From: Rhodopseudomonas sp. P2A-2r
GTDB taxonomy: Bacteria > Pseudomonadota > Alphaproteobacteria > Rhizobiales > Xanthobacteraceae
Direction of reading: 5' to 3'
Length of the DNA: 64,000 nt
Assembly: GCF_026015985.1 (NCBI RefSeq)
Contig: NZ_CP110389.1
Location: 6,356,001-6,420,000 of the forward strand
Shown here: one piece after another, positions 1 to 64,000 of the stretch
Layout: every line of letters begins with the position of its first letter
How positions within the stretch are numbered: the stretch's first letter is position 1
Made by a program: the position numbers and the translations under genes
The notes under the pieces: model-generated
Databases searched by the model: none
The model's input: only the letters and a program-made list of their open reading frames with translations
What the model was told of the DNA's origin: nothing

Positions 1-1165
1 CCCAGACTTCGGCCGAGTGCCGCTATCGCACGCACAATCGCCATGGCGGCCCGATCATCGAGGCCCGCGCGGACGAAAGATTGATCGATCTTGATTTTGT
101 CGAAGGGGAAGCTGCGCAGAGAGCTTAGGGATGAATAGCCGGTTCCGAAATCATCCATCGACACCCGTACGCCAAGTTCGCGAACCCGGCGCAAGACCTG
201 TAGCGCGGATTTGTCGTCTGCAAAGAGTACGCTCTCCGTGATTTCCAGCTCCAGCCGTCGCGGCTCCAGGCCACTTTCGGCGAGAGCAGACACGACCGTG
301 GCGGCAAGATGATTGCCGCTGAGCTGAACCGCCGAAACGTTGACTGAAATGCCGAGGGGCTCTGCCCAACTGGCAGCTTCGCGGCATGCAGTCCGCATCA
401 CCCATTCACCGATGGGGCCGATGAGACCGGTTTCTTCGGATAGAGGTATGAATTCGGCTGGCGGCACTGCCCCCTGCTTGCGCTATTCCACCGGAGCAGC
501 GCCTCGAAGCCAGTAATTTTCCTTGATTTCAGGTTATACTGGGGTTGATAGACCAGTGCGAATTCTCGCAGCGCAAGAGCGCGCCGCAAATCGATTTCGA
601 GATTGCGGCCGGCTTGCATCTCGTCGTCCATCGCCGTCTCGAAGAAGCAGTATCTGCCCCGGCCTTTCTGCTTGGCGCTACAGAGCGCCAGTTCTGCGTA
701 TTTTAAGATTTCGCTCCCGTCAGCGATTGGGCTTTGTGCGATCCCAACGCTGGCGCCGATATTGATGAGATGGCCTTTCAGCAGATAGGATCGGCTCAAC
801 AGGTCGATGAGCCACTTTGCCAATTGCGCCGCGGCCTGAGGTTGAGGTTGTTTGCTTTGCACGACATAGAATTCGTCGCCATCACAACGCGCGGCGAAAT
901 CGTCGCGCCCCAGCGCGGATTCGATACGGTGCGCTACCATGCGTAACAGCGCATCGCCTATATCATGGCCCAACGCGTCATTGACGGCCTTGAACCGATC
1001 CAGGTCGATCGCCAGTACGGAGACAACTTGTCGGCCGCGCTCGGAGAAGGCTGCCGCCAACCGTTCCCGCAATATCAGACGGTTGCCGATCAGCATCAGC
1101 ATATCGGAGCGAGCCTCCGCATGCTCCTTGTCGGCCCCCTTATCCGCAATGTCTTCGACTGTCAT
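1..1165 (-). CDS. GGDEF-EAL cyclic-di-GMP signalling protein, frameshifted and cut by the window edge
   Basis: A GGDEF domain fills about residues 20-175 and an EAL domain begins near residue 195. The GGDEF signature reads DGDEF (residues 95-99), so the first glycine is replaced and cyclase activity is uncertain. The EAL signature is intact in GFEALLRW (221-223 is EAL). After residue about 232 the frame breaks at a C5 run (470-474, G5 on the coding strand). One extra G would restore AVPPAEFIPLSEETGLIG and then the conserved MDDFGTGYSSL (about 129-165 on the plus strand), so the phosphodiesterase half looks intact apart from this one base. The C-terminus lies beyond position 1. The start ATG at 1165 has AAGG about 8 bases upstream. 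It lies downstream of the chemosensory-phytochrome operon on the same strand, so it probably makes or breaks c-di-GMP as an output, which is inference. Confidence 0.85.
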
Positions 1166-1606
1166 AAGGGCGCCTTGTGAGAGCGTGGTACGCTGAACGA
1201 GGCGCGCACCAAAACTGACAATTCAGCTTCGATCTTCCATTCAGTTCAACAAGTTTGATTTCAATATCTTCAGCAAGAACCATCGCATCCGCACCGTCAT
1301 GAATATTGGCGTCACAGTGTAGCCACGCCGGCGTTACGACGATATGAAGAACCACGACGACATTGCTCGCATCGCATGAACGCGAATTGAGACAATATAA
1401 GCAACGACGCTACCGATCAGTCCAAGCGTATTGCATTTCGCCCTTGATTGCCCAACCCAAGGAGATTTCGGCGAGCATTCGATGCATACCAGCGTGGCCC
1501 ACGTGCCAACAGCGGCTGCCCGTACATCAGATGCTATGGAGCAGCCCTTGACTACGGCCTCTGGGAGATCGGCGATTTGATGCCAATGGCCGAATTGGCA
1601 GGTGAA
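1166..1606. other. Intergenic gap; promoter region of the GGDEF-EAL gene
   Basis: These 440 bases separate the last response regulator of the operon from the GGDEF-EAL gene. A short minus-strand open frame (1140-1355) is present but matches no family I know and overlaps the GGDEF start, so I do not call it. I see no clear terminator or RNA gene. Confidence 0.4.
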
Positions 1607-1984
1607 CTAGACCGCGCGTTGAAGAATCGACGACACGGCGTTCAGCAGCTCCTGCTTTTCAAAGGGCTTCAGCAATACCTGGTCGGCCCCGAAATCCTGC
1701 TCGGGCAGCCTCTCCCTCGATCCGCAACCATTAGGATCTCCACCGGTGATGGCCAGGAAGCGCGTTCCCGGCGACCGTGCCCGACCCTCGCGGATGACAT
1801 CGGTCCCGTTCGAAACGGGCATCCAGATATCTGTGATCACGAGGTCAAAGGGCGTATCTGTGAGCAGCTTCAATCCCTGCTCTCCATCCAGCGCGCTGGT
1901 GACGTTGTGACCTTGCCCCTCCAGAACGATTTTGAGCGACAACAACACCGCCGGAACGTCTTCAACTACCAATACCGCCGCCAT
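1607..1984 (-). CDS. Single-domain response regulator (receiver domain) downstream of the phytochrome kinase
   Basis: This 125-aa protein is a receiver domain alone, with no output domain. It has the acidic pocket near residues 8-9 (VVED), the phospho-acceptor Asp52 in VITDIWMP, a Thr/Ser switch region, and the conserved Lys in LLKPF near residue 107. Its start lies 23 bases inside the phytochrome gene, so the two are almost certainly co-translated, and it is the natural phosphate acceptor of that kinase. A lone receiver of this kind would act by protein binding, as CheY does, or by passing phosphate on. It is the last gene of the overlapping operon. The partner assignment is inferred from position, as is usual for bphP-response regulator pairs. 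Confidence 0.9.
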   Translation of the reverse strand: MAAVLVVEDVPAVLLSLKIVLEGQGHNVTSALDGEQGLKLLTDTPFDLVITDIWMPVSNGTDVIREGRARSPGTRFLAITGGDPNGCGSRERLPEQDFGADQVLLKPFEKQELLNAVSSILQRAV

Positions 1985-4727
1985 TTTTCATTTCTCCGTT
2001 GTTTCCCGGTATTAAGATTGTCACCGTCGTCCCGCAACCGGGCTCGCTGGCGAGCACAACCGAGGCACCGATATCGCGGACGAGGCCGTAGACGAGGGAG
2101 AGCCCAAGCCCTGTCCCCTGCCCAACGGGCTTCGTGGTGAAGAACGGTTCGAAGGCGCGATCCAACGTTGCCTTATCCATGCCGCAGCCACTGTCGATCA
2201 CACATAACCGCATGAAGCTGTTTGACAGAGCCAAATCCGCTTCCCCGTGTTCGCGAACGTCCTCTTCCAGAGCGATCGTCAATTCACCCTGACCGTTCAT
2301 CGCCGCCGCTGCATTGATAGCGAGATTTAGGAGTATCTGGACGAACGTGGTGCGGTCGATCTTGACCAGGGGCAGACGCCCCTCGATTCGGATCGAGATA
2401 ACAACGTCGGTCGGGACGGCTTGCCGCACGATCGGGAGGCTATCGTGCAAGAGTACGAGCGGATCATGGATTTCGCCGTTTGACACCGTCGGTCTGGAAA
2501 ACGCCAGCATATCTCCAATGATCTGCCGCGCCTTCATGTTGCAGTCGAGCACGATGTCGAGATGCTGCTTGCCCTCGCCGATGACCAGGTCCTTGTCGAT
2601 GACATCCTGGGCCAGAAGCGTGACCGGCTGGAGCATGTTGTTGATTTCGTGGGCGACCCCGCCCATCGTTCGACCGAGTGTTTCCATTTTCTGCCTCTGA
2701 GCTTCGGCCCTTTGCTTGGCCCCAATCATGACGATCGCTTCCCGCATTGCATCGTTTGCCGCACTGGCGGGATCAATCATATTCGATTGATCCACAACTG
2801 AGATGCCGATGCCGGATGCCAGGTGAAACAAACGTCCGCAGAGTTCATAGGGCACCGCAATCGCACGCCGAATCTCTTCACCGAGTTCAGCTGCCGCTGC
2901 TGGTTGCAGACCGCGGCAGAGCACGACAAATTCGGCGCCCCCTAGCCGCGCCGCAAAGTTTCCCGGACCTGCGGCGACGACCAGGCGCTGCGCCATTTCG
3001 ATCAGCAGTTCGTCCCCTGCCGCGTACCCCATAGTTTCGTTGATGTCCTTTGTCTCGTCGAGACTGAGGAACAGCAAAGTGACAACCGTCCCAGTCTCTC
3101 TTTCGGCCTCCGCTAGGCGCTTCTGTAGCAGCGTTCGATTGGGCAGCCCGGTCAGCGGATCGTGGTGGCGGAGTTCGAAAAGCTCGACTTTGGTGCGCTT
3201 GGCCACCTCCACCATGACTATGCTCCCCAGGTCGCGTGCGAGGGCTAGATCAGCCTCCACCCACGGCACGGAATGACCCGTCATGATCTCCTTCCATGCC
3301 GCGAACGAGGCACGCGGGGAGATTCGCTCGGTGACAGGGTCGATAGCGGCATGCTCGGCCGGGTTGCCGCCCCAGACAATCGTATGCGCCAGTTCAGGCC
3401 GGAACCACAGGATCGCGTCACCAGCACTGCCGGCGAGTGGCAGCAGCAGCGCGCCGCTACCTTGACTGGCGCAGCCGGCGAGATCGGGATAGGTTAAGGT
3501 CAAGTCGTCTACCGCCAACGCCCCGCCGCCAGCTTTCGGCAGCAGCAGCGCAAGGGCACGTTCCGCCTCGGGCTGCGATGGCGTGTCCCCGATGAAAAAG
3601 ACTTTCCCGGAAAGCCGCAACATCGCCCCAGCCGCATCCACCAGACCCAGGAGCTCCTGCCTTGCCGTGGCAAAGGCGTCCGACAACGAAACGGCGGCAG
3701 CGAGTCGATCGGCCAATGCACGCAAGATTGACGTTCGCCCAAGCCGCGTGGCCAGCATCTCCGCCTCGCTCAGACTACCGAGCAGCAGCGATAGGAACTG
3801 CCCCATCAAGTCGGCGACCACCCGCAATTCAGGCTCGACGATCCGCGGCGTTGTGTGATGGCACGCCATCATGCCCCAGAGATGCTCGCCGTCTGTAAGC
3901 GCGATCGTCAGACTTGCCGCCGTGTTCATATTACGCATATATTCGCGGTGTATCGGCGAGACGCTACGTAGCGCACTATGGGTGAGGTCGAGCGGATCGC
4001 AGTCATCCGACTCGGGATCCGTGAGCAGCAAAATCGGCCGATAGCTGGAATCGGCGACCGAGCCGACGCGCTGGCGCAACAATTGCCGCCTGGCCTGCGA
4101 TGGGATGTCCGCCGCAGGATACCACTGACCCAGATATGGCTTGAGTCCCGCCACACAGGCCTCTGCAATTATTTCTCCATGCCCGTGCGGGCTGAAGCGA
4201 TACACCATAACCCGATCATAACCGGCGATGGTGGCCAATCCGCGAACCGCGAGTTCGCATAGCTCGCTACAGGTGGCTGCACTCTCCAATGTCCCGAGCA
4301 CCGACTGCAACATGCTGACAACCAGTCCGCGCGGCCTGTCGGGCTGCATCGGCTCGATGTCAACGCAGAGATGGCGGCCGGATCGATAGGAGCGCAGTTG
4401 GAGAAGTCCGCCAGCCGGCCCGGGAAGAAGAAAGATCCGCTGGCGCGGCTCAACCCGACCGGCCGGCGCGACAACCTGCAGAACGTCGGCCGCCCCTTCG
4501 CCGATCACATGGTGCAGCGGCTGCCCAAGCGCCGCTTCGGCGGGACAGCCCAAAATCGCCGACAGATTGGCGCTGGCATGGGTCACCAGCCCGCTATCGA
4601 TCAGCGTCGCGAGCAGCGCGCCGTGCGGCTGAATAGCGCCGGGGATATGAATCGGCTCTTGCTCGCATCGCGACATATCAAGGGCGAGCGTAGCGAGCCG
4701 GGCGTGTGGCTGCTGTCCAACGTTCAC
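1962..4727 (-). CDS. bphP: Bacteriophytochrome histidine kinase with an inserted degenerate GGDEF domain
   Basis: This is a red/far-red photoreceptor kinase of 921 aa. The photosensory core is complete. Biliverdin-binding Cys21 lies just before EPIHIPGAIQPHG in the PAS domain. The GAF domain carries YPAADIP (203-209), SPIHREY and ACHH, which match the chromophore-pocket Asp and His residues. The PHY tongue has PRASF (471-475). Next comes a GGDEF-like domain (about 515-660), from HHDPLTGLPNR to GGAEF (596-600), where the catalytic Asp is lost. A HisKA-type H box follows (GGVAHEINN, His693), then an ATPase domain with N801 and GTGLGL (871-876). I chose the GTG start at 4727, which overlaps the bphO stop as GTGA and puts the Cys where the family has it; ATG 4676 would leave only three residues before the Cys and has no ribosome site. 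Phytochrome kinases usually have no GGDEF between PHY and kinase. Confidence 0.93.
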   Translation of the reverse strand: MNVGQQPHARLATLALDMSRCEQEPIHIPGAIQPHGALLATLIDSGLVTHASANLSAILGCPAEAALGQPLHHVIGEGAADVLQVVAPAGRVEPRQRIFLLPGPAGGLLQLRSYRSGRHLCVDIEPMQPDRPRGLVVSMLQSVLGTLESAATCSELCELAVRGLATIAGYDRVMVYRFSPHGHGEIIAEACVAGLKPYLGQWYPAADIPSQARRQLLRQRVGSVADSSYRPILLLTDPESDDCDPLDLTHSALRSVSPIHREYMRNMNTAASLTIALTDGEHLWGMMACHHTTPRIVEPELRVVADLMGQFLSLLLGSLSEAEMLATRLGRTSILRALADRLAAAVSLSDAFATARQELLGLVDAAGAMLRLSGKVFFIGDTPSQPEAERALALLLPKAGGGALAVDDLTLTYPDLAGCASQGSGALLLPLAGSAGDAILWFRPELAHTIVWGGNPAEHAAIDPVTERISPRASFAAWKEIMTGHSVPWVEADLALARDLGSIVMVEVAKRTKVELFELRHHDPLTGLPNRTLLQKRLAEAERETGTVVTLLFLSLDETKDINETMGYAAGDELLIEMAQRLVVAAGPGNFAARLGGAEFVVLCRGLQPAAAAELGEEIRRAIAVPYELCGRLFHLASGIGISVVDQSNMIDPASAANDAMREAIVMIGAKQRAEAQRQKMETLGRTMGGVAHEINNMLQPVTLLAQDVIDKDLVIGEGKQHLDIVLDCNMKARQIIGDMLAFSRPTVSNGEIHDPLVLLHDSLPIVRQAVPTDVVISIRIEGRLPLVKIDRTTFVQILLNLAINAAAAMNGQGELTIALEEDVREHGEADLALSNSFMRLCVIDSGCGMDKATLDRAFEPFFTTKPVGQGTGLGLSLVYGLVRDIGASVVLASEPGCGTTVTILIPGNNGEMKNGGGIGS

Positions 4728-5350
4728 GGTTGGCCGACTTTCAAGGCGCAAAACGGCGCAAACCAGACCATCATGGCCCGAAAGGTTCGCTGCGCGCCGT
4801 CTACTACCTCGACACAATGTTCCGGCTCCATGTATCCAAACTCATCCAACGCCAATCGAAATTCTTGCCACGCCGGACCAACCGCGCCGCCCCGTCCACC
4901 GAAGAACTGCGTCGTTCCGGCAATCGCGGCGCCAATCCGCGGCTCGATGTCACGCAAGATCATCCGCCCGCCGAGTGCAGCTCCTTCGATGACGTAAAGT
5001 GCGCCGATCGCGTGCGCAAAGGTCGGCAGATCGGGCACCAGTGCCGGCGAAGCCCGCGGCAGTTCGCGCGGATCAACGCCCAGACCAACAAGATCATCAA
5101 CCAGGGCGCAGGAGTGGTGGCGCGGGGGCGTCAAGAGGCCGAGTGAATCCCAGCCGGCGAACTTCGCCAGCGAGTGCTCGAGCGGATCGTAAAATCCGAG
5201 GAAACGGCCGAGCCAGTCCTGATAGTCGCCGCGGTTGCAAATGGCGCCAGGCAGCCGAAGCAGGACCTCGATCTCTCGATGCAGAGGCGCGGTCCGTTGC
5301 CGCAGCTGCGCCGAAAGCGGTATGAATGGGTCCTGCATTCGCGGCCTCAC
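4724..5350 (-). CDS. bphO: Biliverdin-producing heme oxygenase (BphO)
   Basis: BphO opens heme to biliverdin IXalpha, the chromophore of the phytochrome encoded next to it. The 208-aa length fits the family. The proximal heme ligand is likely His24 in the segment [12 protein letters not shown], and the distal helix has [16 protein letters not shown] (about 116-131), which closely matches bacterial HO/BphO proteins with their Gly-rich kinked helix. Two starts are possible: GTG at 5350, which overlaps the receptor stop as GTGA and has AAGG upstream, or ATG at 5338 with GAGG 8 bases upstream. The 3' end overlaps the bphP GTG by 4 bases. The bphO-bphP order is the common one in bacteria, and sitting inside the che operon ties chromophore supply to chemosensory expression. 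Confidence 0.93.
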
Positions 5351-6558
5351 GAGAGAGCCTTATTTTCCGCGGCCAGCTGCGAGGCAGGCCCCATGCCCGT
5401 GCCGATATCCTCAAGCTTACTCTTCAACGCATTCATATGGCCATCGACCGAATTCGCCGTCTCCAGCACGATTTCCGACAACATCCCGCTATTGGAAGCG
5501 ATCTGAGCCGCCTCGCGGATTTCGCGCGACAGCGTGAACACCGCGTCCCGCATGCTTTCCAGGTTTGTGGAGACCCGCGTGGCCACGCTCTCCTGCTCGA
5601 TAAGGGCCTTTCCAATTGAACCGCTGGCCGCATCGACGTTCGCAATTGTTCCCACCAGAGCTTGCAGTGACTTCACACTCTCGGCGACCATGCCGGTCAT
5701 CTCGGCGATCTTCTGACCGATCGTATGTGTTGCCTCTGCGGTCTGGTGCGCAAGTTGTTTCACCTCATTGGCCACTACAGCGAAACCCTTGCCAGCCTCG
5801 CCGGCGCGCGCCGCTTCGATACTCGCGTTGAGAGCCAGCATCCTGGTCTGCCGGGCGATAACGTCGATCATCTTGGTGACATCGGACACCGATCGCGAAA
5901 GCGTCGCCATGGTTTCGACGCAGCCCCTTGTGATCTCCGCCTGGTCGGAGGCTTCCCTAACAATTGCAATCGAGCGCTTAACTTCTGAGCCGATGAACCG
6001 GATAGAACCGCTGAGTTCGCTGCCGAATGCATTCAGTTGCTCGATGCCGCTTTCAGCATCAACCGCACGCGACATAGCGCCCTTAAACTGATCCTTCGCC
6101 TGAGTCGATGCGATGGCCATCTCGTTTGCCATCTCGCGCATTTGGTGATTGTCGGCGAGCACAGTATTCACGGAGGTGTCGACCTGGTCGACAATTGCCG
6201 AGCCGAACAATCGCATTGCGGTCTGCATATCCTGCGCGGTACCCGAGTGAACGCCTACGAGCACCCGTGAATGAGTGCCCGGGCGAGGCTCGTCTACTGT
6301 CAGTTCTTCGGCGGCGGCTTCCATCGCGCGGACAGGAAGTCGCGGCGGATCGACTTCGATAGTGGGGGGCCGGTAACGTCTTATCGCCGCTAACAGCGAA
6401 ATTCCGGTGACCACCGCGCCAAGCATCCGCGCCAAAAAGGGCGTATCGGGCGTTATCATGATGGCAACGCCGCACGCGACGCTGGCAAGCATCGGCACGA
6501 GCACGATCCGTGGCGTACGGACGCTAACAAAGGTCGATGCCGGGAGGGCAATGGTCAT
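5347..6558 (-). CDS. Methyl-accepting chemotaxis-type receptor without a periplasmic sensor domain
   Basis: This 403-aa receptor has two adjacent hydrophobic segments (about 17-36 and 42-59) with only a few residues between them, so it has no room for a periplasmic ligand domain. The rest is a long cytoplasmic coiled coil with one signalling hairpin. Its tip (about 230-270) carries the MCP signature [20 protein letters not shown] followed by FAVVANEV. Glu/Gln/Ala-rich heptads flank it as methylation helices. The input must therefore come from the membrane, the short linker (60-105), or cytoplasmic partners. It overlaps the upstream unknown gene by ATGA and the downstream bphO by GTGA, so receptor, BphO and BphP are made together. 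I infer that it couples the array to light sensing or energy state; the sequence does not show a ligand. Confidence 0.9.
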
Positions 6559-7058
6559 CCGGCGGACTCTTCTCGGCTGCTGCCCCTGGCGCCGTTTCGT
6601 CCCGCAGCGAAAGAAAATTGGCGAACGGCGTTATTGTGTACCTCGCGCTGCTCTTCTGAGACATATAGCGCCGCCAAATCGTTTAGCGACAGCCGTGCGT
6701 CGGACGACATATCAACGACGGCCATGCGTTCGAGGGCCGTTACCACGCAGTCGACGGTTTGGCACGTGAAGTCATTGCGCTGGGCCTGCGCAAAGGCGAG
6801 ACTTTCGAGCGACCGATTTATTTTGGCTTCCGCCGCGATCGCGGCTTTGCATTCCTCGTATAGATTGGAATCAGAATCACTACAGCGCTTCGAAAATTCG
6901 AGGACCAGACCTGACAACAGTGAAAGCACGTCGGATGTTTGCCATAGCAGTTCGACCGTCGCGCCGATATCGATGCGACCGCGAAGCTCAGAGACTTGCG
7001 CCGCGAGCACGGCGCAAACGAGCTTATCGCTGGCTTTGGTATCGAATTGCATGGCCAT
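6555..7058 (-). CDS. Unknown helical protein within the chemosensory operon
   Basis: I do not recognise this 167-aa protein. It has no signal peptide or membrane segment, is predicted mostly helical by eye, and has Cys residues near 59, 69, 99 and 104. The region [17 protein letters not shown] and the later [15 protein letters not shown] resemble short helices that could pack as a bundle. A CheZ-like or receptor-binding adaptor role is possible but rests only on position between cheY and a receptor gene. It starts 4 bases after the cheY stop and ends in an ATGA overlap with the receptor, so it belongs to the operon. The C-terminal tail (about 145-167) is low complexity and probably disordered. 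Confidence 0.7.
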
Positions 7059-7062
7059 TTCC

Positions 7063-7434
7063 TCAACTCGACGGCAGAAGCTGCTTTAGCGCGGTGAGCA
7101 ACTCGTTGGGCTCAGTGGGCTTGGTGAGCCACGCCGAAGCGCCCGCCGCACGCGCCTCGTCCCGCTTCTGTCCGCCGGATTCGGTGGTCAGCACGATGAT
7201 CGGAGTGAACCGGGTCGATGCCGACTTCCTGGCCTCCTTGATAAAAGTAATGCCATCCATCTGCGGCATGTTGATATCCGTAAGAATGACGCTCGGCTTA
7301 AGGCCACCGGCAAGCTTGGCCATGCCTTCCTTGCCATTGCTCGCAGTCTCGACTTCATAGCCGGCGCTTTTCAGGATACGCGACAGGCTCATGACCATCG
7401 TGGCCGAGTCGTCAAGAATAAGGATCGCTGGCAT
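7063..7434 (-). CDS. cheY: CheY-type response regulator
   Basis: This 123-aa single receiver domain has Asp8-Asp9 in LILDD, the phospho-acceptor Asp53 in ILTDINMP, the switch Thr in VLTTES, and Lys in LTKP (about 105). Its size and sequence are those of CheY, which takes phosphate from CheA and binds a motor or other target. It lies between the STAS-like gene (3-base gap) and the unknown helical gene (4-base gap). Two more lone receivers are in the same operon (10025-10447 and 1607-1984), so one may be the output and another a phosphate sink; the sequence alone cannot assign these. Confidence 0.92.
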   Translation of the reverse strand: MPAILILDDSATMVMSLSRILKSAGYEVETASNGKEGMAKLAGGLKPSVILTDINMPQMDGITFIKEARKSASTRFTPIIVLTTESGGQKRDEARAAGASAWLTKPTEPNELLTALKQLLPSS

Positions 7435-7437
7435 GAC

Positions 7438-7728
7438 TTAATTTTCCAATTCAAATACGGGCTCGGCTTCAACAACCTGCACTGAAGGCATTTCAATTGA
7501 ATGAAGGATCGGCTCAAGCCAGCGGGCGATCTCCGGGTTTGCGGGCGGGCCTTTCATCGGCAACCGCGCAATTAGTACCATTTGAAAGCAAGCCGCGTGC
7601 AGATGGCTACACCCGCACCAGTCGATCAGATCCGCTCCGGTCTGGAGATGCTGCAACAGGGCCTCAGCGTCCTCGACGGCACAGACGCCTTCGAGAAATA
7701 TCGTATCGCCAGCGCGCCGGACGGTCAT
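7438..7728 (-). CDS. Small STAS-like protein of the chemosensory operon
   Basis: This 96-aa protein begins with the beta-strand pattern seen in STAS domains (DTIFLEGVCAVEDAEALLQ) and goes on with a Cys/His-rich segment (IDWCGCSHLHAACFQ, about 36-50). That is where STAS anti-anti-sigma proteins have their helix-2 loop. Similar short proteins are found next to cheA in some alphaproteobacterial che clusters. It overlaps cheA by ATGA upstream, and cheY begins 3 bases after its stop. It probably binds CheA or a receptor; whether it is phosphorylated is unclear, because the usual STAS Asp-Ser motif is replaced by Cys-Gly-Cys-Ser. The Cys and His cluster could also bind metal. The family call is moderate. 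Confidence 0.65.
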   Translation of the reverse strand: MTVRRAGDTIFLEGVCAVEDAEALLQHLQTGADLIDWCGCSHLHAACFQMVLIARLPMKGPPANPEIARWLEPILHSIEMPSVQVVEAEPVFELEN

Positions 7729-10028
7729 TGGATCAACTCCTTGAGATCGAGCACGAGCAACACGCGGCCGTCACCGAGCAAGGCAGTCCCGGCATATCCC
7801 GCAATCTTCGCGAGCATGCCTTCAAGCGGCTTCAGGATGACTTCCATTCCTTCACCGAAGGCCGATATCCCAAGTCCGATCGTTTGCCCGTTGACGCGGA
7901 CCACTAGTACGGCGATCTCCTCGCCCGCGGCCGGTTCGCCTGGTAGATCGAGAAGCTGAGTTAATCGAACAAGCGGAACCACCCGATCGCGCAGAACAAA
8001 AGCCTCGCATTCCTTGATACGAACGATATCGCTGCGAAGAACTTTCACGATCCCCTCGATCAAATCCATCGGAACGCCGAACAGGTTGTTGCCCAAGGCT
8101 ACGGTCATCACCCGGCTTACGGCCATGCTGAGTGGCAGGTCGATCCGGACCGTCGTGCCGGCGCCCTTGACGCTGGTCATCGCGATGCGGCCACCGGCCT
8201 TCTCGACAGCGTTGCGTACCACGTCCATACCGACGCCTCTGCCGGAAACGTCGGAGATGGTCTCAGCCGTCGAAAAACCCGCGGCGAACACCAGCATCGT
8301 GGCCTCGTCGTCGGTGATGGTGGCAAGACGCATCTCGTCGATCAGCCCGCGTTCGTAGGCCTTGCGCTTTATTGCATCCGGATCGATACCGCGTCCGTCG
8401 TCGACGACTTCGATCACCACCTGGTCGCCATCGCGCCGCGCCAGTAGCTTTACTCTCGCGGTACTCGGCTTGCCGAAGGCCAACCGTTTTTCGGGCGATT
8501 CGACTCCATGGTCGAGGCTGTTGCGGACCATGTGCAGCAGCGGGTCGAACAGGCTCTCGATGACGTTCTTGTCGGCCTCGGTATCTTCGCCTTCGATGAC
8601 AAGATCGACCTGCTTGCCTAGTTTGCGTGCCAGGTCGCGCACCAGTCGCGGAAACCGCTGAAATACCTGACCAACAGGCATCATGCGGATAGCCATCACG
8701 GCACCCTGCAGCTCCTGCGCAATGCGGTCAATGACGCCGTACTGATCCTTGATCTCGTGGCTGAGTTCGCGCGAGCCAAATTGCTGTTCGGCCCGCCGCG
8801 CGAGGAATGGCAGGCTGTTCTTTGCAACCACAAGCTCGCCGATCAGGTTCATCAGCGCATCGACCTTCTGCTGATCTACACGCAGCGTCTTTGGTCCTGC
8901 TCGTTCGGTTGTGTCGCCTGGTCCGGACTGGACTGCTTGTCCTGACATAGCCTGTTCTGGGACATTGTTCGCCGAATCGACCCCGGGTCGAAGCAGATCA
9001 GCGATCGCATTGCGCAGCGGCGCGGTCCATCCTGCGCCGAGCGACTCGGCTTGCGCCGTTTCGAGTATCGCAGCGTCTTCGGAATACCCGGCGAAGCACA
9101 ATGCGTTTGCGGCAACTCGAGCCGCGGAAGAGACCCGCCCTGCAAACTCTTCCAGCGGCGCATCAAACTCGAGCAGATCAATCTGCTCCCGCAGCAGCGC
9201 CTCGACCACGGCAGGCAAGACGATCCCGGATGCGACCTCGCTCAGCGAATCGGCCAACGCCGAAGCGGTAATCTCGGTGATCGTCACCTGATCAGGAACG
9301 CATCGGAAGAGCGTCTCCAATTCCGGACGGTCTGCCGTTGACAAGGCATGGAAGCCCAGATTGCAGCTGAACGGATTGAGATCGTAGAGCGCCGGCCAGG
9401 GCAGTCGCTCTTCGATGCCGAGCGCCTGCAATTGCGGAATCTGCATTGCCAAATGGAGAGGGTCTTCGCCTTTGAAGAAGCAGCCTTCCTCGGGCAGGTA
9501 GGAGACTAGGCTAATCGACTCTTCGCGAGCCGCTATTGCAGCATTCGCGATCATTTCTTTCCCAAACCAACGGCCGAGCGAGACGGCCGGACTGGAAGCG
9601 TTTGCTTTGGGAGCAAAGGGGTTAACGAGCGCTTCGATCGGCCCTTTGTTGAAACTCCCACGCAGCTCGGCGACCAGCTCCCTTGCGATCGGCGCCGCAT
9701 CGCCCGGAAGTGCCTCGTGGCGATCGAGATGCTCGATCCATCGTCCTACCTGATCCAGGGTCTTTAGCGTGAGATCGGCCATTTCCGGCGTCAGCAGAAG
9801 CGAATGCTCTCGTACCGCCTGGAAAATGTCCTCTCCCGCGTGCAGAAGCTGGGTAAGGGGTTGAACGTCGAACAGGCCCGACGATCCCTTGAGCGTATGA
9901 ACCGAGCGAAACAGGCGATTGATGGCCTCCTGATTGTCAGGGGCGCGCTCGAGCGCCAGCAGGTCCTCACCGGCCTCCTGCAGCAAATCGCGTGCCTCGG
10001 CGACGAATTGGGCGAGCAGCTCGTTCAT
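7725..10028 (-). CDS. cheA: CheA chemosensory histidine kinase
   Basis: This 767-aa kinase has the full CheA order. The P1 histidine phosphotransfer domain (1-110) carries His44 in VHTLKGSSG. A P2-like domain (about 155-260) would bind response regulators. P3 dimerisation helices (383-440) include KVDALMNLIGELV. The P4 ATPase domain (445-632) has the N box LLHMVRNSLDHG (His499, Asn503), the G1 box DDGRGID, and the G2 region around GFSTAETISDVSGRGVGMD. The P5 CheW-like domain fills 635-767. It takes signals from the receptors through the triple CheW and passes phosphate to CheB, CheY and the other receivers here. It overlaps the response-regulator gene upstream and the STAS gene downstream by 4 bases each. 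All key residues are present, so the kinase should be active. Confidence 0.97.
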   Translation of the reverse strand: MNELLAQFVAEARDLLQEAGEDLLALERAPDNQEAINRLFRSVHTLKGSSGLFDVQPLTQLLHAGEDIFQAVREHSLLLTPEMADLTLKTLDQVGRWIEHLDRHEALPGDAAPIARELVAELRGSFNKGPIEALVNPFAPKANASSPAVSLGRWFGKEMIANAAIAAREESISLVSYLPEEGCFFKGEDPLHLAMQIPQLQALGIEERLPWPALYDLNPFSCNLGFHALSTADRPELETLFRCVPDQVTITEITASALADSLSEVASGIVLPAVVEALLREQIDLLEFDAPLEEFAGRVSSAARVAANALCFAGYSEDAAILETAQAESLGAGWTAPLRNAIADLLRPGVDSANNVPEQAMSGQAVQSGPGDTTERAGPKTLRVDQQKVDALMNLIGELVVAKNSLPFLARRAEQQFGSRELSHEIKDQYGVIDRIAQELQGAVMAIRMMPVGQVFQRFPRLVRDLARKLGKQVDLVIEGEDTEADKNVIESLFDPLLHMVRNSLDHGVESPEKRLAFGKPSTARVKLLARRDGDQVVIEVVDDGRGIDPDAIKRKAYERGLIDEMRLATITDDEATMLVFAAGFSTAETISDVSGRGVGMDVVRNAVEKAGGRIAMTSVKGAGTTVRIDLPLSMAVSRVMTVALGNNLFGVPMDLIEGIVKVLRSDIVRIKECEAFVLRDRVVPLVRLTQLLDLPGEPAAGEEIAVLVVRVNGQTIGLGISAFGEGMEVILKPLEGMLAKIAGYAGTALLGDGRVLLVLDLKELIQ

Positions 10029-10447
10029 GCGACGCTCCTTCCGAGCAGGGCGGCGACATAAAGTGCAAGCTGATCCCGTGAGACCGGCTTGACCAGATAG
10101 GCATTGGCGCCCGCCTTGAGCGCGGTTCGATGATCCTCCGCGCAGGCTTCGCTCGTAGTCATGAGCGCCGGCATCGCATGCGTGATCGGTTCCCGCCGCA
10201 GCGCATGCAGGAAGGTGTAGCCGTCCATCATTGGCATGTTGACGTCAACGATACAGAGATCGAACGGTGTCTGAAGCGCCTTCTCTAAGCCCTCAATGCC
10301 GTTGATTGCCTCTTCCACGCGGTAACCTTCGCGTTCAAGGATCTGCCGATAGTAGAGCCGGACGACGGTTGCGTCATCGACGACGAGAATCTGTGGAGAC
10401 GAATCTTCTGGAACCGGCTCCGCCGACGTTACCAAGTGCATGTTCAC
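10025..10447 (-). CDS. Single-domain response regulator between CheR and CheA
   Basis: With the GTG start at 10447 this is a 140-aa receiver domain preceded by about 17 unstructured residues. It has Asp24-Asp25 (LVVDD), the phospho-acceptor Asp68 in CIVDVNMP, and Lys in YLVKPVS. The GTG overlaps the cheR stop as GTGA and has GGAGG five bases upstream, a better site than ATG at 10441. A longer frame running back to 10564 lies inside cheR and is not needed. Its place directly before cheA suggests it is a CheA substrate. The Thr/Ser switch region reads ALMTTSEA. Confidence 0.9.
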   Translation of the reverse strand: MNMHLVTSAEPVPEDSSPQILVVDDATVVRLYYRQILEREGYRVEEAINGIEGLEKALQTPFDLCIVDVNMPMMDGYTFLHALRREPITHAMPALMTTSEACAEDHRTALKAGANAYLVKPVSRDQLALYVAALLGRSVA

Positions 10448-11316
10448 CGGGGACCTCCACGTTTCTGGTAGACGATCGCCTGCGGAAATTTTCTGACCTC
10501 GAACAACGAAGATATCCGGCTCATTGATTCTGAATGCCCCAGACAGATAAAGCCTCCCTGACAAAGACTGTCGTAAAACGACTCGACAACTTGTCGCCTG
10601 GAGCGGTCATCGAAATAGATCAGCATGTTGCGGCAGAAGATAACATCGAGGCTGGCGAACTGGCGCATCTCCGCGACATCGCTCGCATTCACCTTCGTGA
10701 AACGCACAGATTGGCGGATTGCGTCGATCAGCCGGAAACCTTCCGCCCCTGCCGACACGAAATATTTGCGCACCAGCGACGGCAAAAGCCGATGCAGCGA
10801 CCTTGCGTCGTATTTGCCGTCTTCCGCCGCGCGCAGGACATTGGTGTCGATGTCGGACGCCATGATTTCGATGTCGTAGTCATCGACCTGCGCCCAGTTC
10901 TCGAGAAGGTACATGGCTATCGAGTAGGGCTCTTCTCCGGTCGAGCACGGCATCGACCAGATGCGGATACGGTCGCCCTTGCGGCGGTCGGAGACCAGTT
11001 CGGGAAGAATACTGCTGACCAGGCACTCAAGCTGGTGATCCTCGCGATAGAAATATGTCTCGTTGATGGTTAGCAGATTGATCAGGATTTCGATCTCGCC
11101 GGCAGCGTCGTGCCGCCGCAAGCGCTCGAAGTAGTCGCTCGCGCCAGCGGCGCCGCTCTTCTGAATGCGGTCAATGAGACGCTTGTCGACAAAATACCGC
11201 TTGTTGTCGCCAAACGAGATACCGGTACGTCGATAGAAATATTCGCAAAATTTCTGATACTCGACTTCGCTGATTGAATGCGTTGCCGTGGGGCGTTGCG
11301 CCAGGACCGGCATCAC
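10444..11316 (-). CDS. cheR: CheR chemoreceptor glutamate methyltransferase
   Basis: CheR methylates receptor glutamates with S-adenosylmethionine for adaptation. This 290-aa protein has the N-terminal helical domain, the NETYFYRE motif (85-92; NETxFFR in the family), the SAM pocket SMPCSTGEEPYS (121-132), and the second conserved segment DVIFCRNMLIYF near 230-240. The length is normal for CheR without a TPR extension. It starts in an ATGA overlap with the HEAT-repeat gene and ends in a GTGA overlap with the receiver gene. It should act on both receptors in this operon, whose coiled coils have the usual Glu/Gln heptads. Confidence 0.96.
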   Translation of the reverse strand: MMPVLAQRPTATHSISEVEYQKFCEYFYRRTGISFGDNKRYFVDKRLIDRIQKSGAAGASDYFERLRRHDAAGEIEILINLLTINETYFYREDHQLECLVSSILPELVSDRRKGDRIRIWSMPCSTGEEPYSIAMYLLENWAQVDDYDIEIMASDIDTNVLRAAEDGKYDARSLHRLLPSLVRKYFVSAGAEGFRLIDAIRQSVRFTKVNASDVAEMRQFASLDVIFCRNMLIYFDDRSRRQVVESFYDSLCQGGFICLGHSESMSRISSLFEVRKFPQAIVYQKRGGPR

Positions 11317-11936
11317 GCGCCCCGCGGATCGTTGCAGCGGATGCGGTCACAGGCGATGTCGATGGCGAACACGAGGAAGGGCTCTCCGGCGAAGCGAGTA
11401 CGAAGCCCGTAGAGCGCCGCCAGTAACTCTTTCGTCCCAACCTCTGTCGCTACATCCACAGCCGCAGCACAAACATTGACGTGCGGCTCGTGCTCGAAAA
11501 CGCGCAGCAACCGCGGGTTGGCCACTTCGCTCGGCCACGCCCTCGTGACTTCAATGGCGAGAATACGGACGTCAACGTCCGACTCGTTCATAAGCGCGTC
11601 AAGCACGGTTACAGCATCATTGTCCAGACGTTTCAGTGACTCGATGGCACCCCCACGCAGATTGGCATCATCGCTGCGGATAAACGAAGCGATCAATTTG
11701 GCTGCCAGCGCTCCGCCGATATCGGCCAGACTGCCGAACAGAGCGTCGCGTACCCGGGGATCAGGCTCACATTCGAGGCGGGCAGCCAGAGTGGCTGCTG
11801 CAGCCGGGTTCCCGGACAGGGCGCGCGCCGCACGCCGCCGTTCGTCGACATCATTGCCGGTTAACTGATCCTCACGAAGTTCGAAAGTTTCAGTTTTCGT
11901 ATGCGGCACATCGGAAGCAAATCTCACTAATGGCAT
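11313..11936 (-). CDS. HEAT-repeat protein inserted between cheB and cheR
   Basis: From ATG 11936, one base after the cheB stop, this is a 207-aa protein. It has helical repeats in which Arg/Asp-rich turns alternate with Leu/Ala helices (for example ERRRAARALSG, DPRVRDALFGSLAD, DANLRGGAIESLKR, DVDVRILAIEV, HVNVCAAAVDV). These are HEAT/PBS-lyase-like repeats spaced about 30 residues apart. Such repeats form protein-binding solenoids. HEAT-repeat proteins of this kind occur in some alternative chemosensory clusters, but their partner is not established to my knowledge. The gene is translationally linked on both sides, so I infer a structural or adaptor role with CheB, CheR or the receptors. It has no signal peptide or membrane segment. 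Confidence 0.8.
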   Translation of the reverse strand: MPLVRFASDVPHTKTETFELREDQLTGNDVDERRRAARALSGNPAAAATLAARLECEPDPRVRDALFGSLADIGGALAAKLIASFIRSDDANLRGGAIESLKRLDNDAVTVLDALMNESDVDVRILAIEVTRAWPSEVANPRLLRVFEHEPHVNVCAAAVDVATEVGTKELLAALYGLRTRFAGEPFLVFAIDIACDRIRCNDPRGA

Positions 11937-11937
11937 G

Positions 11938-13008
11938 TCAGTTCGTCCATCGCCGGAGTTGATCTGCAACTCGCTCGATCGGGAGCACAATCGTAGCTCC
12001 GCCGCGCTTTACCAGTTCGCCAGGCATTCCCCATACAACCGCGGTATCCTCCGACTCCGCGATGGTCCGGCCGCCGCGCGACTTTAGCTCGGCCATGGCG
12101 CGCGCACCGTCGTCACCCATGCCGGTGAGCATGACCCCGAGAAGATGCTCCGGGGTTACATGCTCCAGCGCGCTCTCGACCAAGCGTTCTACACTTGGAT
12201 GCCAGTTGTGCAGCGGAGACGCGGGAACCGGAATGGCAGCGAGAACACCTGCGCGGACGACGACCAGAAAGTCGGCGTCTCCGCGTCCGACATAGGCGAC
12301 ACCGCCTCGCAGCGGCATCGGCCGAGTTACCTCGACGACTTCGAGTTCTGACAAACTATTGATCCGACGTGCAAACACCCCGGTGAAGCTTTCAGGCATG
12401 TGCTGCGCGATCAGGATCGGCCAAGGAAAATTACCCGGCAGCCGCGGCAGAACCGTCTCGATCGCGCCCGGTCCTCCGGTCGATACACCGATCAGAACCA
12501 CTCCTTTTGCCGTACCTGAACCTCCAGTTCTCGCGCTACTTGCCGAACGCCTCGCGTCTTCTACCGACTGGGCGCGGTGGCGGACGCGATCGAGAAGTCC
12601 GCGGCTCTTGCTGATGCGTGCTCTCGCGGCACTGCGAACCTTGGCAACCAGCGCGACCCTGATCTTGTCAATGTGCAGCGAGACCGTGCCGTCCGGTTTA
12701 GGAATGAAATCTACGGCGCCGAGGCTCAGCGCCTGCAGCGTCACCTCCGCGCCTTCGCCGGTGATCGACGAAACCATCACCACGGGCTTTGGACATTCGA
12801 CCATGATGCGACTGAGGCAAGTGATCCCATCCATCTCCGGCATGTTCACGTCGAGCGTGATCACGTCGGGAGCTATGGACCGCGCCATCGACAATGCTTC
12901 CGCGCCGTTGCGGGCAAAACTCACCTCGAAATCGCCTTCGGCTTTGAAGATGTCGCCCAGACACTTGCGCATCAGGGCGGAATCGTCGGCAATCAGGAGC
13001 TTAAGCAT
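11938..13008 (-). CDS. cheB: CheB receptor methylesterase/deamidase
   Basis: CheB removes methyl groups from receptors when phosphorylated by CheA. The N-terminal receiver domain has Asp8-Asp9 and the phospho-acceptor Asp53 in ITLDVNMPEMDG. A basic linker (about 120-165) leads to the esterase domain, whose triad is present as Ser176 in GVSTGGPG, His203 in AQHMP and Asp300 in TGMGDDG. The 356-aa length is normal. Its start lies 8 bases inside the 3' end of the triple CheW gene, and the next gene starts 1 base after its stop. With cheR it gives the operon a full adaptation loop. Confidence 0.97.
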   Translation of the reverse strand: MLKLLIADDSALMRKCLGDIFKAEGDFEVSFARNGAEALSMARSIAPDVITLDVNMPEMDGITCLSRIMVECPKPVVMVSSITGEGAEVTLQALSLGAVDFIPKPDGTVSLHIDKIRVALVAKVRSAARARISKSRGLLDRVRHRAQSVEDARRSASSARTGGSGTAKGVVLIGVSTGGPGAIETVLPRLPGNFPWPILIAQHMPESFTGVFARRINSLSELEVVEVTRPMPLRGGVAYVGRGDADFLVVVRAGVLAAIPVPASPLHNWHPSVERLVESALEHVTPEHLLGVMLTGMGDDGARAMAELKSRGGRTIAESEDTAVVWGMPGELVKRGGATIVLPIERVADQLRRWTN

Positions 13009-14631
13009 TCGCCGCGCTCAGTTCTTCGACCGCAGCGCGTTGCCTGGCTCCACCGGAGGTTTCCTCAAGCGTCGCAATCTCGTGTCTTTCCAGCAGATGA
13101 TCGGTGTCGATCAGCAGGATCATTCGCTTTTGTTTCTCGAGATTGGCGACGCGCGATATGATGCGCGCCTGTTCCTCAGAGAGCGAAGGTGTCGGTCCGA
13201 TCGAATTGCGTGGAATCTTCAGGACTTCGGAGACCGAATCGACGATGAATCCGGTACGCACACCATCAATCGTGAACACCATGATCCGCTGGCGGTCGTT
13301 GCGCTCGATATCATCGAGATCGAACCGCGTCCGCTGATCGACTACCGGCAGTACCGCCCCCGGAGGTTCACGACACCCTTGATGAAACTAGGAGCCTTTG
13401 GCAAACGCGTCAGTGTATCGGGGACTCGTACGATCTCCTGTACGGAACCGATCGGGGCGCCGTATTCCTCGTCGGCGAGGCGGAACACCACGAACTGCTC
13501 TTCCTCCGCCAGCGCGGTCGCGCCGTCGACCTGGTCCGCAGCCATGATGTCCTCCACGTTTCCCTCTGAATCGACGTTCTCTGCCGCGCGACGAACTACC
13601 TCGTTCTCAAACAAGGCTTCCGCCGACAGCACCGAAACCAGTCGTTTGCCACCGTTCAGCCGGCAAATGCCCTGGATCTCGCCGTTGGCTTTCCCACCCC
13701 GCATCAGGCTCGGCACCGGATCGAGCATGTTGCGGTTCACGCGCAAGACTTCCTTGACCGTATCCATGACGATTCCAACCGAGGACTGGTCGGGCAGCGG
13801 CACCACCACGATCTTGTTGCGGTCATCGAGCGCAACCGCAGGCAGGCCGAACATTTCACGCAGGCTGACAAGCGGCAGCAGCCGATTGCGCAGCGTCACC
13901 ACGCCAAGGACATGCGCATCGGTTTTGGGCATCCGGTTGATATGGTCGGGAACCTGGACGATCTCCTGAACGTTCTCGATCGAAAGCGCGTATTCCTGTC
14001 CGGCAACCTCGAAGCTCACAAGCTGCATTTCGTCGGTCGTCGCGGTCGCCTGTTCCACGACTGCGTCGATCTCGCCGTTACCAGCTTTCTGAGGGCCTCG
14101 ATGCCCCGAGCCAGAATCGCTTTCGAAAAGCCGAACGGGGTCGAGAATCATGATCATCCCTTTCCCGTCGGCCGTCTTGATCATGCCGCGCAGAAGATCG
14201 GTATTGACCGTCGCCTCGATCGAACTAACACTTTCGATCTGATCGAGCGCCGCTGTCACAACTGCCGACATCCGGTCGACGACGAGGCCAACGGGGATGC
14301 CTTGATTGATAACGACCACGCGCGTTGCGTCGTTGTGTTCGACATTCGGGTAACGGAATATCCGCCGCAGACTGGTGACGGACATTACTGTGCCGCGCAG
14401 ATTCGCCAGACCTTCTAGGCTTTCGTGACTGAGGGGCACCTGAATGATCTCAGGCATCCGAATAATTTCCTGCACTTCGGCGAGCGGGACCGCGAAGATG
14501 CCGTCGTCGATGTGGAAGGTGACGTACTGCCGGTTTTCGCCGGTTGAGTTGACGTGTTGCCGGTTGTCTCCGGCCGGTTCATCCACCGGAGACAGTGGCG
14601 GGGCGTCGATCAGGTCTGATTCCATATTCAC
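13001..14631 (-). CDS. cheW: Triple-domain CheW coupling protein (frameshifted in the read sequence)
   Basis: Three CheW domains lie in tandem: about 34-170 (QYVTFHIDDGIFAVPLAEV), 200-345 (LVSFEVAGQEYALSIENV) and 378-535 (FVVFRLADEEYGAPIGSV), each with an NLRG-type segment. The third domain breaks after VVNLRG at a C5 run (13357-13361). One more base there would read on as AVLPVVDQRTRFDLDD in the frame that ends at 13001, giving 543 aa. Because the continuation matches CheW so well, I think the base is missing from the sequence rather than from the organism. CheW links receptors to CheA; a three-domain form could cross-link arrays. The gene starts 17 bases after the soluble receptor stop, and cheB overlaps its end. 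Confidence 0.9.
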
Positions 14632-14648
14632 GAGCGTAACCTTTCCAA

Positions 14649-16580
14649 TTAATCTCGTGAGTTCTGGAGTTCGTCGGCGAGCGAGGCTATTTCCTCGACT
14701 GCGACCGCCAATTCCTCGGCACCCTTCGACTGCTGTTTCGCCGCGCTTGCTGCCTCGACAGCTCCCTTGCTGGCCTGGTCTGCTGCGATAGCAATCTGCT
14801 GCGTCGCCTTCTGCGCTTCCTGTACCGCGGTCAGGATGATGTCCGCACCCTTGAGGATTTCCTCGTTGCCGCTCAGCACGATCGCCATGTCCTGCTCAAC
14901 CATTGCGAGGTTAGTCGTGATGGCCTTATTGTTCTGCACTTCCACCACAGCTGCCGCGGCAATCTGCTCCAGATCGCGCCGGACCGCGACAATCTGGTCC
15001 TGGGTCGCCTTGACGACGTCCTTGATGCGGTCGGCATTCTCCGCTGATTCCCGCGCGAGGTTGCGGATGTCAGTCGAGACCACCATAAAACCCTTGCCGA
15101 ACTCGCCGGCGCGGGCCGCCTCGATCGATCCGTTGATCGCCAGCATATTGGTCTGAATCGACACCGTCGTGATCGAGTCGACGATCTTGTCGATACGCCG
15201 GCTGACCTGCTCCAGCGTGGCGATGAGCTCGCCGCTCTTGTTGGTCTCTTCCAGCCCCTTGGAGACGCCCGAGATGAGTTCTTCGACCGCAGAGCGACTT
15301 GCCTTCACCAGGTCGGAGATTGTACGACCTGATTCCAGCCCGGCCTTCGCACGCTCCTGCGATAGCGCAGCGCCCTTTTCGATTTGGGAGTTGCCGGCGC
15401 TCGACTGCTGTGCGGCGGCGGCGGCCTGTTGCGATCCTTTGTTGATTTGCTCAATCGCCGCCATGATCTGGGTCGCCGAGCCGCTGATTTCCTGAACCGC
15501 GGAAGATAGCTGCTCGGCCGCGGAAGCCATTTCCTCCGCGCTTTTCGAAATGTCGGTGCTGTTCTTCAGTTCGTCGGCAAGCGTGGACAATTCTTCCGAC
15601 GCGGTCTGGCTTTGGTTCAGCGCCACGTTCTGCTGATCGACCGTCTTTAAGGCCTCTTCGCAGGCCGCCGACTGCTCGGTTGCCGCCGCCGCAATCTGCT
15701 CCGAACCCTTCTGCACTTCCTTGGTGGCCAGGTCGGACTGCAGCGCCGCGCTTGCGATTTCTGTGCTTCCCGCAACGATCCCAAGCATGTCGGACCGCGC
15801 CTTTTCCAGCTGCACGGTGACGGCTTTGCCCTTCTCGGCTTCAACTCGGGCCGCCTCGGCCGCTCCGTTGATGCCGTCGGCGATGGTCTTAACTTCGCCT
15901 TGAATCTGGCCAACGAGGCCCTGGATTTCGCTGGCGCTCTTTTCGGACGTCTCAGCCAGAGCTCTTACTTCATCGGCGACTACCGCGAAGCCTTTGCCGT
16001 GCTGGCCCGCCCTGGCTGCCTCGATGGCGGCGTTGAGGGCAAGCAAGTTGGTTTGATCGGCGATGCGCGCGACCGCTTTCACGATTTCGCCAATGTCGGC
16101 TGCCTGCTTTTCAAGTTCGACGACCATTTGAACGGAAGCGAGTTGGCGGTCGGCGCCAGCACCGATATTGGCGACCGAGGCGCTGATCTGAGAGTTCAGC
16201 TCTCCGAGCAGAGCCTGCAGCGCCTCGGATTTCTGCCGCGAGATTTCGGCCTTCTCCTTCGCCTGGGTCACGCCGGTGGCGATATCGGTCACCGCGACGA
16301 GCGATTGCTGCGCGGCGCCAGATGCCTCTTCGGCGCCAGCCGCTATCTGCTCCATCGACTTGGAAAGTTCCTGCGCTGCCGAAGCGGATTCGCTGATTGC
16401 CGAAGCCATTTCCGCCGTCGCGGCTGCAACTCGCTCGGCGACCTTCTGCTGGCGCGCAAAGGTGCGGGCCCGCTTGCGCTGGACTTCAGCCTGGCCAGCA
16501 CTGCGATCGGTACCGCTAGAAGTATGCCCGAATTCTTCGCGCCGGGCCGGCCCAATCTGTGCTCGCTTGGCTAAAGTCAT
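14649..16580 (-). CDS. Soluble chemoreceptor with two MCP signalling hairpins
   Basis: From ATG 16580, with GGAGA upstream, this is a 643-aa cytoplasmic receptor without membrane or sensor domains. It is Ala/Glu/Gln-rich coiled coil throughout. It carries two complete hairpin tips, at about 170-214 ([21 protein letters not shown]) and 466-514 ([21 protein letters not shown]). Each is followed by the typical FAVVADEV- or [12 protein letters not shown] strand. A tandem pair of MCP signalling domains is uncommon. It is the first gene of the operon. Possible reasons include contact with two arrays, or a fused receptor dimer, but neither is shown by sequence. Input must come from partner proteins, for example the HEAT or STAS-like proteins or the phytochrome. 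Confidence 0.9.
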
Positions 16581-17250
16581 GTTCGTTCTCCAAAGAGTCG
16601 GGTTTGCAATCACCGATCCGCAAGGACGGCGAGAGCGAGGTTTAAGTTTTCTGGCGAATCAGTCGATAAGCTCGACCCGAACATGCTGCCGCAGTTCGGC
16701 TGTTGGTGTTAAGTAATCGAGACGTAGGAATACTGGTCAATGTTGCTCACCGATCATACAATGATTGCGCGACAGGCAACGCCTCTTGTTGGGCCGTATT
16801 CTCTTCGCGTGTTTGCGCATTTCGCGTCCGTAGTAGTGACCACGCGAAGAAGGACGGCGACTCAACTCGAGCCCTGTTACGCATTAGATCCTGCGACTAG
16901 CGAATATGCGTCGGCAGGCACATGGACCGAGAGACAAACGAACGGCCGCCTCGCGCGCCACAAGCTGCCGTTCCCTCCATTGAGCTAATTTAGGCGGTTC
17001 GGGGTCGGGCTTCGAATAGGATATTGAGCCGCATTAGGCATTTATTCTGCATCATCCGATGCACAGATCTAGCGCACACGAACTGGCAACCATTCCTTCT
17101 TCTATCCCGCTGCATCCGTTTTCACGACGGCGGAAATCCTCCTCTTCCAACATACGTGCGGCCGCTCCATCAGACAGTCCGCGAGCATGATTTGGTGCTC
17201 TTTAGCCTTCCCGAATGTGATCGGTTGTTGGCAACGCTAGGGAGAGGTCG
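16581..17250. other. Upstream region of the che-phytochrome operon
   Basis: These 670 bases hold the start region of the minus-strand operon and the 5' side of the plus-strand HTH gene. Composition is closer to average GC than the neighbouring genes. I see no convincing open frame, RNA gene or clear -35/-10 pair. As the only sizeable gap upstream of 15 kb of packed genes, it probably holds the main operon promoter. Confidence 0.45.
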
Positions 17251-17481
17251 ATGTCTGATAGAAAGTTTCTGACCGCCGAAGAAGTGTCTGAAAGATATCG
17301 TGGCAGTGTTTCAATTGGCACTCTTCGAAATTGGCGAGCGATGAAGGTAGGCCCAGCCTTCGTCAAAATTGGCAAGGCCGTTTTGTATCCGACGAATGAG
17401 CTTGATGCCTGGGATCGGAAGAATACGGTGACGTGCCGCGCGTCAAAAGGACTCGACGTGGATAAGGATGAAGAAGCGTGA
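17251..17481 (+). CDS. Small HTH protein (excisionase/AlpA-like)
   Basis: This 76-aa protein has the helix-turn-helix layout of the HTH_17/excisionase group: LTAEEVSERY (recognition of the start helix), SIGTLRNWRA and a wing-like GPAFVKIGKAVLYP followed by ELDAWD. It has a good ribosome site (GGGAGAGG, 4 bases before ATG). Such proteins control excision or transcription in integrated elements. It sits just before a radC 3' stump, so it may be the last survivor of an element that cut radC. The C-terminal tail is acidic. Function as a regulator or excisionase is inferred from fold and position. Confidence 0.75.
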   Translation: MSDRKFLTAEEVSERYRGSVSIGTLRNWRAMKVGPAFVKIGKAVLYPTNELDAWDRKNTVTCRASKGLDVDKDEEA

Positions 17482-17589
17482 GAATCCCAGACGAGCACAC
17501 AGAACCGCTCCCAATTGCCGCCCCCTCACAGATAAATCAGCTCTCTAAAACGATTAATTTTCAATACGTTACGTGAGAGAAGAAGACTC

Positions 17590-17751
17590 CTGCACAATCA
17601 TCCCAGCGGCGACCCGACGCCGTCACAGGCCGACGTGCAGATGACACGGTCAGTGATCGATGTCGCAAAACCGCTGGGGATCGCGGTGCACGACCACATC
17701 ATCGTCGGCAAGAACGGGCATGCGAGCTTGAAGGGCCTGAAGCTGATCTGA
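17590..17751 (+). pseudogene. radC: 3' remnant of radC (JAB/MPN domain)
   Basis: In frame from 17593 the sequence reads [18 protein letters not shown] and ends as [10 protein letters not shown] at a TGA (17749-17751). This is the C-terminal third of RadC with its JAMM metal motif HxHPSG. No start codon or upstream radC sequence is present; homology begins abruptly next to CAC 17593. The upstream 110 bases are unrelated and join it to the HTH gene. This marks a recombination or deletion end point. The rest of radC should be sought elsewhere in the genome. Confidence 0.85.
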
Positions 17752-17780
17752 ACGCTTTGTTCTGGGTCCCCACCACGGCC

Positions 17781-17882
17781 CCTCATGGTGAGGAGCGTGC
17801 TCTTGCGCGCGTCTCGAACCATTAGGACCATGCAGCCATCCTTCGAGGCGCGGTCGAAGCCGACCGCTCCTCAGGATGAGGT
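17781..17882. repeat. Dispersed intergenic palindromic repeat
   Basis: The ends are near-perfect inverted arms, CCTCATGGTGAGGAGCG and CGCTCCTCAGGATGAGG, with an inner GCGCGCGTC-rich part. I recognise this from memory as a repeat common between genes in Bradyrhizobium and Rhodopseudomonas genomes. It lies between the radC stump and the convergent Inh-like gene, so it may also act as a terminator-like hairpin. Confidence 0.75.
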
Positions 17883-17901
17883 AACCTCGATGGAACGAGC
17901 C

Positions 17902-18597
17902 CTAATTATTCCGCAACAATATCAGCGGATCGGCACTGTCCGGCACACGCCGCCATTGCGCGTTGTCGTCGGCCTCAAAGCGCCAGACCTCGCCGCTTGA
18001 CGACATCATCTGCAACTCGCCGCGCTCCAGCCGCCACAGCGTCGGATTGAATTTGGCGACCGTGGGATCGCAGCGCGGCTTGAGGAAGACGGCAAAACTG
18101 TCCTGCGCGGCTTCGGTGTTGGTCAGGGTCAGGCCGCAGACGACGCTGCCGTTGCCGCGGACCATCGACCAGTCGCCGATCATCTGATCCATCGACTTCG
18201 CCAGCGAGCGCGCGGCCGCAAGGTTCTGCAGGATGTAGACGCCCTCGCCGCTGCGCAACCCCTCGAAGATCCCGCTCTCGACCTCGGTGAAGTCGATCAC
18301 CGGCTCGCCCGCGGCGTCCTGCAGCCGCACGATATCGAGGCCCTTGATGCTCCAGCTCTTGATGGCGCCGGTGAACGGCAACGCCTTGGCGCAATCCGGT
18401 TCGAGTTCGAGCTTGAGGCCGCGCGGCACGACATCGGGCTTTATCGTCACCACACAGGTCTTGCTGCGCTCGGTGGTGGACAGTTCCCACTGCCCGATCA
18501 TGCTCTTGTTCAGGCTGGCGTCCTGCGCCGGCGCTGGCGATCCGGCCAGCATGGCCGCAGTCGCCAGAACGAAACCGAAGCAGGACGCGGTGCGCAT
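17902..18597 (-). CDS. Secreted protein with two AprI/Inh-type protease-inhibitor-like domains
   Basis: This 231-aa protein has a clear signal peptide (about 1-24, ending SPAPAQ). Two tandem lipocalin-like repeats of about 95-100 residues follow, at about 30-130 and 138-228. Each starts with a Gly-Trp motif (GQWELSTTERSKTC and GDWSMVRGNGSVVC) and has a second Cys and a later Trp. That layout fits the AprI/Inh family of periplasmic metalloprotease inhibitors. A duplicated form is less usual. It begins 2 bases after the end of the hydroxyacid dehydrogenase gene, so it belongs to the same operon, yet no protease gene is nearby. The family match is moderate and inhibition is not proven. Confidence 0.7.
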   Translation of the reverse strand: MRTASCFGFVLATAAMLAGSPAPAQDASLNKSMIGQWELSTTERSKTCVVTIKPDVVPRGLKLELEPDCAKALPFTGAIKSWSIKGLDIVRLQDAAGEPVIDFTEVESGIFEGLRSGEGVYILQNLAAARSLAKSMDQMIGDWSMVRGNGSVVCGLTLTNTEAAQDSFAVFLKPRCDPTVAKFNPTLWRLERGELQMMSSSGEVWRFEADDNAQWRRVPDSADPLILLRNN

Positions 18598-18599
18598 GG

Positions 18600-19583
18600 T
18601 CAGCGGCCCTTGACCGGAGTCTCCGGGATCGGGGTCATCGGCGCCTTGCCGGCGAACCAGGCTTTCAGATTGTCGACGACCAGCTGATCCATGGCGTTGC
18701 GCGTCACCACCGAGGCCGAGCCGACATGCGGCAGCAGCACGACGTTCTGCATGGCGCGCAGTTCGTCGGGCACCTTCGGCTCCTGCGCGAAGACATCGAG
18801 CCCGGCCGCCAGAATGGTTCCGGATTTCAACGCCGCGATCAGCGCCGGTTCGTCGATGACCGAGCCGCGCGCCACGTTGACGATGATGCCGCGCGGACCC
18901 AGCGCACTCATCACCTCGGCATTGACCAGGTTGGCGGTGGACGGCCCGCCCGGCGTGATGACGATGAGCGTGTCGACCGCCTTCGCCATCTCGATGAGGT
19001 TCGGATAGTGCTTGTAGGCAACGCCGTCCGCCGGCTTGCGCGAATGATACACCACCGGCACCAGCGAAGCGTCGAGGCGGCGGGCGATGGCCTGGCCGAT
19101 GCGGCCCATGCCGACCATGCCGACCTTGCGATCGCGCAGCGAGCCGACGGTGAGCGGATAAGGCTGCGTCAGCCACAGGCCGGAGCGGACATAGCGATCC
19201 GCCTTGATGAATTCGCGTGCGGTCGCGATGAACAGGCCGAGCGCGGTGTCGGCCACTTCCTCGGTCAGCACATCCGGCGTGTTGGTGACGATGATGTTGT
19301 GGTCGGCGGCATATCTGGCGTCGATGTGGTCGTAGCCGACGCCGAAGCTGGAAACGATCTCGGCCTTCGGATAGGCCGACAGCACGGCGCTGTTGACCGG
19401 CACCTGGCCGGTGACGGCGATGCCGCGGATACGCGCGGCAACGTCCGCCGGCACCCGCTCGAGATCGTGCTGGGTTTCGGCGTTGTGCAGCACGTACTGA
19501 TCGGAAAAGCCCTTGTCGACCGTGGCCTTGCTCGGCCCGTAGATCAGCAGATCGATCTTTTCCGACGAAATTCCCGTAGCCAT
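18600..19583 (-). CDS. D-2-hydroxyacid dehydrogenase (NAD(P)-binding)
   Basis: This 327-aa enzyme belongs to the D-isomer 2-hydroxyacid dehydrogenase family, which reduces glyoxylate, hydroxypyruvate or similar 2-oxoacids. It has the Rossmann motif GMVGMGRIGQAIARRL (about 155-170), the catalytic Arg in NVARGSVID, an acidic catalytic residue near FAQEP, and the His in LLPHVGSAS. I start at ATG 19583, which overlaps the permease stop (TGATG) and has AGGA upstream. It is the fourth gene of an ABC-transporter operon, so the imported compound or its breakdown product may be an oxo- or hydroxy-acid. The actual substrate cannot be read from the sequence. Confidence 0.88.
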   Translation of the reverse strand: MATGISSEKIDLLIYGPSKATVDKGFSDQYVLHNAETQHDLERVPADVAARIRGIAVTGQVPVNSAVLSAYPKAEIVSSFGVGYDHIDARYAADHNIIVTNTPDVLTEEVADTALGLFIATAREFIKADRYVRSGLWLTQPYPLTVGSLRDRKVGMVGMGRIGQAIARRLDASLVPVVYHSRKPADGVAYKHYPNLIEMAKAVDTLIVITPGGPSTANLVNAEVMSALGPRGIIVNVARGSVIDEPALIAALKSGTILAAGLDVFAQEPKVPDELRAMQNVVLLPHVGSASVVTRNAMDQLVVDNLKAWFAGKAPMTPIPETPVKGR

Positions 19584-20422
19584 CAATTTTCCTTTCGCAG
19601 TGCACTCTCATGCCATCGCCGCAACATCAGATGCGAGGCCAGCGCGAGGAGCATATAAATGACAATCCCTGCGGCAGAGAGCAACAGCAAGGCGGCGAAC
19701 ATCCGGGGAATGTTGAGCCGGTAGCTGGATTCCGAGATCCGGTAGGCAAGCCCCGAGCCGGCTCCTGCGGCGCCGGCCGCGATTTCGGCGGCGACCGCGC
19801 CGATCAGGGACAATCCGCCGGCAATACGCAATCCGCCCAGCATCAGCGGCAGCGCCGCCGGCAGCTGCAGATACAGCAGGGTCTGCATGCGCGATGCGCC
19901 GTAGAGCTGAAACAGGCCGGCCAGGTTCCGGTCCACGGAACGCAGGCCGAGCGCCGTGTTCGCCAGCACTGGAAAGAACGCCACGATCCAGGCGCACACC
20001 ACGACAGCGGTCTGCTGCGGCAGGTAGATCAGCATCAGCGGCGCGATGGCGATCACCGGCGTCACCTGCAGCACGATCGCATAGGGCAGCAGCGAATATT
20101 CCAGCCACTTCGACTGGCTGAACAGCAGCGCCAGCGCCACGCCGCCGATGGCCGCGGCGATGAAGCCTTCCAACGCGGTGAGCAGCGTAACGCCGAGCGA
20201 TTCCGACAGGATCGACCAGTCGGCGATCAGCGTGCGGAACACGAGCCCGGGACCGGGCAGCAGATAGGGCGGGATGCCGTTGAGACGGACCGCCAGATCC
20301 CAGGCCGCAATGCCGGCCAGCAGGACGACGACCGGCAGAACGATCTGAGCCCAGCGACCACGGCCGTTGCGCGCAACCTCGGACTCGATCGACAGATCCG
20401 GCACCTTTTCCAGCGCGCTCAT
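19583..20422 (-). CDS. ABC transporter permease (SsuC/TauC/ThiX type)
   Basis: This 279-aa membrane protein has about six hydrophobic segments between residues 25 and 270 and the EAA-like cytoplasmic loop around NTALGLRSVDRNLAGLFQLYGASRMQ. It is of the nitrate/sulfonate/taurine/thiamine-precursor permease family. It overlaps the ATPase gene by 4 bases (20419-20422) and the dehydrogenase gene by one. It would form the channel for the substrate caught by the NMT1-like binding protein encoded at 21.2-22.2 kb. Confidence 0.92.
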   Translation of the reverse strand: MSALEKVPDLSIESEVARNGRGRWAQIVLPVVVLLAGIAAWDLAVRLNGIPPYLLPGPGLVFRTLIADWSILSESLGVTLLTALEGFIAAAIGGVALALLFSQSKWLEYSLLPYAIVLQVTPVIAIAPLMLIYLPQQTAVVVCAWIVAFFPVLANTALGLRSVDRNLAGLFQLYGASRMQTLLYLQLPAALPLMLGGLRIAGGLSLIGAVAAEIAAGAAGAGSGLAYRISESSYRLNIPRMFAALLLLSAAGIVIYMLLALASHLMLRRWHESALRKEN

Positions 20423-21222
20423 GCGCCACTCCCGGCGTCACCGGCCTCAGCCAGTGCCAGCGAGACATCGCGGCAACGGGTGGCATAGGCAACCGAGGTG
20501 CGGAAATCGTCGTCGCGCAGCTCCGGCGCCTCGATGGGGAATTGCGCGCTGACGCGGCCGGGGCGCTGGCTCATCACGATCACCCGCTGCGACAGATAGA
20601 CCGCCTCGAACACCGAATGGGTGACGAAGATGACGGTCTTGCGCAATTGACGCCACAGCGCCAGCAGGTCGTTGTTGAGCTTGAAGCGGGTGATCTCGTC
20701 GAGCGCAGCGAAGGGCTCGTCCATCAGCAGGATATCGGGATCGGTGACCAGCGCCCGCGCCAGTGACACCCGCATCTTCATGCCACCGGACAATTCGCGC
20801 GGAAAGGCGTCGGCGAATTCGCCGAGACCGACCTGCGCCAGCGCGGCGTCGACGCGCCGATCGGATGCTCCCCGCGGCTCACGAGCCAGCTTCAGCGGCA
20901 GCCGGACATTGTCGCGCACGCTGCTCCACGGCATCAGGGTCGGCTCCTGAAACACGAAACCGATGGCGTGGCCGGTGGCGCGGGTCGACACCTGCACCGT
21001 GCCCGCGGTCGGCGCCGACAGGCCGGCGATGAGTCGTAACGCGGTGGACTTTCCGCAGCCCGACGATCCCAGCAGCGAAACGAATTCACCGCTGCGGACA
21101 TCGAGGTCGAGCGGGCCGAGTGCCCGGAGTCCATTGTCATAGACCTTGGTGACGCCACGCAGGCTCACCGACACGCCTGCCGGCGCGGCTGCGGGGAGAT
21201 CTGGCAAAGCGGGACCGGTCAC
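20419..21222 (-). CDS. ABC transporter ATP-binding protein (SsuB/TauB type)
   Basis: This ATPase has Walker A GSSGCGKST, the Q loop near VFQEPTLMPW, the signature LSGGMKMRVSLARAL, Walker B ILLMDEPFAALDE and the switch His in FVTHS. I start at GTG 21222, four bases after the binding-protein stop, which gives the usual 267 aa. A longer frame back to 21414 overlaps the binding-protein gene and adds unrelated residues. It energises the permease downstream. Confidence 0.93.
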   Translation of the reverse strand: MTGPALPDLPAAAPAGVSVSLRGVTKVYDNGLRALGPLDLDVRSGEFVSLLGSSGCGKSTALRLIAGLSAPTAGTVQVSTRATGHAIGFVFQEPTLMPWSSVRDNVRLPLKLAREPRGASDRRVDAALAQVGLGEFADAFPRELSGGMKMRVSLARALVTDPDILLMDEPFAALDEITRFKLNNDLLALWRQLRKTVIFVTHSVFEAVYLSQRVIVMSQRPGRVSAQFPIEAPELRDDDFRTSVAYATRCRDVSLALAEAGDAGSGA

Positions 21223-21226
21223 GGCG

Positions 21227-22238
21227 TTATTTCTTCGACCGCAGATCCAGGCCCACGCCCTTGTTGACGAACTGCAGCGTGTAGGCCTTGCGGAAATCGA
21301 TATCCCGCTTGACCACACCGGCGCGCGACATCTTGTCGAAGAAGCTGGCGACGCGGGCTTCGGACATGGCGCCGATGCCGTCGCGCAGGCTGTCGCCGGA
21401 ATCCACGATGCCATATTCCTTCATCTTGGCGACCGAATTGGCCAGCACGTCGTCGGTCATTTCCGGATTGAGCTTCTTGATCAGGTCGTTGGCCGGCTTG
21501 TTGTTGCCGTAGAGATAATTGTACCAGCCGATGATCGAGGCATCGACGAAGCGCTGCACCAGGTCGGGCTTCTTGTCGATCAGGTCGCGCCGGGTCTCGA
21601 TCAGCGTGGAATAACCATCGAAGCCATAATCCGCGAGCAGGATCAGCGTCGGCTTGAAGCCGGCCTGCTTCTCCACCACGAAAGGCTCGGAGGTGACATA
21701 GCCCTGCATGGCGCTGTTTTTGTCGGCCAGGAACGGCTGCGCGTTGAAGGTGTAGGGCTTGACCTTGTTGTCGCTGAACCCGAATTCGTTCTTCATCCAC
21801 TGGAAGTAGCCGGCGACTCCTCCTTGGAGATGAAGATGGTCAGCGGCTTGAGGTCTTCGAGCTTGGTCACCTTGGGATTGGGATGCACCAGGAATACCTG
21901 CGGGTCCCGCTGGAAAATCGCAGCGACAGTGACCAGCGGCACGTTGTTGGTGACCGCGTCGAACGACTTCAGGGTGTTGGCGCTCATGTAGAAATCGAGC
22001 TTGCCGGCCACCAGCAGGATGCCGTTGTTGATGTTCGGCCCCCCGGCACGATGGTCACGTCGAGCCCGTAGCTCTTGTAGGTTCCGTCAGCGACGGCCTG
22101 AAAGAAGCCGCCATGCTCCGCCTCGGCGACCCAGTTGGTGCCGAACGTCACCTTGTCGAGCGTTTCTGCGTGCGCCGGCGCGGCCAGCATGGCCAGCGCG
22201 CCAAATGTTAACGCTCGCAGCAGACAAAGCGGGCTCAT
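21227..22238 (-). CDS. NMT1/THI5-type ABC substrate-binding protein (two frameshifts)
   Basis: The protein starts with a signal peptide (about 1-22, ending APAHA) after a GGAG ribosome site. It then reads as a periplasmic binding protein of the NMT1/SsuA group (TFGTNWVAEAEHGGFFQAV, SYGLDVTIVPGGPN, AGKLDFYMSAN, GYVTSEPFVVE, DGYSTLIET). The frame breaks twice: at a C6 run (22039-22044) and at 21819-21820. One missing base at each site restores the expected sequence, giving about 337 aa. With both repairs no key part is lost, so the importer may well be functional. It is the first gene of the operon and would choose the substrate, perhaps a pyrimidine, sulfonate or amide-like compound given the creatininase gene next door. 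Confidence 0.85.
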
Positions 22239-22373
22239 GATTGGACTCCGTTGATCGTTTTGGCCCATGATGAAGCCAGCCGGGTGGTACAGGCCCCGGG
22301 CCGAATTGACCACCCACGGTGGGAAACCGCGACAAATTACCCTGCGAATTCAGCCAAAGAAACATTTCGTGCG

Positions 22374-23195
22374 ATGACTTCTGACGTTCCCTCCCGCGAC
22401 TGGACCGGGATCCACTGGCCCGACATGGCAGCCACCGACACGGCGCAATGGATCGCCGTGCTGCCGCTGGCTGCCACCGAACAGCACGGTCCGCATTTAC
22501 CGGTGGGCACCGACGTCCTGATCGCCGAGGCCTATCTCGCCCGTGTTCGCAGCCTGCTGCCGGCCGCCCTGCCCGCCACCTTCCTGCCGCTGCAGCCGGT
22601 CGGCATTTCCACCGAACACCTGGCGTTTCCGGGCACGCTCACGCTGACCACCGAGACGGCGCTGCAAGGCTGGATGGCCATCGGCGAAAGCCTCGCCCGA
22701 GCCGGCATCAGAAAGCTCGTGATGGTCACCAGCCATGGCGGCAACAGCGCGGCGATGACGCTGGTGGCGCAGGATCTGCGTGCCCGCCACGGCATGCTCG
22801 CGGTAACCACCGGATGGAATCGCTTCGGCGCGCCGGACGGCCTGTTCACCGCCGACGAGCTGCGCCACGGCATTCACGGCGGCGCGGTGGAGACATCGAT
22901 CATGCTGGCGGCGTATCCGCAGCATGTGCGTCGAGACAAGATCGCAGATTTCCCCGCCGCGACTGCGTCCATGGACAAGGATTTTCGCTGGCTGTCCGCG
23001 CATCGCCCGGCACCGTTCGCCTGGCAGACCGAGGATTTGCATGTGAGCGGCGCGGTGGGCGATGCCACCCAGGCCTCGGCGGAAAAGGGCGAGGCGCTGC
23101 TCGACCATGGCGCGCGCGCCTTCTGCGAATTGCTGGCCGATGTCGGCCGCTTCGATCTGGCGGCGTTGGCAAACAGGCCCGACGCAGGCCGGTAG
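22374..23195 (+). CDS. Creatininase-family amidohydrolase
   Basis: This 273-aa enzyme has the family metal site in ATEQHGPHLPVGTD (Glu, His and Asp ligands), the SHGGN motif near residue 120 and a later Glu in GGAVETS. Creatininase-family enzymes hydrolyse cyclic or linear amides (creatinine, formamidopyrimidines, some cofactor peptides). Start ATG 22374 gives MTSDVPSRDW; a longer frame from 22251 adds non-conserved sequence. It is divergent from the ABC importer operon with a 135-base shared upstream region, which suggests the two serve one catabolic or salvage route. Which amide is cut is unknown. Confidence 0.88.
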   Translation: MTSDVPSRDWTGIHWPDMAATDTAQWIAVLPLAATEQHGPHLPVGTDVLIAEAYLARVRSLLPAALPATFLPLQPVGISTEHLAFPGTLTLTTETALQGWMAIGESLARAGIRKLVMVTSHGGNSAAMTLVAQDLRARHGMLAVTTGWNRFGAPDGLFTADELRHGIHGGAVETSIMLAAYPQHVRRDKIADFPAATASMDKDFRWLSAHRPAPFAWQTEDLHVSGAVGDATQASAEKGEALLDHGARAFCELLADVGRFDLAALANRPDAGR

Positions 23196-23351
23196 CACTG
23201 CGGCAACTGTTTCGTGCCGCGCGCGGATCGCACCACGACGACACGCGGCTGAAACCAAATTTCCATGATGCAGTTTCGAACCCGCTCCGGAAACGCTTCG
23301 ACCAACTGTCATGCGGACCACGATGGCCGCTTCAACAGGATGGAGTTTCCC

Positions 23352-23633
23352 ATGTCGATCAAGTCCAAGCTTGCTGCTCTCGCCCTCGCCGCGCTCGCTG
23401 TCACCGGTACCGTCGCGTCGTCCACACAACAGGCCCAGGCCAAGGGTCCCGGCGTTGGTTTCGGCGTCGCCGCCGGCGTGCTCGGTGCGGTTGCCGTCGG
23501 CAGCGCCATCGCCGCCAGCGAGACCGGCTACTACGGTTACGGCAATGGCTACGCCTATCGCCGCTGCGGCTGGGTCCGTCAGTTCGATGCCTACGGTAAT
23601 TATGTCGGCCGCGTCCGCACCTGCAACTACTGA
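23352..23633 (+). CDS. Small secreted Gly/Tyr-rich protein
   Basis: From ATG 23352 this is 93 aa with a signal peptide (about 1-32, ending TQQAQAKG). A Gly/Ala-rich hydrophobic stretch (about 34-55) and a short Tyr/Gly region (YYGYGNGYAYRRCGW) follow, with two Cys near the end. Proteins of this type are common in Bradyrhizobium relatives and have no known function. The stretch of glycines and alanines after the signal could be a second membrane segment. It ends 65 bases before a strong terminator. A longer start at 23265 has no support. Confidence 0.7.
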   Translation: MSIKSKLAALALAALAVTGTVASSTQQAQAKGPGVGFGVAAGVLGAVAVGSAIAASETGYYGYGNGYAYRRCGWVRQFDAYGNYVGRVRTCNY

Positions 23634-23697
23634 GCCCTGATCTGATCGATGTGGATTCGCGTCCGGCACGGGCGCCTCATCCACCCCGTGTCGCACC

Positions 23698-23735
23698 GAC
23701 CCGCCCGGTTGTCCCCCCGGGCGGGTCATCTTTTG
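23698..23735 (+). terminator. Rho-independent terminator
   Basis: The arms GACCCGCCCGG and CCGGGCGGGTC form an 11-bp GC stem, followed by ATCTTTT. It ends the transcript of the small secreted protein gene. Confidence 0.85.
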
Positions 23736-24051
23736 ACCACCGTCTCTCGCCCGGGTCCTTGCGAGCCGATTGTGACCCAACCGTCACACTCGCATGCCAT
23801 TCAGGAGCATAGACGCAATTGCTTGTTGCTCTTGCGAATTAGTTGCATTTATATTTGGGCATGGTCGCGAGACACTGGTTGGGTTCCGCCGGCGTTTGAG
23901 GCAATTGTGCGATGCGGCAAGCCAGACGGACCGCGCGTGCTCTCATTCGTTGCGCGGACCAAGCGCGACGCCACTGGCCCGACCGACGTTCGGGACAGGC
24001 AAAATCGGAAATGACACAGGCATGAGCCCTTTCGACCCCCTGGATCCGTTC

Positions 24052-26028
24052 ATGAAGCGCCTCTGGATTGGATGCGCGCTCAGCGCGGTCGTGTTCAGCG
24101 GCTCGGCAGGGGCCGCAGACGTCGCGCCTGGAATGCCCGTCAAGGCGCCCCGGCTGCAGCCGATCGTGGACTGGACCGGATTCTACCTCGGCGCCCATGC
24201 CGGCTATGGCCGCGGTAACGCCAACGCGACCTTGCGCGATCCGGCTGCCACAGGCGTCAGCAACGGCTTCGGCGGACCGGTCGGCGGCCTGCAGGCCGGT
24301 TATAACCTTCAGTTGCCATCCGGGGTGCTGCTCGGCCTCGAGACCGACGTGACGTTTCCCAATTATATCGACGGCAATTCCATCGCCGCAAACGTGGGCT
24401 CTGCGAATTCGCAGATTCTCGATCAGGTCGATTTCTCCGGCACCCTGCGTGGACGGCTCGGCATGGTTGCCGGCCCGTGGCTGACCTATGCGACCGGCGG
24501 ACTGGCCTTCATCGGCGAGCGCTTTGTCAACACGCCGACAGTCGGCGACCGGGAAAAACAGGTCAACATGCGGCTCGGCTGGGCGGCGGGCGCCGGCGTC
24601 GAATATGCGTTCTCTCCGCATTGGACGGCGCGCGTCGAATATCTCTACAGTCGTTTTGGCGACGCCAATGTGCAGTTCGCATCCGGCGCGCAGTATCAGT
24701 CCGCGACAGATTTCCAGATGCTCCGCGTCGGGCTCAACCGCAAGATCGACTGGTCGCCCGGCAGTCTGCCGAAGCTGGCCGGCATCACCGACCCGGAATC
24801 CAACCGCTGGGAAATTCACGGCCAGACGACCTATCTGGGCCAGGGCTACCCGTCGTTCCGCGCGCCCTACACCGGCACCAACAGCTTCACGCCAGCCTCG
24901 CAGTACCAGGCGACCTGGAGCAACAGCCTGTTCCTCAATGCGCGGCTCTGGGAGGGCGGCGAGGTCTACTACAATCCCGAATTGCTGCAGGGATTTGGAC
25001 TCAACAACACCGTTGGCGCCGCCGGTTTTCCCAACGGCGAGGCGCAAAAATCGAACTTCCCCTATCCGCACTACAACACCTCGCGGCTGATCCTGCGCCA
25101 GACTTGGGGATTCGGCGGCGAGCAGGAAGAACTCGCCAGCGGCCCGACCCAGCTAGGCGGCAAGGTCGATGTCAACAGGCTGACCGTGCAGGCCGGCAAA
25201 TTTGCAGTCATGGATATTTTCGATGGCAATTCCTACGCCAAGGACACCCGCAAGGATTTCATGAACTGGTCGATGTGGGCGCCCGGCGCCTTCGACTATT
25301 CCGCCGACAAGGTCGGCCTGACCTATGGCGCCACCGCCGAATTGAACCAGAAGCAATGGGCCTTGCGCGCGGGCTATTTCCTGATGGGTGACGTCTCCAA
25401 CTCGAACAACTTCGACACCAAGATTCTGCAACGTGGCAGCTATGTGCTCGAACTGGAAACACGCTACACGCTCTTCTCGCAGCCCGGAAAACTCCGGACG
25501 ATCGCCTGGCTGAACAGCGCGTTTTCAGGCAGCTATCGCGATACGCTGAACAATCGCGCATTCAATCTCGACATTGCACAGACCCGACAGGGCCGCATCA
25601 AGTATGGCTACGTCGTCAGCCTCGAGCAGGCGCTTGACGACGACGTCGGCCTGTTCGCGCGCTGGAGCTGGAACGACGGCAAGACCGAGATCATGGCCTT
25701 CACCGACATTGATTCCAGCCTGTCGCTCGGCACGTCGATCAAGGGCACGCGCTGGGGTCGGCCCGACGACGTCGTCGGCATCGGCGGCGCCATCAACGGA
25801 CTGTCCAACGATCATCGCGATTTCATCGCGGCCGGCGGATTGGGCGTCCTGATCGGCGATGGCCAGTTGAACTACCGCCGCGAACGCGTGCTCGAGACCT
25901 ACTATGCCTACGCGCTCAACAAGCAGCTGACTCTGACCGCCGACTACCAGCTGATCACCAATCCCGCCTACAATGCCGACCGCGGTCCTGTGTCGGTGTT
26001 TTCGGGACGGCTGCACGGCGAGTTCTGA
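24052..26028 (+). CDS. Outer membrane protein: Omp25-like barrel joined to an OprB-type porin
   Basis: This 658-aa protein has a signal peptide (about 1-22, ending GSAGAAD). The first half (about 40-230) is an Omp25/opacity-type eight-strand barrel: DWTGFYLGAHAGYG, GLQAGYNLQ, LRGRLGMV, YATGGLAF, GWAAGAGVEYAF and ARVEYLYSRFG. The second half (about 255-658) matches carbohydrate-selective OprB-type porins: NRWEIHGQTTYLGQGYPSF, NSLFLNARLWEGGEVYYNPE, GFGLNNTVGAAGFPNGEA, ALRAGYF, and a C-terminal Phe. Both halves would be separate barrels in one chain. ATG 24022 is a possible earlier start (ten more residues). The gene stands alone; transport of sugars or other solutes is inferred from the OprB half. 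Confidence 0.85.
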   Translation: MKRLWIGCALSAVVFSGSAGAADVAPGMPVKAPRLQPIVDWTGFYLGAHAGYGRGNANATLRDPAATGVSNGFGGPVGGLQAGYNLQLPSGVLLGLETDVTFPNYIDGNSIAANVGSANSQILDQVDFSGTLRGRLGMVAGPWLTYATGGLAFIGERFVNTPTVGDREKQVNMRLGWAAGAGVEYAFSPHWTARVEYLYSRFGDANVQFASGAQYQSATDFQMLRVGLNRKIDWSPGSLPKLAGITDPESNRWEIHGQTTYLGQGYPSFRAPYTGTNSFTPASQYQATWSNSLFLNARLWEGGEVYYNPELLQGFGLNNTVGAAGFPNGEAQKSNFPYPHYNTSRLILRQTWGFGGEQEELASGPTQLGGKVDVNRLTVQAGKFAVMDIFDGNSYAKDTRKDFMNWSMWAPGAFDYSADKVGLTYGATAELNQKQWALRAGYFLMGDVSNSNNFDTKILQRGSYVLELETRYTLFSQPGKLRTIAWLNSAFSGSYRDTLNNRAFNLDIAQTRQGRIKYGYVVSLEQALDDDVGLFARWSWNDGKTEIMAFTDIDSSLSLGTSIKGTRWGRPDDVVGIGGAINGLSNDHRDFIAAGGLGVLIGDGQLNYRRERVLETYYAYALNKQLTLTADYQLITNPAYNADRGPVSVFSGRLHGEF

Positions 26029-26041
26029 TCGCTGTCATTGC

Positions 26042-26078
26042 GGGCGCGCTGGGCGGCGTCAGCCGCACGCGCCCCGGA
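26042..26078. terminator. GC hairpin between convergent genes
   Basis: GGGCGCG and CGCGCCC arms with an inner GGCG/GCC pair form a stem between the porin and glutamate-synthase-like genes. There is no T tract, so termination is only likely. Confidence 0.4.
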
Positions 26079-26086
26079 ACGACAGT

Positions 26087-27732
26087 CTAGCTCACCGCCG
26101 CAAACGTCTCGGCGCTGGCCATATTCCACGCTTCGCGAAAGCGGGCGTCGCCGGTGCCGTCGATCAACTCGCCCGGCCGCAGCGATGGATAAAGCCGCGT
26201 GAACGAATGCACGTCGCTGCCGGAATCGCGATGCGAGAAATGGATCGGCCGGATGTCCTGCGGGTGATCGAGGCCGGCGGCGGCGATCAGTTCGGCCAGC
26301 GCATGCAAGGTCGCCTGGTGATAGTTATGCACGCGGTCGGTCTTTTGAGGCACCACCAGCGCGCGGGCTCGGGTCGGATCCTGCGTGGTGACACCGGTCG
26401 GGCAGCGATCGGTGTGGCAGCTCAGCGACTGGATGCAGCCCAGAGAGAACATGAAGCCGCGCGCCGAATTGCACCAGTCGGCGCCGATCGCCATGGCCCG
26501 GGCAACATCGAAGGCGGTGGCAATCTTGCCGGAGGCACCGATCTTGATACGGTCACGAGCGTTGATGCCGACCAACGCGTTATGGACGAAATTGACGCCC
26601 TCGCGCATCGGCATGCCCAGATGATCCATGAACTCCAGCGGCGCGGCACCGGTGCCGCCCTCGTTGCCGTCGACGACGATGAAATCCGGATAGATCCCGG
26701 TCTGCAGCATCGCCTTGCAGATGGCCAGAAACTCCCAGGGATGGCCGATACACAGCTTGAAGCCAGCCGGCTTGCCGCCGGACAACCGCCGCATCTCGCC
26801 GATGAACTCCATCATGCCGACCGGGGTCGAGAAGGCTTTGTGGTAGGCCGGGGAGATGCAGTCCTCGCCCATGCCGACGCCGCGAATGCGGGAAATTTCC
26901 TCGGACACCTTGGCCGCCGGCAACACGCCGCCATGGCCGGGCTTGGCCCCTGGCTGACCTTGAGCTCGACCATCTTGATCTGATCGCTCGCCGCGACCTT
27001 CGCGAATTTCTCCGCATTGAACGAGCCGTCAGGATTGCGGCAACCGAAATAGCCGGAGCCGATCTCCCAGATCAGATCGCCGCCCATCTCCTCATGATAC
27101 GGACTGACGCCGCCTTCGCCGGTATCGTGAGCGAAGCCGCCCTTTCTGGCGCCGGCGTTCAAAGCGCGAATGGCATTGGGACTGAGCGCGCCGAAGCTCA
27201 TGGCGGAAATGTTGAACACCGACGCGGAATAAGGTCTGGCGCAGTCCGGTCCGCCGACGTTGATGCGGAACGCTTCGCTGGCGTGCGGCCTGGGTGCCAC
27301 CGAATGGTGCATCCACTCATAGCCCTGCTCGTAGACGTTCTTCTGCGTTCCGAACGGACGCTTGTCGAGGACCATCTTGGCACGCTGGTAGACGACGGCG
27401 CGGGTGTCGCGGCTGAACGGCATGCCGTCTTTTTCACTCTCGAAGAAGTACTGCCGCATCTCCGGCCGGATCTCCTCGAGCAGGAAGCGCAGATGCGCGG
27501 CAATCGGATAGTTGCGCAGCACCGCATGATCCTTCTGCACGAGATCGCGGATACCGAGCGCAGTCAGCCCGGCAAACACCAAAGTCGGGATCAGCACCAG
27601 GTCGAACACCTTGTGGTCGGACAGCGCGATGCCGATCAGGAGCACCGTCACCACGCTGCAAATCGTCAGAACGATGAAGCGCGGCGAGAAGGGGAGCATC
27701 AACGTTTCCATAAGACCCATCCGTGACATCAT
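26087..27732 (-). CDS. FMN-binding glutamate synthase family protein, membrane-anchored (frameshifted)
   Basis: The N-terminus has two hydrophobic segments (about 15-55), unlike classical GltB. Then comes the glutamate-synthase central/FMN domain: SFGALSPNAIRALNAGARKGGF, HDTGEGGVSPYH, GGDLIWEIGSGYFG, DQIKMVELKVSQG, DFIVVDGNEGGTGAAP, and the Fe-S cysteines in LGCIQSLSCHTDRCPTG. The frame breaks at a C4 run (26947-26950); one more base gives QGAKPGHGGVLPAAKV, which links the two halves into one protein of about 548 aa. It lacks the glutamine amidotransferase domain, as is typical of this subfamily, whose electron partner and true reaction are not settled. The start is uncertain: several ATG codons lie between 27732 and 27711. 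Confidence 0.85.
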
Positions 27733-27848
27733 TTGCGCAGCGATTACGGCCGCGGGCGATCAATTGTTACACTGCTTGGGTCAGGATACCGACCGCAGGA
27801 AGTGACAATCAATTGATCCTTACAGGGATTGCCCACTCCCGCGAATGA

Positions 27849-27876
27849 CAAAACCCGCGCCAGGGCGCGGGTTTTG
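27849..27876 (-). terminator. Terminator of the ferredoxin-NADP reductase gene
   Basis: CAAAACCCGCGC and GCGCGGGTTTTG form a perfect 12-bp stem with a 4-base loop just downstream of the reductase stop. A/T pairs at the base give a U run on the minus strand. Confidence 0.8.
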
Positions 27877-27906
27877 CGGTGCAGTGCAATCATGTCTCGC
27901 GGAAGA

Positions 27907-28680
27907 TCAGCGCTCGACGAAAGCCTTCTCGATGACGAAATGGCCGGGCGTATTGTGGCTGCCTTCGGTGAAATCGCGCGTTTCCAGCAGCACCTTGAGG
28001 TCCTCCAGCATATGCGGGCTGCCGCACATCATGATGCGGTCGGTCGCGATGTCCAGCGGCGGCATGCCGCTGTCGTTGAACAGCTGCTCCGATGTAATCA
28101 GGTCGGTGATCCGGCCGCGGTTGCGGAACGGCTCGCGCGTCACGGTAGGATAGTAGATGAACTTGTCCTTCATCAGCTCGCCGAACAGTTCGTCCTTGGC
28201 CAGTTTGTCGACCAGTCGTTCGCCATAGGCGAGTTCCGAGACTTGCCGGCAGCCGTGCACCAGCACGACGGTCTCGAAGCGCTCGTAGATGTCGGGATCC
28301 TTGATCAGGCTCGCGAACGGCGCGAGGCCGGTGCCGGTGGACAGCAGCAGCAGACGCTTGCCGGGCAGCAGGTTGTCGGCAACCAGGGTGCCTGTCGCCT
28401 TGCGGCCGACCAGGATCTTGTCGCCTTCCTTGATCTTCTGCAGCCGCGAGGTCAGCGGACCGTCGGCGACCTTGATGCTGAAGAACTCCAGCTCTTCCTC
28501 ATGGTTGGCGCTCGCCATGCTGTAGGCGCGCAGCAACGGGCGGCCGTCGACCTCGAGGCCGATCATGGCAAACTGCCCGTTCTGGAAGCGGAAACTTGGG
28601 CTGCGGGTGGCGGTGAAGCTGAAAAGCGTATCCGTCCAATGCTGGACAGACAGAATCGTCTCTTGATTGAACGCGCTCAT
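27907..28680 (-). CDS. fpr: Ferredoxin/flavodoxin-NADP+ reductase
   Basis: This 257-aa flavoenzyme passes electrons between NADPH and ferredoxin or flavodoxin. It has the FAD motif RAYSMASA (about 50-57), the NADP-binding segment STGTGLAPFASLI, the CGSPHML motif, and the C-terminal VIEKAFVER typical of the bacterial FPR subclass. I start at ATG 28680 (MSAFNQETILSV), which matches the family N-terminus; the longer frame to 28731 does not. It is a single-gene unit with its own terminator. It can serve oxidative-stress defence and supply of reduced ferredoxin, for example to heme oxygenase, but a link to bphO is not shown. Confidence 0.95.
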   Translation of the reverse strand: MSAFNQETILSVQHWTDTLFSFTATRSPSFRFQNGQFAMIGLEVDGRPLLRAYSMASANHEEELEFFSIKVADGPLTSRLQKIKEGDKILVGRKATGTLVADNLLPGKRLLLLSTGTGLAPFASLIKDPDIYERFETVVLVHGCRQVSELAYGERLVDKLAKDELFGELMKDKFIYYPTVTREPFRNRGRITDLITSEQLFNDSGMPPLDIATDRIMMCGSPHMLEDLKVLLETRDFTEGSHNTPGHFVIEKAFVER

Positions 28681-29045
28681 GAGATTGATTTTCCACTGCG
28701 TATCTTTTGTGGAACAAAGCTGTCGTTCCACGCCCTAAAAGGTCAAGAAACCGTTGCAGTAATTGAAGAATTCGGCATCTCGCACTTGCGTAACGGGACA
28801 ATTAGTCAAACTTCGCCGGCGGCGCAATTGCGGATTCGGACTCGCGGGCGGAATAATTCCAAAAGCAGGTAACCCATGCGATGGGCGCAGGGCGACAGCG
28901 AATTAACTTGCGTCGTGAAGGCACAAATCGGCATTAAATTTCGCAGCGTTCCGCTGTGGAAGCGGCTTCGGCGATCCGGTAATGTGTCCGGCCATCCGAC
29001 AAAGCAGACCGAGCGGCCCGCAGGGGATCGCCAAACCGGTGCCCG
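28681..29045. other. Divergent promoter region between fpr and the ATP-grasp gene
   Basis: This 365-base gap separates two divergent genes. The fpr side is relatively AT-rich (28690-28800), as expected for a promoter. I cannot point to a firm operator and see no small gene or RNA. Confidence 0.4.
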
Positions 29046-30056
29046 ATGCCAAGCCTGCAGAAATTCCGGGCCGGAAAACCCGCCTTCTACCCCGACCAGA
29101 CGATCTATGCCGAATTTGCCTGCGCCACGTTCGGATTGAGGTTCGAGGAGCTCGACAAGGGTACGGGACTGGTCTTCCGCGTCAGCTCGGCCGGCGACAG
29201 CGTGTGCTTCAGCGCCGGGCGCGGCTCGTTCTATCCGCAGAATTCCGCCACGGCAGCGACGCTTGCGGGCGACAAATACTTCGCCCAGGTGGCCCTCGAC
29301 CGCGCCGGACTGCCGACGCTCGGCGGGCAGTATTTCTTCCTGCATGAGCGCCACCGCGCGCATCGCCCGCCCGGCCACGAGCGCGCCGATGTCGTCGCCT
29401 GTTTCCGACAGCTCGGCGGCGTCGCCTTCCTCAAGCCGCTGGCCGGATCGCGCGGCGATTTTGCGCAGACGATCGACACCGAGAGCGGCCTCGCGGACTA
29501 CCTGGACGAGGTCGCGCGCTACTACGATGCGGTGCTGTTGCAGCCGGTCGTGTCAGGACGCGAATACCGGATCTTCGTGCTGGACGACCGGATCCTCTAT
29601 TCGGCGCGAAAGCTGCCGCCATCGCTGGTGGGCGACGGGACGCACGCCATCTCCGAACTGCTCGCCGACCACGATATCGCCCTGCAATCCCGTGGCCTCT
29701 CACCGGTCACGCTGGGGCAGCCAGAGTCCGGCGACAGCGATGTCGTGCTGCCGGCGGGCTCCCGGCGCGACATTCCCGGCCGCATGAATCGCAGTGCCGG
29801 CGGATCCATGCTATTCGAAGCGCCCGGCGCGGAACGTGCCGCCTTTGCCCTGGCGACACAGGCCGTCCGCGCGCTCGGCCTGCGCGCCGCAGCCGTGGAC
29901 ATGTTCACCGATGTCGCGGGCGAGGCCGACAACATCAGGATCATCGAAGTGAATGCCAATCCGTCGATCCGGTTTCTCGAGGACAGCGATCGCGCCGACC
30001 TGATCCTGGCGATCTGGCAGCATACCTTTGCTGCGACGGGCCTGCTCGGTGTTTAA
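29046..30056 (+). CDS. ATP-grasp ligase similar to the cyanophycin synthetase ATP-grasp domain
   Basis: This 336-aa protein is a stand-alone ATP-grasp enzyme. The ATP-binding Lys is in FLKPLAGSRGDF. The central part VVSGREYRIFVLDDRILYSA followed by PPSLVGDGTHAISELL is close to cyanophycin synthetase (CphA), as is NRSAGGS near residue 250. The metal-binding end is RIIEVNANPSIRFLED. It would make an amide bond between a carboxylate and an amine through an acyl phosphate. The next gene, a FolC-type Mur ligase, overlaps it by 8 bases, giving the same order as the two ligase modules of CphA. The N-terminal 60 residues are shorter than in CphA. The substrate is unknown. Confidence 0.85.
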   Translation: MPSLQKFRAGKPAFYPDQTIYAEFACATFGLRFEELDKGTGLVFRVSSAGDSVCFSAGRGSFYPQNSATAATLAGDKYFAQVALDRAGLPTLGGQYFFLHERHRAHRPPGHERADVVACFRQLGGVAFLKPLAGSRGDFAQTIDTESGLADYLDEVARYYDAVLLQPVVSGREYRIFVLDDRILYSARKLPPSLVGDGTHAISELLADHDIALQSRGLSPVTLGQPESGDSDVVLPAGSRRDIPGRMNRSAGGSMLFEAPGAERAAFALATQAVRALGLRAAAVDMFTDVAGEADNIRIIEVNANPSIRFLEDSDRADLILAIWQHTFAATGLLGV

Positions 30057-31368
30057 CCTGCCGAAATACGGCGCGGGCATCTGCCTGTCGCGCCTCGCCG
30101 CGCTGCTGGCCGCGCTGTGCGTCGACCGCGAACGCCTGCGGCAACGCTCCGTGGTGGTGACCGGCTCCAATGGCAAAGGCAGCACCGCGGCCTTCACCGC
30201 CAGCATCGGGCACGCCGGCGGCCTGCGCACCGGGCTGTTCACATCGCCGCATCTCATACGCTTTAATGAACGTTTCCAGATCGACGGCGTCGCCATCGGC
30301 GACGATGAGCTGGCCGCGCTGATGCTGAGAGTCGCCACCGCCATCGTCGATCTCGGCCGCAGCGGGCTGCACGAAACGTTCGGCGCCTTCGAAGCGCAAT
30401 TCGCACTGGCCTGCCTGTACTTCCAGGAGAGCGACTGCGACTTCGCGGTGTTCGAGGCCGGCATTGGCGGCCGCTACGATCCGGTGCGCCTGGTCGGCGC
30501 GACCGTCACCTGCGTGACCTCGGTGGATTACGAACACGTCGACCTGCTCGGCCATTCGCTGGAGCTGATCGCCTCCGACAAGAGCGATGCCTGTGCCGCC
30601 GGTGGCACTATCGTCTATGGCGAGAACTGCCGCCCGCTGCAGCGGCACCTCGGCGAATATCTTCGCCATCGCGAGGTCACCCCGATCTACGTGCGCGAGC
30701 AGATCGCGATCCGCAACGAGGCGATGTCGGCGACGCGGCAGCAGTTCGACCTGTCGTTCCGCGGCCACCGCATCCACGGGCTCGAGATGAGCGTGCTCGG
30801 CGACTTCCAGTTCAACAACGCCGCCATTGCCGCCGCGCTTTTCCTGCTGTGGTCGAAGCGGATGCATCCGGCGAACGCCGACGAGACCGTCGACGCTGCC
30901 ATCGCTGCGGGTTTGCGCACGGCGCGCTGGCCGGGGCGGCTGGAAGTGGTGCAGGCCGATCCGCTGACGGTGATCGACGTCGGCCACACGCCGGATGGCG
31001 TGGCGCAGGCGCTGAAGAGCCTGCGGGCCATCCATGGCGACGAGCGCTGGCTTCTCGTGCTGGGCGTGTCCGGCGACAAGAGCGTCGATGACATCGCGCA
31101 GCAGCTGGCGCCGCATTTCGACACCATCGTCTGCACCCGCGCCTATCACAAGGGCGCCGCTGTGCAACTGATCGCGGCTGCGGCGGAGCGCGCTTATCCG
31201 CAGGCGACGCTGCATGTCGCCGCCACCATCGAGGACGCGATCGAGATCAGCCAGCGACTGGCGCGCCGGTTGAACCGAAAAATCTATGTCGCCGGCGGGC
31301 TGTTCGTGGCGATCGAATACCTTACCGTGCTGCGCGGCGGCCGCGCCGAGGATTTGAAGTTCTTCTGA
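30049..31368 (+). CDS. FolC-type Mur ligase partnered with the ATP-grasp enzyme
   Basis: This 439-aa protein is a Mur-ligase-family amide synthetase close to FolC (folylpolyglutamate synthase). It has the P-loop TGSNGKGSTAAF (about 38-49), the FolC-like FTSPHLIRFNERF, the Mg-binding EAGIGGRYD segment, the DYEHVDLLGHSLE region and GRLEVV followed by DVGHTPDG near the C-terminal domain. Start GTG 30049 overlaps the ATP-grasp stop; TTG 30028 is an alternative. The tight overlap implies the two act as a pair, possibly building a peptide-like chain on a shared substrate. It is probably not the housekeeping folC, because that is normally next to accD or trpF-linked genes, which are absent here; that point is inference. 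Confidence 0.85.
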   Translation: MFNLPKYGAGICLSRLAALLAALCVDRERLRQRSVVVTGSNGKGSTAAFTASIGHAGGLRTGLFTSPHLIRFNERFQIDGVAIGDDELAALMLRVATAIVDLGRSGLHETFGAFEAQFALACLYFQESDCDFAVFEAGIGGRYDPVRLVGATVTCVTSVDYEHVDLLGHSLELIASDKSDACAAGGTIVYGENCRPLQRHLGEYLRHREVTPIYVREQIAIRNEAMSATRQQFDLSFRGHRIHGLEMSVLGDFQFNNAAIAAALFLLWSKRMHPANADETVDAAIAAGLRTARWPGRLEVVQADPLTVIDVGHTPDGVAQALKSLRAIHGDERWLLVLGVSGDKSVDDIAQQLAPHFDTIVCTRAYHKGAAVQLIAAAAERAYPQATLHVAATIEDAIEISQRLARRLNRKIYVAGGLFVAIEYLTVLRGGRAEDLKFF

Positions 31369-31419
31369 CTGAAAACCTGCTTGTCGGGCAAAACCGACAG
31401 TCGACAATGGAGAGACGCC

Positions 31420-32420
31420 ATGACCGCCACAACCAATCGCCAGGTACTGCTGGTCGAGAAGCCCACCGGCAAGCTCGGGCCTGAACACTTCAAGATGTCG
31501 GAGAGCGCCATTCCCGAGCCGAAGGACGGCGAGGCCCTGCTGCGCGTGCGTTACATCTCGCTCGACGCCGCCAACCGGGCGTGGATGCATGGCGCGACCT
31601 ATCGCGCGGCGGTGGAGACCAATACGGTAATGGCCGGCGGCGGCATCGCCGAGGTCATCTCGTCGAAGGCGCCGGGGCTTGTCGCCGGCGATATCGTGTT
31701 CGGCGATACCGGCTGGCAGAACTTTGCCGCGGTGCCGGCCAAGCAGCTCAGCAAGATGCCGAAACTAGAACCGATGACCCATCTGCTCAGCGTCTACGGC
31801 ATCGCCGGACTGACCGCCTATTTCGGCCTGCTCGATGTCGGCAAGCCGAAGGCCGGCGAGACCGTGGTGGTCTCCGCGGCCGCCGGCTCGGTCGGCTCCA
31901 TCGTCGGCCAGATCGCCAAGATCAAGGGCTGCCGCGTGGTCGGCATCGCCGGCGGCAAGGACAAGTGTCACTGGCTGACGTCGGAACTCGGCTTCGACGC
32001 CGCGGTCGACTACAAGGACGGCAACCTGTTCAAGGCGCTGAAGGCCGCGGCGCCCGACGGCATCGACGTGTACTTCGACAATGTCGGCGGCGAGATCCTC
32101 GAAGCCTGCCTGGCGCAAATGAACCTGCGCGGGCGCATCAGCTGCTGCGGCGCCATCTCGCAATATGACGGCGCGCCGCAGGCCACGGCCCGCGCGGCGT
32201 GCCCGGGCTGATCGTCGTGAAGCGCCTGATCATGCAGGGCTTCATCGTGATGGACTATATGAACCAGCGCGACGCCGCTTTGGCCGAGTTGCAGTCCTGG
32301 GTCGCCGCGGGACAACTCAAGGTCCAGGAGGATGTCATCGACGGCCTGGAAAACACGCCGGCGGCGCTGATCGGATTGCTCGCCGGCGAGAACCGCGGCA
32401 AGCGCATGATCCGGGTGTAA
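31420..32420 (+). CDS. NADP-dependent medium-chain oxidoreductase (CurA/YncB-like; frameshifted)
   Basis: This zinc-free MDR reductase has the N-terminal TNRQVLLVEKPTGK, an early NADP fold motif SAAAGSVGSIVGQIAKIKG (about 152-170), the YFDNVGGEIL segment and the C-terminal DVIDGLENTPAALIGLLAGE. Members reduce activated double bonds such as enones, curcumin or leukotriene-like compounds. The frame breaks at 32187-32188; one added G gives TGPRGVPGLIVVKRLIMQGF and restores a protein of about 333 aa. Start ATG 31420 has GGAGAG upstream. It follows the FolC-like gene by 51 bases and could be co-transcribed, but a shared function is not evident. Confidence 0.88.
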
Positions 32421-32441
32421 GGGCGGCGCGACCGGGCTCAC

Positions 32442-32603
32442 GTTCCCCGGACGCGGTGCAACGCGCCGCCTTCTGGCGGCGTGGTGCGCCGCAGATCCGG
32501 AGCCCAGCTTGGTGACATCAAGAAGCTGGGCCGGATCTGCGCAGCAGCGTTTCGGACGATGCTGCGCATCGTCGCTCACGCCGCAGCGCGTCCGGGACAC
32601 GTG
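32442..32603. repeat. Dispersed repeat, copy A
   Basis: It starts GTTCCCCGGACGCGGTGCA, has an inner GTGGTGCGCCGCAGATC and ends GCGCGTCCGGGACACG. Copies B (33199-33350) and C (46803-46940) in this window share these landmarks. I recognise the family from Bradyrhizobium-type genomes. Confidence 0.8.
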
Positions 32604-32639
32604 CCTTGGCTTTCCTGATTCAACTGTCAAACAGCCAAG

Positions 32640-33125
32640 CAACGACAATCCCGCGACGCCTCCGCGTCCGGGCTGTGCTGCATTCCCTTGCCCTCCGAAT
32701 CGAGAGGGCGCGCGGAACGCCGGGTGCCCGATGCACCCATGGGCTTGTGCGCAAAGTGTAGTAAGCGCACAAGGCTTGCCACGGTCACACCGGGATCAAC
32801 CCGGCGTTCCGCGCGCAGTGGTGTTAACGGTCTATGTCGTGCTCTCCCCGGCGGCCGACACGGTTTCTCGTCGCCGTCGCTTCCGGTTGAGGGTGTTCCA
32901 CGGACGGGTTGCCGCGGACTCTCCACCGGGCTTGGTGCTCACGCGGGGCACCAGGACCACACGCCTTCGCCGTCCGCGCAGCGCTGTCGTCTGCGCTTCC
33001 TCCGGTTCTCACTGGCCATTCTGGCGAGCCCTGAACCGAAGTCCGCGCCTGACGCTGCCGCGTCCACCGCACCCCGCCCCGCGAACCTGACGATCGCGAG
33101 TCGCCTCTCTCGGTGGGGCGGGATG
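32640..33125. repeat. Longer dispersed element, often miscalled as a gene
   Basis: Open frames here read RNAGCPMHP on one side and ASPEPKSAPDAAASTA on the other. I know both word strings from many spurious short proteins annotated in Bradyrhizobium, Nitrobacter and Rhodopseudomonas genomes. No ribosome site or family match supports a gene. It lies between repeat copies A and B, so this 960-base gap appears to be stacked repeats. Confidence 0.65.
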
Positions 33126-33198
33126 CAATGGATTATAAACCTAAACTGATGATCGTCTATAGAGTCTAGGAAAAAATATCGCAGTCCGAGTTCGGTCT

Positions 33199-33350
33199 GT
33201 TCCCCGGACGCGGTGCACTGCGTCGCGCTTGCGGCGTGGTGCGCCGCAGATCCCACAGCTTGTTGATATCAAGCAAGCTGGGTCCCGGGTCTGCGCAGCA
33301 GCACTGCCGGCAATGCTACGCATTGCCGGCAGTGCTGCGCGCCCGGGAAA
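33199..33350. repeat. Dispersed repeat, copy B, with a perfect 18-bp hairpin
   Basis: It shares the GTTCCCCGGACGCGGTGCA start and GTGGTGCGCCGCAGATC core with copy A. Inside it, GCAGCACTGCCGGCAATG (33298-33315) and its exact complement (33321-33338) form a perfect stem with a 5-base loop. Confidence 0.82.
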
Positions 33351-33385
33351 CGATCAACATCAGGATCGTGCCCGAGACACGAGAC

Positions 33386-34615
33386 CTACGGCATCTTCGC
33401 CGATGCCGCGCGCTGGCTCGCCACCGCGCTGGCCGGAACGGCGGTTGCCGCATTGCCCCAGCTGTTGCGGATGTAGGTCAGCGCCGCGGCAAGCTGGGCG
33501 TCGTTGAGACGCCAGTCGAACGCCGGCATCGCCGGTCCGGTCGGGGCGCCCGCCGTGGCGACGGCGCGGCTGCCGGTCAGCACCACATGGGCCAGCGTGG
33601 TGGGATCGTCGGACTGCACCAGCGCGCTGCCGGCCAGCTTCGGGAACAGCAGCGTCTCGCCCATGCCGTTGTCCTTGTGGCAGGCGGCGCAGTTGTCCTT
33701 GTAGATCGCCGCGCCGGCAACCATCGCATTGCTGCTGGCCGCGACCGGCGCCGGCTTCGCCGCACCGGCAGGCGCGCCGGAGTCCTTCAGATAGGTGGCG
33801 ATCGCTGCGATATCCGCGTCGGCCATCTGCGAGGTGGAATGCGTCACCGCTTCCGACATCGGACCGGAGGCCAGCGTCCAGTCATTGGCGCCGGTCTTGA
33901 GATATTGCACCAGTTCCTGCTTGGACCATTTGCCGATGCCCTTGTGAGTGTCGGGTGTGATGTTCGGCGCGAACCAGCCCTGCAACGTTCCGCCGGCCAG
34001 CGGCGCCGAGGTCTTGTCGCCGCCGAGCAGCGTCTTCGCCGTATGGCAGGTGCCGCAATGGGCCGGCCCCTGCACGATATAGGCGCCGCGATTCCATTCG
34101 TCCGACCTCGCGGGATCGGGCTGGTAGCGGCCCGGAATGAAGTTGATCCAGTTCCACACCGCCATGACGAGACGGATGTTGAACGGAAACGGCAACTGGT
34201 TGGCGACGACTTCATTGCGCACCGGCGTAATGGTCTTGAAGTAGGACCGCAGCGCCCGCACGTCGTCCTCGGTCATTTTCGTATAGGCGGGATAGGGCAT
34301 CGCCGGATACAGCCGCCTGCCGTTGTGGCTGCGGCCTTCCTGCAGCGCCGAGACGAATTCGTCATCGGTGAGATTGCCGATGCCGGTCTCGCGGTCCGGC
34401 GTGATGTTCGGCGGCGCCAGCTTGCCGAACGGGGTTTCCAGCGCGAGGCCGCCGGCGAACGGCGCGCCGCCCGGCGCGGTGTGGCAGCCGATGCAGTCGC
34501 CGAGCACCGCGAGGTTGCGACCGCGCTCGATGCGCTCGAAGCTCTGGGGATCCTGCGCCAGGGCCGGACCGGTGAACGAGACGAGAAGCGCCGCAGCGGC
34601 GAAAGAACGGTTCAT
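33386..34615 (-). CDS. Triheme cytochrome c subunit of a membrane flavo-dehydrogenase
   Basis: This 409-aa protein has a signal peptide (about 1-20, ending GPALAQ) and three heme c sites: CIGCH (about 40), CGTCH (about 190) and CAACH (about 318), each with a later Met ligand candidate. The layout matches the cytochrome subunit of alcohol, gluconate and glucose dehydrogenases of acetic acid bacteria and relatives. It takes electrons from the flavoprotein encoded just upstream and gives them to the quinone pool or terminal oxidases in the periplasm. ATG 34615 has AGGA 8 bases upstream, directly after the flavoprotein stop. An Ala/Pro-rich linker precedes the third heme domain. Confidence 0.93.
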   Translation of the reverse strand: MNRSFAAAALLVSFTGPALAQDPQSFERIERGRNLAVLGDCIGCHTAPGGAPFAGGLALETPFGKLAPPNITPDRETGIGNLTDDEFVSALQEGRSHNGRRLYPAMPYPAYTKMTEDDVRALRSYFKTITPVRNEVVANQLPFPFNIRLVMAVWNWINFIPGRYQPDPARSDEWNRGAYIVQGPAHCGTCHTAKTLLGGDKTSAPLAGGTLQGWFAPNITPDTHKGIGKWSKQELVQYLKTGANDWTLASGPMSEAVTHSTSQMADADIAAIATYLKDSGAPAGAAKPAPVAASSNAMVAGAAIYKDNCAACHKDNGMGETLLFPKLAGSALVQSDDPTTLAHVVLTGSRAVATAGAPTGPAMPAFDWRLNDAQLAAALTYIRNSWGNAATAVPASAVASQRAASAKMP

Positions 34616-34625
34616 CGCGCGCATC

Positions 34626-36389
34626 CTAAACCAGCGGACCGGGATTCTTGAGATAGCGATCCTTGATGGCATCCGCCGTCCAGTAGGCCAGCGCGCCGAC
34701 CGTGCCGGTCGGGTTGTAGCCGTGGTTCTGCGGAAACACCGAGGCGCCGCCGGGCACGAACACGTTGTGCACGTCCCAGCTCTGGCAGTAGCGATTGACC
34801 ACCGAGGTCGCGGGATCGGCGCCCATCACCGTGCCGCCGGTGTTGTGGGTGGTCTGGTAGATCGTCGAATTCCACGGCCCCTTGCGCGGGTTGGCGGTCA
34901 TCTCCACCGGATCGAGCGCCTTGGCGATTTCGGCGAGCCGATCGGTGAGAAACTGCGACATCTTGATTTCGTTGTCCTTGAAATCGAACGTCATGCGCAG
35001 CAGCGGCCGGCCGAAGCGATCGTTGTAGGTGGGATCGAGATCGAGGTAGCAGTCGCGGTAGCTGTAGGAGCTGCCGTGGGTCGAGATGCCGTAGGCGCTG
35101 TCGTAGGTTTCCGCCGCGGCCTTCTTCCACTGCGCGCCCCATTTCGGCGTGCCTTTCGGCACCGGCATGGTGGTGATCGGTCGCGCACCGGTCTGGCCCG
35201 AGCCCATATAGCCGCCACCGAAGAAGCCGAGATCCTTGTGGTCGAAATTGTCGCCGTTGAACTCGTCGATCATCATGCCGCCGGAGCCGGTGGCGATGAA
35301 GTTGTTGAGGATCTTGTCCTTGAGGATCATCGAGACGCCGGACGTGGTCTGGTAGGCGTAGTTGCGACCGACCACGCCCTTGCCTGTGACGGGGTCGTAA
35401 GGCGTGCCGATGCCCGACAGCAGCATCAGCCGCACGTTGAACAGCGAGAACGCGCAGACCAGCACGATGTCGGCGGGCTGCTCCCATTCCTCGCCGGAGG
35501 TGTCGACGTACGTCACGCCGGTGGCCTTCTTGCCGGTCGAGTCCAGGTTGATCTTCGTGACCTCGGATTCGGTCTGCGCGGAGAAATTCGGCATCCGCAT
35601 CAAGGCCGGCAACACGCAGACCTGCGGGCTGGCCTTGGAATAGTTGCCGCAGCCGAAGCGCTCGCAGAACCCGCAATAGGTGCACTGCCCCATCTTGACG
35701 CCGAGCGGATTGAGATAGGCCTTGCTGATATTGCCCGACGGTCGCGGAAACGGCTTGTAGCCGAGCTTGGTCGCGGCCTCGGCGAACAATGTGGAGCCGT
35801 AATTCTGCTTCAGCGGCGGGGTCGGATATTCGGAACTGCGCCAGCCCTCGAACGGATTGCCGCCGGGCTGGATCTGGCCCTTGAGATTGCCGGCCTTGCC
35901 GGAGATGCCGGCCAGCTTTTCGAAGCGATCGTAATACGGCTCCAGCTCGTCATAGGTGACGGGCCAGTCCTGGATGGTCATGTCGGCCGGGATCTTGTCG
36001 GCGCCGTAGCGCTCTTCGAGATGGCTGCGCAGGTTGAAATCGTTGGGCAGGAAGCGCCAGGTCTGGCCGTTCCAGTGCACGCCGGCGCCGCCGACGCCGT
36101 TGCCCGGCAGGAAGCCGGAGAAGCTGCGGATCGGCAGCGCGGTCTGCTTCATGTTGTTGCGAACGGTCAGGGTCTCCTGATCCGGGCGCAGGAACAGGTC
36201 GAGACGCACACCATAACGCAGTTCGTCCTGGGCATAGCCGGGCGGGAAGTCGGTGGCGGTGTCGCGCCACGGGCCGCGCTCGATGGCCACCACGTCGAGG
36301 CCGGCCTTGGCCATTTCATAAGCGAGAATCGATCCGGTCCAGCCGAGACCGACGATCACCACATCTTTGCGGGGAAGCTTGCGCGCCAT
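34626..36389 (-). CDS. GMC-family flavoprotein subunit (gluconate 2-dehydrogenase type)
   Basis: This 587-aa protein has the FAD fold motif VVIVGLGWTGSILAYEMAKAG (14 residues from the start), GGAGVHWNGQTWRF, and the C-terminal GMC part THNTGGTVMGADP. A Cys cluster, MGQCTYCGFCERFGCG (about 235-250), matches the Fe-S site of FAD-dependent gluconate, glucose and fructose dehydrogenases. It oxidises a sugar or sugar acid in the periplasm; it has no signal of its own and would be exported with the Tat-signalled small subunit. The stop of the small subunit gene lies one base upstream of its start. The exact substrate is unknown. Confidence 0.92.
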   Translation of the reverse strand: MARKLPRKDVVIVGLGWTGSILAYEMAKAGLDVVAIERGPWRDTATDFPPGYAQDELRYGVRLDLFLRPDQETLTVRNNMKQTALPIRSFSGFLPGNGVGGAGVHWNGQTWRFLPNDFNLRSHLEERYGADKIPADMTIQDWPVTYDELEPYYDRFEKLAGISGKAGNLKGQIQPGGNPFEGWRSSEYPTPPLKQNYGSTLFAEAATKLGYKPFPRPSGNISKAYLNPLGVKMGQCTYCGFCERFGCGNYSKASPQVCVLPALMRMPNFSAQTESEVTKINLDSTGKKATGVTYVDTSGEEWEQPADIVLVCAFSLFNVRLMLLSGIGTPYDPVTGKGVVGRNYAYQTTSGVSMILKDKILNNFIATGSGGMMIDEFNGDNFDHKDLGFFGGGYMGSGQTGARPITTMPVPKGTPKWGAQWKKAAAETYDSAYGISTHGSSYSYRDCYLDLDPTYNDRFGRPLLRMTFDFKDNEIKMSQFLTDRLAEIAKALDPVEMTANPRKGPWNSTIYQTTHNTGGTVMGADPATSVVNRYCQSWDVHNVFVPGGASVFPQNHGYNPTGTVGALAYWTADAIKDRYLKNPGPLV

Positions 36390-36390
36390 C

Positions 36391-37143
36391 TTATTCTTTC
36401 ACTGTCCAGTCGGATCGGCCCATGATGCCGACGGGCGGCAGCGGATATTTCTCGTTGTGACGTCCGACCCAGTCGCGGTAGTCGTAACGCGCGCCGGGGA
36501 AGCCGACGAGCTTCCAGCCGGCCATGTCCTTGTTGCCGCCATAGATGGGATCGGCGAAGAAACCCTCCTGGGTGTTCTTCAGCAGCAGCGCGAAGAAGCC
36601 GGCGCTGTTGACCGGCTTGAGATCGATCTTGCCGGTTTCGAGACCCGACAGCACCTTGTCCTGATCGTCCGGCGCCAGATCGCGAAAAGTCTTTCCGGAA
36701 AAATTCGCCTTGATGTAGTCGGCCAACGCCTTCAGCCCGGCGCGGTAGCGCACCGCGGGCATTTCCGGCGACTGATAGCCCTGCCCGGCGACACCCGGCA
36801 TGAACGGCGGCCGCAGATAGAGACCGGCGCCGACGCCGTAGGGACCGGCGAGCTGGCGATCGATGAACACCGCGCAGCCGGACTCCTTGCCGCCGGGACC
36901 ACGCTCGTCCGGCGGGATCAGGCGATCGACTGCGGCTTCGATGGTCGCCGCTTCGTCTGCCGTGAAGAACATCCACGGACCCGGCCGCACCGGAATCGGC
37001 GGCGTCGCGGTGCCCGGCTCCCAAGGCAAACCTTGCGCGATGGTGCGGGCCCGGGCGGTCGTCGCGCCGGCGACGAGCAAGGCCGCCGTGGAGACCAGCA
37101 GCGATCGTCGCGACAGGGCCGAGGCGAGAGGGCGATCGTTCAT
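36391..37143 (-). CDS. Gluconate 2-dehydrogenase subunit 3 family protein, Tat-exported
   Basis: The 250-aa protein starts with a twin-arginine signal (SRRSLLVSTAALLVAG, about 10-27). The mature part has the family motif WMFFTADEAATIEAAVDRLIPPDE and GCAVFIDRQLAG, then TFRDLAPDDQDKVL and the later GFFADPIYGGN. It chaperones or anchors the flavoprotein and carries it out through Tat. It is the first gene of the three-gene operon, starting at ATG 37143; no obvious regulator lies beside it. Confidence 0.93.
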   Translation of the reverse strand: MNDRPLASALSRRSLLVSTAALLVAGATTARARTIAQGLPWEPGTATPPIPVRPGPWMFFTADEAATIEAAVDRLIPPDERGPGGKESGCAVFIDRQLAGPYGVGAGLYLRPPFMPGVAGQGYQSPEMPAVRYRAGLKALADYIKANFSGKTFRDLAPDDQDKVLSGLETGKIDLKPVNSAGFFALLLKNTQEGFFADPIYGGNKDMAGWKLVGFPGARYDYRDWVGRHNEKYPLPPVGIMGRSDWTVKE

Positions 37144-37293
37144 TCACTGAATTCCAGATTGGAGGCTTTCCAAGCTTTGGACGCGTTGCGACGGTCAGTC
37201 AATTCGCAGTGCGAACGCGCATGGCTCCTGTCGCTCGGCGCATGGACGACCCGGCCAGGCCGCTTCGTGATTTCAAAACGCAAATCACACAGA

Positions 37294-38891
37294 TTATTTG
37301 ATCAGGATTGGCGCCTCGACGCGAACCTGCTCGAAATCGGAAATCAGAATGACCAGACCGAGCATCCAGCGGCCGGGAACCGAGGCGCTCATATGAACGC
37401 GCCAGGTGCCGTCCTCCTGCCGCTGGGCCTGCGCCGTCATCGCTTCGACGCCGATCGCCGGATTCGACAGGGTCACCGACACGGCCATCGCCGTCAGCGG
37501 TCGTTCGTCCGGCGTCTCCAGTTGCACGGCGATATCGAGCGGCCCGGCATGGCCGGGCGTGATGGTCACATTGGCCATCGCCTTGTCGGTATGGATGTGG
37601 GTGAAGAAGTCATCGCCTTTCACCACCAGCAGGCGCGGCGGCGGCGTGAAGCGCCACAGCGCCACCACGCCGAGGATGACCGCCACCAGCACCAGTTCGC
37701 CGGCAATGGACATCCGCAGGCGGCGGCGCGCCGGTGCCGCGCCAGCCGCGACCGCGGGGTCAGGGACAGCCGGTTCCACAACGCCAGCGCCAGCAGCAGC
37801 GCGACCAGCGCAAGCTTGGCCATCAGCACGCGGCCGTAGTCGGTGCTCCACAGCGCCGCGATGTGCTGCAACTGCAGGACCGCGAGCAGCAACCCGCTGG
37901 CCAGCAGGCCGGCCACCGCGAACGGCACCGCGCGCGAAAATCCAAGCAGAGGACGCCGCACGCGGTCGCCGCGGCCGAGCAGCCACGCCAGCGGCAGCAG
38001 CGCACCAATCCAGAACGCGAGGCTTGCGCCATGCAGCGCCACCGCGGCGATGGCCACCATGCGCGGCTCGGCGGTGGCGGCATGGCCGGTGGCGGCAAGG
38101 GCCGCTCCGGCGCCGAGCAGCGCCAGCAACGACAGGGCTTTTGCCAGTCGCGCGCGGGTGCGCAACGACAGCAGCCCGGCGATGAGCGCGAGCGCAGCGA
38201 TGGCGGCGGCAAGCCCGAACGAGCCGTGGGCCCCGGCGCGCCACACCGCCGGCAGCACCAGCGCCGACGCCGACGCCGCCAGCGCGTCGAGCCCCTGCAG
38301 GCCGATGGACAAAGCGAGCGCGAGCAGGCCGGCAACACTGACCGCTGCGATCGCGATGCGGAGCCGGCGCATGCCGCGCGGCATTTTCATCCGTGCGAGA
38401 AAGAACGCGCCGCCCGCGCCGACGAACAGGCCGAGATAGATGACGATACGCGTGGCCCAGATCGCGCCGCGCAGCGCGACGCTGTCGCTGCTGACCAGAT
38501 CCGGCGCCGGGACGCTGCGGGCGCCGATCCAGAACGTCAGCGCGCCGCCGACCGGGTGGCCATCTTCGGAGACCACCCGCCAGCTCAGGATATAGGCGCC
38601 GGGCACCAAAGCCGCGGACGGCATCAGCACCAGGCTGGCACCGTGACGCGCGATCTGCGTGACGTCGGAAGCGACGCCATGCCGATCGACGATCCGCATG
38701 GCGAGCGGCTCGACCGCCTCATTGAAGCTGAGCGTCAGCGATGCCGGCGCAGCCGCCAGCACCGCCTCAGGCGCGGGATCGCTGGCAACCAGGCTGGCAT
38801 GGGCCGATGCCGCCGACGGCTGCGCCAGCGCGAGCAAAAGCGCGCACCAGAACAGCAGCCGCCATCGACGCCATGGCGTCGAGCGGATCAC
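37294..38891 (-). CDS. CopC-CopD copper import fusion with a C-terminal FixH/YtkA-like domain (frameshifted)
   Basis: After a signal peptide (ending ASAHA) the CopC domain begins at the His that serves as a copper ligand (HASLVASDP), with SEDGHPVGG later. A CopD membrane domain of about eight segments follows (150-390), then a periplasmic YtkA/FixH-like domain (VKGDDFFTHIHTDKAM). The frame breaks at 37754-37755; one base more turns LTP into LTPAVAAGAAPARRRLRM and joins the end read in the other frame, for about 532 aa. It overlaps the ycnI-like gene (38888-38891). With the ycnI-like and PCuAC genes it forms a copper uptake/delivery set, likely for cytochrome oxidase assembly. Confidence 0.88.
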
Positions 38892-39418
38892 GGCGCCTTC
38901 GGTTTCAATCGCACCCCGGGCGCCGGCTCATGCAGCTTCTCGGCGCCCTCGCCGGCCGCCGGGATCTCGATCCAGCGATTGGCGCCCTTCTCGCATTCCT
39001 GCACCACCGGAAAGTACAGCGTCTGGCCGGGCGTGTCGGGCAGCTTCATGTTGACGCCGAAGGTGTCGTACATGCTGTCCGGCAACGGTCCGCCGCGCCA
39101 CGAGATCTCGTCCACGGTCTCGGTGATGGTCTTGCCGTGCAGCGAAGGCTGCGGCGCAGCCAGCGTCCGCTTCTTGATCTCCACGGTCCAGCCCGGCTTC
39201 ATCTGCGGCTTCACCGACAGCACGCCCTCGGGCATCTTGACGCGCACGGCGACCGTGGCACTGCCGTCGCAGCCATGGCCGACATTGAACGCCGTCTGGA
39301 AATAGGCGCCGGCGGTTGCTTCGTCGGGACGCGCCGTCACATGCGCCACGGCCGGCGCCGCGAGCGAGATCAGCGCCGTCGCGGCGGCCGCAGCCGCTGC
39401 CGTTCTCATGGTCAGCAT
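38888..39418 (-). CDS. YcnI-like copper protein (DUF1775)
   Basis: This 176-aa secreted protein has a signal peptide (about 1-25) and then the family start AHVTARPDEATAGAYF, where the first His binds copper after cleavage. The beta-sandwich part includes FNVGHGCDGSATVAVRVKMPEG, PGWTVEIKK and EISWRGGPLPDSMYDTF. It lies between the PCuAC chaperone and CopCD, the usual bacterial order, so it should pass copper to or from CopCD. The start could also be the ATG at 39409. Confidence 0.92.
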   Translation of the reverse strand: MLTMRTAAAAAAATALISLAAPAVAHVTARPDEATAGAYFQTAFNVGHGCDGSATVAVRVKMPEGVLSVKPQMKPGWTVEIKKRTLAAPQPSLHGKTITETVDEISWRGGPLPDSMYDTFGVNMKLPDTPGQTLYFPVVQECEKGANRWIEIPAAGEGAEKLHEPAPGVRLKPKAP

Positions 39419-39428
39419 GATCCGGCCC

Positions 39429-39959
39429 TCACTTCTTCATGCCGGAGTGACCCGGCATATCCTTCATGTCGTGTGCCGGAGCGGCGCTGGCGCCCGGTGC
39501 CTGTGCGCCGACGCCCTGGATATCGAACACGGTTTTGACCTTGCCGGCCTTCTCGAAGTCGAGGGTCACCGCCACCTTGTCGCCCTGCTTCAACGGGCCC
39601 TTCAGATCCATCAGCATCAGGTGATAGCCGCCGGGCGCGAGTTTCACGGTCTTGCCGGGCGCGATGGCCAATCCAGACTCCAGCGGGCGCATGGTCATGA
39701 CGCCGTTGGTCGTGGCCATTTCATGCACCTCGAGGCGGCCCGCAGCCTCGGTCGAACCGCCGACCAGGCGGTCAGGCGCGGTGCCCTTGTTTTCGATGGT
39801 GAGATAGCCGCCGGCGACCTTGGCGCCGCCGGGCGTGGCGCGGGTCCACGGCTGGCTGATGACGAGATCGCCGGCCTTGACGTCGTCGGCGTGCGCCGGC
39901 GTGGCCAACAGGGCGCCGAGGACGAGGACGGCGGAGAGATGACGGGTGGCGTATGTCAT
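39429..39959 (-). CDS. Periplasmic copper chaperone PCuAC
   Basis: The 176-aa protein has a signal peptide (about 1-24). The PCuAC copper site is visible as HEM near residue 79, a Met about 12 residues later, and HLML in GGYHLMLMDL near 115. A His/Met-rich tail (AHDMKDMPGHSGMKK) extends it. PCuAC loads copper into the Cu-A and Cu-B centres of cytochrome oxidase. It starts the copper operon, 91 bases after the DUF2946 gene. Confidence 0.94.
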   Translation of the reverse strand: MTYATRHLSAVLVLGALLATPAHADDVKAGDLVISQPWTRATPGGAKVAGGYLTIENKGTAPDRLVGGSTEAAGRLEVHEMATTNGVMTMRPLESGLAIAPGKTVKLAPGGYHLMLMDLKGPLKQGDKVAVTLDFEKAGKVKTVFDIQGVGAQAPGASAAPAHDMKDMPGHSGMKK

Positions 39960-40050
39960 GACGGACTCTTTCAGAATGTGGGGATTGGATCGATGAAACG
40001 CGCGCAGCCGCGTCAGCGGTCAGGCAGCAACGCACAGCAACGGCTGAAGA

Positions 40051-40416
40051 TCAGGACAGCGTGGGCGGCGCGCGGGCCTGCGCGTTGGAACCGGCGCGGA
40101 CCGTCGATGCCGCCCTCGCGGCTTCAAGCCAGGCGACCTGCTGAAACGACCGTTGCAGGCGCACGAAGCCAGGCGGCGGCGTGGTCATGGTCACGGTGAA
40201 CGCGTGGGCGCAGGCACAGAAGGCGCAGCAATCGGTGGGCTGATCGGACGTGCTATGCCCGGCATCGCCGGCGTGCATGCCCGAGCAGATCTGCGCCATC
40301 GCCACGGGATCGCTGACCGTGCTGGCCACAGCACGAAACGCGCCGATCGGCGCCAGAAGCTGCACCAGAACGGCGAACAGCACGATTGGAATGAATGTCT
40401 CCAGCTGGCGTCGCAT
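40051..40416 (-). CDS. DUF2946-family small protein
   Basis: From ATG 40416 (AGGGA upstream) this is 121 aa. It has an N-terminal hydrophobic segment (about 8-30) and a Cys/His-rich middle (DCCAFCACAH, about 70-79), with CSGMH before it. These features fit DUF2946, a family often found with copper genes. It could be membrane-anchored and bind copper. The role is not known. It lies upstream of the PCuAC gene on the same strand and may be the first gene of the copper operon. Confidence 0.8.
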   Translation of the reverse strand: MRRQLETFIPIVLFAVLVQLLAPIGAFRAVASTVSDPVAMAQICSGMHAGDAGHSTSDQPTDCCAFCACAHAFTVTMTTPPPGFVRLQRSFQQVAWLEAARAASTVRAGSNAQARAPPTLS

Positions 40417-40486
40417 GGTTGTCCCTGACATGTCCGCGACTTTTATCACCGGCATTTGGGCTTGTCGAATATCCGCCCGGGCAAAG

Positions 40487-41350
40487 CTACAATGTCTGGA
40501 ACGCCGTCTGCAGCGCGCCGAACCATGGCGTGTTCGCCCATTCGTGGCCGGGGCGCTTGCACAGCAACAGCTTCGGCGCGCGCAACGCCGGCAGATAATA
40601 ATCGGAGGCCGTCACCAGCGAGGCGGGGACGACGCAGGTCGGCAGCACCGTCAAACCGATGCCGGCCTTGGCGGCCTCGATCCTGGCGTGGGAGTCCGGA
40701 GCGGAAAAGGCGATCCGGTAGATCATGCCCTTCTGCTCCAGTGCCTGGATCATCAGGTCATGGGTGACCTGACCGGGCCAGGTGAGCAACGGGATTGGCG
40801 CGCCGGGGCTGATGGTGAAGTCGGGCGACCGAACCCAGGTCATGTCCTCGCTGTGCTCCGCGATCACGTCGAGCGACATATCCGGCGAGGCGTCGGGACC
40901 GACCAGGAACAATCCGATGTCGATGAACCCGTCGAGCAGGCCCTTGGCGATCTCGGCGGAATTGTCGGCATAGATGCAGATGCTCGCCAGATCGCTCCTC
41001 ACTATCCCCTGCATGATCTTCGGCGCATAGATGTTGCTGAGCCCGAGCCGCACCGAATGATCGTCCGACGAGGTTCCGCGCAGACGCAGCAGCTGGTCGT
41101 TGGCCTCGAGAATCCTGCGTGCCTGGGTGAGCACCAGCTTGCCGAGTTCGGTGGTCGCCGAACCGTTGGCCGATTTCTGGAAGATGCTGCCGCCCACCGC
41201 GTGCTCGATGCGCTTGATCTGCGAACTGATGGCGGGCTGGCTGAGACCCAGCAGCTTGGCCGCCTTGGTGATGCTCCCGACTTCCGAGATTCCCACCACC
41301 GAGCGCATGATCTCGGTGGGAATGTTGAGGTGCTGATATCGTCGATGCAT
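40487..41350 (-). CDS. LysR-type transcriptional regulator
   Basis: This 287-aa regulator has the N-terminal winged HTH (SVVGISEVGSITKAAKLLGLSQPAISSQIKRIE) and a LysR effector domain with two lobes. ATG 41350 has AGGA upstream; a longer frame to 41443 adds residues not found in the family. It points the same way as the copper genes but ends 71 bases before the DUF2946 start, so it may or may not control them. A 7-bp inverted repeat sits 124 bases upstream. The effector is unknown. Confidence 0.9.
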   Translation of the reverse strand: MHRRYQHLNIPTEIMRSVVGISEVGSITKAAKLLGLSQPAISSQIKRIEHAVGGSIFQKSANGSATTELGKLVLTQARRILEANDQLLRLRGTSSDDHSVRLGLSNIYAPKIMQGIVRSDLASICIYADNSAEIAKGLLDGFIDIGLFLVGPDASPDMSLDVIAEHSEDMTWVRSPDFTISPGAPIPLLTWPGQVTHDLMIQALEQKGMIYRIAFSAPDSHARIEAAKAGIGLTVLPTCVVPASLVTASDYYLPALRAPKLLLCKRPGHEWANTPWFGALQTAFQTL

Positions 41351-41473
41351 CGAACGTGGTCCTTTGAGACCGGCGATCCACGGGGCGACACGCATGCATG
41401 CCAGCGCCACAGCGACGGGATCGCGCACGGACGGGATCGTCACGCGCAGATTGCTCTCAGATGTTTTGATCGG

Positions 41474-41491
41474 GCAATCGAAGCCGATTGC
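41474..41491. promoter_or_regulatory. Inverted repeat upstream of the LysR gene
   Basis: GCAATCG and CGATTGC are spaced by AAGC in the 431-base gap between the LysR and SDR genes. LysR proteins often bind such sites near their own promoter. The rest of the gap (41351-41781) shows no gene. Confidence 0.4.
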
Positions 41492-41781
41492 TTGCTGAGG
41501 TTGTATCGATCAAATCTTACGCGCGCCAATCAATTCACGCGATGCGCGGCACAAATCGTCAGAAGCTGCGGCGTGCGATATTTTTGGGTACGGCCCTACC
41601 ATGATCGTGCGCGCATGCGATCACCAACGCGCCGCATCCAGGTGGGATGCAGCGCGCGGGATTCACGTTCCGCGTCGGCGCCATCGATTCGGCGAGCAAA
41701 ATTGCACAGCGCATCAGCCGATGCGGTTGATGTGTTCGCTTGTCAGCACGCGCTTCGGATCACCGTCGCGCGCCACCGCGA

Positions 41782-42782
41782 TCATCGCGCGGCCAAACTT
41801 CGCGGCGACGGTGATTCTTCGGGCCGCATAGCCGCTGTCGCTGTGATCAGCGCGGCCCGGGCCGCCTGTTCGAACGATGTGCCGGTGAGCGCCGCCGAGA
41901 CCTCCCAGAGCCGCGCGGCGACCGCGACATCCTGCGCCTGCGGCATGATCTTCGCGGGTGCCGGCGGCCCCTCAATTCGAAGAACCCGTTCGGCCCGTAG
42001 TAACCGGCCGCCTTCGCGTCGGGCGACGTGGCTGCGAACAGCGTCGGCAATGCGCCGGCCGCTGCCGAATGACTCATCGGGCGCAGCAACCGGGCGGCCA
42101 GCGCCATCCATCCGTTGGCGCCGGGACCATTGGTCATCAGATCTGTGAGCGCATAGCCGGGATGCGCGGCATTGCTGAGCAAGCCCCATCCGGCAGCATC
42201 GCTGCGACGCTGCAGTTCGAGGGCGAACATCAACATCGCCAGCTTCGACTGGTTGTAGGCCCTCATCGGCGAATAGGATTTCGCGCCTTGCAGATCGTCG
42301 AAGTCGATGGCGCCGCCGCGATGCGCGATGCTGCTGAGATTGACGACGCGGGGCGCGGTGCCGCGGCGAAGCATCGGCAGCAGGTGCGCGGTGAGCGCGT
42401 AATGGCCGAGGTAGTTGGTGCCGAACTGCATCTCGAAGCCATCGGCGGTGGTCTGCCGCGACGGCAGCGCCATCACGCCGGCATTGTTGATGAGCAGATC
42501 GAGCGAGGTGTGAAGACGCGCGAACCGGGCTGCGAAACTGGCCACAGAAGCGAGGCTGGCGAGATCGAGCGTTTCATAACTGATGAGGGCTTCCGGATGC
42601 CGGACACAGATCGCCTCGAGCGCGCGGCTGCCCTTGGCGTCATTGCGGCCGGTCAGCACCACTTCGGCGCCGGCACCGGCCAGCGCCAGCGCCGTCTCAT
42701 AGCCGAGACCACCGGTGGCGCCGGTGACCACGGCGATTTTGCCGGCCAGCGGCGGAATGTCGGCGGTGCTCCAGTCGGTCAT
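41782..42782 (-). CDS. Short-chain dehydrogenase/reductase (frameshifted near the 3' end)
   Basis: This SDR has the NAD(P) motif VVTGATGGLGYETA (about 17-30), NNAGVM near 92, a catalytic Ser in NLSSIAHRG and Tyr-Lys in YNQSKLAM. It resembles retinol-dehydrogenase-like SDRs of about 320-335 aa. The frame breaks at a C4 run (41968-41971). With one added G, FFELRG continues as PPAPAKIMPQAQDVA and ends at 41782, giving about 333 aa. Start ATG 42782 has GGGAGA six bases upstream. It is divergent from a TetR gene with a palindromic site between, so the TetR protein probably represses it. Confidence 0.9.
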
Positions 42783-42831
42783 GATCGTCTCCCCACATTC
42801 GCCCTCATCACGAGGGCCGCAGGCATAAATG

Positions 42832-42844
42832 TGCACTCAGTGCA
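42832..42844. promoter_or_regulatory. TetR operator between the SDR and TetR genes
   Basis: TGCACTCAGTGCA is a perfect 13-base palindrome in the 101-base divergent gap. A second GTGCAC follows 14 bases later. The position suits a repressor acting on both genes. Confidence 0.6.
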
Positions 42845-42883
42845 TATTTGCAATAGGTGCACCGGCGTCTTATGTTGATCGCG

Positions 42884-43546
42884 ATGAGCACAGTCAAGCC
42901 ACTGAAATCAAAACCGAAAGTCACGACGACGCGGACTCCGTCCGCGGACGGACTGCGCGAGCGCAAGCGCCGGCAGACCAGGGAACGGCTGACCCGGGTG
43001 GCCATCGAACTGTTCCTAGCCCGCGGCTTCGAGGCCACCACGCTGGACGACATCGCCGCAGCGGCGGAGATCTCGCGCCGCAGCTTCTTCCATTACTTCG
43101 CATCGAAGGAAGACGTGGTGCTGGCCTGGCAGGATGCCAGCACCGACGCCCTGATCGCGGCGATCGCCGAGCGGCCCGCCGACGAGCCGATGCTGACAGC
43201 GGCGGAGAACGCCATCCTGACGATGGCGCGCCAGCTCAAGCCCGACGAGGCCATCGCCCTGGCGCGCCTGAAGCGCGACACACCGGCGCTGCGGGCGCGC
43301 GAGCAGGTGAAGTACGAGAAGATGGAGCAGGCGATGGCGGCGGCGCTCGGCAGGCGCGCCAGCGACAAGGCCGGGCAGGCGCGCGCCCGGCTGGTGGCGA
43401 TGATCACCACCGGCGCCATCCGCCTCGCCAGCGAGGCCTGGCTGGCGCAGGACGCCCATGAAAAGCCCGAAGCGCTGGTCAGGCGCACCTTCAAGAGTAT
43501 CCGGGCCGTTCTCGACGAACCGCCCGCACACAGGTCGAAGAATTAG
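42884..43546 (+). CDS. TetR-family regulator of the divergent SDR gene
   Basis: This 220-aa regulator has a basic N-terminal tail (RERKRRQTRERL) and the TetR HTH (AIELFLARGFEATTLDDIAAAAEISRRSFFHYFASKEDVV split over about 42-78). The ligand domain is helical and Ala/Arg-rich. The start is uncertain: ATG 42884 or 42872, neither with a good ribosome site. It is divergent from the SDR gene and probably represses it through the 42832-42844 palindrome. The inducer is unknown. Confidence 0.88.
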   Translation: MSTVKPLKSKPKVTTTRTPSADGLRERKRRQTRERLTRVAIELFLARGFEATTLDDIAAAAEISRRSFFHYFASKEDVVLAWQDASTDALIAAIAERPADEPMLTAAENAILTMARQLKPDEAIALARLKRDTPALRAREQVKYEKMEQAMAAALGRRASDKAGQARARLVAMITTGAIRLASEAWLAQDAHEKPEALVRRTFKSIRAVLDEPPAHRSKN

Positions 43547-43590
43547 TGCCCAACGCCGACCTGGAGTCGATGACGCCGCATGCAAGGAAT

Positions 43591-43617
43591 GCTCTCTCCC
43601 GCTTGCGGGAGGAGAGC
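43591..43617. terminator. Hairpin between convergent genes
   Basis: GCTCTC-TCCCGC pairs with GCGGGA-GGAGAGC around a TT loop, with one bulge. It lies between the ends of the TetR and hydrolase genes and could stop both transcripts. No T tract is present. Confidence 0.55.
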
Positions 43618-43634
43618 AAGGACCAACGGCCAGC

Positions 43635-44459
43635 TCAGCCCTTGATGAAGGCCAGCAGGTCGGCGTTGATGGTCTCGGCCTGGGTGGTGATCATGCCGTG
43701 CGGAAAATCCTTGTACGTTTTCAGCGTGCCGTTCTTCAGCAGCTTTGCGGACAGCGGACCGGCATCGGTATAGGGCACGATCTGGTCGTCTTCGCTGTGC
43801 ATCACCAGCACCGGCACCGTGATCTTCTTGAGGTCCTCGGTGAAGTCGGTCTGCGAGAAGGCGACGACGCCGTCGTAATGCGCCTTGGCGCCGCCCATCA
43901 TGCCCTGCCGCCACCAGTTGGCGATGACGCCTTCGATCGCCGTGACGCCCGGCCGGTTGAAGCCGTAGAACGGGCCCTCCGGCAGATCGCGATAGAATTT
44001 GGCGCGGTTGGCGGCGAGCTGCGCCTGCAGCCCGTCGAACACGTCCTTCGGCAGTCCGCCGGGATTGGCGGCGGTCTTCACCATCAGCGGCGGCACCGCG
44101 CTGATGATCGCCGCCTTGGCAACGCGGCTCTCGCCGTGGCGCGCGATGTAGTGCACGACCTCGCCGCCGCCGGTGGAGTGGCCGACATGGATCGCATCCT
44201 TCAGATCCAGATGCGCGGTCACCGCCGCCAGATCGTCGGCGTAGTGATCCATATCATGACCGTCGCCGACCTGGCTGGACCGGCCGTGGCCGCGGCGGTC
44301 ATGGGCGATCACGCGAAAGCCCTTGCTCAGGAAAAACAGCAGCTGCGGATCCCAGTCGTCCGCCGACAGCGGCCAGCCATGGCTGAACACGATCGGCTGC
44401 CCGGTGCCCCAGTCCTTGTAGAAGATATCGACGCCGTCCTTCGTGGTGACAAATGGCAT
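43635..44459 (-). CDS. Alpha/beta hydrolase of the non-heme chloroperoxidase type
   Basis: From ATG 44459 (AGGAAAGG upstream) this is 274 aa. It begins [20 protein letters not shown], the standard start of this group, and has the oxyanion strand FSHGWP, the nucleophile Ser in [12 protein letters not shown] (about 95), Asp in [10 protein letters not shown] (about 226) and His in FPHGM (about 255). Such enzymes are esterases or perhydrolases that can halogenate in vitro; the natural substrate is not known. A longer frame to 45053 overlaps the membrane protein gene and is a shadow. It lies 81 bases downstream of that gene on the same strand. Confidence 0.92.
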
Positions 44460-44539
44460 GCAGCAGCCTTTCCTTGCTCGGTGGATGGATGGATTGCGTA
44501 AGCGACGCGCCTCGGCGGCGCGCCCTTGCAGTGCAGGGA

Positions 44540-45046
44540 TCAGAAAGCGATCACCGCGGGCGGGCGGAATTTTCTCACCGCGGCAACGATAGCCGCGACG
44601 AATAACACCAGCACGACACCCTGCACGATCGCGAAGGGCGGCTCCGACGGCGGCACGCTCGGCGCCAGCGCATGCAACGGGCCGACCTTGAGGAAGCTCT
44701 GGATGACCAGCACGAACACGTTGAGATACAGCGAGACCATCGCGGTCAGCACATAGATCCAGCGCCATGGGCCGACCAGGTTCTTGCTGTAGAGCGCAAA
44801 ACACGCCACCGCCAGCAACACCAGCGAGAGGATGCCCACCATGTGCGAGGGCAACAGCTGGGTGAACGGAAACAGGAAACCGGTAACGCTGGTCAGGATG
44901 GTGGTGACCAGGAAGATGGCGGTCATGCCGCTCATCCGGTTGGAGCCGAACAGTCCGTACAGGACGACAAGCCCCGACACGATGCCGACCAGACTGATGA
45001 TGACGTGGAGCAACGTAAATGTTGCCAGACTCATACCGAGAACCAT
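44540..45046 (-). CDS. Four-helix integral membrane protein of unknown function
   Basis: This 168-aa protein has about four hydrophobic segments (8-30, 40-65, 70-88, 96-115) and a fifth near 138-157. The first loops hold [14 protein letters not shown] and [13 protein letters not shown]. The ribosome site AGAGGGG lies 8 bases before ATG 45046. I know similar proteins near hydrolases in Bradyrhizobium-like genomes but no function. It may be co-transcribed with the hydrolase gene downstream. Confidence 0.8.
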
Positions 45047-45187
45047 GATGCACCCCTCTTGAAATACACCCTATGGTACCGGGCGATTTCCGGATTTGCC
45101 AGACGTGCCGGACGCACGCAACGCATCACTTGCGTGCGAACCGATCAATAAAGGTTGAGCATCATGCTTTATTTTGTCGCAGGGAGC

Positions 45188-46102
45188 CTACCTGTTGAGA
45201 AACGCGACCAACCTGGGGATGACCTGGTCCGGCGCTTCCTCCATCAGCCAGTGGCCGGAGCCCTTGACAATGACGCCGTCCACATCGGTCGCCACCATGC
45301 GGCCCTGCTCGATGAGGAAGGTGCCGCCGGCCTTATCGCCTGATAGCACCAGCATCGGCATCGGCAGTTTCACCTTGGCGAATTCGGCGAAGTCGGCGGC
45401 GTCCTTCTCGAAGGCGCGGAACACCTCGAAGCCGGCGGCCATATGACCGGGCTTGGCGTATTCCTTGGCGTAGAACACGCGATCGGCTTCCGGTACCGAC
45501 TTCTTCGGGTCGGCGGCGAAATCATTCCAGAAATGTTCGAAATAGATGCGCTCGCGTCCGCTGACCAGCGCCAGCGGCGTCTTGCCGTAGAAGTGGAAAT
45601 GCCAGAGATCGCGCAGCAGCCAGACATGGGTCCAGTCACCGACGCCGGGCAGGAAGGCATCCATCAGCGCGATGCGATCGACCTCGGCAGGATATTGCGC
45701 GGCATAGGCATAGGCCACCATCAGCCCGATGTCGTGACCGACGATCTTGACCTTCGAATACTTCAGCCCGGTTATGAGCGCATGAACGTCGCGCGCCATC
45801 GCCGCCTTGGTGTAGCCGTCGGCGGGCGCGGCGGAGGAGCCGAAGCCGCGCAGGTCCGGCGCGATCACCGTATGATTGGCGGCGAGTTTGGCGATCAGCG
45901 GCAGCCACATGCGGCTGGTCTCGGCATAGCCGTGCAGCAGGACGATGGGATCGCCCTTGCCGGCGATCAGGTAATGCATCCGGACGCCGTTCGCCTCGGC
46001 GAACCGGCTCTGCGGCGCCTGCGCCGCGACCGGCCCCGTGATGGCTGCCGCAGCCATGATGCAGATCACGGCGGCGCAGAAATTTTTCAGCATGGTCGAC
46101 AT
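45188..46102 (-). CDS. Secreted Cif-like epoxide hydrolase (alpha/beta hydrolase)
   Basis: From ATG 46102 this 304-aa protein has a signal peptide (about 1-28, ending GPVAAQ). The nucleophile is Asp in VGHDIGLMVAYAY, as in epoxide hydrolases and haloacid dehalogenases, not Ser. HGYAETSRMW is the oxyanion-hole segment and GSGHWLMEE holds the catalytic His. Features shared with the Pseudomonas Cif toxin include WHFHFYG, a RERIYFEHFWNDFA-like cap and the YAKPGHM segment. From memory of Cif, the ring-opening Glu aligns with Asp (MDAFLP) and a ring-opening Tyr position is Phe, so the activity may differ. A divergent TetR gene and an 11-bp inverted repeat sit just upstream, as in the cifR-cif pair. 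Confidence 0.85.
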   Translation of the reverse strand: MSTMLKNFCAAVICIMAAAAITGPVAAQAPQSRFAEANGVRMHYLIAGKGDPIVLLHGYAETSRMWLPLIAKLAANHTVIAPDLRGFGSSAAPADGYTKAAMARDVHALITGLKYSKVKIVGHDIGLMVAYAYAAQYPAEVDRIALMDAFLPGVGDWTHVWLLRDLWHFHFYGKTPLALVSGRERIYFEHFWNDFAADPKKSVPEADRVFYAKEYAKPGHMAAGFEVFRAFEKDAADFAEFAKVKLPMPMLVLSGDKAGGTFLIEQGRMVATDVDGVIVKGSGHWLMEEAPDQVIPRLVAFLNR

Positions 46103-46118
46103 GACAAACCCCATATCC

Positions 46119-46148
46119 GTAATTATGTAATGACCACTACGTAATTAC
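46119..46148. promoter_or_regulatory. TetR operator between the Cif-like and TetR genes
   Basis: GTAATTATGTA (46119-46129) and TACGTAATTAC (46138-46148) form an 11-bp inverted repeat with one mismatch and an 8-base spacer. It lies 17 bases upstream of the Cif-like start and 54 bases upstream of the TetR start. Confidence 0.75.
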
Positions 46149-46201
46149 GTTTGGCCGATGCTGTCAAGACGACTGACCGTGCCAGCGCAAAAGGACACCA
46201 G

Positions 46202-46786
46202 ATGGCAGGACGCCCACGCACATTCGACGCCGACACCGCGCTGGAAAACGCCATGCAGGTGTTCTGGCGTAAGGGCTATGAGGGCGCGTCGCTGGCCGAC
46301 CTGACGGCGGCCATGGGCATCAGCCCGCCGAGCCTCTACGCCGCGTTCGGCAGCAAGGAAGCGCTGTTCCGCAAGGCGATGGACCGCTACGAGGCCAGCC
46401 ACGGCAGCTATACGCCGAAGGCGCTGCTGGCGCCGACCGCGCGCGAGGTCGCCGAGCAACTGCTGGCCGGCGCGGTGGCACTGCATGGCGCTGCGCAAAA
46501 CCCCAAAGGCTGTCTCGGCGTGCAGGGCGCGCTGGCCTGCGGCGAGGCCGGCGATGCGATCCGCGAGGACCAGAGCGCGCGGCGAGTCCTGGCCGAGGAG
46601 CTGATCCGCAAGCGGTTGCAGCGCGCCAGGGCCGAAGGCGACCTGCCCAGGGACGCCAGCCCCGCGGACCTCGCGCGCTATCTGCGCGCGGTGATCTGCG
46701 GCATGGCGGTGCAGTCCGCTGACGGCGCCACCCGCAAGGAGCTGCAGAAGACCGCGGAGCTGGCGATGCGGGCGTGGCCGAGGTGA
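46202..46786 (+). CDS. TetR-family regulator of the Cif-like gene
   Basis: This 194-aa regulator starts MAGRPRTFDADTALENAM after AGGA and has the TetR HTH KGYEGASLADLTAAMGISPPSLYAAFGSKEALF (about 22-54, given here in parts by its ends KGYEGASL and SLYAAFGSK). The ligand domain has GCLGVQGALACG with two Cys near 100-108, typical of the AcrR/TetR C-terminal group. It is divergent from the secreted hydrolase gene. In Pseudomonas, CifR represses cif until an epoxide is sensed; the same logic is likely here. Confidence 0.9.
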   Translation: MAGRPRTFDADTALENAMQVFWRKGYEGASLADLTAAMGISPPSLYAAFGSKEALFRKAMDRYEASHGSYTPKALLAPTAREVAEQLLAGAVALHGAAQNPKGCLGVQGALACGEAGDAIREDQSARRVLAEELIRKRLQRARAEGDLPRDASPADLARYLRAVICGMAVQSADGATRKELQKTAELAMRAWPR

Positions 46787-46802
46787 CAGAGCGAACTATG
46801 GC

Positions 46803-46940
46803 TTGTCCCGGGCGCGGGGCAGCGTGAAACGCTGCTCCGCAGAACCGGGACCGTGACGAACTCCGGCGTCTGGTACGGTCCCGGCTCTGCGAAGCACCAC
46901 GCCCCGAGGGGGCGCGATGCATCGCGTCCGGGACACGGAG
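46803..46940. repeat. Dispersed repeat, copy C
   Basis: It runs from TTGTCCCGGGCGCGGGGCAG to GCGTCCGGGACACGG, with GCTCCGCAGAACCGGG inside. The outer ends match copies A and B; the middle is more diverged. Confidence 0.7.
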
Positions 46941-46949
46941 CCAAGCGCT

Positions 46950-47264
46950 TCAGTAGTAGCGCGGGATCGGGCCGTTATGCGGCGTCTTGCGGTTCGACAG
47001 GTCGAACATCACCTCGTCGACGTAGCACCAGCCCCAGCCTTCCGGCGGATCGTAGCCTTCGATGATCGGATGCTGCGTGGCATGAAAATGTTTGGTGGCG
47101 TGCTTGTTCGGCGAATCGTCGCAGCAGCCGACATGGCCGCAAGTCCGGCAGATGCGCAGATGCAGCCAAACGCTGCCGCTCTTCAGGCACTCCTCGCAAC
47201 CCAGCGCGCTGGGCGTGACATCGCGAATGTCTTTCAGATGCAGGCAGGGTTTGGCCACGGTCAT
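46950..47264 (-). CDS. UBP-type zinc finger protein
   Basis: This 104-aa protein is a single ZnF-UBP domain. The metal ligands are visible as CLHL near 7, CEEC near 23, CRTCGHVGCCD (about 39-49), and HATKHFHATQHP (about 55-66). In eukaryotes this fold binds ubiquitin tails; small bacterial copies are common in Rhizobiales and their partner is unknown. It lies 21 bases downstream of the EthD gene on the same strand. Confidence 0.9.
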   Translation of the reverse strand: MTVAKPCLHLKDIRDVTPSALGCEECLKSGSVWLHLRICRTCGHVGCCDDSPNKHATKHFHATQHPIIEGYDPPEGWGWCYVDEVMFDLSNRKTPHNGPIPRYY

Positions 47265-47285
47265 CTCCGTTCGGGTTTCAGGCGC

Positions 47286-47594
47286 TTAAACTTCCTTGGT
47301 GTCGAACATCAGCAGATCGACGCCGCCGCTGGCGAAATTCGGCAGATCGCCGGCCGCGGCCTGGCCCTCGGCGCTGCCGAGGCCGGCCTGGATCGCCGCC
47401 ATGCTGTCGAAGGTCAGCGTCGCCACCAGATGGATGCCGGACGGCCCGGCCGGCGTGGCGACGGCGCCCTGGCTGATCTCGTATTTCTTGAGCCCGGGAA
47501 TCTTCTTGGCCAGCGGGATGTGCGTCTGCGCGTAATATTTGTCGAAAGCAGCGGGATCGGTCGGCGTCTTGTAGAGCACGAGAACCTGGGCCAT
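47286..47594 (-). CDS. EthD-family small protein
   Basis: This 102-aa dimeric ferredoxin-like fold protein begins VLVLYKTPTDPAAFDKYYAQTHIPLAKKIPGL, with the conserved YxxxHxPLA pattern, and ends GGVDLLMFDTKEV. EthD proteins help degrade ethers or act as small-ligand enzymes. It has a CCGGAGG-type ribosome site and is followed by the UBP finger gene. Confidence 0.9.
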   Translation of the reverse strand: MAQVLVLYKTPTDPAAFDKYYAQTHIPLAKKIPGLKKYEISQGAVATPAGPSGIHLVATLTFDSMAAIQAGLGSAEGQAAAGDLPNFASGGVDLLMFDTKEV

Positions 47595-47640
47595 TGCATT
47601 CCTCCGGATTGCTTTTTTGAACGTCGCAACCGGTATCCTA

Positions 47641-47689
47641 GAGCATGATCCCGAAAAGTGGATCCCGGTTTTCGGAAAAGATCATGCTC
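47641..47689. repeat. Palindromic intergenic repeat
   Basis: GAGCATGATC and GATCATGCTC flank a CCGAAAAGTGG / CGGTTTTCGG core. This palindrome is widespread between genes in Rhizobiales. It lies between the EthD and FAD-oxidoreductase genes. Confidence 0.85.
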
Positions 47690-47699
47690 CAACAAAAGA

Positions 47700-49436
47700 C
47701 TAGAGCGCCGGCTTTGCCGTGTCGCCGAGAAATCCGTGCAGCGCCGCGACCACCTGGGCACCCTCGCCGATGGCGCCGCCGACCCGCTTGACGGAGCCCG
47801 AGCGGACGTCGCCCACCGCGAACACGCCGGGCACCGAGGTTTCCAGCGCCGACGCGGTTTCGCCGTCGGCCGTGACGCCGGTCGTCACGAAGCCGCCGCG
47901 GTCCAGCGTCACGCCGCAGCCGCCGAGCCAGCCGGTGGCCGGATCGGCGCCGACGAACAGGAACAGGTTGCGGATCTCCATGGCGGATTCGCCGCCGGAC
48001 AGCCGGCTGCGGATGCGCACGCCTGAAAGCCCCGACTCTGGCTGGCCCTCGAGCCCGACCACCTCGGTATTGAACACCAACTCGATGTTCGGCGTTGCCT
48101 CGATGCGCTCGATCAGATAGCGCGACATGCTGGCGCCGAGGCCGCCGCCGCGGATCACCATGTGAACGCGGGCGGCATGGGCGGCGAGGAACACCGCGGC
48201 CTGCCCTGCCGAATTGCCGGCGCCGACCAGCACGATCTCCTGCTCCTTGCACAGCCGCGCCTCGATCGGCGAAGCCCAGTACCAGACGCCGCGGCCCTCG
48301 AAATCCGAGAGTTGCGCGATATCCGGACGGCGGTAGCGTGCGCCCGACGCCACCACGATGGATCTGGCGCGCAGTTCCTCGCCGTCATCGAGTGCCAGCG
48401 CGAAGGCGCCGTCGTCGCGGCCGCAGTCCAGCGACTGTACGGTGATGGGGATCATGATGTCGGCGCCGAATTTCTGCGCCTGGTTATAGGCCCGCGCCGT
48501 CAGCGCCATGCCGGAAATCCCGGTGGGGAAGCCGAGATAGTTCTCGATGCGGGCGCTGGCACCGGCCTGGCCGCCGAAGGCGCGGGAATCGCACACCGCC
48601 ACCGACAGCCCTTCCGACGCCGCATACACCGCCGTCGACAGGCCGGCCGGACCGCTGCCGACCACTGCGACGTCGTAGAGCTTGCCCTTGGGGATATGGC
48701 CGATCATGCCCATGGTACGGGCCAGGTCCGAGACCGAGGGATTGCGTAGCACGGTGCCGTCGGGCACCACCACCAGCGGCAGATCCCGCGGGGTCGGCGT
48801 ATAGCGCGCAATCAGATCCGCGGCGTCCTTGTCGAACTCCGGATCGAGCAGATGGTGCGGATAGCCGTTGCGGGTAAGAAAGCCCTGCAGCCGGATGACG
48901 TCCGGCGCGTTCGGCGGCCCGATCAGCACCGGCCCGCCGGCGCCACCCTGGATCAGGCTGACCCGGCGCAGGATCAGCGCCCGCATGATGCGCTCGCCGA
49001 GATCCGCCTCGGCCACCAGCAGCGCGCGCAGCCGCTCCGGCGGGATCAGCAGGGTTTCGACGTCGCCTTCGGCCTGGCCGTCGACCAGCGCCACACGACC
49101 CGACAACTGGCCGATCTCGGCCATGAACTGGCCGGCGCCCTGCTCCACCACCGGGGTGACATGGCCGAGCCCGTCGCGCTGGGTGATGGCGACATGGCCG
49201 GACAGGATCACGAACATGCCGGGACCGGGCTTGCCGGTCTCGAACAGCATGTCGCCATCCTTGTAGCGGACTACCTCGCCGAAACGGCGCATCCGCTCGA
49301 TTTCGGGCGGCGTGAGGGTCGGAAAGGCCTGATCGTGGCGCGGATGCAGCTCAACTCCGCGGGCCAGGCCGACGGCGCCGGCCGCTGTGGAGGAGTCCGG
49401 CATCGAAGTGTCCGCCGTGCCGCTAGTCGTTGCCAT
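47700..49436 (-). CDS. FAD-dependent oxidoreductase with an N-terminal cyclic-nucleotide-binding-like domain
   Basis: The 578-aa protein has three parts. Residues about 35-155 form a cNMP-binding-like beta barrel (RYKDGDMLFETGKPGPGMFVILSG). About 165-240 is a thioredoxin-like insert without a CxxC. About 245-578 is a thioredoxin-reductase fold with FAD motif VAVVGSGPAGLSTAVYA, GGQAGASARIENYLGFP, NADPH motif VLVGAGNSAGQAAVFLA, and GVFAVGDV. Where thioredoxin reductase has its redox CxxC, this protein reads WYWASPIEARLC, so disulfide reduction of that kind is not expected. Such three-part proteins occur in several alphaproteobacteria; their electron acceptor is unknown. ATG 49436 has a GGAG site. 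Confidence 0.9.
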   Translation of the reverse strand: MATTSGTADTSMPDSSTAAGAVGLARGVELHPRHDQAFPTLTPPEIERMRRFGEVVRYKDGDMLFETGKPGPGMFVILSGHVAITQRDGLGHVTPVVEQGAGQFMAEIGQLSGRVALVDGQAEGDVETLLIPPERLRALLVAEADLGERIMRALILRRVSLIQGGAGGPVLIGPPNAPDVIRLQGFLTRNGYPHHLLDPEFDKDAADLIARYTPTPRDLPLVVVPDGTVLRNPSVSDLARTMGMIGHIPKGKLYDVAVVGSGPAGLSTAVYAASEGLSVAVCDSRAFGGQAGASARIENYLGFPTGISGMALTARAYNQAQKFGADIMIPITVQSLDCGRDDGAFALALDDGEELRARSIVVASGARYRRPDIAQLSDFEGRGVWYWASPIEARLCKEQEIVLVGAGNSAGQAAVFLAAHAARVHMVIRGGGLGASMSRYLIERIEATPNIELVFNTEVVGLEGQPESGLSGVRIRSRLSGGESAMEIRNLFLFVGADPATGWLGGCGVTLDRGGFVTTGVTADGETASALETSVPGVFAVGDVRSGSVKRVGGAIGEGAQVVAALHGFLGDTAKPAL

Positions 49437-49644
49437 CCTGCTCCATCCTGTCTGTACGCGGGTCATTGCTATCGCTGGCCGGGCCGCCCGCCGGCTCCGG
49501 CGGCTGATCGGCACGGCCACGGGCCTGGAATTTGCGCCGCTTCAGATTCGCACGCAGCGCCTCGCGCAACCGGTTCTGCCGGGCAGCGACATGCGGGCGT
49601 TCGGTCTTGGCGTCTGGCTTGGCGTCGGTTTTGGCATCGGTCAT
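49423..49644 (-). CDS. Small basic conserved protein
   Basis: This 73-aa protein has an Asp/Lys-rich start (MTDAKTDAKPDAKTE), a basic helix NRLREALRANLKRRKFQARG and a disordered Pro/Gly/Asp tail. Short proteins with the REALRANLKRRK type helix are common in Bradyrhizobium relatives. It overlaps the start of the oxidoreductase gene by 14 bases. No function is known. Confidence 0.6.
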   Translation of the reverse strand: MTDAKTDAKPDAKTERPHVAARQNRLREALRANLKRRKFQARGRADQPPEPAGGPASDSNDPRTDRMEQDGND

Positions 49645-49972
49645 GGCATGGTGCTCGGTCAGGTGACGGCCCGGTGGCCGGTAAATATGCACTGGCTTCG
49701 CGCCCGCAACAAACCCGGCGGACGGGGTGCGACCTTATCACCGGTGGGCCCGGCGCGGCTGCGGCCACGGCTGGCCAAAGCCCTGGGATCTCGTTGGAGC
49801 CGGACCGCCCCGGCCCCGAATCTAGCCATGGGATGCGGATGGCGGCCGCCGTTGCCTGACGGCTGGCGGATAATGACCCGTTCGACGGCCGCGGCGCTTG
49901 CGTGGCCTGAGAGCATGTGGCAAGGATCGCCCCGCCGAGCAGGTCGCCCATGGCTGATTCCTGCATCCGCAT

Positions 49973-50047
49973 GCTGCCGTAGCTCAGTGGTAGAGCACTC
50001 CATTGGTAATGGAGAGGTCCACAGTTCGATCCTGTGTGGCAGCACCA
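49973..50047 (+). tRNA. tRNA-Thr (anticodon GGT)
   Basis: The acceptor arm GCTGCCG pairs with TGGCAGC, followed by A and encoded CCA. The D arm is GCTCAGTGGTAGAGC, the anticodon arm CTCCA-TTGGTAA-TGGAG with GGT at the centre, and the T arm CACAG-TTCGATC-CTGTG. All four arms fold, so this copy should be functional. It is the insertion site of the element that follows. Confidence 0.95.
49979..50047 (+). repeat. attL: tRNA-proximal direct repeat
   Basis: This is the 69-base 3' part of the tRNA-Thr gene, from GTAGCTCAG to the CCA. The same bases recur at 58110-58178 in the same direction. Confidence 0.93.
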
Positions 50048-50128
50048 GCCTTTTCGGCTGATGGGTCAATACCTTACTGAGATCATTGAGGCTTTCGTGG
50101 TGCGCCTGATGCACACGGATGCTGCACA

Positions 50129-51748
50129 ATGGTATTGAGAATGGCCAGCCCGACCAAGCGTATGGGCTCCGACAACTGGCATTATCGACGACGCATCCCT
50201 GCCAAGGTTAGGGTTGCCCTTGCGGTGGTCCCCAAGGCTCAACGTCCGCCGGGATGGTTCAAGGAGCACATCAATATCTCGCTTGGGACTGCGGACCGGG
50301 CTCAGGCCAAGGCGAAGTGCCCCCAGATCGCGGTTGAAGTCGAAGCGGCAATGGCCGCAATCCTTAATGGACCCAAGCCGTTGACGGTGCAGGACATCAG
50401 CGCCCTTTCAGGCGATCTCTGCAAGGCATTTGCGGAGGGCTTGGAGAGAGGGCCAGTGGCCACCCCTGACCAGTGGCTCAGGGTCGCTGCGATGAACGAG
50501 GAGGCCCGGCAGGGCCATTACGGCGTGGTTGCGATGCCAAGCATCCACGAGACTGCCGACGAGCAACGCCGGGCGTCGATGGAGGCGCGGTTTGGCGGGA
50601 TCACCGACACCTTCCTTGCCAGACGCGGCACCATCACGGACGCCGAGAGCCGATTGAAGCTCATAGAACGCGCCTCGCTCGATCTGATGGAGGGGGCGAT
50701 GAAGCTGGGCCGCAGCCCGGACGGCGAATACACGCCGGATGACTGTAAGCGGCGGCGACCTAACATCCGGGTGAAGTCGGCAAATGGCCTCGACCGATCC
50801 CTCACCGGGTTAGCTGAAGCGTGGCACAAGGCCGCGCTGGATCGTGACGTGAGGAAGCGCGACGCGGACGAGATCGCGAGCCGGTTCAAGAAGCTCATAC
50901 CTTTCTTGCAGCATGATGATGCCGGTCGAGTTACCCGACAGGACATTGTGCGGTGGAAGGACAAGCGCCTCGCGGAAGACATCAGCGTCAAGACCATCAA
51001 CGATAGCGACATTGCGTCATTCAACAACGTGTTCAACTGGGGCAAGGAGCGAGGCTGGCTAGATCAGAACCCAGCTAAAGGAACGGCGATCAGGACCAAG
51101 AGACGGAAGGCGAAGAACCGAGACGAGTTCTTCTCCATACAGGAGATCGGCACCATCCTTCGTCACGCCGCAGCCGCTGTTGGCACCAAGCGCGAAGCTC
51201 CGAAGACCACAGCCGCAAAGCGTTGGGTGCCGTGGTTGCTTGCATACTCCGGTGCTCGCGTTGCGGAGATGATCCAGCTCCGTAAGGGCGATGTCAGAAG
51301 CGACCCGGATCATGGTTGCATAGTGCGACTGACCCCAGAAGCTGGCAGCATCAAGACGAACAGGTTCTGCGATGTCCCAGTCCACGACCACTTGATCGCT
51401 GAGGGCTTCTTGGAGTTCGTGAAGGGGTCTCAAGATGGGCACTTGTTCTGCGAGCTTGGCGCAGACGGAACGATCACAGGACCTGCTGGAGGGGTCTACA
51501 AGCGTGTCCGGGACTTTGTACGCGAGGTTATTGACGACAAGGATGTCGCGCCCCTCCATGCGTGGCGCTACACGTTCAAGACTTACGGCCTCGAGGCGGG
51601 CATCCAAGAGATCACGTTGGACGCCATCTCGAACCACGCCCCGAAGCATCAGGGCGGTGAGTACACGAAGGTGACGTTGAGAGCCCGAGCTGAAGCGATG
51701 GCCCGGTTCCGGCGCTACAGCCTCAAACCTGTTGTGCAACCAGACTGA
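50129..51748 (+). CDS. Tyrosine-type site-specific integrase
   Basis: This 539-aa integrase starts with a SPTKRMGSDNWHYRRRIPAKVR segment (kept here to its ends, of the DUF6538 arm-binding type). A core-binding region follows (about 205-310), then the catalytic domain (about 335-530). Catalytic residues visible are Arg in YSGARVAEM (about 376), His-x-x-Arg in LHAWRYTF (about 477-480), His in SNHAPKH and Tyr in GGEYTKVTL (about 512). It would join the element to the tRNA-Thr gene. The start may be ATG 50129 or 50141. It lies 82 bases from attL, as is usual for tRNA-targeting elements. Confidence 0.95.
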   Translation: MVLRMASPTKRMGSDNWHYRRRIPAKVRVALAVVPKAQRPPGWFKEHINISLGTADRAQAKAKCPQIAVEVEAAMAAILNGPKPLTVQDISALSGDLCKAFAEGLERGPVATPDQWLRVAAMNEEARQGHYGVVAMPSIHETADEQRRASMEARFGGITDTFLARRGTITDAESRLKLIERASLDLMEGAMKLGRSPDGEYTPDDCKRRRPNIRVKSANGLDRSLTGLAEAWHKAALDRDVRKRDADEIASRFKKLIPFLQHDDAGRVTRQDIVRWKDKRLAEDISVKTINDSDIASFNNVFNWGKERGWLDQNPAKGTAIRTKRRKAKNRDEFFSIQEIGTILRHAAAAVGTKREAPKTTAAKRWVPWLLAYSGARVAEMIQLRKGDVRSDPDHGCIVRLTPEAGSIKTNRFCDVPVHDHLIAEGFLEFVKGSQDGHLFCELGADGTITGPAGGVYKRVRDFVREVIDDKDVAPLHAWRYTFKTYGLEAGIQEITLDAISNHAPKHQGGEYTKVTLRARAEAMARFRRYSLKPVVQPD

Positions 51749-51856
51749 CGGACATCCTGTTGACCCTCACTGCATTGTATGATCGAACATGCAAGGAATA
51801 AATCCCCTGCCACTTGGCGACCCTCGCCGATTGGCAACCTTGATCCGGGGATCATC

Positions 51857-52132
51857 ATGTCGAACCAGACCACAGCACAACACTCCACCGTTGCCGCCAG
51901 CGCCCTCGAACGGGTGGGCCGCGATCCAGCTCAGCTCTTCACCGTCGAGGCTTACTGGAACGCTTTCGGCGACCCCGTCGAGCTGCTGGCTAGCCCAGCA
52001 CAGACCTTCGCCTCCAACACCGCCAGCCTCGCCGCCCTTTGCGAGGAGCATCGCATCCCGCACCGTCATGATGATCAGGGCCACGCCTTCCCTGTCTGGC
52101 TGCTGCGGGAGTTCTACCCTGCCAACCCGTAG
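51857..52132 (+). CDS. Small element-borne protein of unknown function
   Basis: From ATG 51857 (GGGGA upstream) this is 91 aa. It reads as mostly helical, with TVEAYWNAFGDPVELLASPAQ and a last part AALCEEHRIPHRHDDQGHAFPVWLLREFY. It sits just after the integrase, where excisionases or small regulators often lie, but I see no clear HTH. I cannot name a family. Confidence 0.55.
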   Translation: MSNQTTAQHSTVAASALERVGRDPAQLFTVEAYWNAFGDPVELLASPAQTFASNTASLAALCEEHRIPHRHDDQGHAFPVWLLREFYPANP

Positions 52133-52548
52133 GCGCGGATTGGTTGCCCTCTCGCCCCTGACCTCGCCCTGATGGAACGGTGATCACACCTCGATCATCC
52201 TGACCAAGGCGATAGGTGGCACGCCTACACGACCGAACGCGGTCAATCCGCATCGCCCAATCATCATCGCCAGCCCTGCCCCCGTGACGGGTCGCTCCTG
52301 TCCTGCTCTGGACGGGCGTCAGGGCGTGGCCATTCACGAGAACCAGAGAATGCAGACAGCACACACACCACCACCGATTGCCTTAGCCAACCCCCACCTC
52401 GCTGACCCATTGACATTGAAAGGGGTACAGAACTGTAAGGAGACATCTTCTAAGGGAATTGTACCCCTAAGCTCGGGCCGTTGTCAGCGGAGACCATCCG
52501 TCGTCTCAAGGCTGACTTCATCATCAAGGCCCATCGTCCCTCTCCCTG
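52133..52548. promoter_or_regulatory. Gap with an inverted repeat before the helicase-like gene
   Basis: AGGGGTAC (52421-52428) and GTACCCCT (52461-52468) form an 8-bp inverted repeat just after a TTGACA (52410-52415), so this may be an operator-promoter region. A short frame ending at 52550 (KLGPLSAETIRRLKADF) runs into the ATG of the next gene as TGATG but has no proper start codon; it may be a remnant. Confidence 0.4.
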
Positions 52549-54273
52549 ATGTGGGACGCGCTGAGCGGCATCGTCACCACGCTGGAGCAGATGGCGGACG
52601 GGATAGCCCAGCCCAGCATTCACCTCAGCTCCCTTGATCCCGGCGTGGGCAAGACGCAATCAATCGTCCGGTTCCTTCCTGTCCTCCTCGCGTCCCACCG
52701 TCATCGGGATGTTTCGGTCATCGTCTGCGCGGGGCGGCTTAAGCAGATCGAGGCTGTTGTCGCCGACGCTCGGAATGCCGGTCTCGGTGACAAGGACTTC
52801 GCCGTCTTCACGTCGGACCCGGATTTGAACAAGCTCGGACGGGGTATCGCAGACCGATCAACCGCCCGCGTCCTCTTCACCACCCACGCGATGGTCATGA
52901 GCCACTGCAAAGACGGCGGATCGTTCACCAAGGCCACCGACTTCCACTATCGTCATCAGCCGAGAGATGTCCGTGTCTGGGACGAGGCGATCACACCGGG
53001 TATCGCGGTCACGCTGAACGAGTTCGACATCGCCGCGCTCAGCAAGCCCATGTCCGCCCAGAGCTACCGCTTCTCAGCAGGGCTCATCAGCCTCGCATCC
53101 AATCTCGGCCAAATGACGGATCGGACCTGTTTCATGGTCCCCGATCTCGGGGCAGAGTGCGGTGTTGATCTCAACAGCCTCGAACGCGCCTTCAGCGATG
53201 CCCCTGAGGACCAGAAGATCATTGCCAACTCGCTGTGGTTCTTGCTCGGTAAGCCAGTCACGGTGCGCAGGGACGGCAAGTTCGGGAATGCGATGCTCGA
53301 CTATCGCGAGACGTTGCCGGATGGTCTAGCTCCGCTCCTCGTGCTCGACGCCTCGTCCCGGCGCGACGTGAGGGAGACCTACAACCTTTGGGAGGAGCAT
53401 CGGGGAGGCATCGTCCGCCTGCTTGAAGCACCCAAGGACTACGGCCCGCTCACCATCCACCATTGGTCGGTCGGCGGTGGCAAGTCAGCGTTCAGCGATC
53501 AGACAAAGGGGGCACGGCTGATCAGGGGCGTTGCCAACACCATCAACTCGAAGCCCACCGAGAAATGGCTCGTGGTTCACCACAAGGACCCCGAGTTCGA
53601 GGCGAAGGTGCGGGCACTGGTGGCAGCGGACGCCACCAACATCGCATTCCTGAACTGGGGCGCTCACGACGCGACGAACGACTACGCTGACGTGCCGAAT
53701 GTCATCCTCGCTGGCACACTGTTCTATCGGACCTCGCACTATGAGGCGATTGGTCGGGCTGCTGCGGGACAGCCATCTTCGGAGGGGGCGTTTCCGGCAG
53801 ACCAGTTCGAGCAGGTCCGACGCGGCGAGCACCGTCACATGATCCTGCAGGCCGTCTGTCGTGGGCGCGTCCGCAAATGTGAAGGTGACCGGTGCCCGCC
53901 AAGCAGCGTCTACATCGTCGCCTGCCGTGGCTCTCGCATCGGTGATGATCTTCCGACCATCTTCCCCGGATGTAGGGTGGTCTCGTGGAAGCCGGTTGAG
54001 ACGCAGCTGAAGGGCCAGGTCGGCGATGCGGTGTCCTTCATTCTCGACCGAACGAAGATCGGGGCGTTCGTCTCGGATGTCGAAGTCATGGAGCACCTCG
54101 GGATCAGCGATAGGTCCAACTTCAAGCGCTGCATCAAGAAGCATGCGGACTTCCTTGGAGCACTGGACGACCACGACATCGGCCTCTCCAAGGATGGTCG
54201 TCGTTCTGGCTTCCAGCGGGCAGTGGCGATGTTCTTCGGCGAGATCGAGGAGACGGGCACGCCCTTGCTTTAG
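52549..54273 (+). CDS. P-loop helicase-like protein of the element
   Basis: This 574-aa protein has a Walker A SLDPGVGKTQS (about 28-38), a DEAD-like box in VRVWDEAI (about 140-147), strands VSVIVCAGRLKQIEAVV and VLFTTHAMV like helicase motifs Ia and Ic, and an Arg-rich QAVCRGRVRKCEGD (about 430-443) where superfamily 2 helicases have motif VI. The C-terminal 100 residues may be an HTH (VMEHLGISDRSNFKRCIKKH). It could replicate or move the element. I cannot assign a subfamily; the start at the TGATG overlap is the only ATG available before Walker A. Confidence 0.65.
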   Translation: MWDALSGIVTTLEQMADGIAQPSIHLSSLDPGVGKTQSIVRFLPVLLASHRHRDVSVIVCAGRLKQIEAVVADARNAGLGDKDFAVFTSDPDLNKLGRGIADRSTARVLFTTHAMVMSHCKDGGSFTKATDFHYRHQPRDVRVWDEAITPGIAVTLNEFDIAALSKPMSAQSYRFSAGLISLASNLGQMTDRTCFMVPDLGAECGVDLNSLERAFSDAPEDQKIIANSLWFLLGKPVTVRRDGKFGNAMLDYRETLPDGLAPLLVLDASSRRDVRETYNLWEEHRGGIVRLLEAPKDYGPLTIHHWSVGGGKSAFSDQTKGARLIRGVANTINSKPTEKWLVVHHKDPEFEAKVRALVAADATNIAFLNWGAHDATNDYADVPNVILAGTLFYRTSHYEAIGRAAAGQPSSEGAFPADQFEQVRRGEHRHMILQAVCRGRVRKCEGDRCPPSSVYIVACRGSRIGDDLPTIFPGCRVVSWKPVETQLKGQVGDAVSFILDRTKIGAFVSDVEVMEHLGISDRSNFKRCIKKHADFLGALDDHDIGLSKDGRRSGFQRAVAMFFGEIEETGTPLL

Positions 54274-54644
54274 GTCCTTTCCGTCCCCTTGAGTGATCTG
54301 GAAGGCCACCGGCAATTTCCAGACAAAAATCTCTCAAGGGGGCCCTCGATGGGATTGGTGGGCAGCATTCCCCCGTGGCCCCGCCCCGCCAATGGAATGC
54401 TGCAGCTCGGTGGCCGTTCGGGTATCGTACAAACGCGCAGACAAGAGTTGCGCTCGCGAGCCTCGCAAAGTGCACTCTCTCCTGCTAAATAGGCCCTTAG
54501 ACCCGGAAACCTCTCCACCGCATCCCCCTCCAAGGTTCTGCGAAGTGGCTGTTGTCCGACGTACGGGTCTCGACGTGTGGTGAAGCCACATGTCGGAGCC
54601 TTTGGTCAGGCCGAGGCCCAACCAATTTCAGGCCTGCTCCTCCT
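54274..54644. other. Intergenic gap between convergent genes
   Basis: The 370 bases between the helicase-like and the minus-strand element gene hold no supported gene. Short frames on both strands have no ribosome site or family signal. Confidence 0.4.
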
Positions 54645-55298
54645 CTACAGCCACTGGCGCAACAGGCGGCTGCGGCCAAGGCGTGGGGGAAGCGGCAAAG
54701 CGGTGAACCCCGATTGTAAAGGGTTCGGACCTCCGGGGACTGGTCCCTGTGGAAATGTGGGCGTTGCTGGCACAGTCGGAGGAGAGAAGCTCTTGTCGCC
54801 AATCTCTATGGCTCGGGCGACCAGAGCGTTGAACTTGTCTTCACGCATCCCGGGCGTTTTGCTGGCGTGATGCCGCCCGATCACAAGGTAGGGGTTCTTG
54901 ATCAGCGCGTAGCTCGCTGGCCCAGATGATCCGCTCTTGAGGTCGATGAAGCCGAGGTCGGCCAAGATCTCCAGCTTTTGCTTCCATGTCCTCTCTGCAC
55001 GTTGCGTCGTAAATCCAGAGTGAAAAGCCATCTCCTTTGGCTTGGCCAAGGTGACGAAGCACTCGTCGTAGGCCCGTGTGAGGAGGTCAAGGTAGGTCAT
55101 TGAGACCGGACGCCCCTTCGACAGATCATCCATGATCGACATGATAAGCGGTAAGCCACTGGGGATCGTGCTGAAGCCATCATGAGTATGACGGGTCCAG
55201 AGCTCGTTCTCGTCCAGCTCGGGCCAAAGCCTTGCCCTAAGCTCCAGTTGCCTTTGCTGGATCTTCTTCTTCGGCCTCGCAAATCCCGGTATCCGCAC
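54645..55298 (-). CDS. Element-associated protein of a Bradyrhizobium-type family
   Basis: This 217-aa protein has a basic start (ARPKKKIQQRQLELRARLWP), LWTRHTHDGFSTIPSGLP, YLDLLTRAYDECFVTL and a wing-like LADLGFIDLKSGSSGPASYALI. I recall close relatives on integrated elements in Bradyrhizobium. The middle part may be a winged helix, so a replication-initiator or regulator role is possible. The Pro-rich tail (about 175-217) is low complexity. It is the only minus-strand gene of the element. Confidence 0.7.
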   Translation of the reverse strand: MRIPGFARPKKKIQQRQLELRARLWPELDENELWTRHTHDGFSTIPSGLPLIMSIMDDLSKGRPVSMTYLDLLTRAYDECFVTLAKPKEMAFHSGFTTQRAERTWKQKLEILADLGFIDLKSGSSGPASYALIKNPYLVIGRHHASKTPGMREDKFNALVARAIEIGDKSFSPPTVPATPTFPQGPVPGGPNPLQSGFTALPLPPRLGRSRLLRQWL

Positions 55299-55671
55299 GA
55301 GCTTCTCTCCAGCGTTCTACCAACTCGACAAACTCAACTTGCGAGCCCGCCTATTTTAGGTAGCATACATCTTCGTCGCCATCTTGACAACACTGCCAAA
55401 AGAATACTCGTTTCTTTCGCATTTACAACGGTTTAGATTGATCATCTGGCTTGTAAAGGGCGGCAAGGGCGCGCTTCGACCTATCTTATCCTTGGCTTAG
55501 AACAGCCAGACTTGCGGAGCAAAACTGCGCAGTAGGGTTTCTATTTTGCAGTTTTTTTAATGACTTAGCCATTAAATGCTATGCTGCGATGCTATGATGC
55601 TACATGCTGCCCATGCTTGCTGATACTGGCCCGGTTCGTCGCTATTTCGACGGCGGCTCGGCGCACAGAAT

Positions 55672-55777
55672 TGTCCGGTAGGGCATAGGGTAGCGGACAG
55701 GGACGATAGTTCCCGAATAGCTGTCCGCAAGGGTTGACTTCGATCAACGGACGCCCTACACAACGGACGCAACCCTT
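55672..55777. promoter_or_regulatory. Res-like site upstream of the serine recombinase
   Basis: TGTCCG/CGGACA (55672-55699) spans exactly 28 bases, the size of a resolvase core site. A second TGTCCG/CGGACG pair lies at 55722-55753 and a lone CGGACG at 55764-55769. AAGGGTTG and CAACCCTT (55729-55736, 55770-55777) overlap them. The remaining gap (55299-55671) holds no gene I can support. Confidence 0.55.
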
Positions 55778-55795
55778 TCGTACAGGAGCAATTCC

Positions 55796-56449
55796 GTGGC
55801 CACCGTCCTCTACGCCCGCGTCTCGACCAAAGACCAGACCATCGAACATCAACGTACCCAAGCTGAGGCCGCTGGCTTCAAGATCGACCGGGAGTTTGCG
55901 GACCATGGTGTCTCGGGTGTGAGCACTCGCCTTGCTGAACGCCCCGAGGGCAAGCGCCTGTTCGATGCTCTTCGCAGCGGCGATACGCTGGTCGTGCGAT
56001 GGGTGGACCGTCTGGGGCGAAACTACAACGATGTGAGCGACGCCATCCGTGAGTTCATGCGCCGGGGCGTCATCATCCGCACCATCATCAACAACATGAC
56101 CTTCGACGGCGCCACTACCGACCCCATCCAGATGGCCGTCAGGGATGCGCTGATCGGCTTCATGGCCGCGACGGCACAAGCCCAAGCCGAGGCAATCAAG
56201 GTGGCCCAGCGGGGCGGTATCGACCGCGTGAAGGCGTCTGAGGAAGATAGGAAGTACCTAGGACGAAAGCCCAGCTTCACCCGAGCCCAATTTGAAGCGG
56301 TCTGCAGCATGCTGGACATGTCTTCGGGCGTCAGCGAGATCGCCGCAGCTACGGGCCTCACCCGACAGACCATTTATCGCATTCGGGATGACCGGGCGGG
56401 GGCAGAAGCGGCGTTGACGAACTGGGCTGATAGGCGACGCGCGGCATAA
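55796..56449 (+). CDS. Serine recombinase (resolvase/invertase family)
   Basis: This 217-aa protein has the catalytic Ser10 in VLYARVSTKDQ, the Arg-rich RLGRNYNDV segment, and a C-terminal HTH (GVSEIAAATGLTRQTIYRIRDD, of which the turn is GLTRQTIYR). It is full length for the resolvase group. The start is GTG 55796 with AGGAG seven bases upstream. With the res-like site just upstream it could resolve multimers of the element or switch a segment. A remnant of another recombinase follows. Confidence 0.93.
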   Translation: MATVLYARVSTKDQTIEHQRTQAEAAGFKIDREFADHGVSGVSTRLAERPEGKRLFDALRSGDTLVVRWVDRLGRNYNDVSDAIREFMRRGVIIRTIINNMTFDGATTDPIQMAVRDALIGFMAATAQAQAEAIKVAQRGGIDRVKASEEDRKYLGRKPSFTRAQFEAVCSMLDMSSGVSEIAAATGLTRQTIYRIRDDRAGAEAALTNWADRRRAA

Positions 56450-56462
56450 GGATCAAACGAAA

Positions 56463-56587
56463 GGCATCACGTCATTTAGCGGCATCGCGAGGGCGTTCGA
56501 GAAACGCGGCATCCCGCCCCTCGCGGCGGCTGGAAGTGGAGCGCTACCCAGATCGCCCGTATCGCCGAACGGCTACAGGTCTCTTGA
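56463..56587 (+). pseudogene. C-terminal remnant of a second serine recombinase
   Basis: GITSFSGIARAFEKRGIP is read in one frame and APRGGWKWSATQIARIAERL in the next, ending at TGA 56585-56587. Together these match the C-terminal part of serine recombinases (RGIPTPRGGKWSATQ). One base is missing near 56515. No start or catalytic domain is present, so this is a fragment. Confidence 0.75.
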
Positions 56588-56738
56588 TCCACCGTGAGCA
56601 ACCCGATCTTTGTGGCGCTATCAGTGTTTTTGCTGGTCTTGTCGAAGCAGCCTGATTGTTCTATCTTCGTTCTCTCAATAACGTAACTCTTGAGCAAGCG
56701 TCCCGTTGTAGATCTAGGTTGAGTTCACGAGGACGGGC

Positions 56739-57494
56739 ATGGGCATCGAGTACAGCTTTCGCATCGATAGCGACATGACGCCCGAGACGTTCCCCATGGA
56801 GCGCCTCGCAGACTACCTGTCTGCGCTCGCCAAGCTGCTGGGTCAGACGCCAAACGTCCATTTCGAGGCTGTCCGTCCCGGCTCTTCGATCCTGGTGGCG
56901 CGTGTCGAAGATCAATCCGTCGAGGTCGTAAGCGACCGGGTTCGTAACGTCCACGCTGGAGTTGGACCGAGGGAAGCCCTGAAGGCTTACGGCAACCTCG
57001 ACATGTTGTTACGGCAGGATCGCGCGACGGGCACACTGACCAGCGACGTGCTGGGCGTAGTGATCCCATTCCCCGGCATCAACCGTCCTGAACCGCTGGT
57101 CTTTGGTCCCTATTGGCAGGATGGCTCGCTCGACGGCGAGGTCATCCGCGTCGGAGGAAGCGGGAAGGACGACACGACGGTCCCAGTTCATCTGCGCGAA
57201 GCGGGTATCGTCCACACCCACCTCAACACGACCTACGAACTGTCCAAGGAGATTGCCAAGTTCTATGGCGGGCAAAGCATCCGGGTACATGGCAAGGGTC
57301 AGTGGTTTCGGGGCAGCGACGGCGTGTGGGAGTTGCGCGAGTTCAAGATCGCGAGCTTCGAGGCACTGGGGGACGCTCCCTTATCTGAGGTTGTCCGAAA
57401 CATCCGCTCGGCGGGTGGTGGCGAATGGAGCAGTATCAGCGACCCAGTAGGCTACCTGATGGAACAGCGGGCCGATGACGAGGGCGACCAATGA
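56739..57494 (+). CDS. Unknown protein paired with a PIN-domain nuclease
   Basis: I do not recognise this 251-aa protein. It begins MGIEYSFRIDSDMTPETFPM and then reads as a mixed alpha-beta protein without signal or membrane segments. Segments VRPGSSILVARVE, PEPLVFGPYWQDGSLDGEVIRVGG and VHTHLNTTYELSKEIAKFYGGQSIRVHG suggest beta-rich middle and end domains. The ribosome site is weak. It overlaps the PIN gene by ATGA (57491-57494), so the two are made together, and the pair lies next to attR, where small elements carry cargo. It is larger than usual antitoxins of PIN toxins. Toxin control or a defence sensor are possible roles; neither is shown. Confidence 0.7.
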   Translation: MGIEYSFRIDSDMTPETFPMERLADYLSALAKLLGQTPNVHFEAVRPGSSILVARVEDQSVEVVSDRVRNVHAGVGPREALKAYGNLDMLLRQDRATGTLTSDVLGVVIPFPGINRPEPLVFGPYWQDGSLDGEVIRVGGSGKDDTTVPVHLREAGIVHTHLNTTYELSKEIAKFYGGQSIRVHGKGQWFRGSDGVWELREFKIASFEALGDAPLSEVVRNIRSAGGGEWSSISDPVGYLMEQRADDEGDQ

Positions 57495-58036
57495 TCGTTG
57501 CATTCGACGCCTCAGTCCTGACCTTCATTGTCGACGAGAACGCAGGCGCTCCGACTGACCCGGCAACCGGCAACCCGGTTACGTTCTGTAAGGAGCGCGT
57601 ACAGTACCTTCTCGATACGCTGCAGAAAGACGGCTCGAAGATCATCATTCCAACCCCATCCCTCGCCGAAGTGCTGGTTAAGGCAGGGAACGCGGCCCCC
57701 AAGATCGTCTCAGAGCTGTCTACATCGAAGCACTTCAAGGTGGTCGACTTCGACGTTAGGGCAGCGGTGGAGTTTGCCTCGCGACAGATCGCGCGACAGA
57801 AGGGCATTGAGAAGCGGACCAAGGCAAAGTTCGACGACCAGATACTTGCTATCGCTATCGTAGAGAACGCATCGGTCATCTACTCGGACGACAAGAAACT
57901 GGCTGCTGCGGCTCCGGCCAACATCTCGGTGGTCGGCATCGCTGATCTGCCGTTGCCACCGGCCAAGGATCAGCATGAAATGTTCAAGGACGATGGTCAC
58001 TACGCGGACAATCCCGACTACGGTCGGTGGGGCTGA
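57491..58036 (+). CDS. PIN-domain ribonuclease-like protein
   Basis: This 181-aa protein has the PIN acidic residues: Asp in VAFDASVLTF (about 6), Glu in TPSLAEVLV (about 60), Asp in KFDDQILAIAIV (about 118) and Asp in VIYSDDKKLA (about 136). PIN domains cleave RNA and are often toxins. The C-terminal tail (PAKDQHEMFKDDGHYADNP) is disordered and may be a binding part. Its translation is coupled to the unknown gene before it. It is longer than VapC toxins (about 130 aa) but the active site looks complete. Confidence 0.82.
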   Translation: MIVAFDASVLTFIVDENAGAPTDPATGNPVTFCKERVQYLLDTLQKDGSKIIIPTPSLAEVLVKAGNAAPKIVSELSTSKHFKVVDFDVRAAVEFASRQIARQKGIEKRTKAKFDDQILAIAIVENASVIYSDDKKLAAAAPANISVVGIADLPLPPAKDQHEMFKDDGHYADNPDYGRWG

Positions 58037-58109
58037 CAGCGATCCACGCCGCTGATACACAGCTTTCAGATCAACCGAAGAGGCCGCCCGAAAAAGCTCA
58101 ACGATCTCA

Positions 58110-58178
58110 GTAGCTCAGTGGTAGAGCACTCCATTGGTAATGGAGAGGTCCACAGTTCGATCCTGTGTGGCAGCACCA
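58110..58178 (+). repeat. attR: second copy of the tRNA-Thr 3' part
   Basis: The 69 bases are identical to attL. Upstream of this copy the acceptor 5' strand reads GATCTCA instead of GCTGCC, so it cannot form the acceptor stem and is not a working tRNA gene. Confidence 0.9.
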
Positions 58179-58519
58179 TTCCCCTTCCTTAAATAAGCCA
58201 ACAACATCAAGCATTTGCCTGCCCCCTGCGATCGGCCGGGCTTTCGGCTATACCAGCCAGAACGCGCTGTTTCGACCAGAACGCATCGTGAAAGCCTGTG
58301 CCAGCTGGCACACTTTTGGCACAAGCGTTCGGCTTTTTCTCGCCCGCTTCGGCGGGCTGGAATTTCACACGGCCCTTACGGGAACGGGAGGATGGCACTT
58401 TCTCGCTCGCCGGCGCGCGCGAGCGCGAGCGCGAGCGCGATAAGGCCAAAGACCTGCTCAAGGTTCGCGTCAATCTTCCCCGCCGTAACGACATTGGCAG
58501 CCCCGGCTTATAAGCCGAT
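58179..58519. other. Host flank of the element with a GAGCGC microsatellite
   Basis: This 340-base gap holds a (GAGCGC)-type repeat of about 3.5 units at 58420-58441 and a GCCCGCTTCGGCGGGC hairpin near 58341-58356. No gene is supported. It is the original downstream side of the tRNA-Thr gene. Confidence 0.5.
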
Positions 58520-58918
58520 TTACTGTATCGTCAGCGTCACCGGAACGCCTTTCGCGTCGGGGCAGTCCATCGATCCGCCAAAGCGGCCCGCCAGCGGCCC
58601 GCCGAACGTGCAGACGGCCCCCTCCAGCACAATGGCTCCCTCGATACGTGCCAATGGTCGCGCGCCAATGATCCTGGCGCGAAACTCGGCGGTCTTCTCA
58701 ACGGGGCCTTCGGGGCTGCAGAGCCCTGTATGGGTCATCGTCAACATGCCGGCCAGGGAGCGACCGTTCCGTTCCGACGTCATGGTCACCCGGCCGCTCA
58801 AATCCCATTCTGACAGATAGCCGCTCGTTCCTCTGACCACAGTCGACTGCGCCCTCACCGGCCCCGATGCCGACAGGAGCAACACGCCTGCGAATGTCAA
58901 AACGATCATAGGCTTCAT
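58520..58918 (-). CDS. Small secreted protein downstream of the type VI genes
   Basis: From ATG 58918 (AAGGA upstream) this is 132 aa with a signal peptide (about 1-23, ending PVRAQ). The mature part reads as a beta-rich domain with two or three Cys (GLCSPEG, GAVCTFGG, SMDCPDAKG) that could form disulfides. I do not know the family. It lies 70 bases after the phosphatase stop on the same strand and may be part of the type VI operon, but nothing marks it as an effector. Confidence 0.7.
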   Translation of the reverse strand: MKPMIVLTFAGVLLLSASGPVRAQSTVVRGTSGYLSEWDLSGRVTMTSERNGRSLAGMLTMTHTGLCSPEGPVEKTAEFRARIIGARPLARIEGAIVLEGAVCTFGGPLAGRFGGSMDCPDAKGVPVTLTIQ

Positions 58919-58988
58919 TGGGGGGATCCTTCGCGCGCGCATGTTGCAGGTCTGCGTCTTCCGCTTGGCTGGGACATATCGATGCCAC

Positions 58989-59739
58989 CTATTCCTGCCC
59001 CGCCCGAACTGTCGATACGGCGCCGACCTGCACGATCACCAGTGTCACATTGTCGGACGCGCCACGATCGAGCGTGAGCTGCAGCAGCAGATCGCACGCC
59101 ACCTGCGCCGGATTTTTCCGGCCAGCGCGAGAATTTCCTCGTCGCTGACATGAGCCGTAAGGCCGTCGCTGCAAATGACAAAGCCATCGCCGGGCTCCAA
59201 CATACCGCTTTTTATTTCCAGTTCGGGAGATTCGAACACGCCGATTGCCCGGGTGACCGCATTGCGATGCGGCCAGGTCGCCGCCTCCTCGGTGCCGATC
59301 TTGCCCTCAGAGATCAACTCCTGAATCTCCGTATGATCCATCGATATTTGCTCGATGGCGGCGCCGCGAATGCGATAGATTCGACTGTCCCCCGACCACA
59401 CACAGGCATAGGATCCACCAAATACCAGCAGGATGGCAATCGTGGTACCGATGAGCGCGCCACGCTCGTCAGCCAGTTGCCTGAGCCGACTGTTGGCGAT
59501 GACCATGTGCGCCTCGCAGCTCGCGAGCAGTTCGGCTGCGCTTGCCGGTGCCGGTATCGCATTCAGCTCCTCGACTGCGACCCGGCTTGCGACGTCGCCT
59601 GCGTCATGCCCCCCATGCCGTCGGCAACCGCCCATAGTCCACGATGGGTTGCAACGAGATAGCTGTCTTCGTTGCGTCGTCGAACGTTGCCCACATGGGT
59701 GGCTGCGCCGACTAATATTCGCGACGTCGGTTCATCCAT
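58989..59739 (-). CDS. PP2C-type Ser/Thr phosphatase of the type VI locus, PppA-like (two frameshifts)
   Basis: The protein begins TSRILVGAATHVGNVRRRNEDSYLV with the metal ligands of PP2C in RNEDS and ADGMGG. It goes on with GTTIAILLVFG, WSGDSRIYRIRG, HRNAVTRAIG, FVICSDGL and GASDNVTLV, all PP2C motifs. The frame breaks at a C6 run (59609-59614) and a T5 run (59113-59117); one base added at each gives a continuous protein of about 250 aa. PppA removes phosphate from Fha-type proteins set by the kinase PpkA and so switches type VI secretion off. Start ATG 59739 follows a GGGGA site. No kinase gene is in view; it may lie outside. Confidence 0.87.
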
Positions 59740-59771
59740 GCGGTTTCGTTCCCCATATCGGCATTCCCCGG

Positions 59772-60446
59772 TCATGCTGCCGCGAATTGACCGGTCAGCA
59801 TTCGCGAGAAAATGTAAGGGTCGGGCATGTGTTTGGCCGCCAGGGCGCGAGGCGGATAGCTTTCGCCGCCGATCGTCCACCAGAACGACGCAGCGGCATA
59901 GACGTCGTCATGCTGACGCAGACGCAGCGCCTCGAACGTTCCGTCAAGGATACCGTCGCCAGCCGCAAAGGCCGCCGTATCGAAGGCCGAACCGGTTTGC
60001 GGCAGGGCGGCCCCTCCCTGCGCCGGAGGTATCAGCTGGTCGAGGCGAGCCGATACGACGTCGTAAGTCGTATCCTGATCGAGGGCCGACATCAAAAAGG
60101 TCTCAGCCGCGGCGAACCAGCTCTCCTGCGGGTCGAGCTCGGGTGGAGCAATGGATGCGCCGTCATCCGCGCAGGCGAACACCGTCAGCGGAAAATAGCG
60201 GCCGACACCGTCGAGCGACGGCATGAAGGCACCGATCGTGCTGCGGCCGCAAAGGTCGGAGCCAAGCCAGAAGCGCCAGATCGGCGCCATCAGGAATGCC
60301 GATTGCCAATCCTCGCCGAGTTCGTTGCGCGAGGACGAGATCGCCGCCTGCAGCCACGGCTCCCACGCACCCAGAAAAGCGCGCGGCGCCCGGACCGCGA
60401 CGAAATCGCGCTTCGACGGAAGCTTACCGTAGAGGCTGCAGTTCAT
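59772..60446 (-). CDS. tagF: Type VI secretion-associated protein TagF (ImpM)
   Basis: This 224-aa protein starts with the family motif LYGKLPSKRDFV and has AFLGAWEPWLQAA, PIWRFWLGSDLCG and DGVGRYFPLTVF. TagF acts as a posttranslational brake on type VI firing. It lies 6 bases after the tssM stop and 32 bases before the phosphatase, so the three genes form one unit. The length is normal. Confidence 0.95.
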   Translation of the reverse strand: MNCSLYGKLPSKRDFVAVRAPRAFLGAWEPWLQAAISSSRNELGEDWQSAFLMAPIWRFWLGSDLCGRSTIGAFMPSLDGVGRYFPLTVFACADDGASIAPPELDPQESWFAAAETFLMSALDQDTTYDVVSARLDQLIPPAQGGAALPQTGSAFDTAAFAAGDGILDGTFEALRLRQHDDVYAAASFWWTIGGESYPPRALAAKHMPDPYIFSRMLTGQFAAA

Positions 60447-60452
60447 GTCGTC

Positions 60453-63400
60453 TCACAGCGTAGTCGGACATTTGAATTCGGACATCGCCGGCAGCTGCAG
60501 CGGATTGACCACCGTTCCCGTGCCGATCTGGAACGCCACCTCGCGACCGCCGACGATCCAGCTCGCCAACACGCCGTTCGGTCGCGCCGATTTCGAGGCC
60601 TTGTCGAGCAGCCGGAACAGCGCCCACTGCCCGGTGCCGCCGGCGATCTCCGAAGGCAGCGTGCCGGGCACCGCCGGCTCCTGCGCCAGCGACACCGCTG
60701 TCTTGCCGCCCGCGCCGGGCCAGGTGACCGCGATCGGCGCCGGGTTTTGCTGATTGGACGAGGTGGCGGCGACGCCATTGATCTCGAGCTTTGCGGTCAA
60801 ACCCGTCACGGGCAGCAGCGGCGGGGTGACGCTGAGACTAATCGAAGGCACGTTGCCGTTGGTCGGAAAGAACGCGTCCTTGATCTGCGAAGCGCGCTGG
60901 AACTGGCGCAGCGTTTCCGCCGACATCTGCTTGGCAACCGGATTTTCCTGCCGCCACTTCCATTCGCGCGTCGAGGTGTCGGCATAGGGTTCGAGGTATT
61001 TCTTGAAGAAGCCGTCGAAATAGCCGTTGCCGCCGAACAGCCTTCCGAAATCGGCGAGGCCGATCTCGGTGCGGCCACCGCGGTCGAGCGGGTAGCGGCC
61101 GGTCGCCAGGCTCTGGCACGGCGCATAGACGAACTTCTGGAATTCGTCGCGGATCTGCCGGTAGGTGTCGTTGGCGATGGTGTTCTCGAACGAATTCGCC
61201 GATTGCAGCAGCATGTTGTTGAATGGGTTCGGCATCCGCAATGAATCGTTCTTGAACTGGGCGACCTGGACGCGAAGTGCGGCGGTGGCCTGCTGCTCCT
61301 GCGCGGGATTGAGCACCAGCGTCTGCAGGCTGTTGTTGATCGCAGTGAGATCGCCGACGATGACGTCGATCAGCCGCCGCGCTCCGTCGCCTTCCACCGC
61401 CTGATGAAATGGCTTGAACTCTGCCTCGATGCTGGCGCCCGGCGAGCCGCCTTGCGAGGTGATCAGCGACGGCAATGCGCCGTCCTTCTTCGCACCGTCT
61501 TTTTCCTTGGCGTCCTTCTGCTCGCGCGTCAGCGCGGTCTCGTCGCGGATCGACTCGATCAGCAGGCGGACGGGCGAGGTCGTGGCCGCAGCCGCGTTGA
61601 GTGCTTCGTATTTCGGCTTGCCGCCGTTGAGCGGGCGGATGCGCAGCCGATCGAATGCCTGCTTCCAGGCGGCCACGAAGTCGCGCGAATAGCGCCGCAG
61701 CAGGTCCGCACTCAGGCTGTCGAACTGCGAGGTGATGGCGTCGATCTTGCCCACGTCGCCCAGCACCCAGTTATCGCTCTTCAACTGCTCCGCGATGGTC
61801 GGCAGCTTGTCGATGAAAGCGCGCTGGAAGCCGGCATAGGTATAGAAGCCGGGCACGCTGACCGCCTCGACATTATCGCCGCTGGCGCTCTCGAACACGG
61901 TGGCGAAATCCGGACCGCCGCGCCGCGCCGCGACCCAGTCGGGCGCGATCGCCGGGCGGGCCTGCGATTTCAGCAGCTGATAGGCGCGATCGGCGATATT
62001 GAGCCGCGCGAGGATGCGGCGGCATTCGTCGATCAGTCCGGTGTTCGGCTCTATCAGCGGCTCATCGCCCCCTTCGAGATCGAACATCGCGTTGATCTCC
62101 TCCAGCAGCGCCTTGCGGCCGTCGGCATTGGAGGCGCCGGTATAGAGAGTTTCGCTCCAGTCGTTGCGCATCCACGTCACCACCAGATCGCGGTCCGTCT
62201 TCTGCAGGCCGGCAACCATCAGATAGACCTTGAGCGGCTCGTAGAGCTGTCCGGGATTGCCCTTGTTGGCATCGAGCACCTCTTCGAGGCGGAACATCAG
62301 CCGCGGCCGGAACAGCCGCTCCAGGCCGATGTGATAGGCCTGCGCGGCCGAATTCTGCAGCCGGTCACGCTGGCTGAGGCCGAACGTCGCCAGCAGCGGC
62401 ACCGGCGTGCCGCGGCTGGCGTAGCCAGCAGGCAAGTTGCGCAGCTTGAACAGCAGCGGCAACACCTTGTGGAGGTCGCGGTCGGAGATCACCGTCTCAT
62501 GCGCATAGGGACCGGCCTGCTGACTGTACTCGGCAACGGCGTATTGCGTGCGCGAGATCAGCTCGCGGTTGCGCGTGTAGCTGACGATCCACAGTGCCGT
62601 CGCGGCGATGGCGACCAATGATACCAGCGAATACAGGCAGGCTTTGACGATGCGGGCACGACGGACGGCAGCGCGGTCGGTCGAAACCCAGGCGGCCTCG
62701 CCGACGATCACCTTGAGGATCAGGTCGGTGAGAAAGAAACTCTTGCCAAGACCGGAATAAGCCTGCGCACCGACCTGCTCCGCCCCGAAGCTTTTCGCGA
62801 GCGCGCCGATCAGCCGATCAATTGGCGTGCCCTGCTGTGTGCCCGAGGTGAAATAGAATCCCCGTAGCGTCGCATTGGCATGATACCGCGTCGGCTCGAA
62901 TATCTGATTGAGAAAATCGAACAGGTGGCCCTTGAGAGCAGAGATCTGAGTTGGAAATCCATACAGCAGAACGCGATTTCCAGGCGCGGGCTCCTCCTGC
63001 AATCGATCTGTGAGATCGTAGTTCAACCGCTCGACGAGCGCGTCGAGCTCAGCGGGAACATTGCCGACCAGGTTGCGGGTCTTGTCATCCGTCTGGAACG
63101 TCGCGCCCCAGACCTGACGGCGGCCCTCGTCCGTGAGGCTGATAAAATACTCACGAAATCCGGCGACCAGATCGGCTTTTGTGAACAGCGCGTAGACCGG
63201 GAAATCGACCTTGAGGAGGTCGTGCAACTCGAGCAGCCGCGCCCGGACGGCATCTGCATGGACGGCGATCTCGCCGGGGTCCAGCGTCATCAGGTCTTCA
63301 AGGCTAATGACGACAAGCACGCCATTGATCGGCTGACGCGGCCGGTTCTTCTTGAGAATATCCAGAAACGCGAACCAGCTCTGCTTGTCCGCCTTCACGT

Positions 63401-63953
63401 CGGAATCCTGGGTCGTGTAGCGACCGGCCGTATCGATCAGCACGGCGTCTTCGGTGAACCACCAGTCGCAGTAACGTGTGCCGCCCACGCCGGCGATCGC
63501 CTTCGGCGTCGCGCCCCGCGACAACGGAAACTTCAAGCCGGAATTGACCAGCGCCGTGGTCTTGCCCGAGCCCGGCGGCCCGATCAGCACGTACCACGGA
63601 AGGTCGTAAAGAAAGTCGGCCTTGCCGCCGCTCGCCGTCTTCAGCGTGGCGAGCGCGTCCTTCATGCGATCCTTGAGGACGTCGGTATCGTCCTCGATCT
63701 TGTCGGCCTCGGCAATCCCTTCCGAGAGTTTCGCCGCCGCCTTCTTGCGTCGGTTCCAGCGGAAGGTCATCACCGACGCAAAGATCGCGCCGACCACCAG
63801 AATCGCCATTTCGCGGCCGACATAGCTCTCCAGCGGGCGATAGCCGCCGATCGAGATCAGCGGTCCGAGGAAATAGATCAGGGCGCAAATCGAGGTGAGA
63901 CCGATCCCCGACAGCACGATCCGGATAACGTCTCTGGATGCGATGCCCTTCAT
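60453..63953 (-). CDS. tssM: Type VI secretion membrane protein TssM (IcmF)
   Basis: This 1166-aa inner-membrane protein has two N-terminal segments (about 11-33 and 48-66) and a third near 440-462. The cytoplasmic NTPase domain between them has Walker A LIGPPGSGKTTAL (about 123-135) and Walker B AVLIDTAGRY (about 173-182). The large periplasmic part follows, ending with the beta-rich C-terminal domain. TssM joins TssL and TssJ into the trans-envelope complex. It is complete, starting at ATG 63953 with an AAGG site. The partner tssL should lie just beyond the window end. Confidence 0.97.
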   Translation of the reverse strand: MKGIASRDVIRIVLSGIGLTSICALIYFLGPLISIGGYRPLESYVGREMAILVVGAIFASVMTFRWNRRKKAAAKLSEGIAEADKIEDDTDVLKDRMKDALATLKTASGGKADFLYDLPWYVLIGPPGSGKTTALVNSGLKFPLSRGATPKAIAGVGGTRYCDWWFTEDAVLIDTAGRYTTQDSDVKADKQSWFAFLDILKKNRPRQPINGVLVVISLEDLMTLDPGEIAVHADAVRARLLELHDLLKVDFPVYALFTKADLVAGFREYFISLTDEGRRQVWGATFQTDDKTRNLVGNVPAELDALVERLNYDLTDRLQEEPAPGNRVLLYGFPTQISALKGHLFDFLNQIFEPTRYHANATLRGFYFTSGTQQGTPIDRLIGALAKSFGAEQVGAQAYSGLGKSFFLTDLILKVIVGEAAWVSTDRAAVRRARIVKACLYSLVSLVAIAATALWIVSYTRNRELISRTQYAVAEYSQQAGPYAHETVISDRDLHKVLPLLFKLRNLPAGYASRGTPVPLLATFGLSQRDRLQNSAAQAYHIGLERLFRPRLMFRLEEVLDANKGNPGQLYEPLKVYLMVAGLQKTDRDLVVTWMRNDWSETLYTGASNADGRKALLEEINAMFDLEGGDEPLIEPNTGLIDECRRILARLNIADRAYQLLKSQARPAIAPDWVAARRGGPDFATVFESASGDNVEAVSVPGFYTYAGFQRAFIDKLPTIAEQLKSDNWVLGDVGKIDAITSQFDSLSADLLRRYSRDFVAAWKQAFDRLRIRPLNGGKPKYEALNAAAATTSPVRLLIESIRDETALTREQKDAKEKDGAKKDGALPSLITSQGGSPGASIEAEFKPFHQAVEGDGARRLIDVIVGDLTAINNSLQTLVLNPAQEQQATAALRVQVAQFKNDSLRMPNPFNNMLLQSANSFENTIANDTYRQIRDEFQKFVYAPCQSLATGRYPLDRGGRTEIGLADFGRLFGGNGYFDGFFKKYLEPYADTSTREWKWRQENPVAKQMSAETLRQFQRASQIKDAFFPTNGNVPSISLSVTPPLLPVTGLTAKLEINGVAATSSNQQNPAPIAVTWPGAGGKTAVSLAQEPAVPGTLPSEIAGGTGQWALFRLLDKASKSARPNGVLASWIVGGREVAFQIGTGTVVNPLQLPAMSEFKCPTTL

Positions 63954-64000
63954 TGGCGGCAGGTCCGCTCTGTGACCGGGCCGGTATCTGTCCGTGGAAT

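Follow-up and report, generated by a model that had tools for sequence, protein, structure and literature searches.

We have identified, in Rhodopseudomonas sp. P2A-2r, a chemosensory operon of 14 genes that includes a bacteriophytochrome (BphP) and a heme oxygenase (BphO). The window, that is the whole stretch of DNA analysed, is 64,000 nucleotides long. The parts are known, namely a Che2-like cluster and a BphG1-like phytochrome; what is new is a phytochrome built into a chemosensory operon. No che operon with a phytochrome or BphO was found in the titles and abstract openings of the open-licence literature searched. The reading that we favour, with moderate confidence, is that of a Che2-like operon with a red/far-red sensor in its kinase slot, where a branch from BphP to the lone receiver RR_C would run parallel to CheA and the whole unit would be carried as cargo of a genomic island.

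The genes are tightly packed on the minus strand and read from position 16580 to 1607 (Table 1). Coordinates, strand and gene content, first read from the sequence alone, were verified from open reading frames, Pfam and junction measurement, and the view of the set as a single overlapping unit holds. Six junctions are 4-base overlaps (HEAT-CheR, RR_A-CheA, CheA-STAS-like, hyp167-MCP2, MCP2-BphO and BphO-BphP) and most others are short gaps, four of them of 1-4 bases. The spacing between MCP1 and CheW is 17 bases, BphP and RR_C overlap by 23 bases, and CheB is overlapped over 8 bases by the frameshifted CheW tail. The start of MCP1 is the ATG at 16580, in a frame open from 16613. The BphP frame opens at 4817, and its start was set at the GTG at 4727 because several close homologues begin with MN there and the GTGA overlaps the bphO stop codon. 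Promoter-like sites (2, against 4.9 in shuffled sequences) and terminator-like sites (16, against 14.7) were no more frequent than expected by chance, and no tRNA was found in window positions 1-25000.

Table 1. Features of the operon, of the interrupted radC gene and of the gene that follows the operon (window positions unless stated otherwise).
Feature	Position	Strand	Basis or remark
MCP1, soluble, two MCP signalling hairpins	14649..16580	-	Pfam MCPsignal 1.3e-55, two stretches
Triple-domain CheW, frameshift-broken	13001..14631	-	Pfam CheW 1.2e-74 and 6e-10; sequence
CheB	11938..13008	-	Pfam CheB_methylest 1.8e-51 and Response_reg
HEAT-repeat protein	11313..11936	-	Pfam HEAT_2 5.1e-14; start picked by position
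CheR	10444..11316	-	Pfam CheR 1.4e-56 and CheR_N
RR_A, lone receiver	10025..10441	-	Pfam Response_reg 6.1e-27; start picked by position
CheA (Hpt, dimerisation, ATPase and CheW domains; no receiver)	7725..10028	-	Pfam
STAS-like small protein, invariant His (H44-x-A-x-x-Q)	7438..7728	-	STAS_2 in homologues; alignment
RR_B, lone receiver	7063..7434	-	Pfam Response_reg 2.3e-25
hyp167, 167 aa	6555..7058	-	Absent from fetched relatives (tblastn 1e-3)
MCP2, two N-terminal membrane stretches	5347..6558	-	Pfam MCPsignal 8.9e-28; hydropathy
BphO, heme oxygenase	4724..5350	-	Pfam Heme_oxygenase 2.3e-11
BphP, 921 aa	1962..4727	-	Pfam PAS_2, GAF, PHY, GGDEF, HATPase_c
RR_C, lone receiver, predicted BphP partner	1607..1984	-	Pfam Response_reg 5.8e-19
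GGDEF-EAL gene, frameshifted, extends beyond window	1..1165	-	Pfam GGDEF, EAL; EAL end in L197
radC 3' part, right end of 30.6-kb island	17587..17736	+	RadC model 69-118
radC 5' part	G000:C1:6342739-6342969 (left of window)		Integrase directly after

A complete Che core with a triple CheW had been described; all of its genes are present, but cheW is frameshifted as assembled. Three CheW domains are encoded, the third of them split as assembled. The open frame ends at 13342, inside the third domain, with two domains and part of the third in 13342-14631 and the remainder of the third in another frame (13001-13282). In all ten family loci checked both parts lie in a single open frame, and by reading of the sequence the break is a base missing from a G-rich stretch, which may be due to sequencing error. 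The GGDEF-EAL gene past the operon is likewise frameshifted in an apparent G run (window 1-620). As judged from the letters themselves, both breaks fall within runs rich in G, and sequencing error is their likely cause. The remaining 13 operon genes are all open.

Relatives of the operon were collected through CheA searches, which gave 106 fetched che loci at 102 places (four places were fetched twice). They come from the family (149 genomes, of which the ten best non-self CheA matches were used), from named genomes (the best 80 of at least 547 confirmed stretches), from the Roseomonas sp. GC11 family, where 14 of 377 genomes had CheA at E<=1e-140, from one congener (G154) and from G273. Of the 106 loci, 84 have the order MCP1-CheW-CheB-HEAT-CheR-REC-CheA, with the proviso that MCP and receiver queries cross-match. 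All five genes from CheB to CheA are present in 94 loci, and 91 of these keep their order. Because this seven-gene order recurs so often, the gene order of the operon is no chance assembly. By tblastn at 1e-3, CheA is matched in 106 loci, CheB in 101, CheR in 96, the HEAT protein in 94 and the STAS-like protein in 82; the counts for receptors and receivers are loose owing to the cross-matching. The records are mainly from several classes of Proteobacteria and, among the matches listed, also include metagenome-assembled contigs labelled Acidobacteria and Fibrobacteres. Among 385 genomes of the class, two besides the window's own have this CheA at E<=1e-120, and the best plasmid-borne CheA proteins among the matches listed are 45% identical over 98% and 50% over 85-86%.

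The closest characterised relative among the matches listed is CheA2 of Rhodospirillum centenum, 59% identical to the operon CheA over 64%. As described in part of the study cited, the R. centenum Che2 system has a three-domain CheW and controls lateral flagella; it shares with the operon the triple CheW (frameshift-broken here), CheA, CheB, CheR, a CheY-like protein and small extra proteins, and that part of the account mentions no phytochrome or BphO for the cluster (PMC2890560). By Pfam, the operon CheA has no receiver, whereas CheA2 is fused to one, and for this reason we call the operon Che2-like rather than Che2. Judged by its sequence, it resembles this widespread cluster type rather than the flagellar-motor kind. 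The proposal of an output other than motility thus gains some ground by analogy, Che2 controlling lateral flagella and not taxis. Elsewhere in the P2A-2r genome there is a separate CheA at 2.24 Mb, and flagellin matches occur at two places, six in total and five above the cut-off.

Neither receptor has a ligand domain, as the sequence-only reading had it: MCPsignal is the only Pfam match above the cut-off in both MCP1 and MCP2. By hydropathy, MCP1 is without a membrane stretch and MCP2 has two near its N-terminus. The small protein after CheA has no direct Pfam match, and we call it STAS-like through its homologues, 18 of 25 of which contain STAS_2 at E<=1 (best 5e-5). A histidine in the motif H-x-A-x-x-Q is invariant in 25 of 25 aligned sequences; it presumably lies near the usual position of the STAS phospho-serine and is a possible candidate phospho-acceptor. 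The protein hyp167 belongs to no Pfam or NCBIfam family, gave nothing significant in a sequence search of the PDB and is found in 0 of the 106 fetched loci (tblastn 1e-3). It contains a D-F-T-C-Q stretch that, we assume, resembles the CheZ phosphatase motif, and it was considered as a CheZ and rejected on the outcome of these same family and PDB searches. A single-sequence structure model of hyp167 shows helices throughout, though its quality is low (mean pLDDT 42.8).

BphP consists of PAS-GAF-PHY, a degenerate GGDEF domain and a histidine kinase (Pfam). C21, Y176, D207, H260 and the PRASF motif, which we take to be the biliverdin cysteine and pocket positions, are conserved, as expected of a bacteriophytochrome, and Cys21, D207 and H260 are invariant in seven aligned proteins. 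The output is a histidine kinase (HATPase_c 4.1e-18) with the phospho-acceptor histidine of HEINN invariant in the alignment, and at the level of sequence the earlier description of the phytochrome as intact is borne out. In the GGDEF domain, serine replaces the first metal-binding aspartate and GGAEF stands for GGDEF; both positions have the roles known from PleD. With these two conserved positions lost, synthesis of c-di-GMP by BphP seems unlikely from its sequence. The GGDEF letters are kept in some homologues (P0009, P0012, P0013 and P0015).

A 'EAL domain-containing protein' (so named in its record) of Cereibacter sphaeroides, presumably BphG1, is 51% identical to BphP in the photosensory half and 45% in GGDEF, and the BphO encoded beside it is 45% identical to that of the operon. 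The two loci have in common a bphO directly upstream, a similar photosensory half and a GGDEF domain; they differ in that the Cereibacter protein ends in EAL, whereas in BphP the GGDEF is degenerate and the last domain is a histidine kinase. The neighbours of the Cereibacter gene are nap genes, and there is no che gene in the stretch examined. Residues 18-624 of BphP match PDB 5llw, which we take to be IsPadC. PHY is joined to GGDEF in both, but GGDEF is the last domain of the matched chain (685 aa), whereas BphP continues to the kinase. According to a table in the part of the source drawn on, BphG1 is a diguanylate cyclase and IsPadC an active cyclase (PMC8846402). Among 3,625 plasmid records, the 20 BphP matches listed are BphG1-like EAL proteins that cover about 70% of it or, for three records from Shinella, two pieces that cover 80-83% of BphP at 33-34%. 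Phytochromes with photosensory halves 50-53% identical, followed by a GGDEF match, were also seen in four genomes of one genus of the family (L192-L195, from G108, G1352, G1310 and G067); the 20 kb fetched around them contains no che gene of the operon.

Is the link between phytochrome and che genes conserved? Among the 106 che loci, neither the photosensory half of BphP nor BphO was matched (0 each; tblastn 1e-3), where 83 loci reach at least 6 kb beyond CheA and the remaining 23 could hide either gene. Searches for a BphP of the same architecture covered overlapping sets of genomes. The window's own copy aside, none of the matches in 61 relatives extended into the kinase half (E<=1e-60; best 14 candidates per genome), and the same holds for 397 genomes of the order (E<=1e-78) and 391 of the family (E<=1e-86), with the best 2 candidates per genome considered in both. 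A conserved cheA-bphO-bphP order across Nitrobacteraceae, named earlier as something to look for, therefore finds no second instance among these 391 family genomes. At least 32 further PHY-GGDEF-kinase proteins of the same kind as BphP are, however, found among the 120 best matches listed, and these may be metagenomic. The sizes of the longest contigs of BphP homologues were compared with those of CheA and MCP2 homologues, using the 120 best matches for each; some protein clusters in these lists represent several contigs. Of the 25 BphP-type contigs that are 4,000 bases or longer, nine are equal in size to the contig of an MCP2 homologue (seven: 7023, 10185, 16951, 17487, 22706, 38604 and 55274) or of a CheA homologue (three: 20001, 22706 and 52388), and contigs that found no match, 104630 and 198522 among them, are not counted as unlinked. 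When sizes were shifted by 1-50 bases either way, the mean number of matches was 0.07 for MCP2 and 0.08 for CheA, with maxima of 2 and 1. The match at 20001 may be a round-number coincidence, leaving eight. Given these exact coincidences in size, we infer that eight or nine contigs carry the BphP type together with MCP2 or CheA, and the linkage looks conserved.

In many relatives, the slot after CheA holds a histidine kinase, and a receiver is often part of the same protein. The kinase half of BphP matches something in 55 of the 106 loci (tblastn, E<=1e-3), some of these being unrelated nearby kinases; 51 loci are without such a match, partly because they are short. Taking the 45 kinase frames on CheA's strand at E<=1e-8 (two pairs of which are one place twice and two of which lie upstream of CheA), 24 have an RR_C-like receiver in the same protein and 21 do not. 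Most kinases in the fetched loci share just 30-38% identity with that of BphP, a short piece in L171 being the exception. The kinases closest to it (at least 50% over the domain, among the matches listed) carry differing sensors: PHY-GGDEF, PHY-PAS (P0033, P0035), or PAS or GAF only. Two of the PAS-kinases are on contigs equal in size to those of CheA relatives (552850 and 264084 bases), and three PAS- or GAF-kinases on contigs equal in size to those of MCP2 relatives (7023, 10221 and 55274 bases). P0029 from Rhodovastum atsumiense, also among these closest kinases, has a GGDEF domain and an N-terminus without domain assignment; it does not occur in the 20 kb taken from either side of and across the che genes of Rhodovastum. 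In L171, a gene of the P0029 form lies about 670 bases after the STAS-like gene and is cut by the contig end.

Beyond the sequence itself, every step of how the operon may work is inferred. BphO would make biliverdin, which BphP would bind, and red or far-red light would alter BphP autophosphorylation. Phosphate would then pass from BphP to RR_C, a transfer predicted because the slot kinases of relatives so often carry an RR_C-like receiver in the same protein; against it stands that BphP and RR_C are separate genes in the operon. In parallel, CheA would be driven by MCP1 and MCP2, which, being free of ligand domains, may sense membrane or cytoplasmic state, and would phosphorylate RR_A, RR_B or both. 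The two branches may meet at a common output, by analogy with R. centenum Che2 most likely surface appendages or another lifestyle switch and not tumbling. The main competitor, which we consider rather unlikely, makes the phytochrome the sensor of the array: its kinase half would dock on CheW or a receptor, light would alter CheA, and all receivers would report light. The receptors without ligand domains fit this, as does the R. centenum Ppr kinase domain, for which the part of the report cited describes binding to CheW and a possible complex with CheAY (PMC2993699). A Ppr mutation is nevertheless described, in a passage of another source, as having no obvious effect on phototaxis (PMC5812497), and relatives often keep in the slot a kinase with its own receiver behind various sensors, as a parallel two-component branch would. 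The phytochrome is thus still plausible as a sensor, with its pocket residues conserved, but it more likely signals to RR_C than to the array, for which we rely on the 24 of 45 kinase frames that carry an RR_C-like receiver.

It is improbable, in our judgement, that bphO, bphP and RR_C are a light two-component system that shares a promoter with the che genes by chance and is not coupled to them. BphP and RR_C are indeed self-contained, and the 106 fetched che loci are devoid of a phytochrome; on the other hand, contigs equal in size to those of MCP2 are found down to about 52% BphP identity (P0023, P0025), and contigs size-matched to MCP2 or CheA are likewise seen for kinases of this group that carry different sensors. 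We give very little credence to the operon being a decaying island passenger without function in this strain, as the frameshifts in cheW, the GGDEF-EAL gene and the integrase frame might suggest: the other genes are open, and the breaks in cheW and the GGDEF-EAL gene are of the kind that sequencing error would give. Least probable of all is that BphP acts mainly as a light-controlled diguanylate cyclase in the manner of BphG1. Its BphG1-like sensor and GGDEF domain, the GGDEF letters retained in the four homologues named above and the GGDEF-EAL and BLUF genes that come after the operon speak for such a role; the substitutions at the first metal aspartate and in GGAEF speak against it. The c-di-GMP output that had been proposed through the following gene fares in a similar way, in that the gene is there but is separate and frameshifted, and the GGDEF domain of BphP itself is degenerate.

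Phytochromes and Che arrays are as a rule separate subjects of study, and the evidence of contact drawn on here, between Ppr and CheW, is biochemical (PMC2993699). Like BphP, Ppr is a phytochrome-type histidine kinase linked to a Che pathway; it differs in having a PYP domain, with no GGDEF named and gene linkage unstated in that part of the text (PMC2993699). The Pix/Tax1 operon of Synechocystis, as outlined in a section of a further source, also encodes a bilin photoreceptor with CheA, CheW and receivers, but there the bilin GAF domain is within the MCP itself and the output is pili (PMC5812497), whereas BphP is a kinase without a membrane stretch that comes with its own oxygenase and receiver. 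The genes, their apparently conserved linkage and the argument from fused partners together offer, in one operon, a testable system of light to array or light beside array. More tentatively, we propose that the chemosensory genes form a transferable module whose kinase slot takes plug-in sensors: phytochrome-GGDEF, phytochrome-PAS, GGDEF with another N-terminus, and PAS or GAF would be exchanged ahead of a single type of kinase, red/far-red light would gate the output of a Che2-like array, and this array as a whole would move on integrative islands between uncultured bacteria. The operon also hints that the cargo of an island can include a chemosensory array, and that such an array can exchange the sensor in one of its slots. 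This is relevant to the ways in which arrays gain inputs and to the role of red light in bacteria outside laboratories. As related bacteria appear to keep the light sensor near the same genes, light may control a change of lifestyle and not simply swimming.

The operon seems, from its sequence context, to have moved in as cargo of a 30.6-kb island integrated in radC. RadC of this genome is in two pieces, matching positions 2-78 and 69-118 of the model with 30,618 bases between them, and is whole in 15 of 17 congeners; in the others it covers 2-110 near a contig end (G149) or only 2-78 (G152). The target is thus split, with an integrase at one end, and whole in kin. The integrase frame is of phage type, with an arm-binding domain above the Pfam cut-off and a core domain below it; the catalytic part is seen by eye in another frame. 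This frame, too, appears broken by eye, and assembly errors are possible for such breaks. The junctions share only 7 exact bases, within similar stretches, and a 17-base repeat near the ends was rejected as an end repeat, the radC break being elsewhere. In G153, an assembly with 8% contamination, a whole radC is accompanied by a second copy in which about 24.5 kb interrupt the gene at the same point (G153:C125:19931-44832), which suggests that this point may be an integration hotspot. In Mesorhizobium, according to a published account cited here in part, radC is a known site of ICE/IME integration (PMC8627217). The GC content of the operon is 0.600, against 0.639 for 18-64 kb of the window, yet 54-58 kb is equally low. 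Of the 17 congeners, some of which are incomplete, G154 is the only one with a further CheA of this class (38% identity).

The GGDEF-EAL gene lies 441 bases past the operon on the same strand. It is followed, to the left of the window (L197, G000:C1:6336001-6356000), by a gene for a BLUF blue-light receptor (L197:19332-19775; PF04940, 1.1e-27), and the island thereby carries both red- and blue-light sensors. Two genes of the choloylglycine hydrolase family are also present on it (L197:11014-12093 and 16813-17910).
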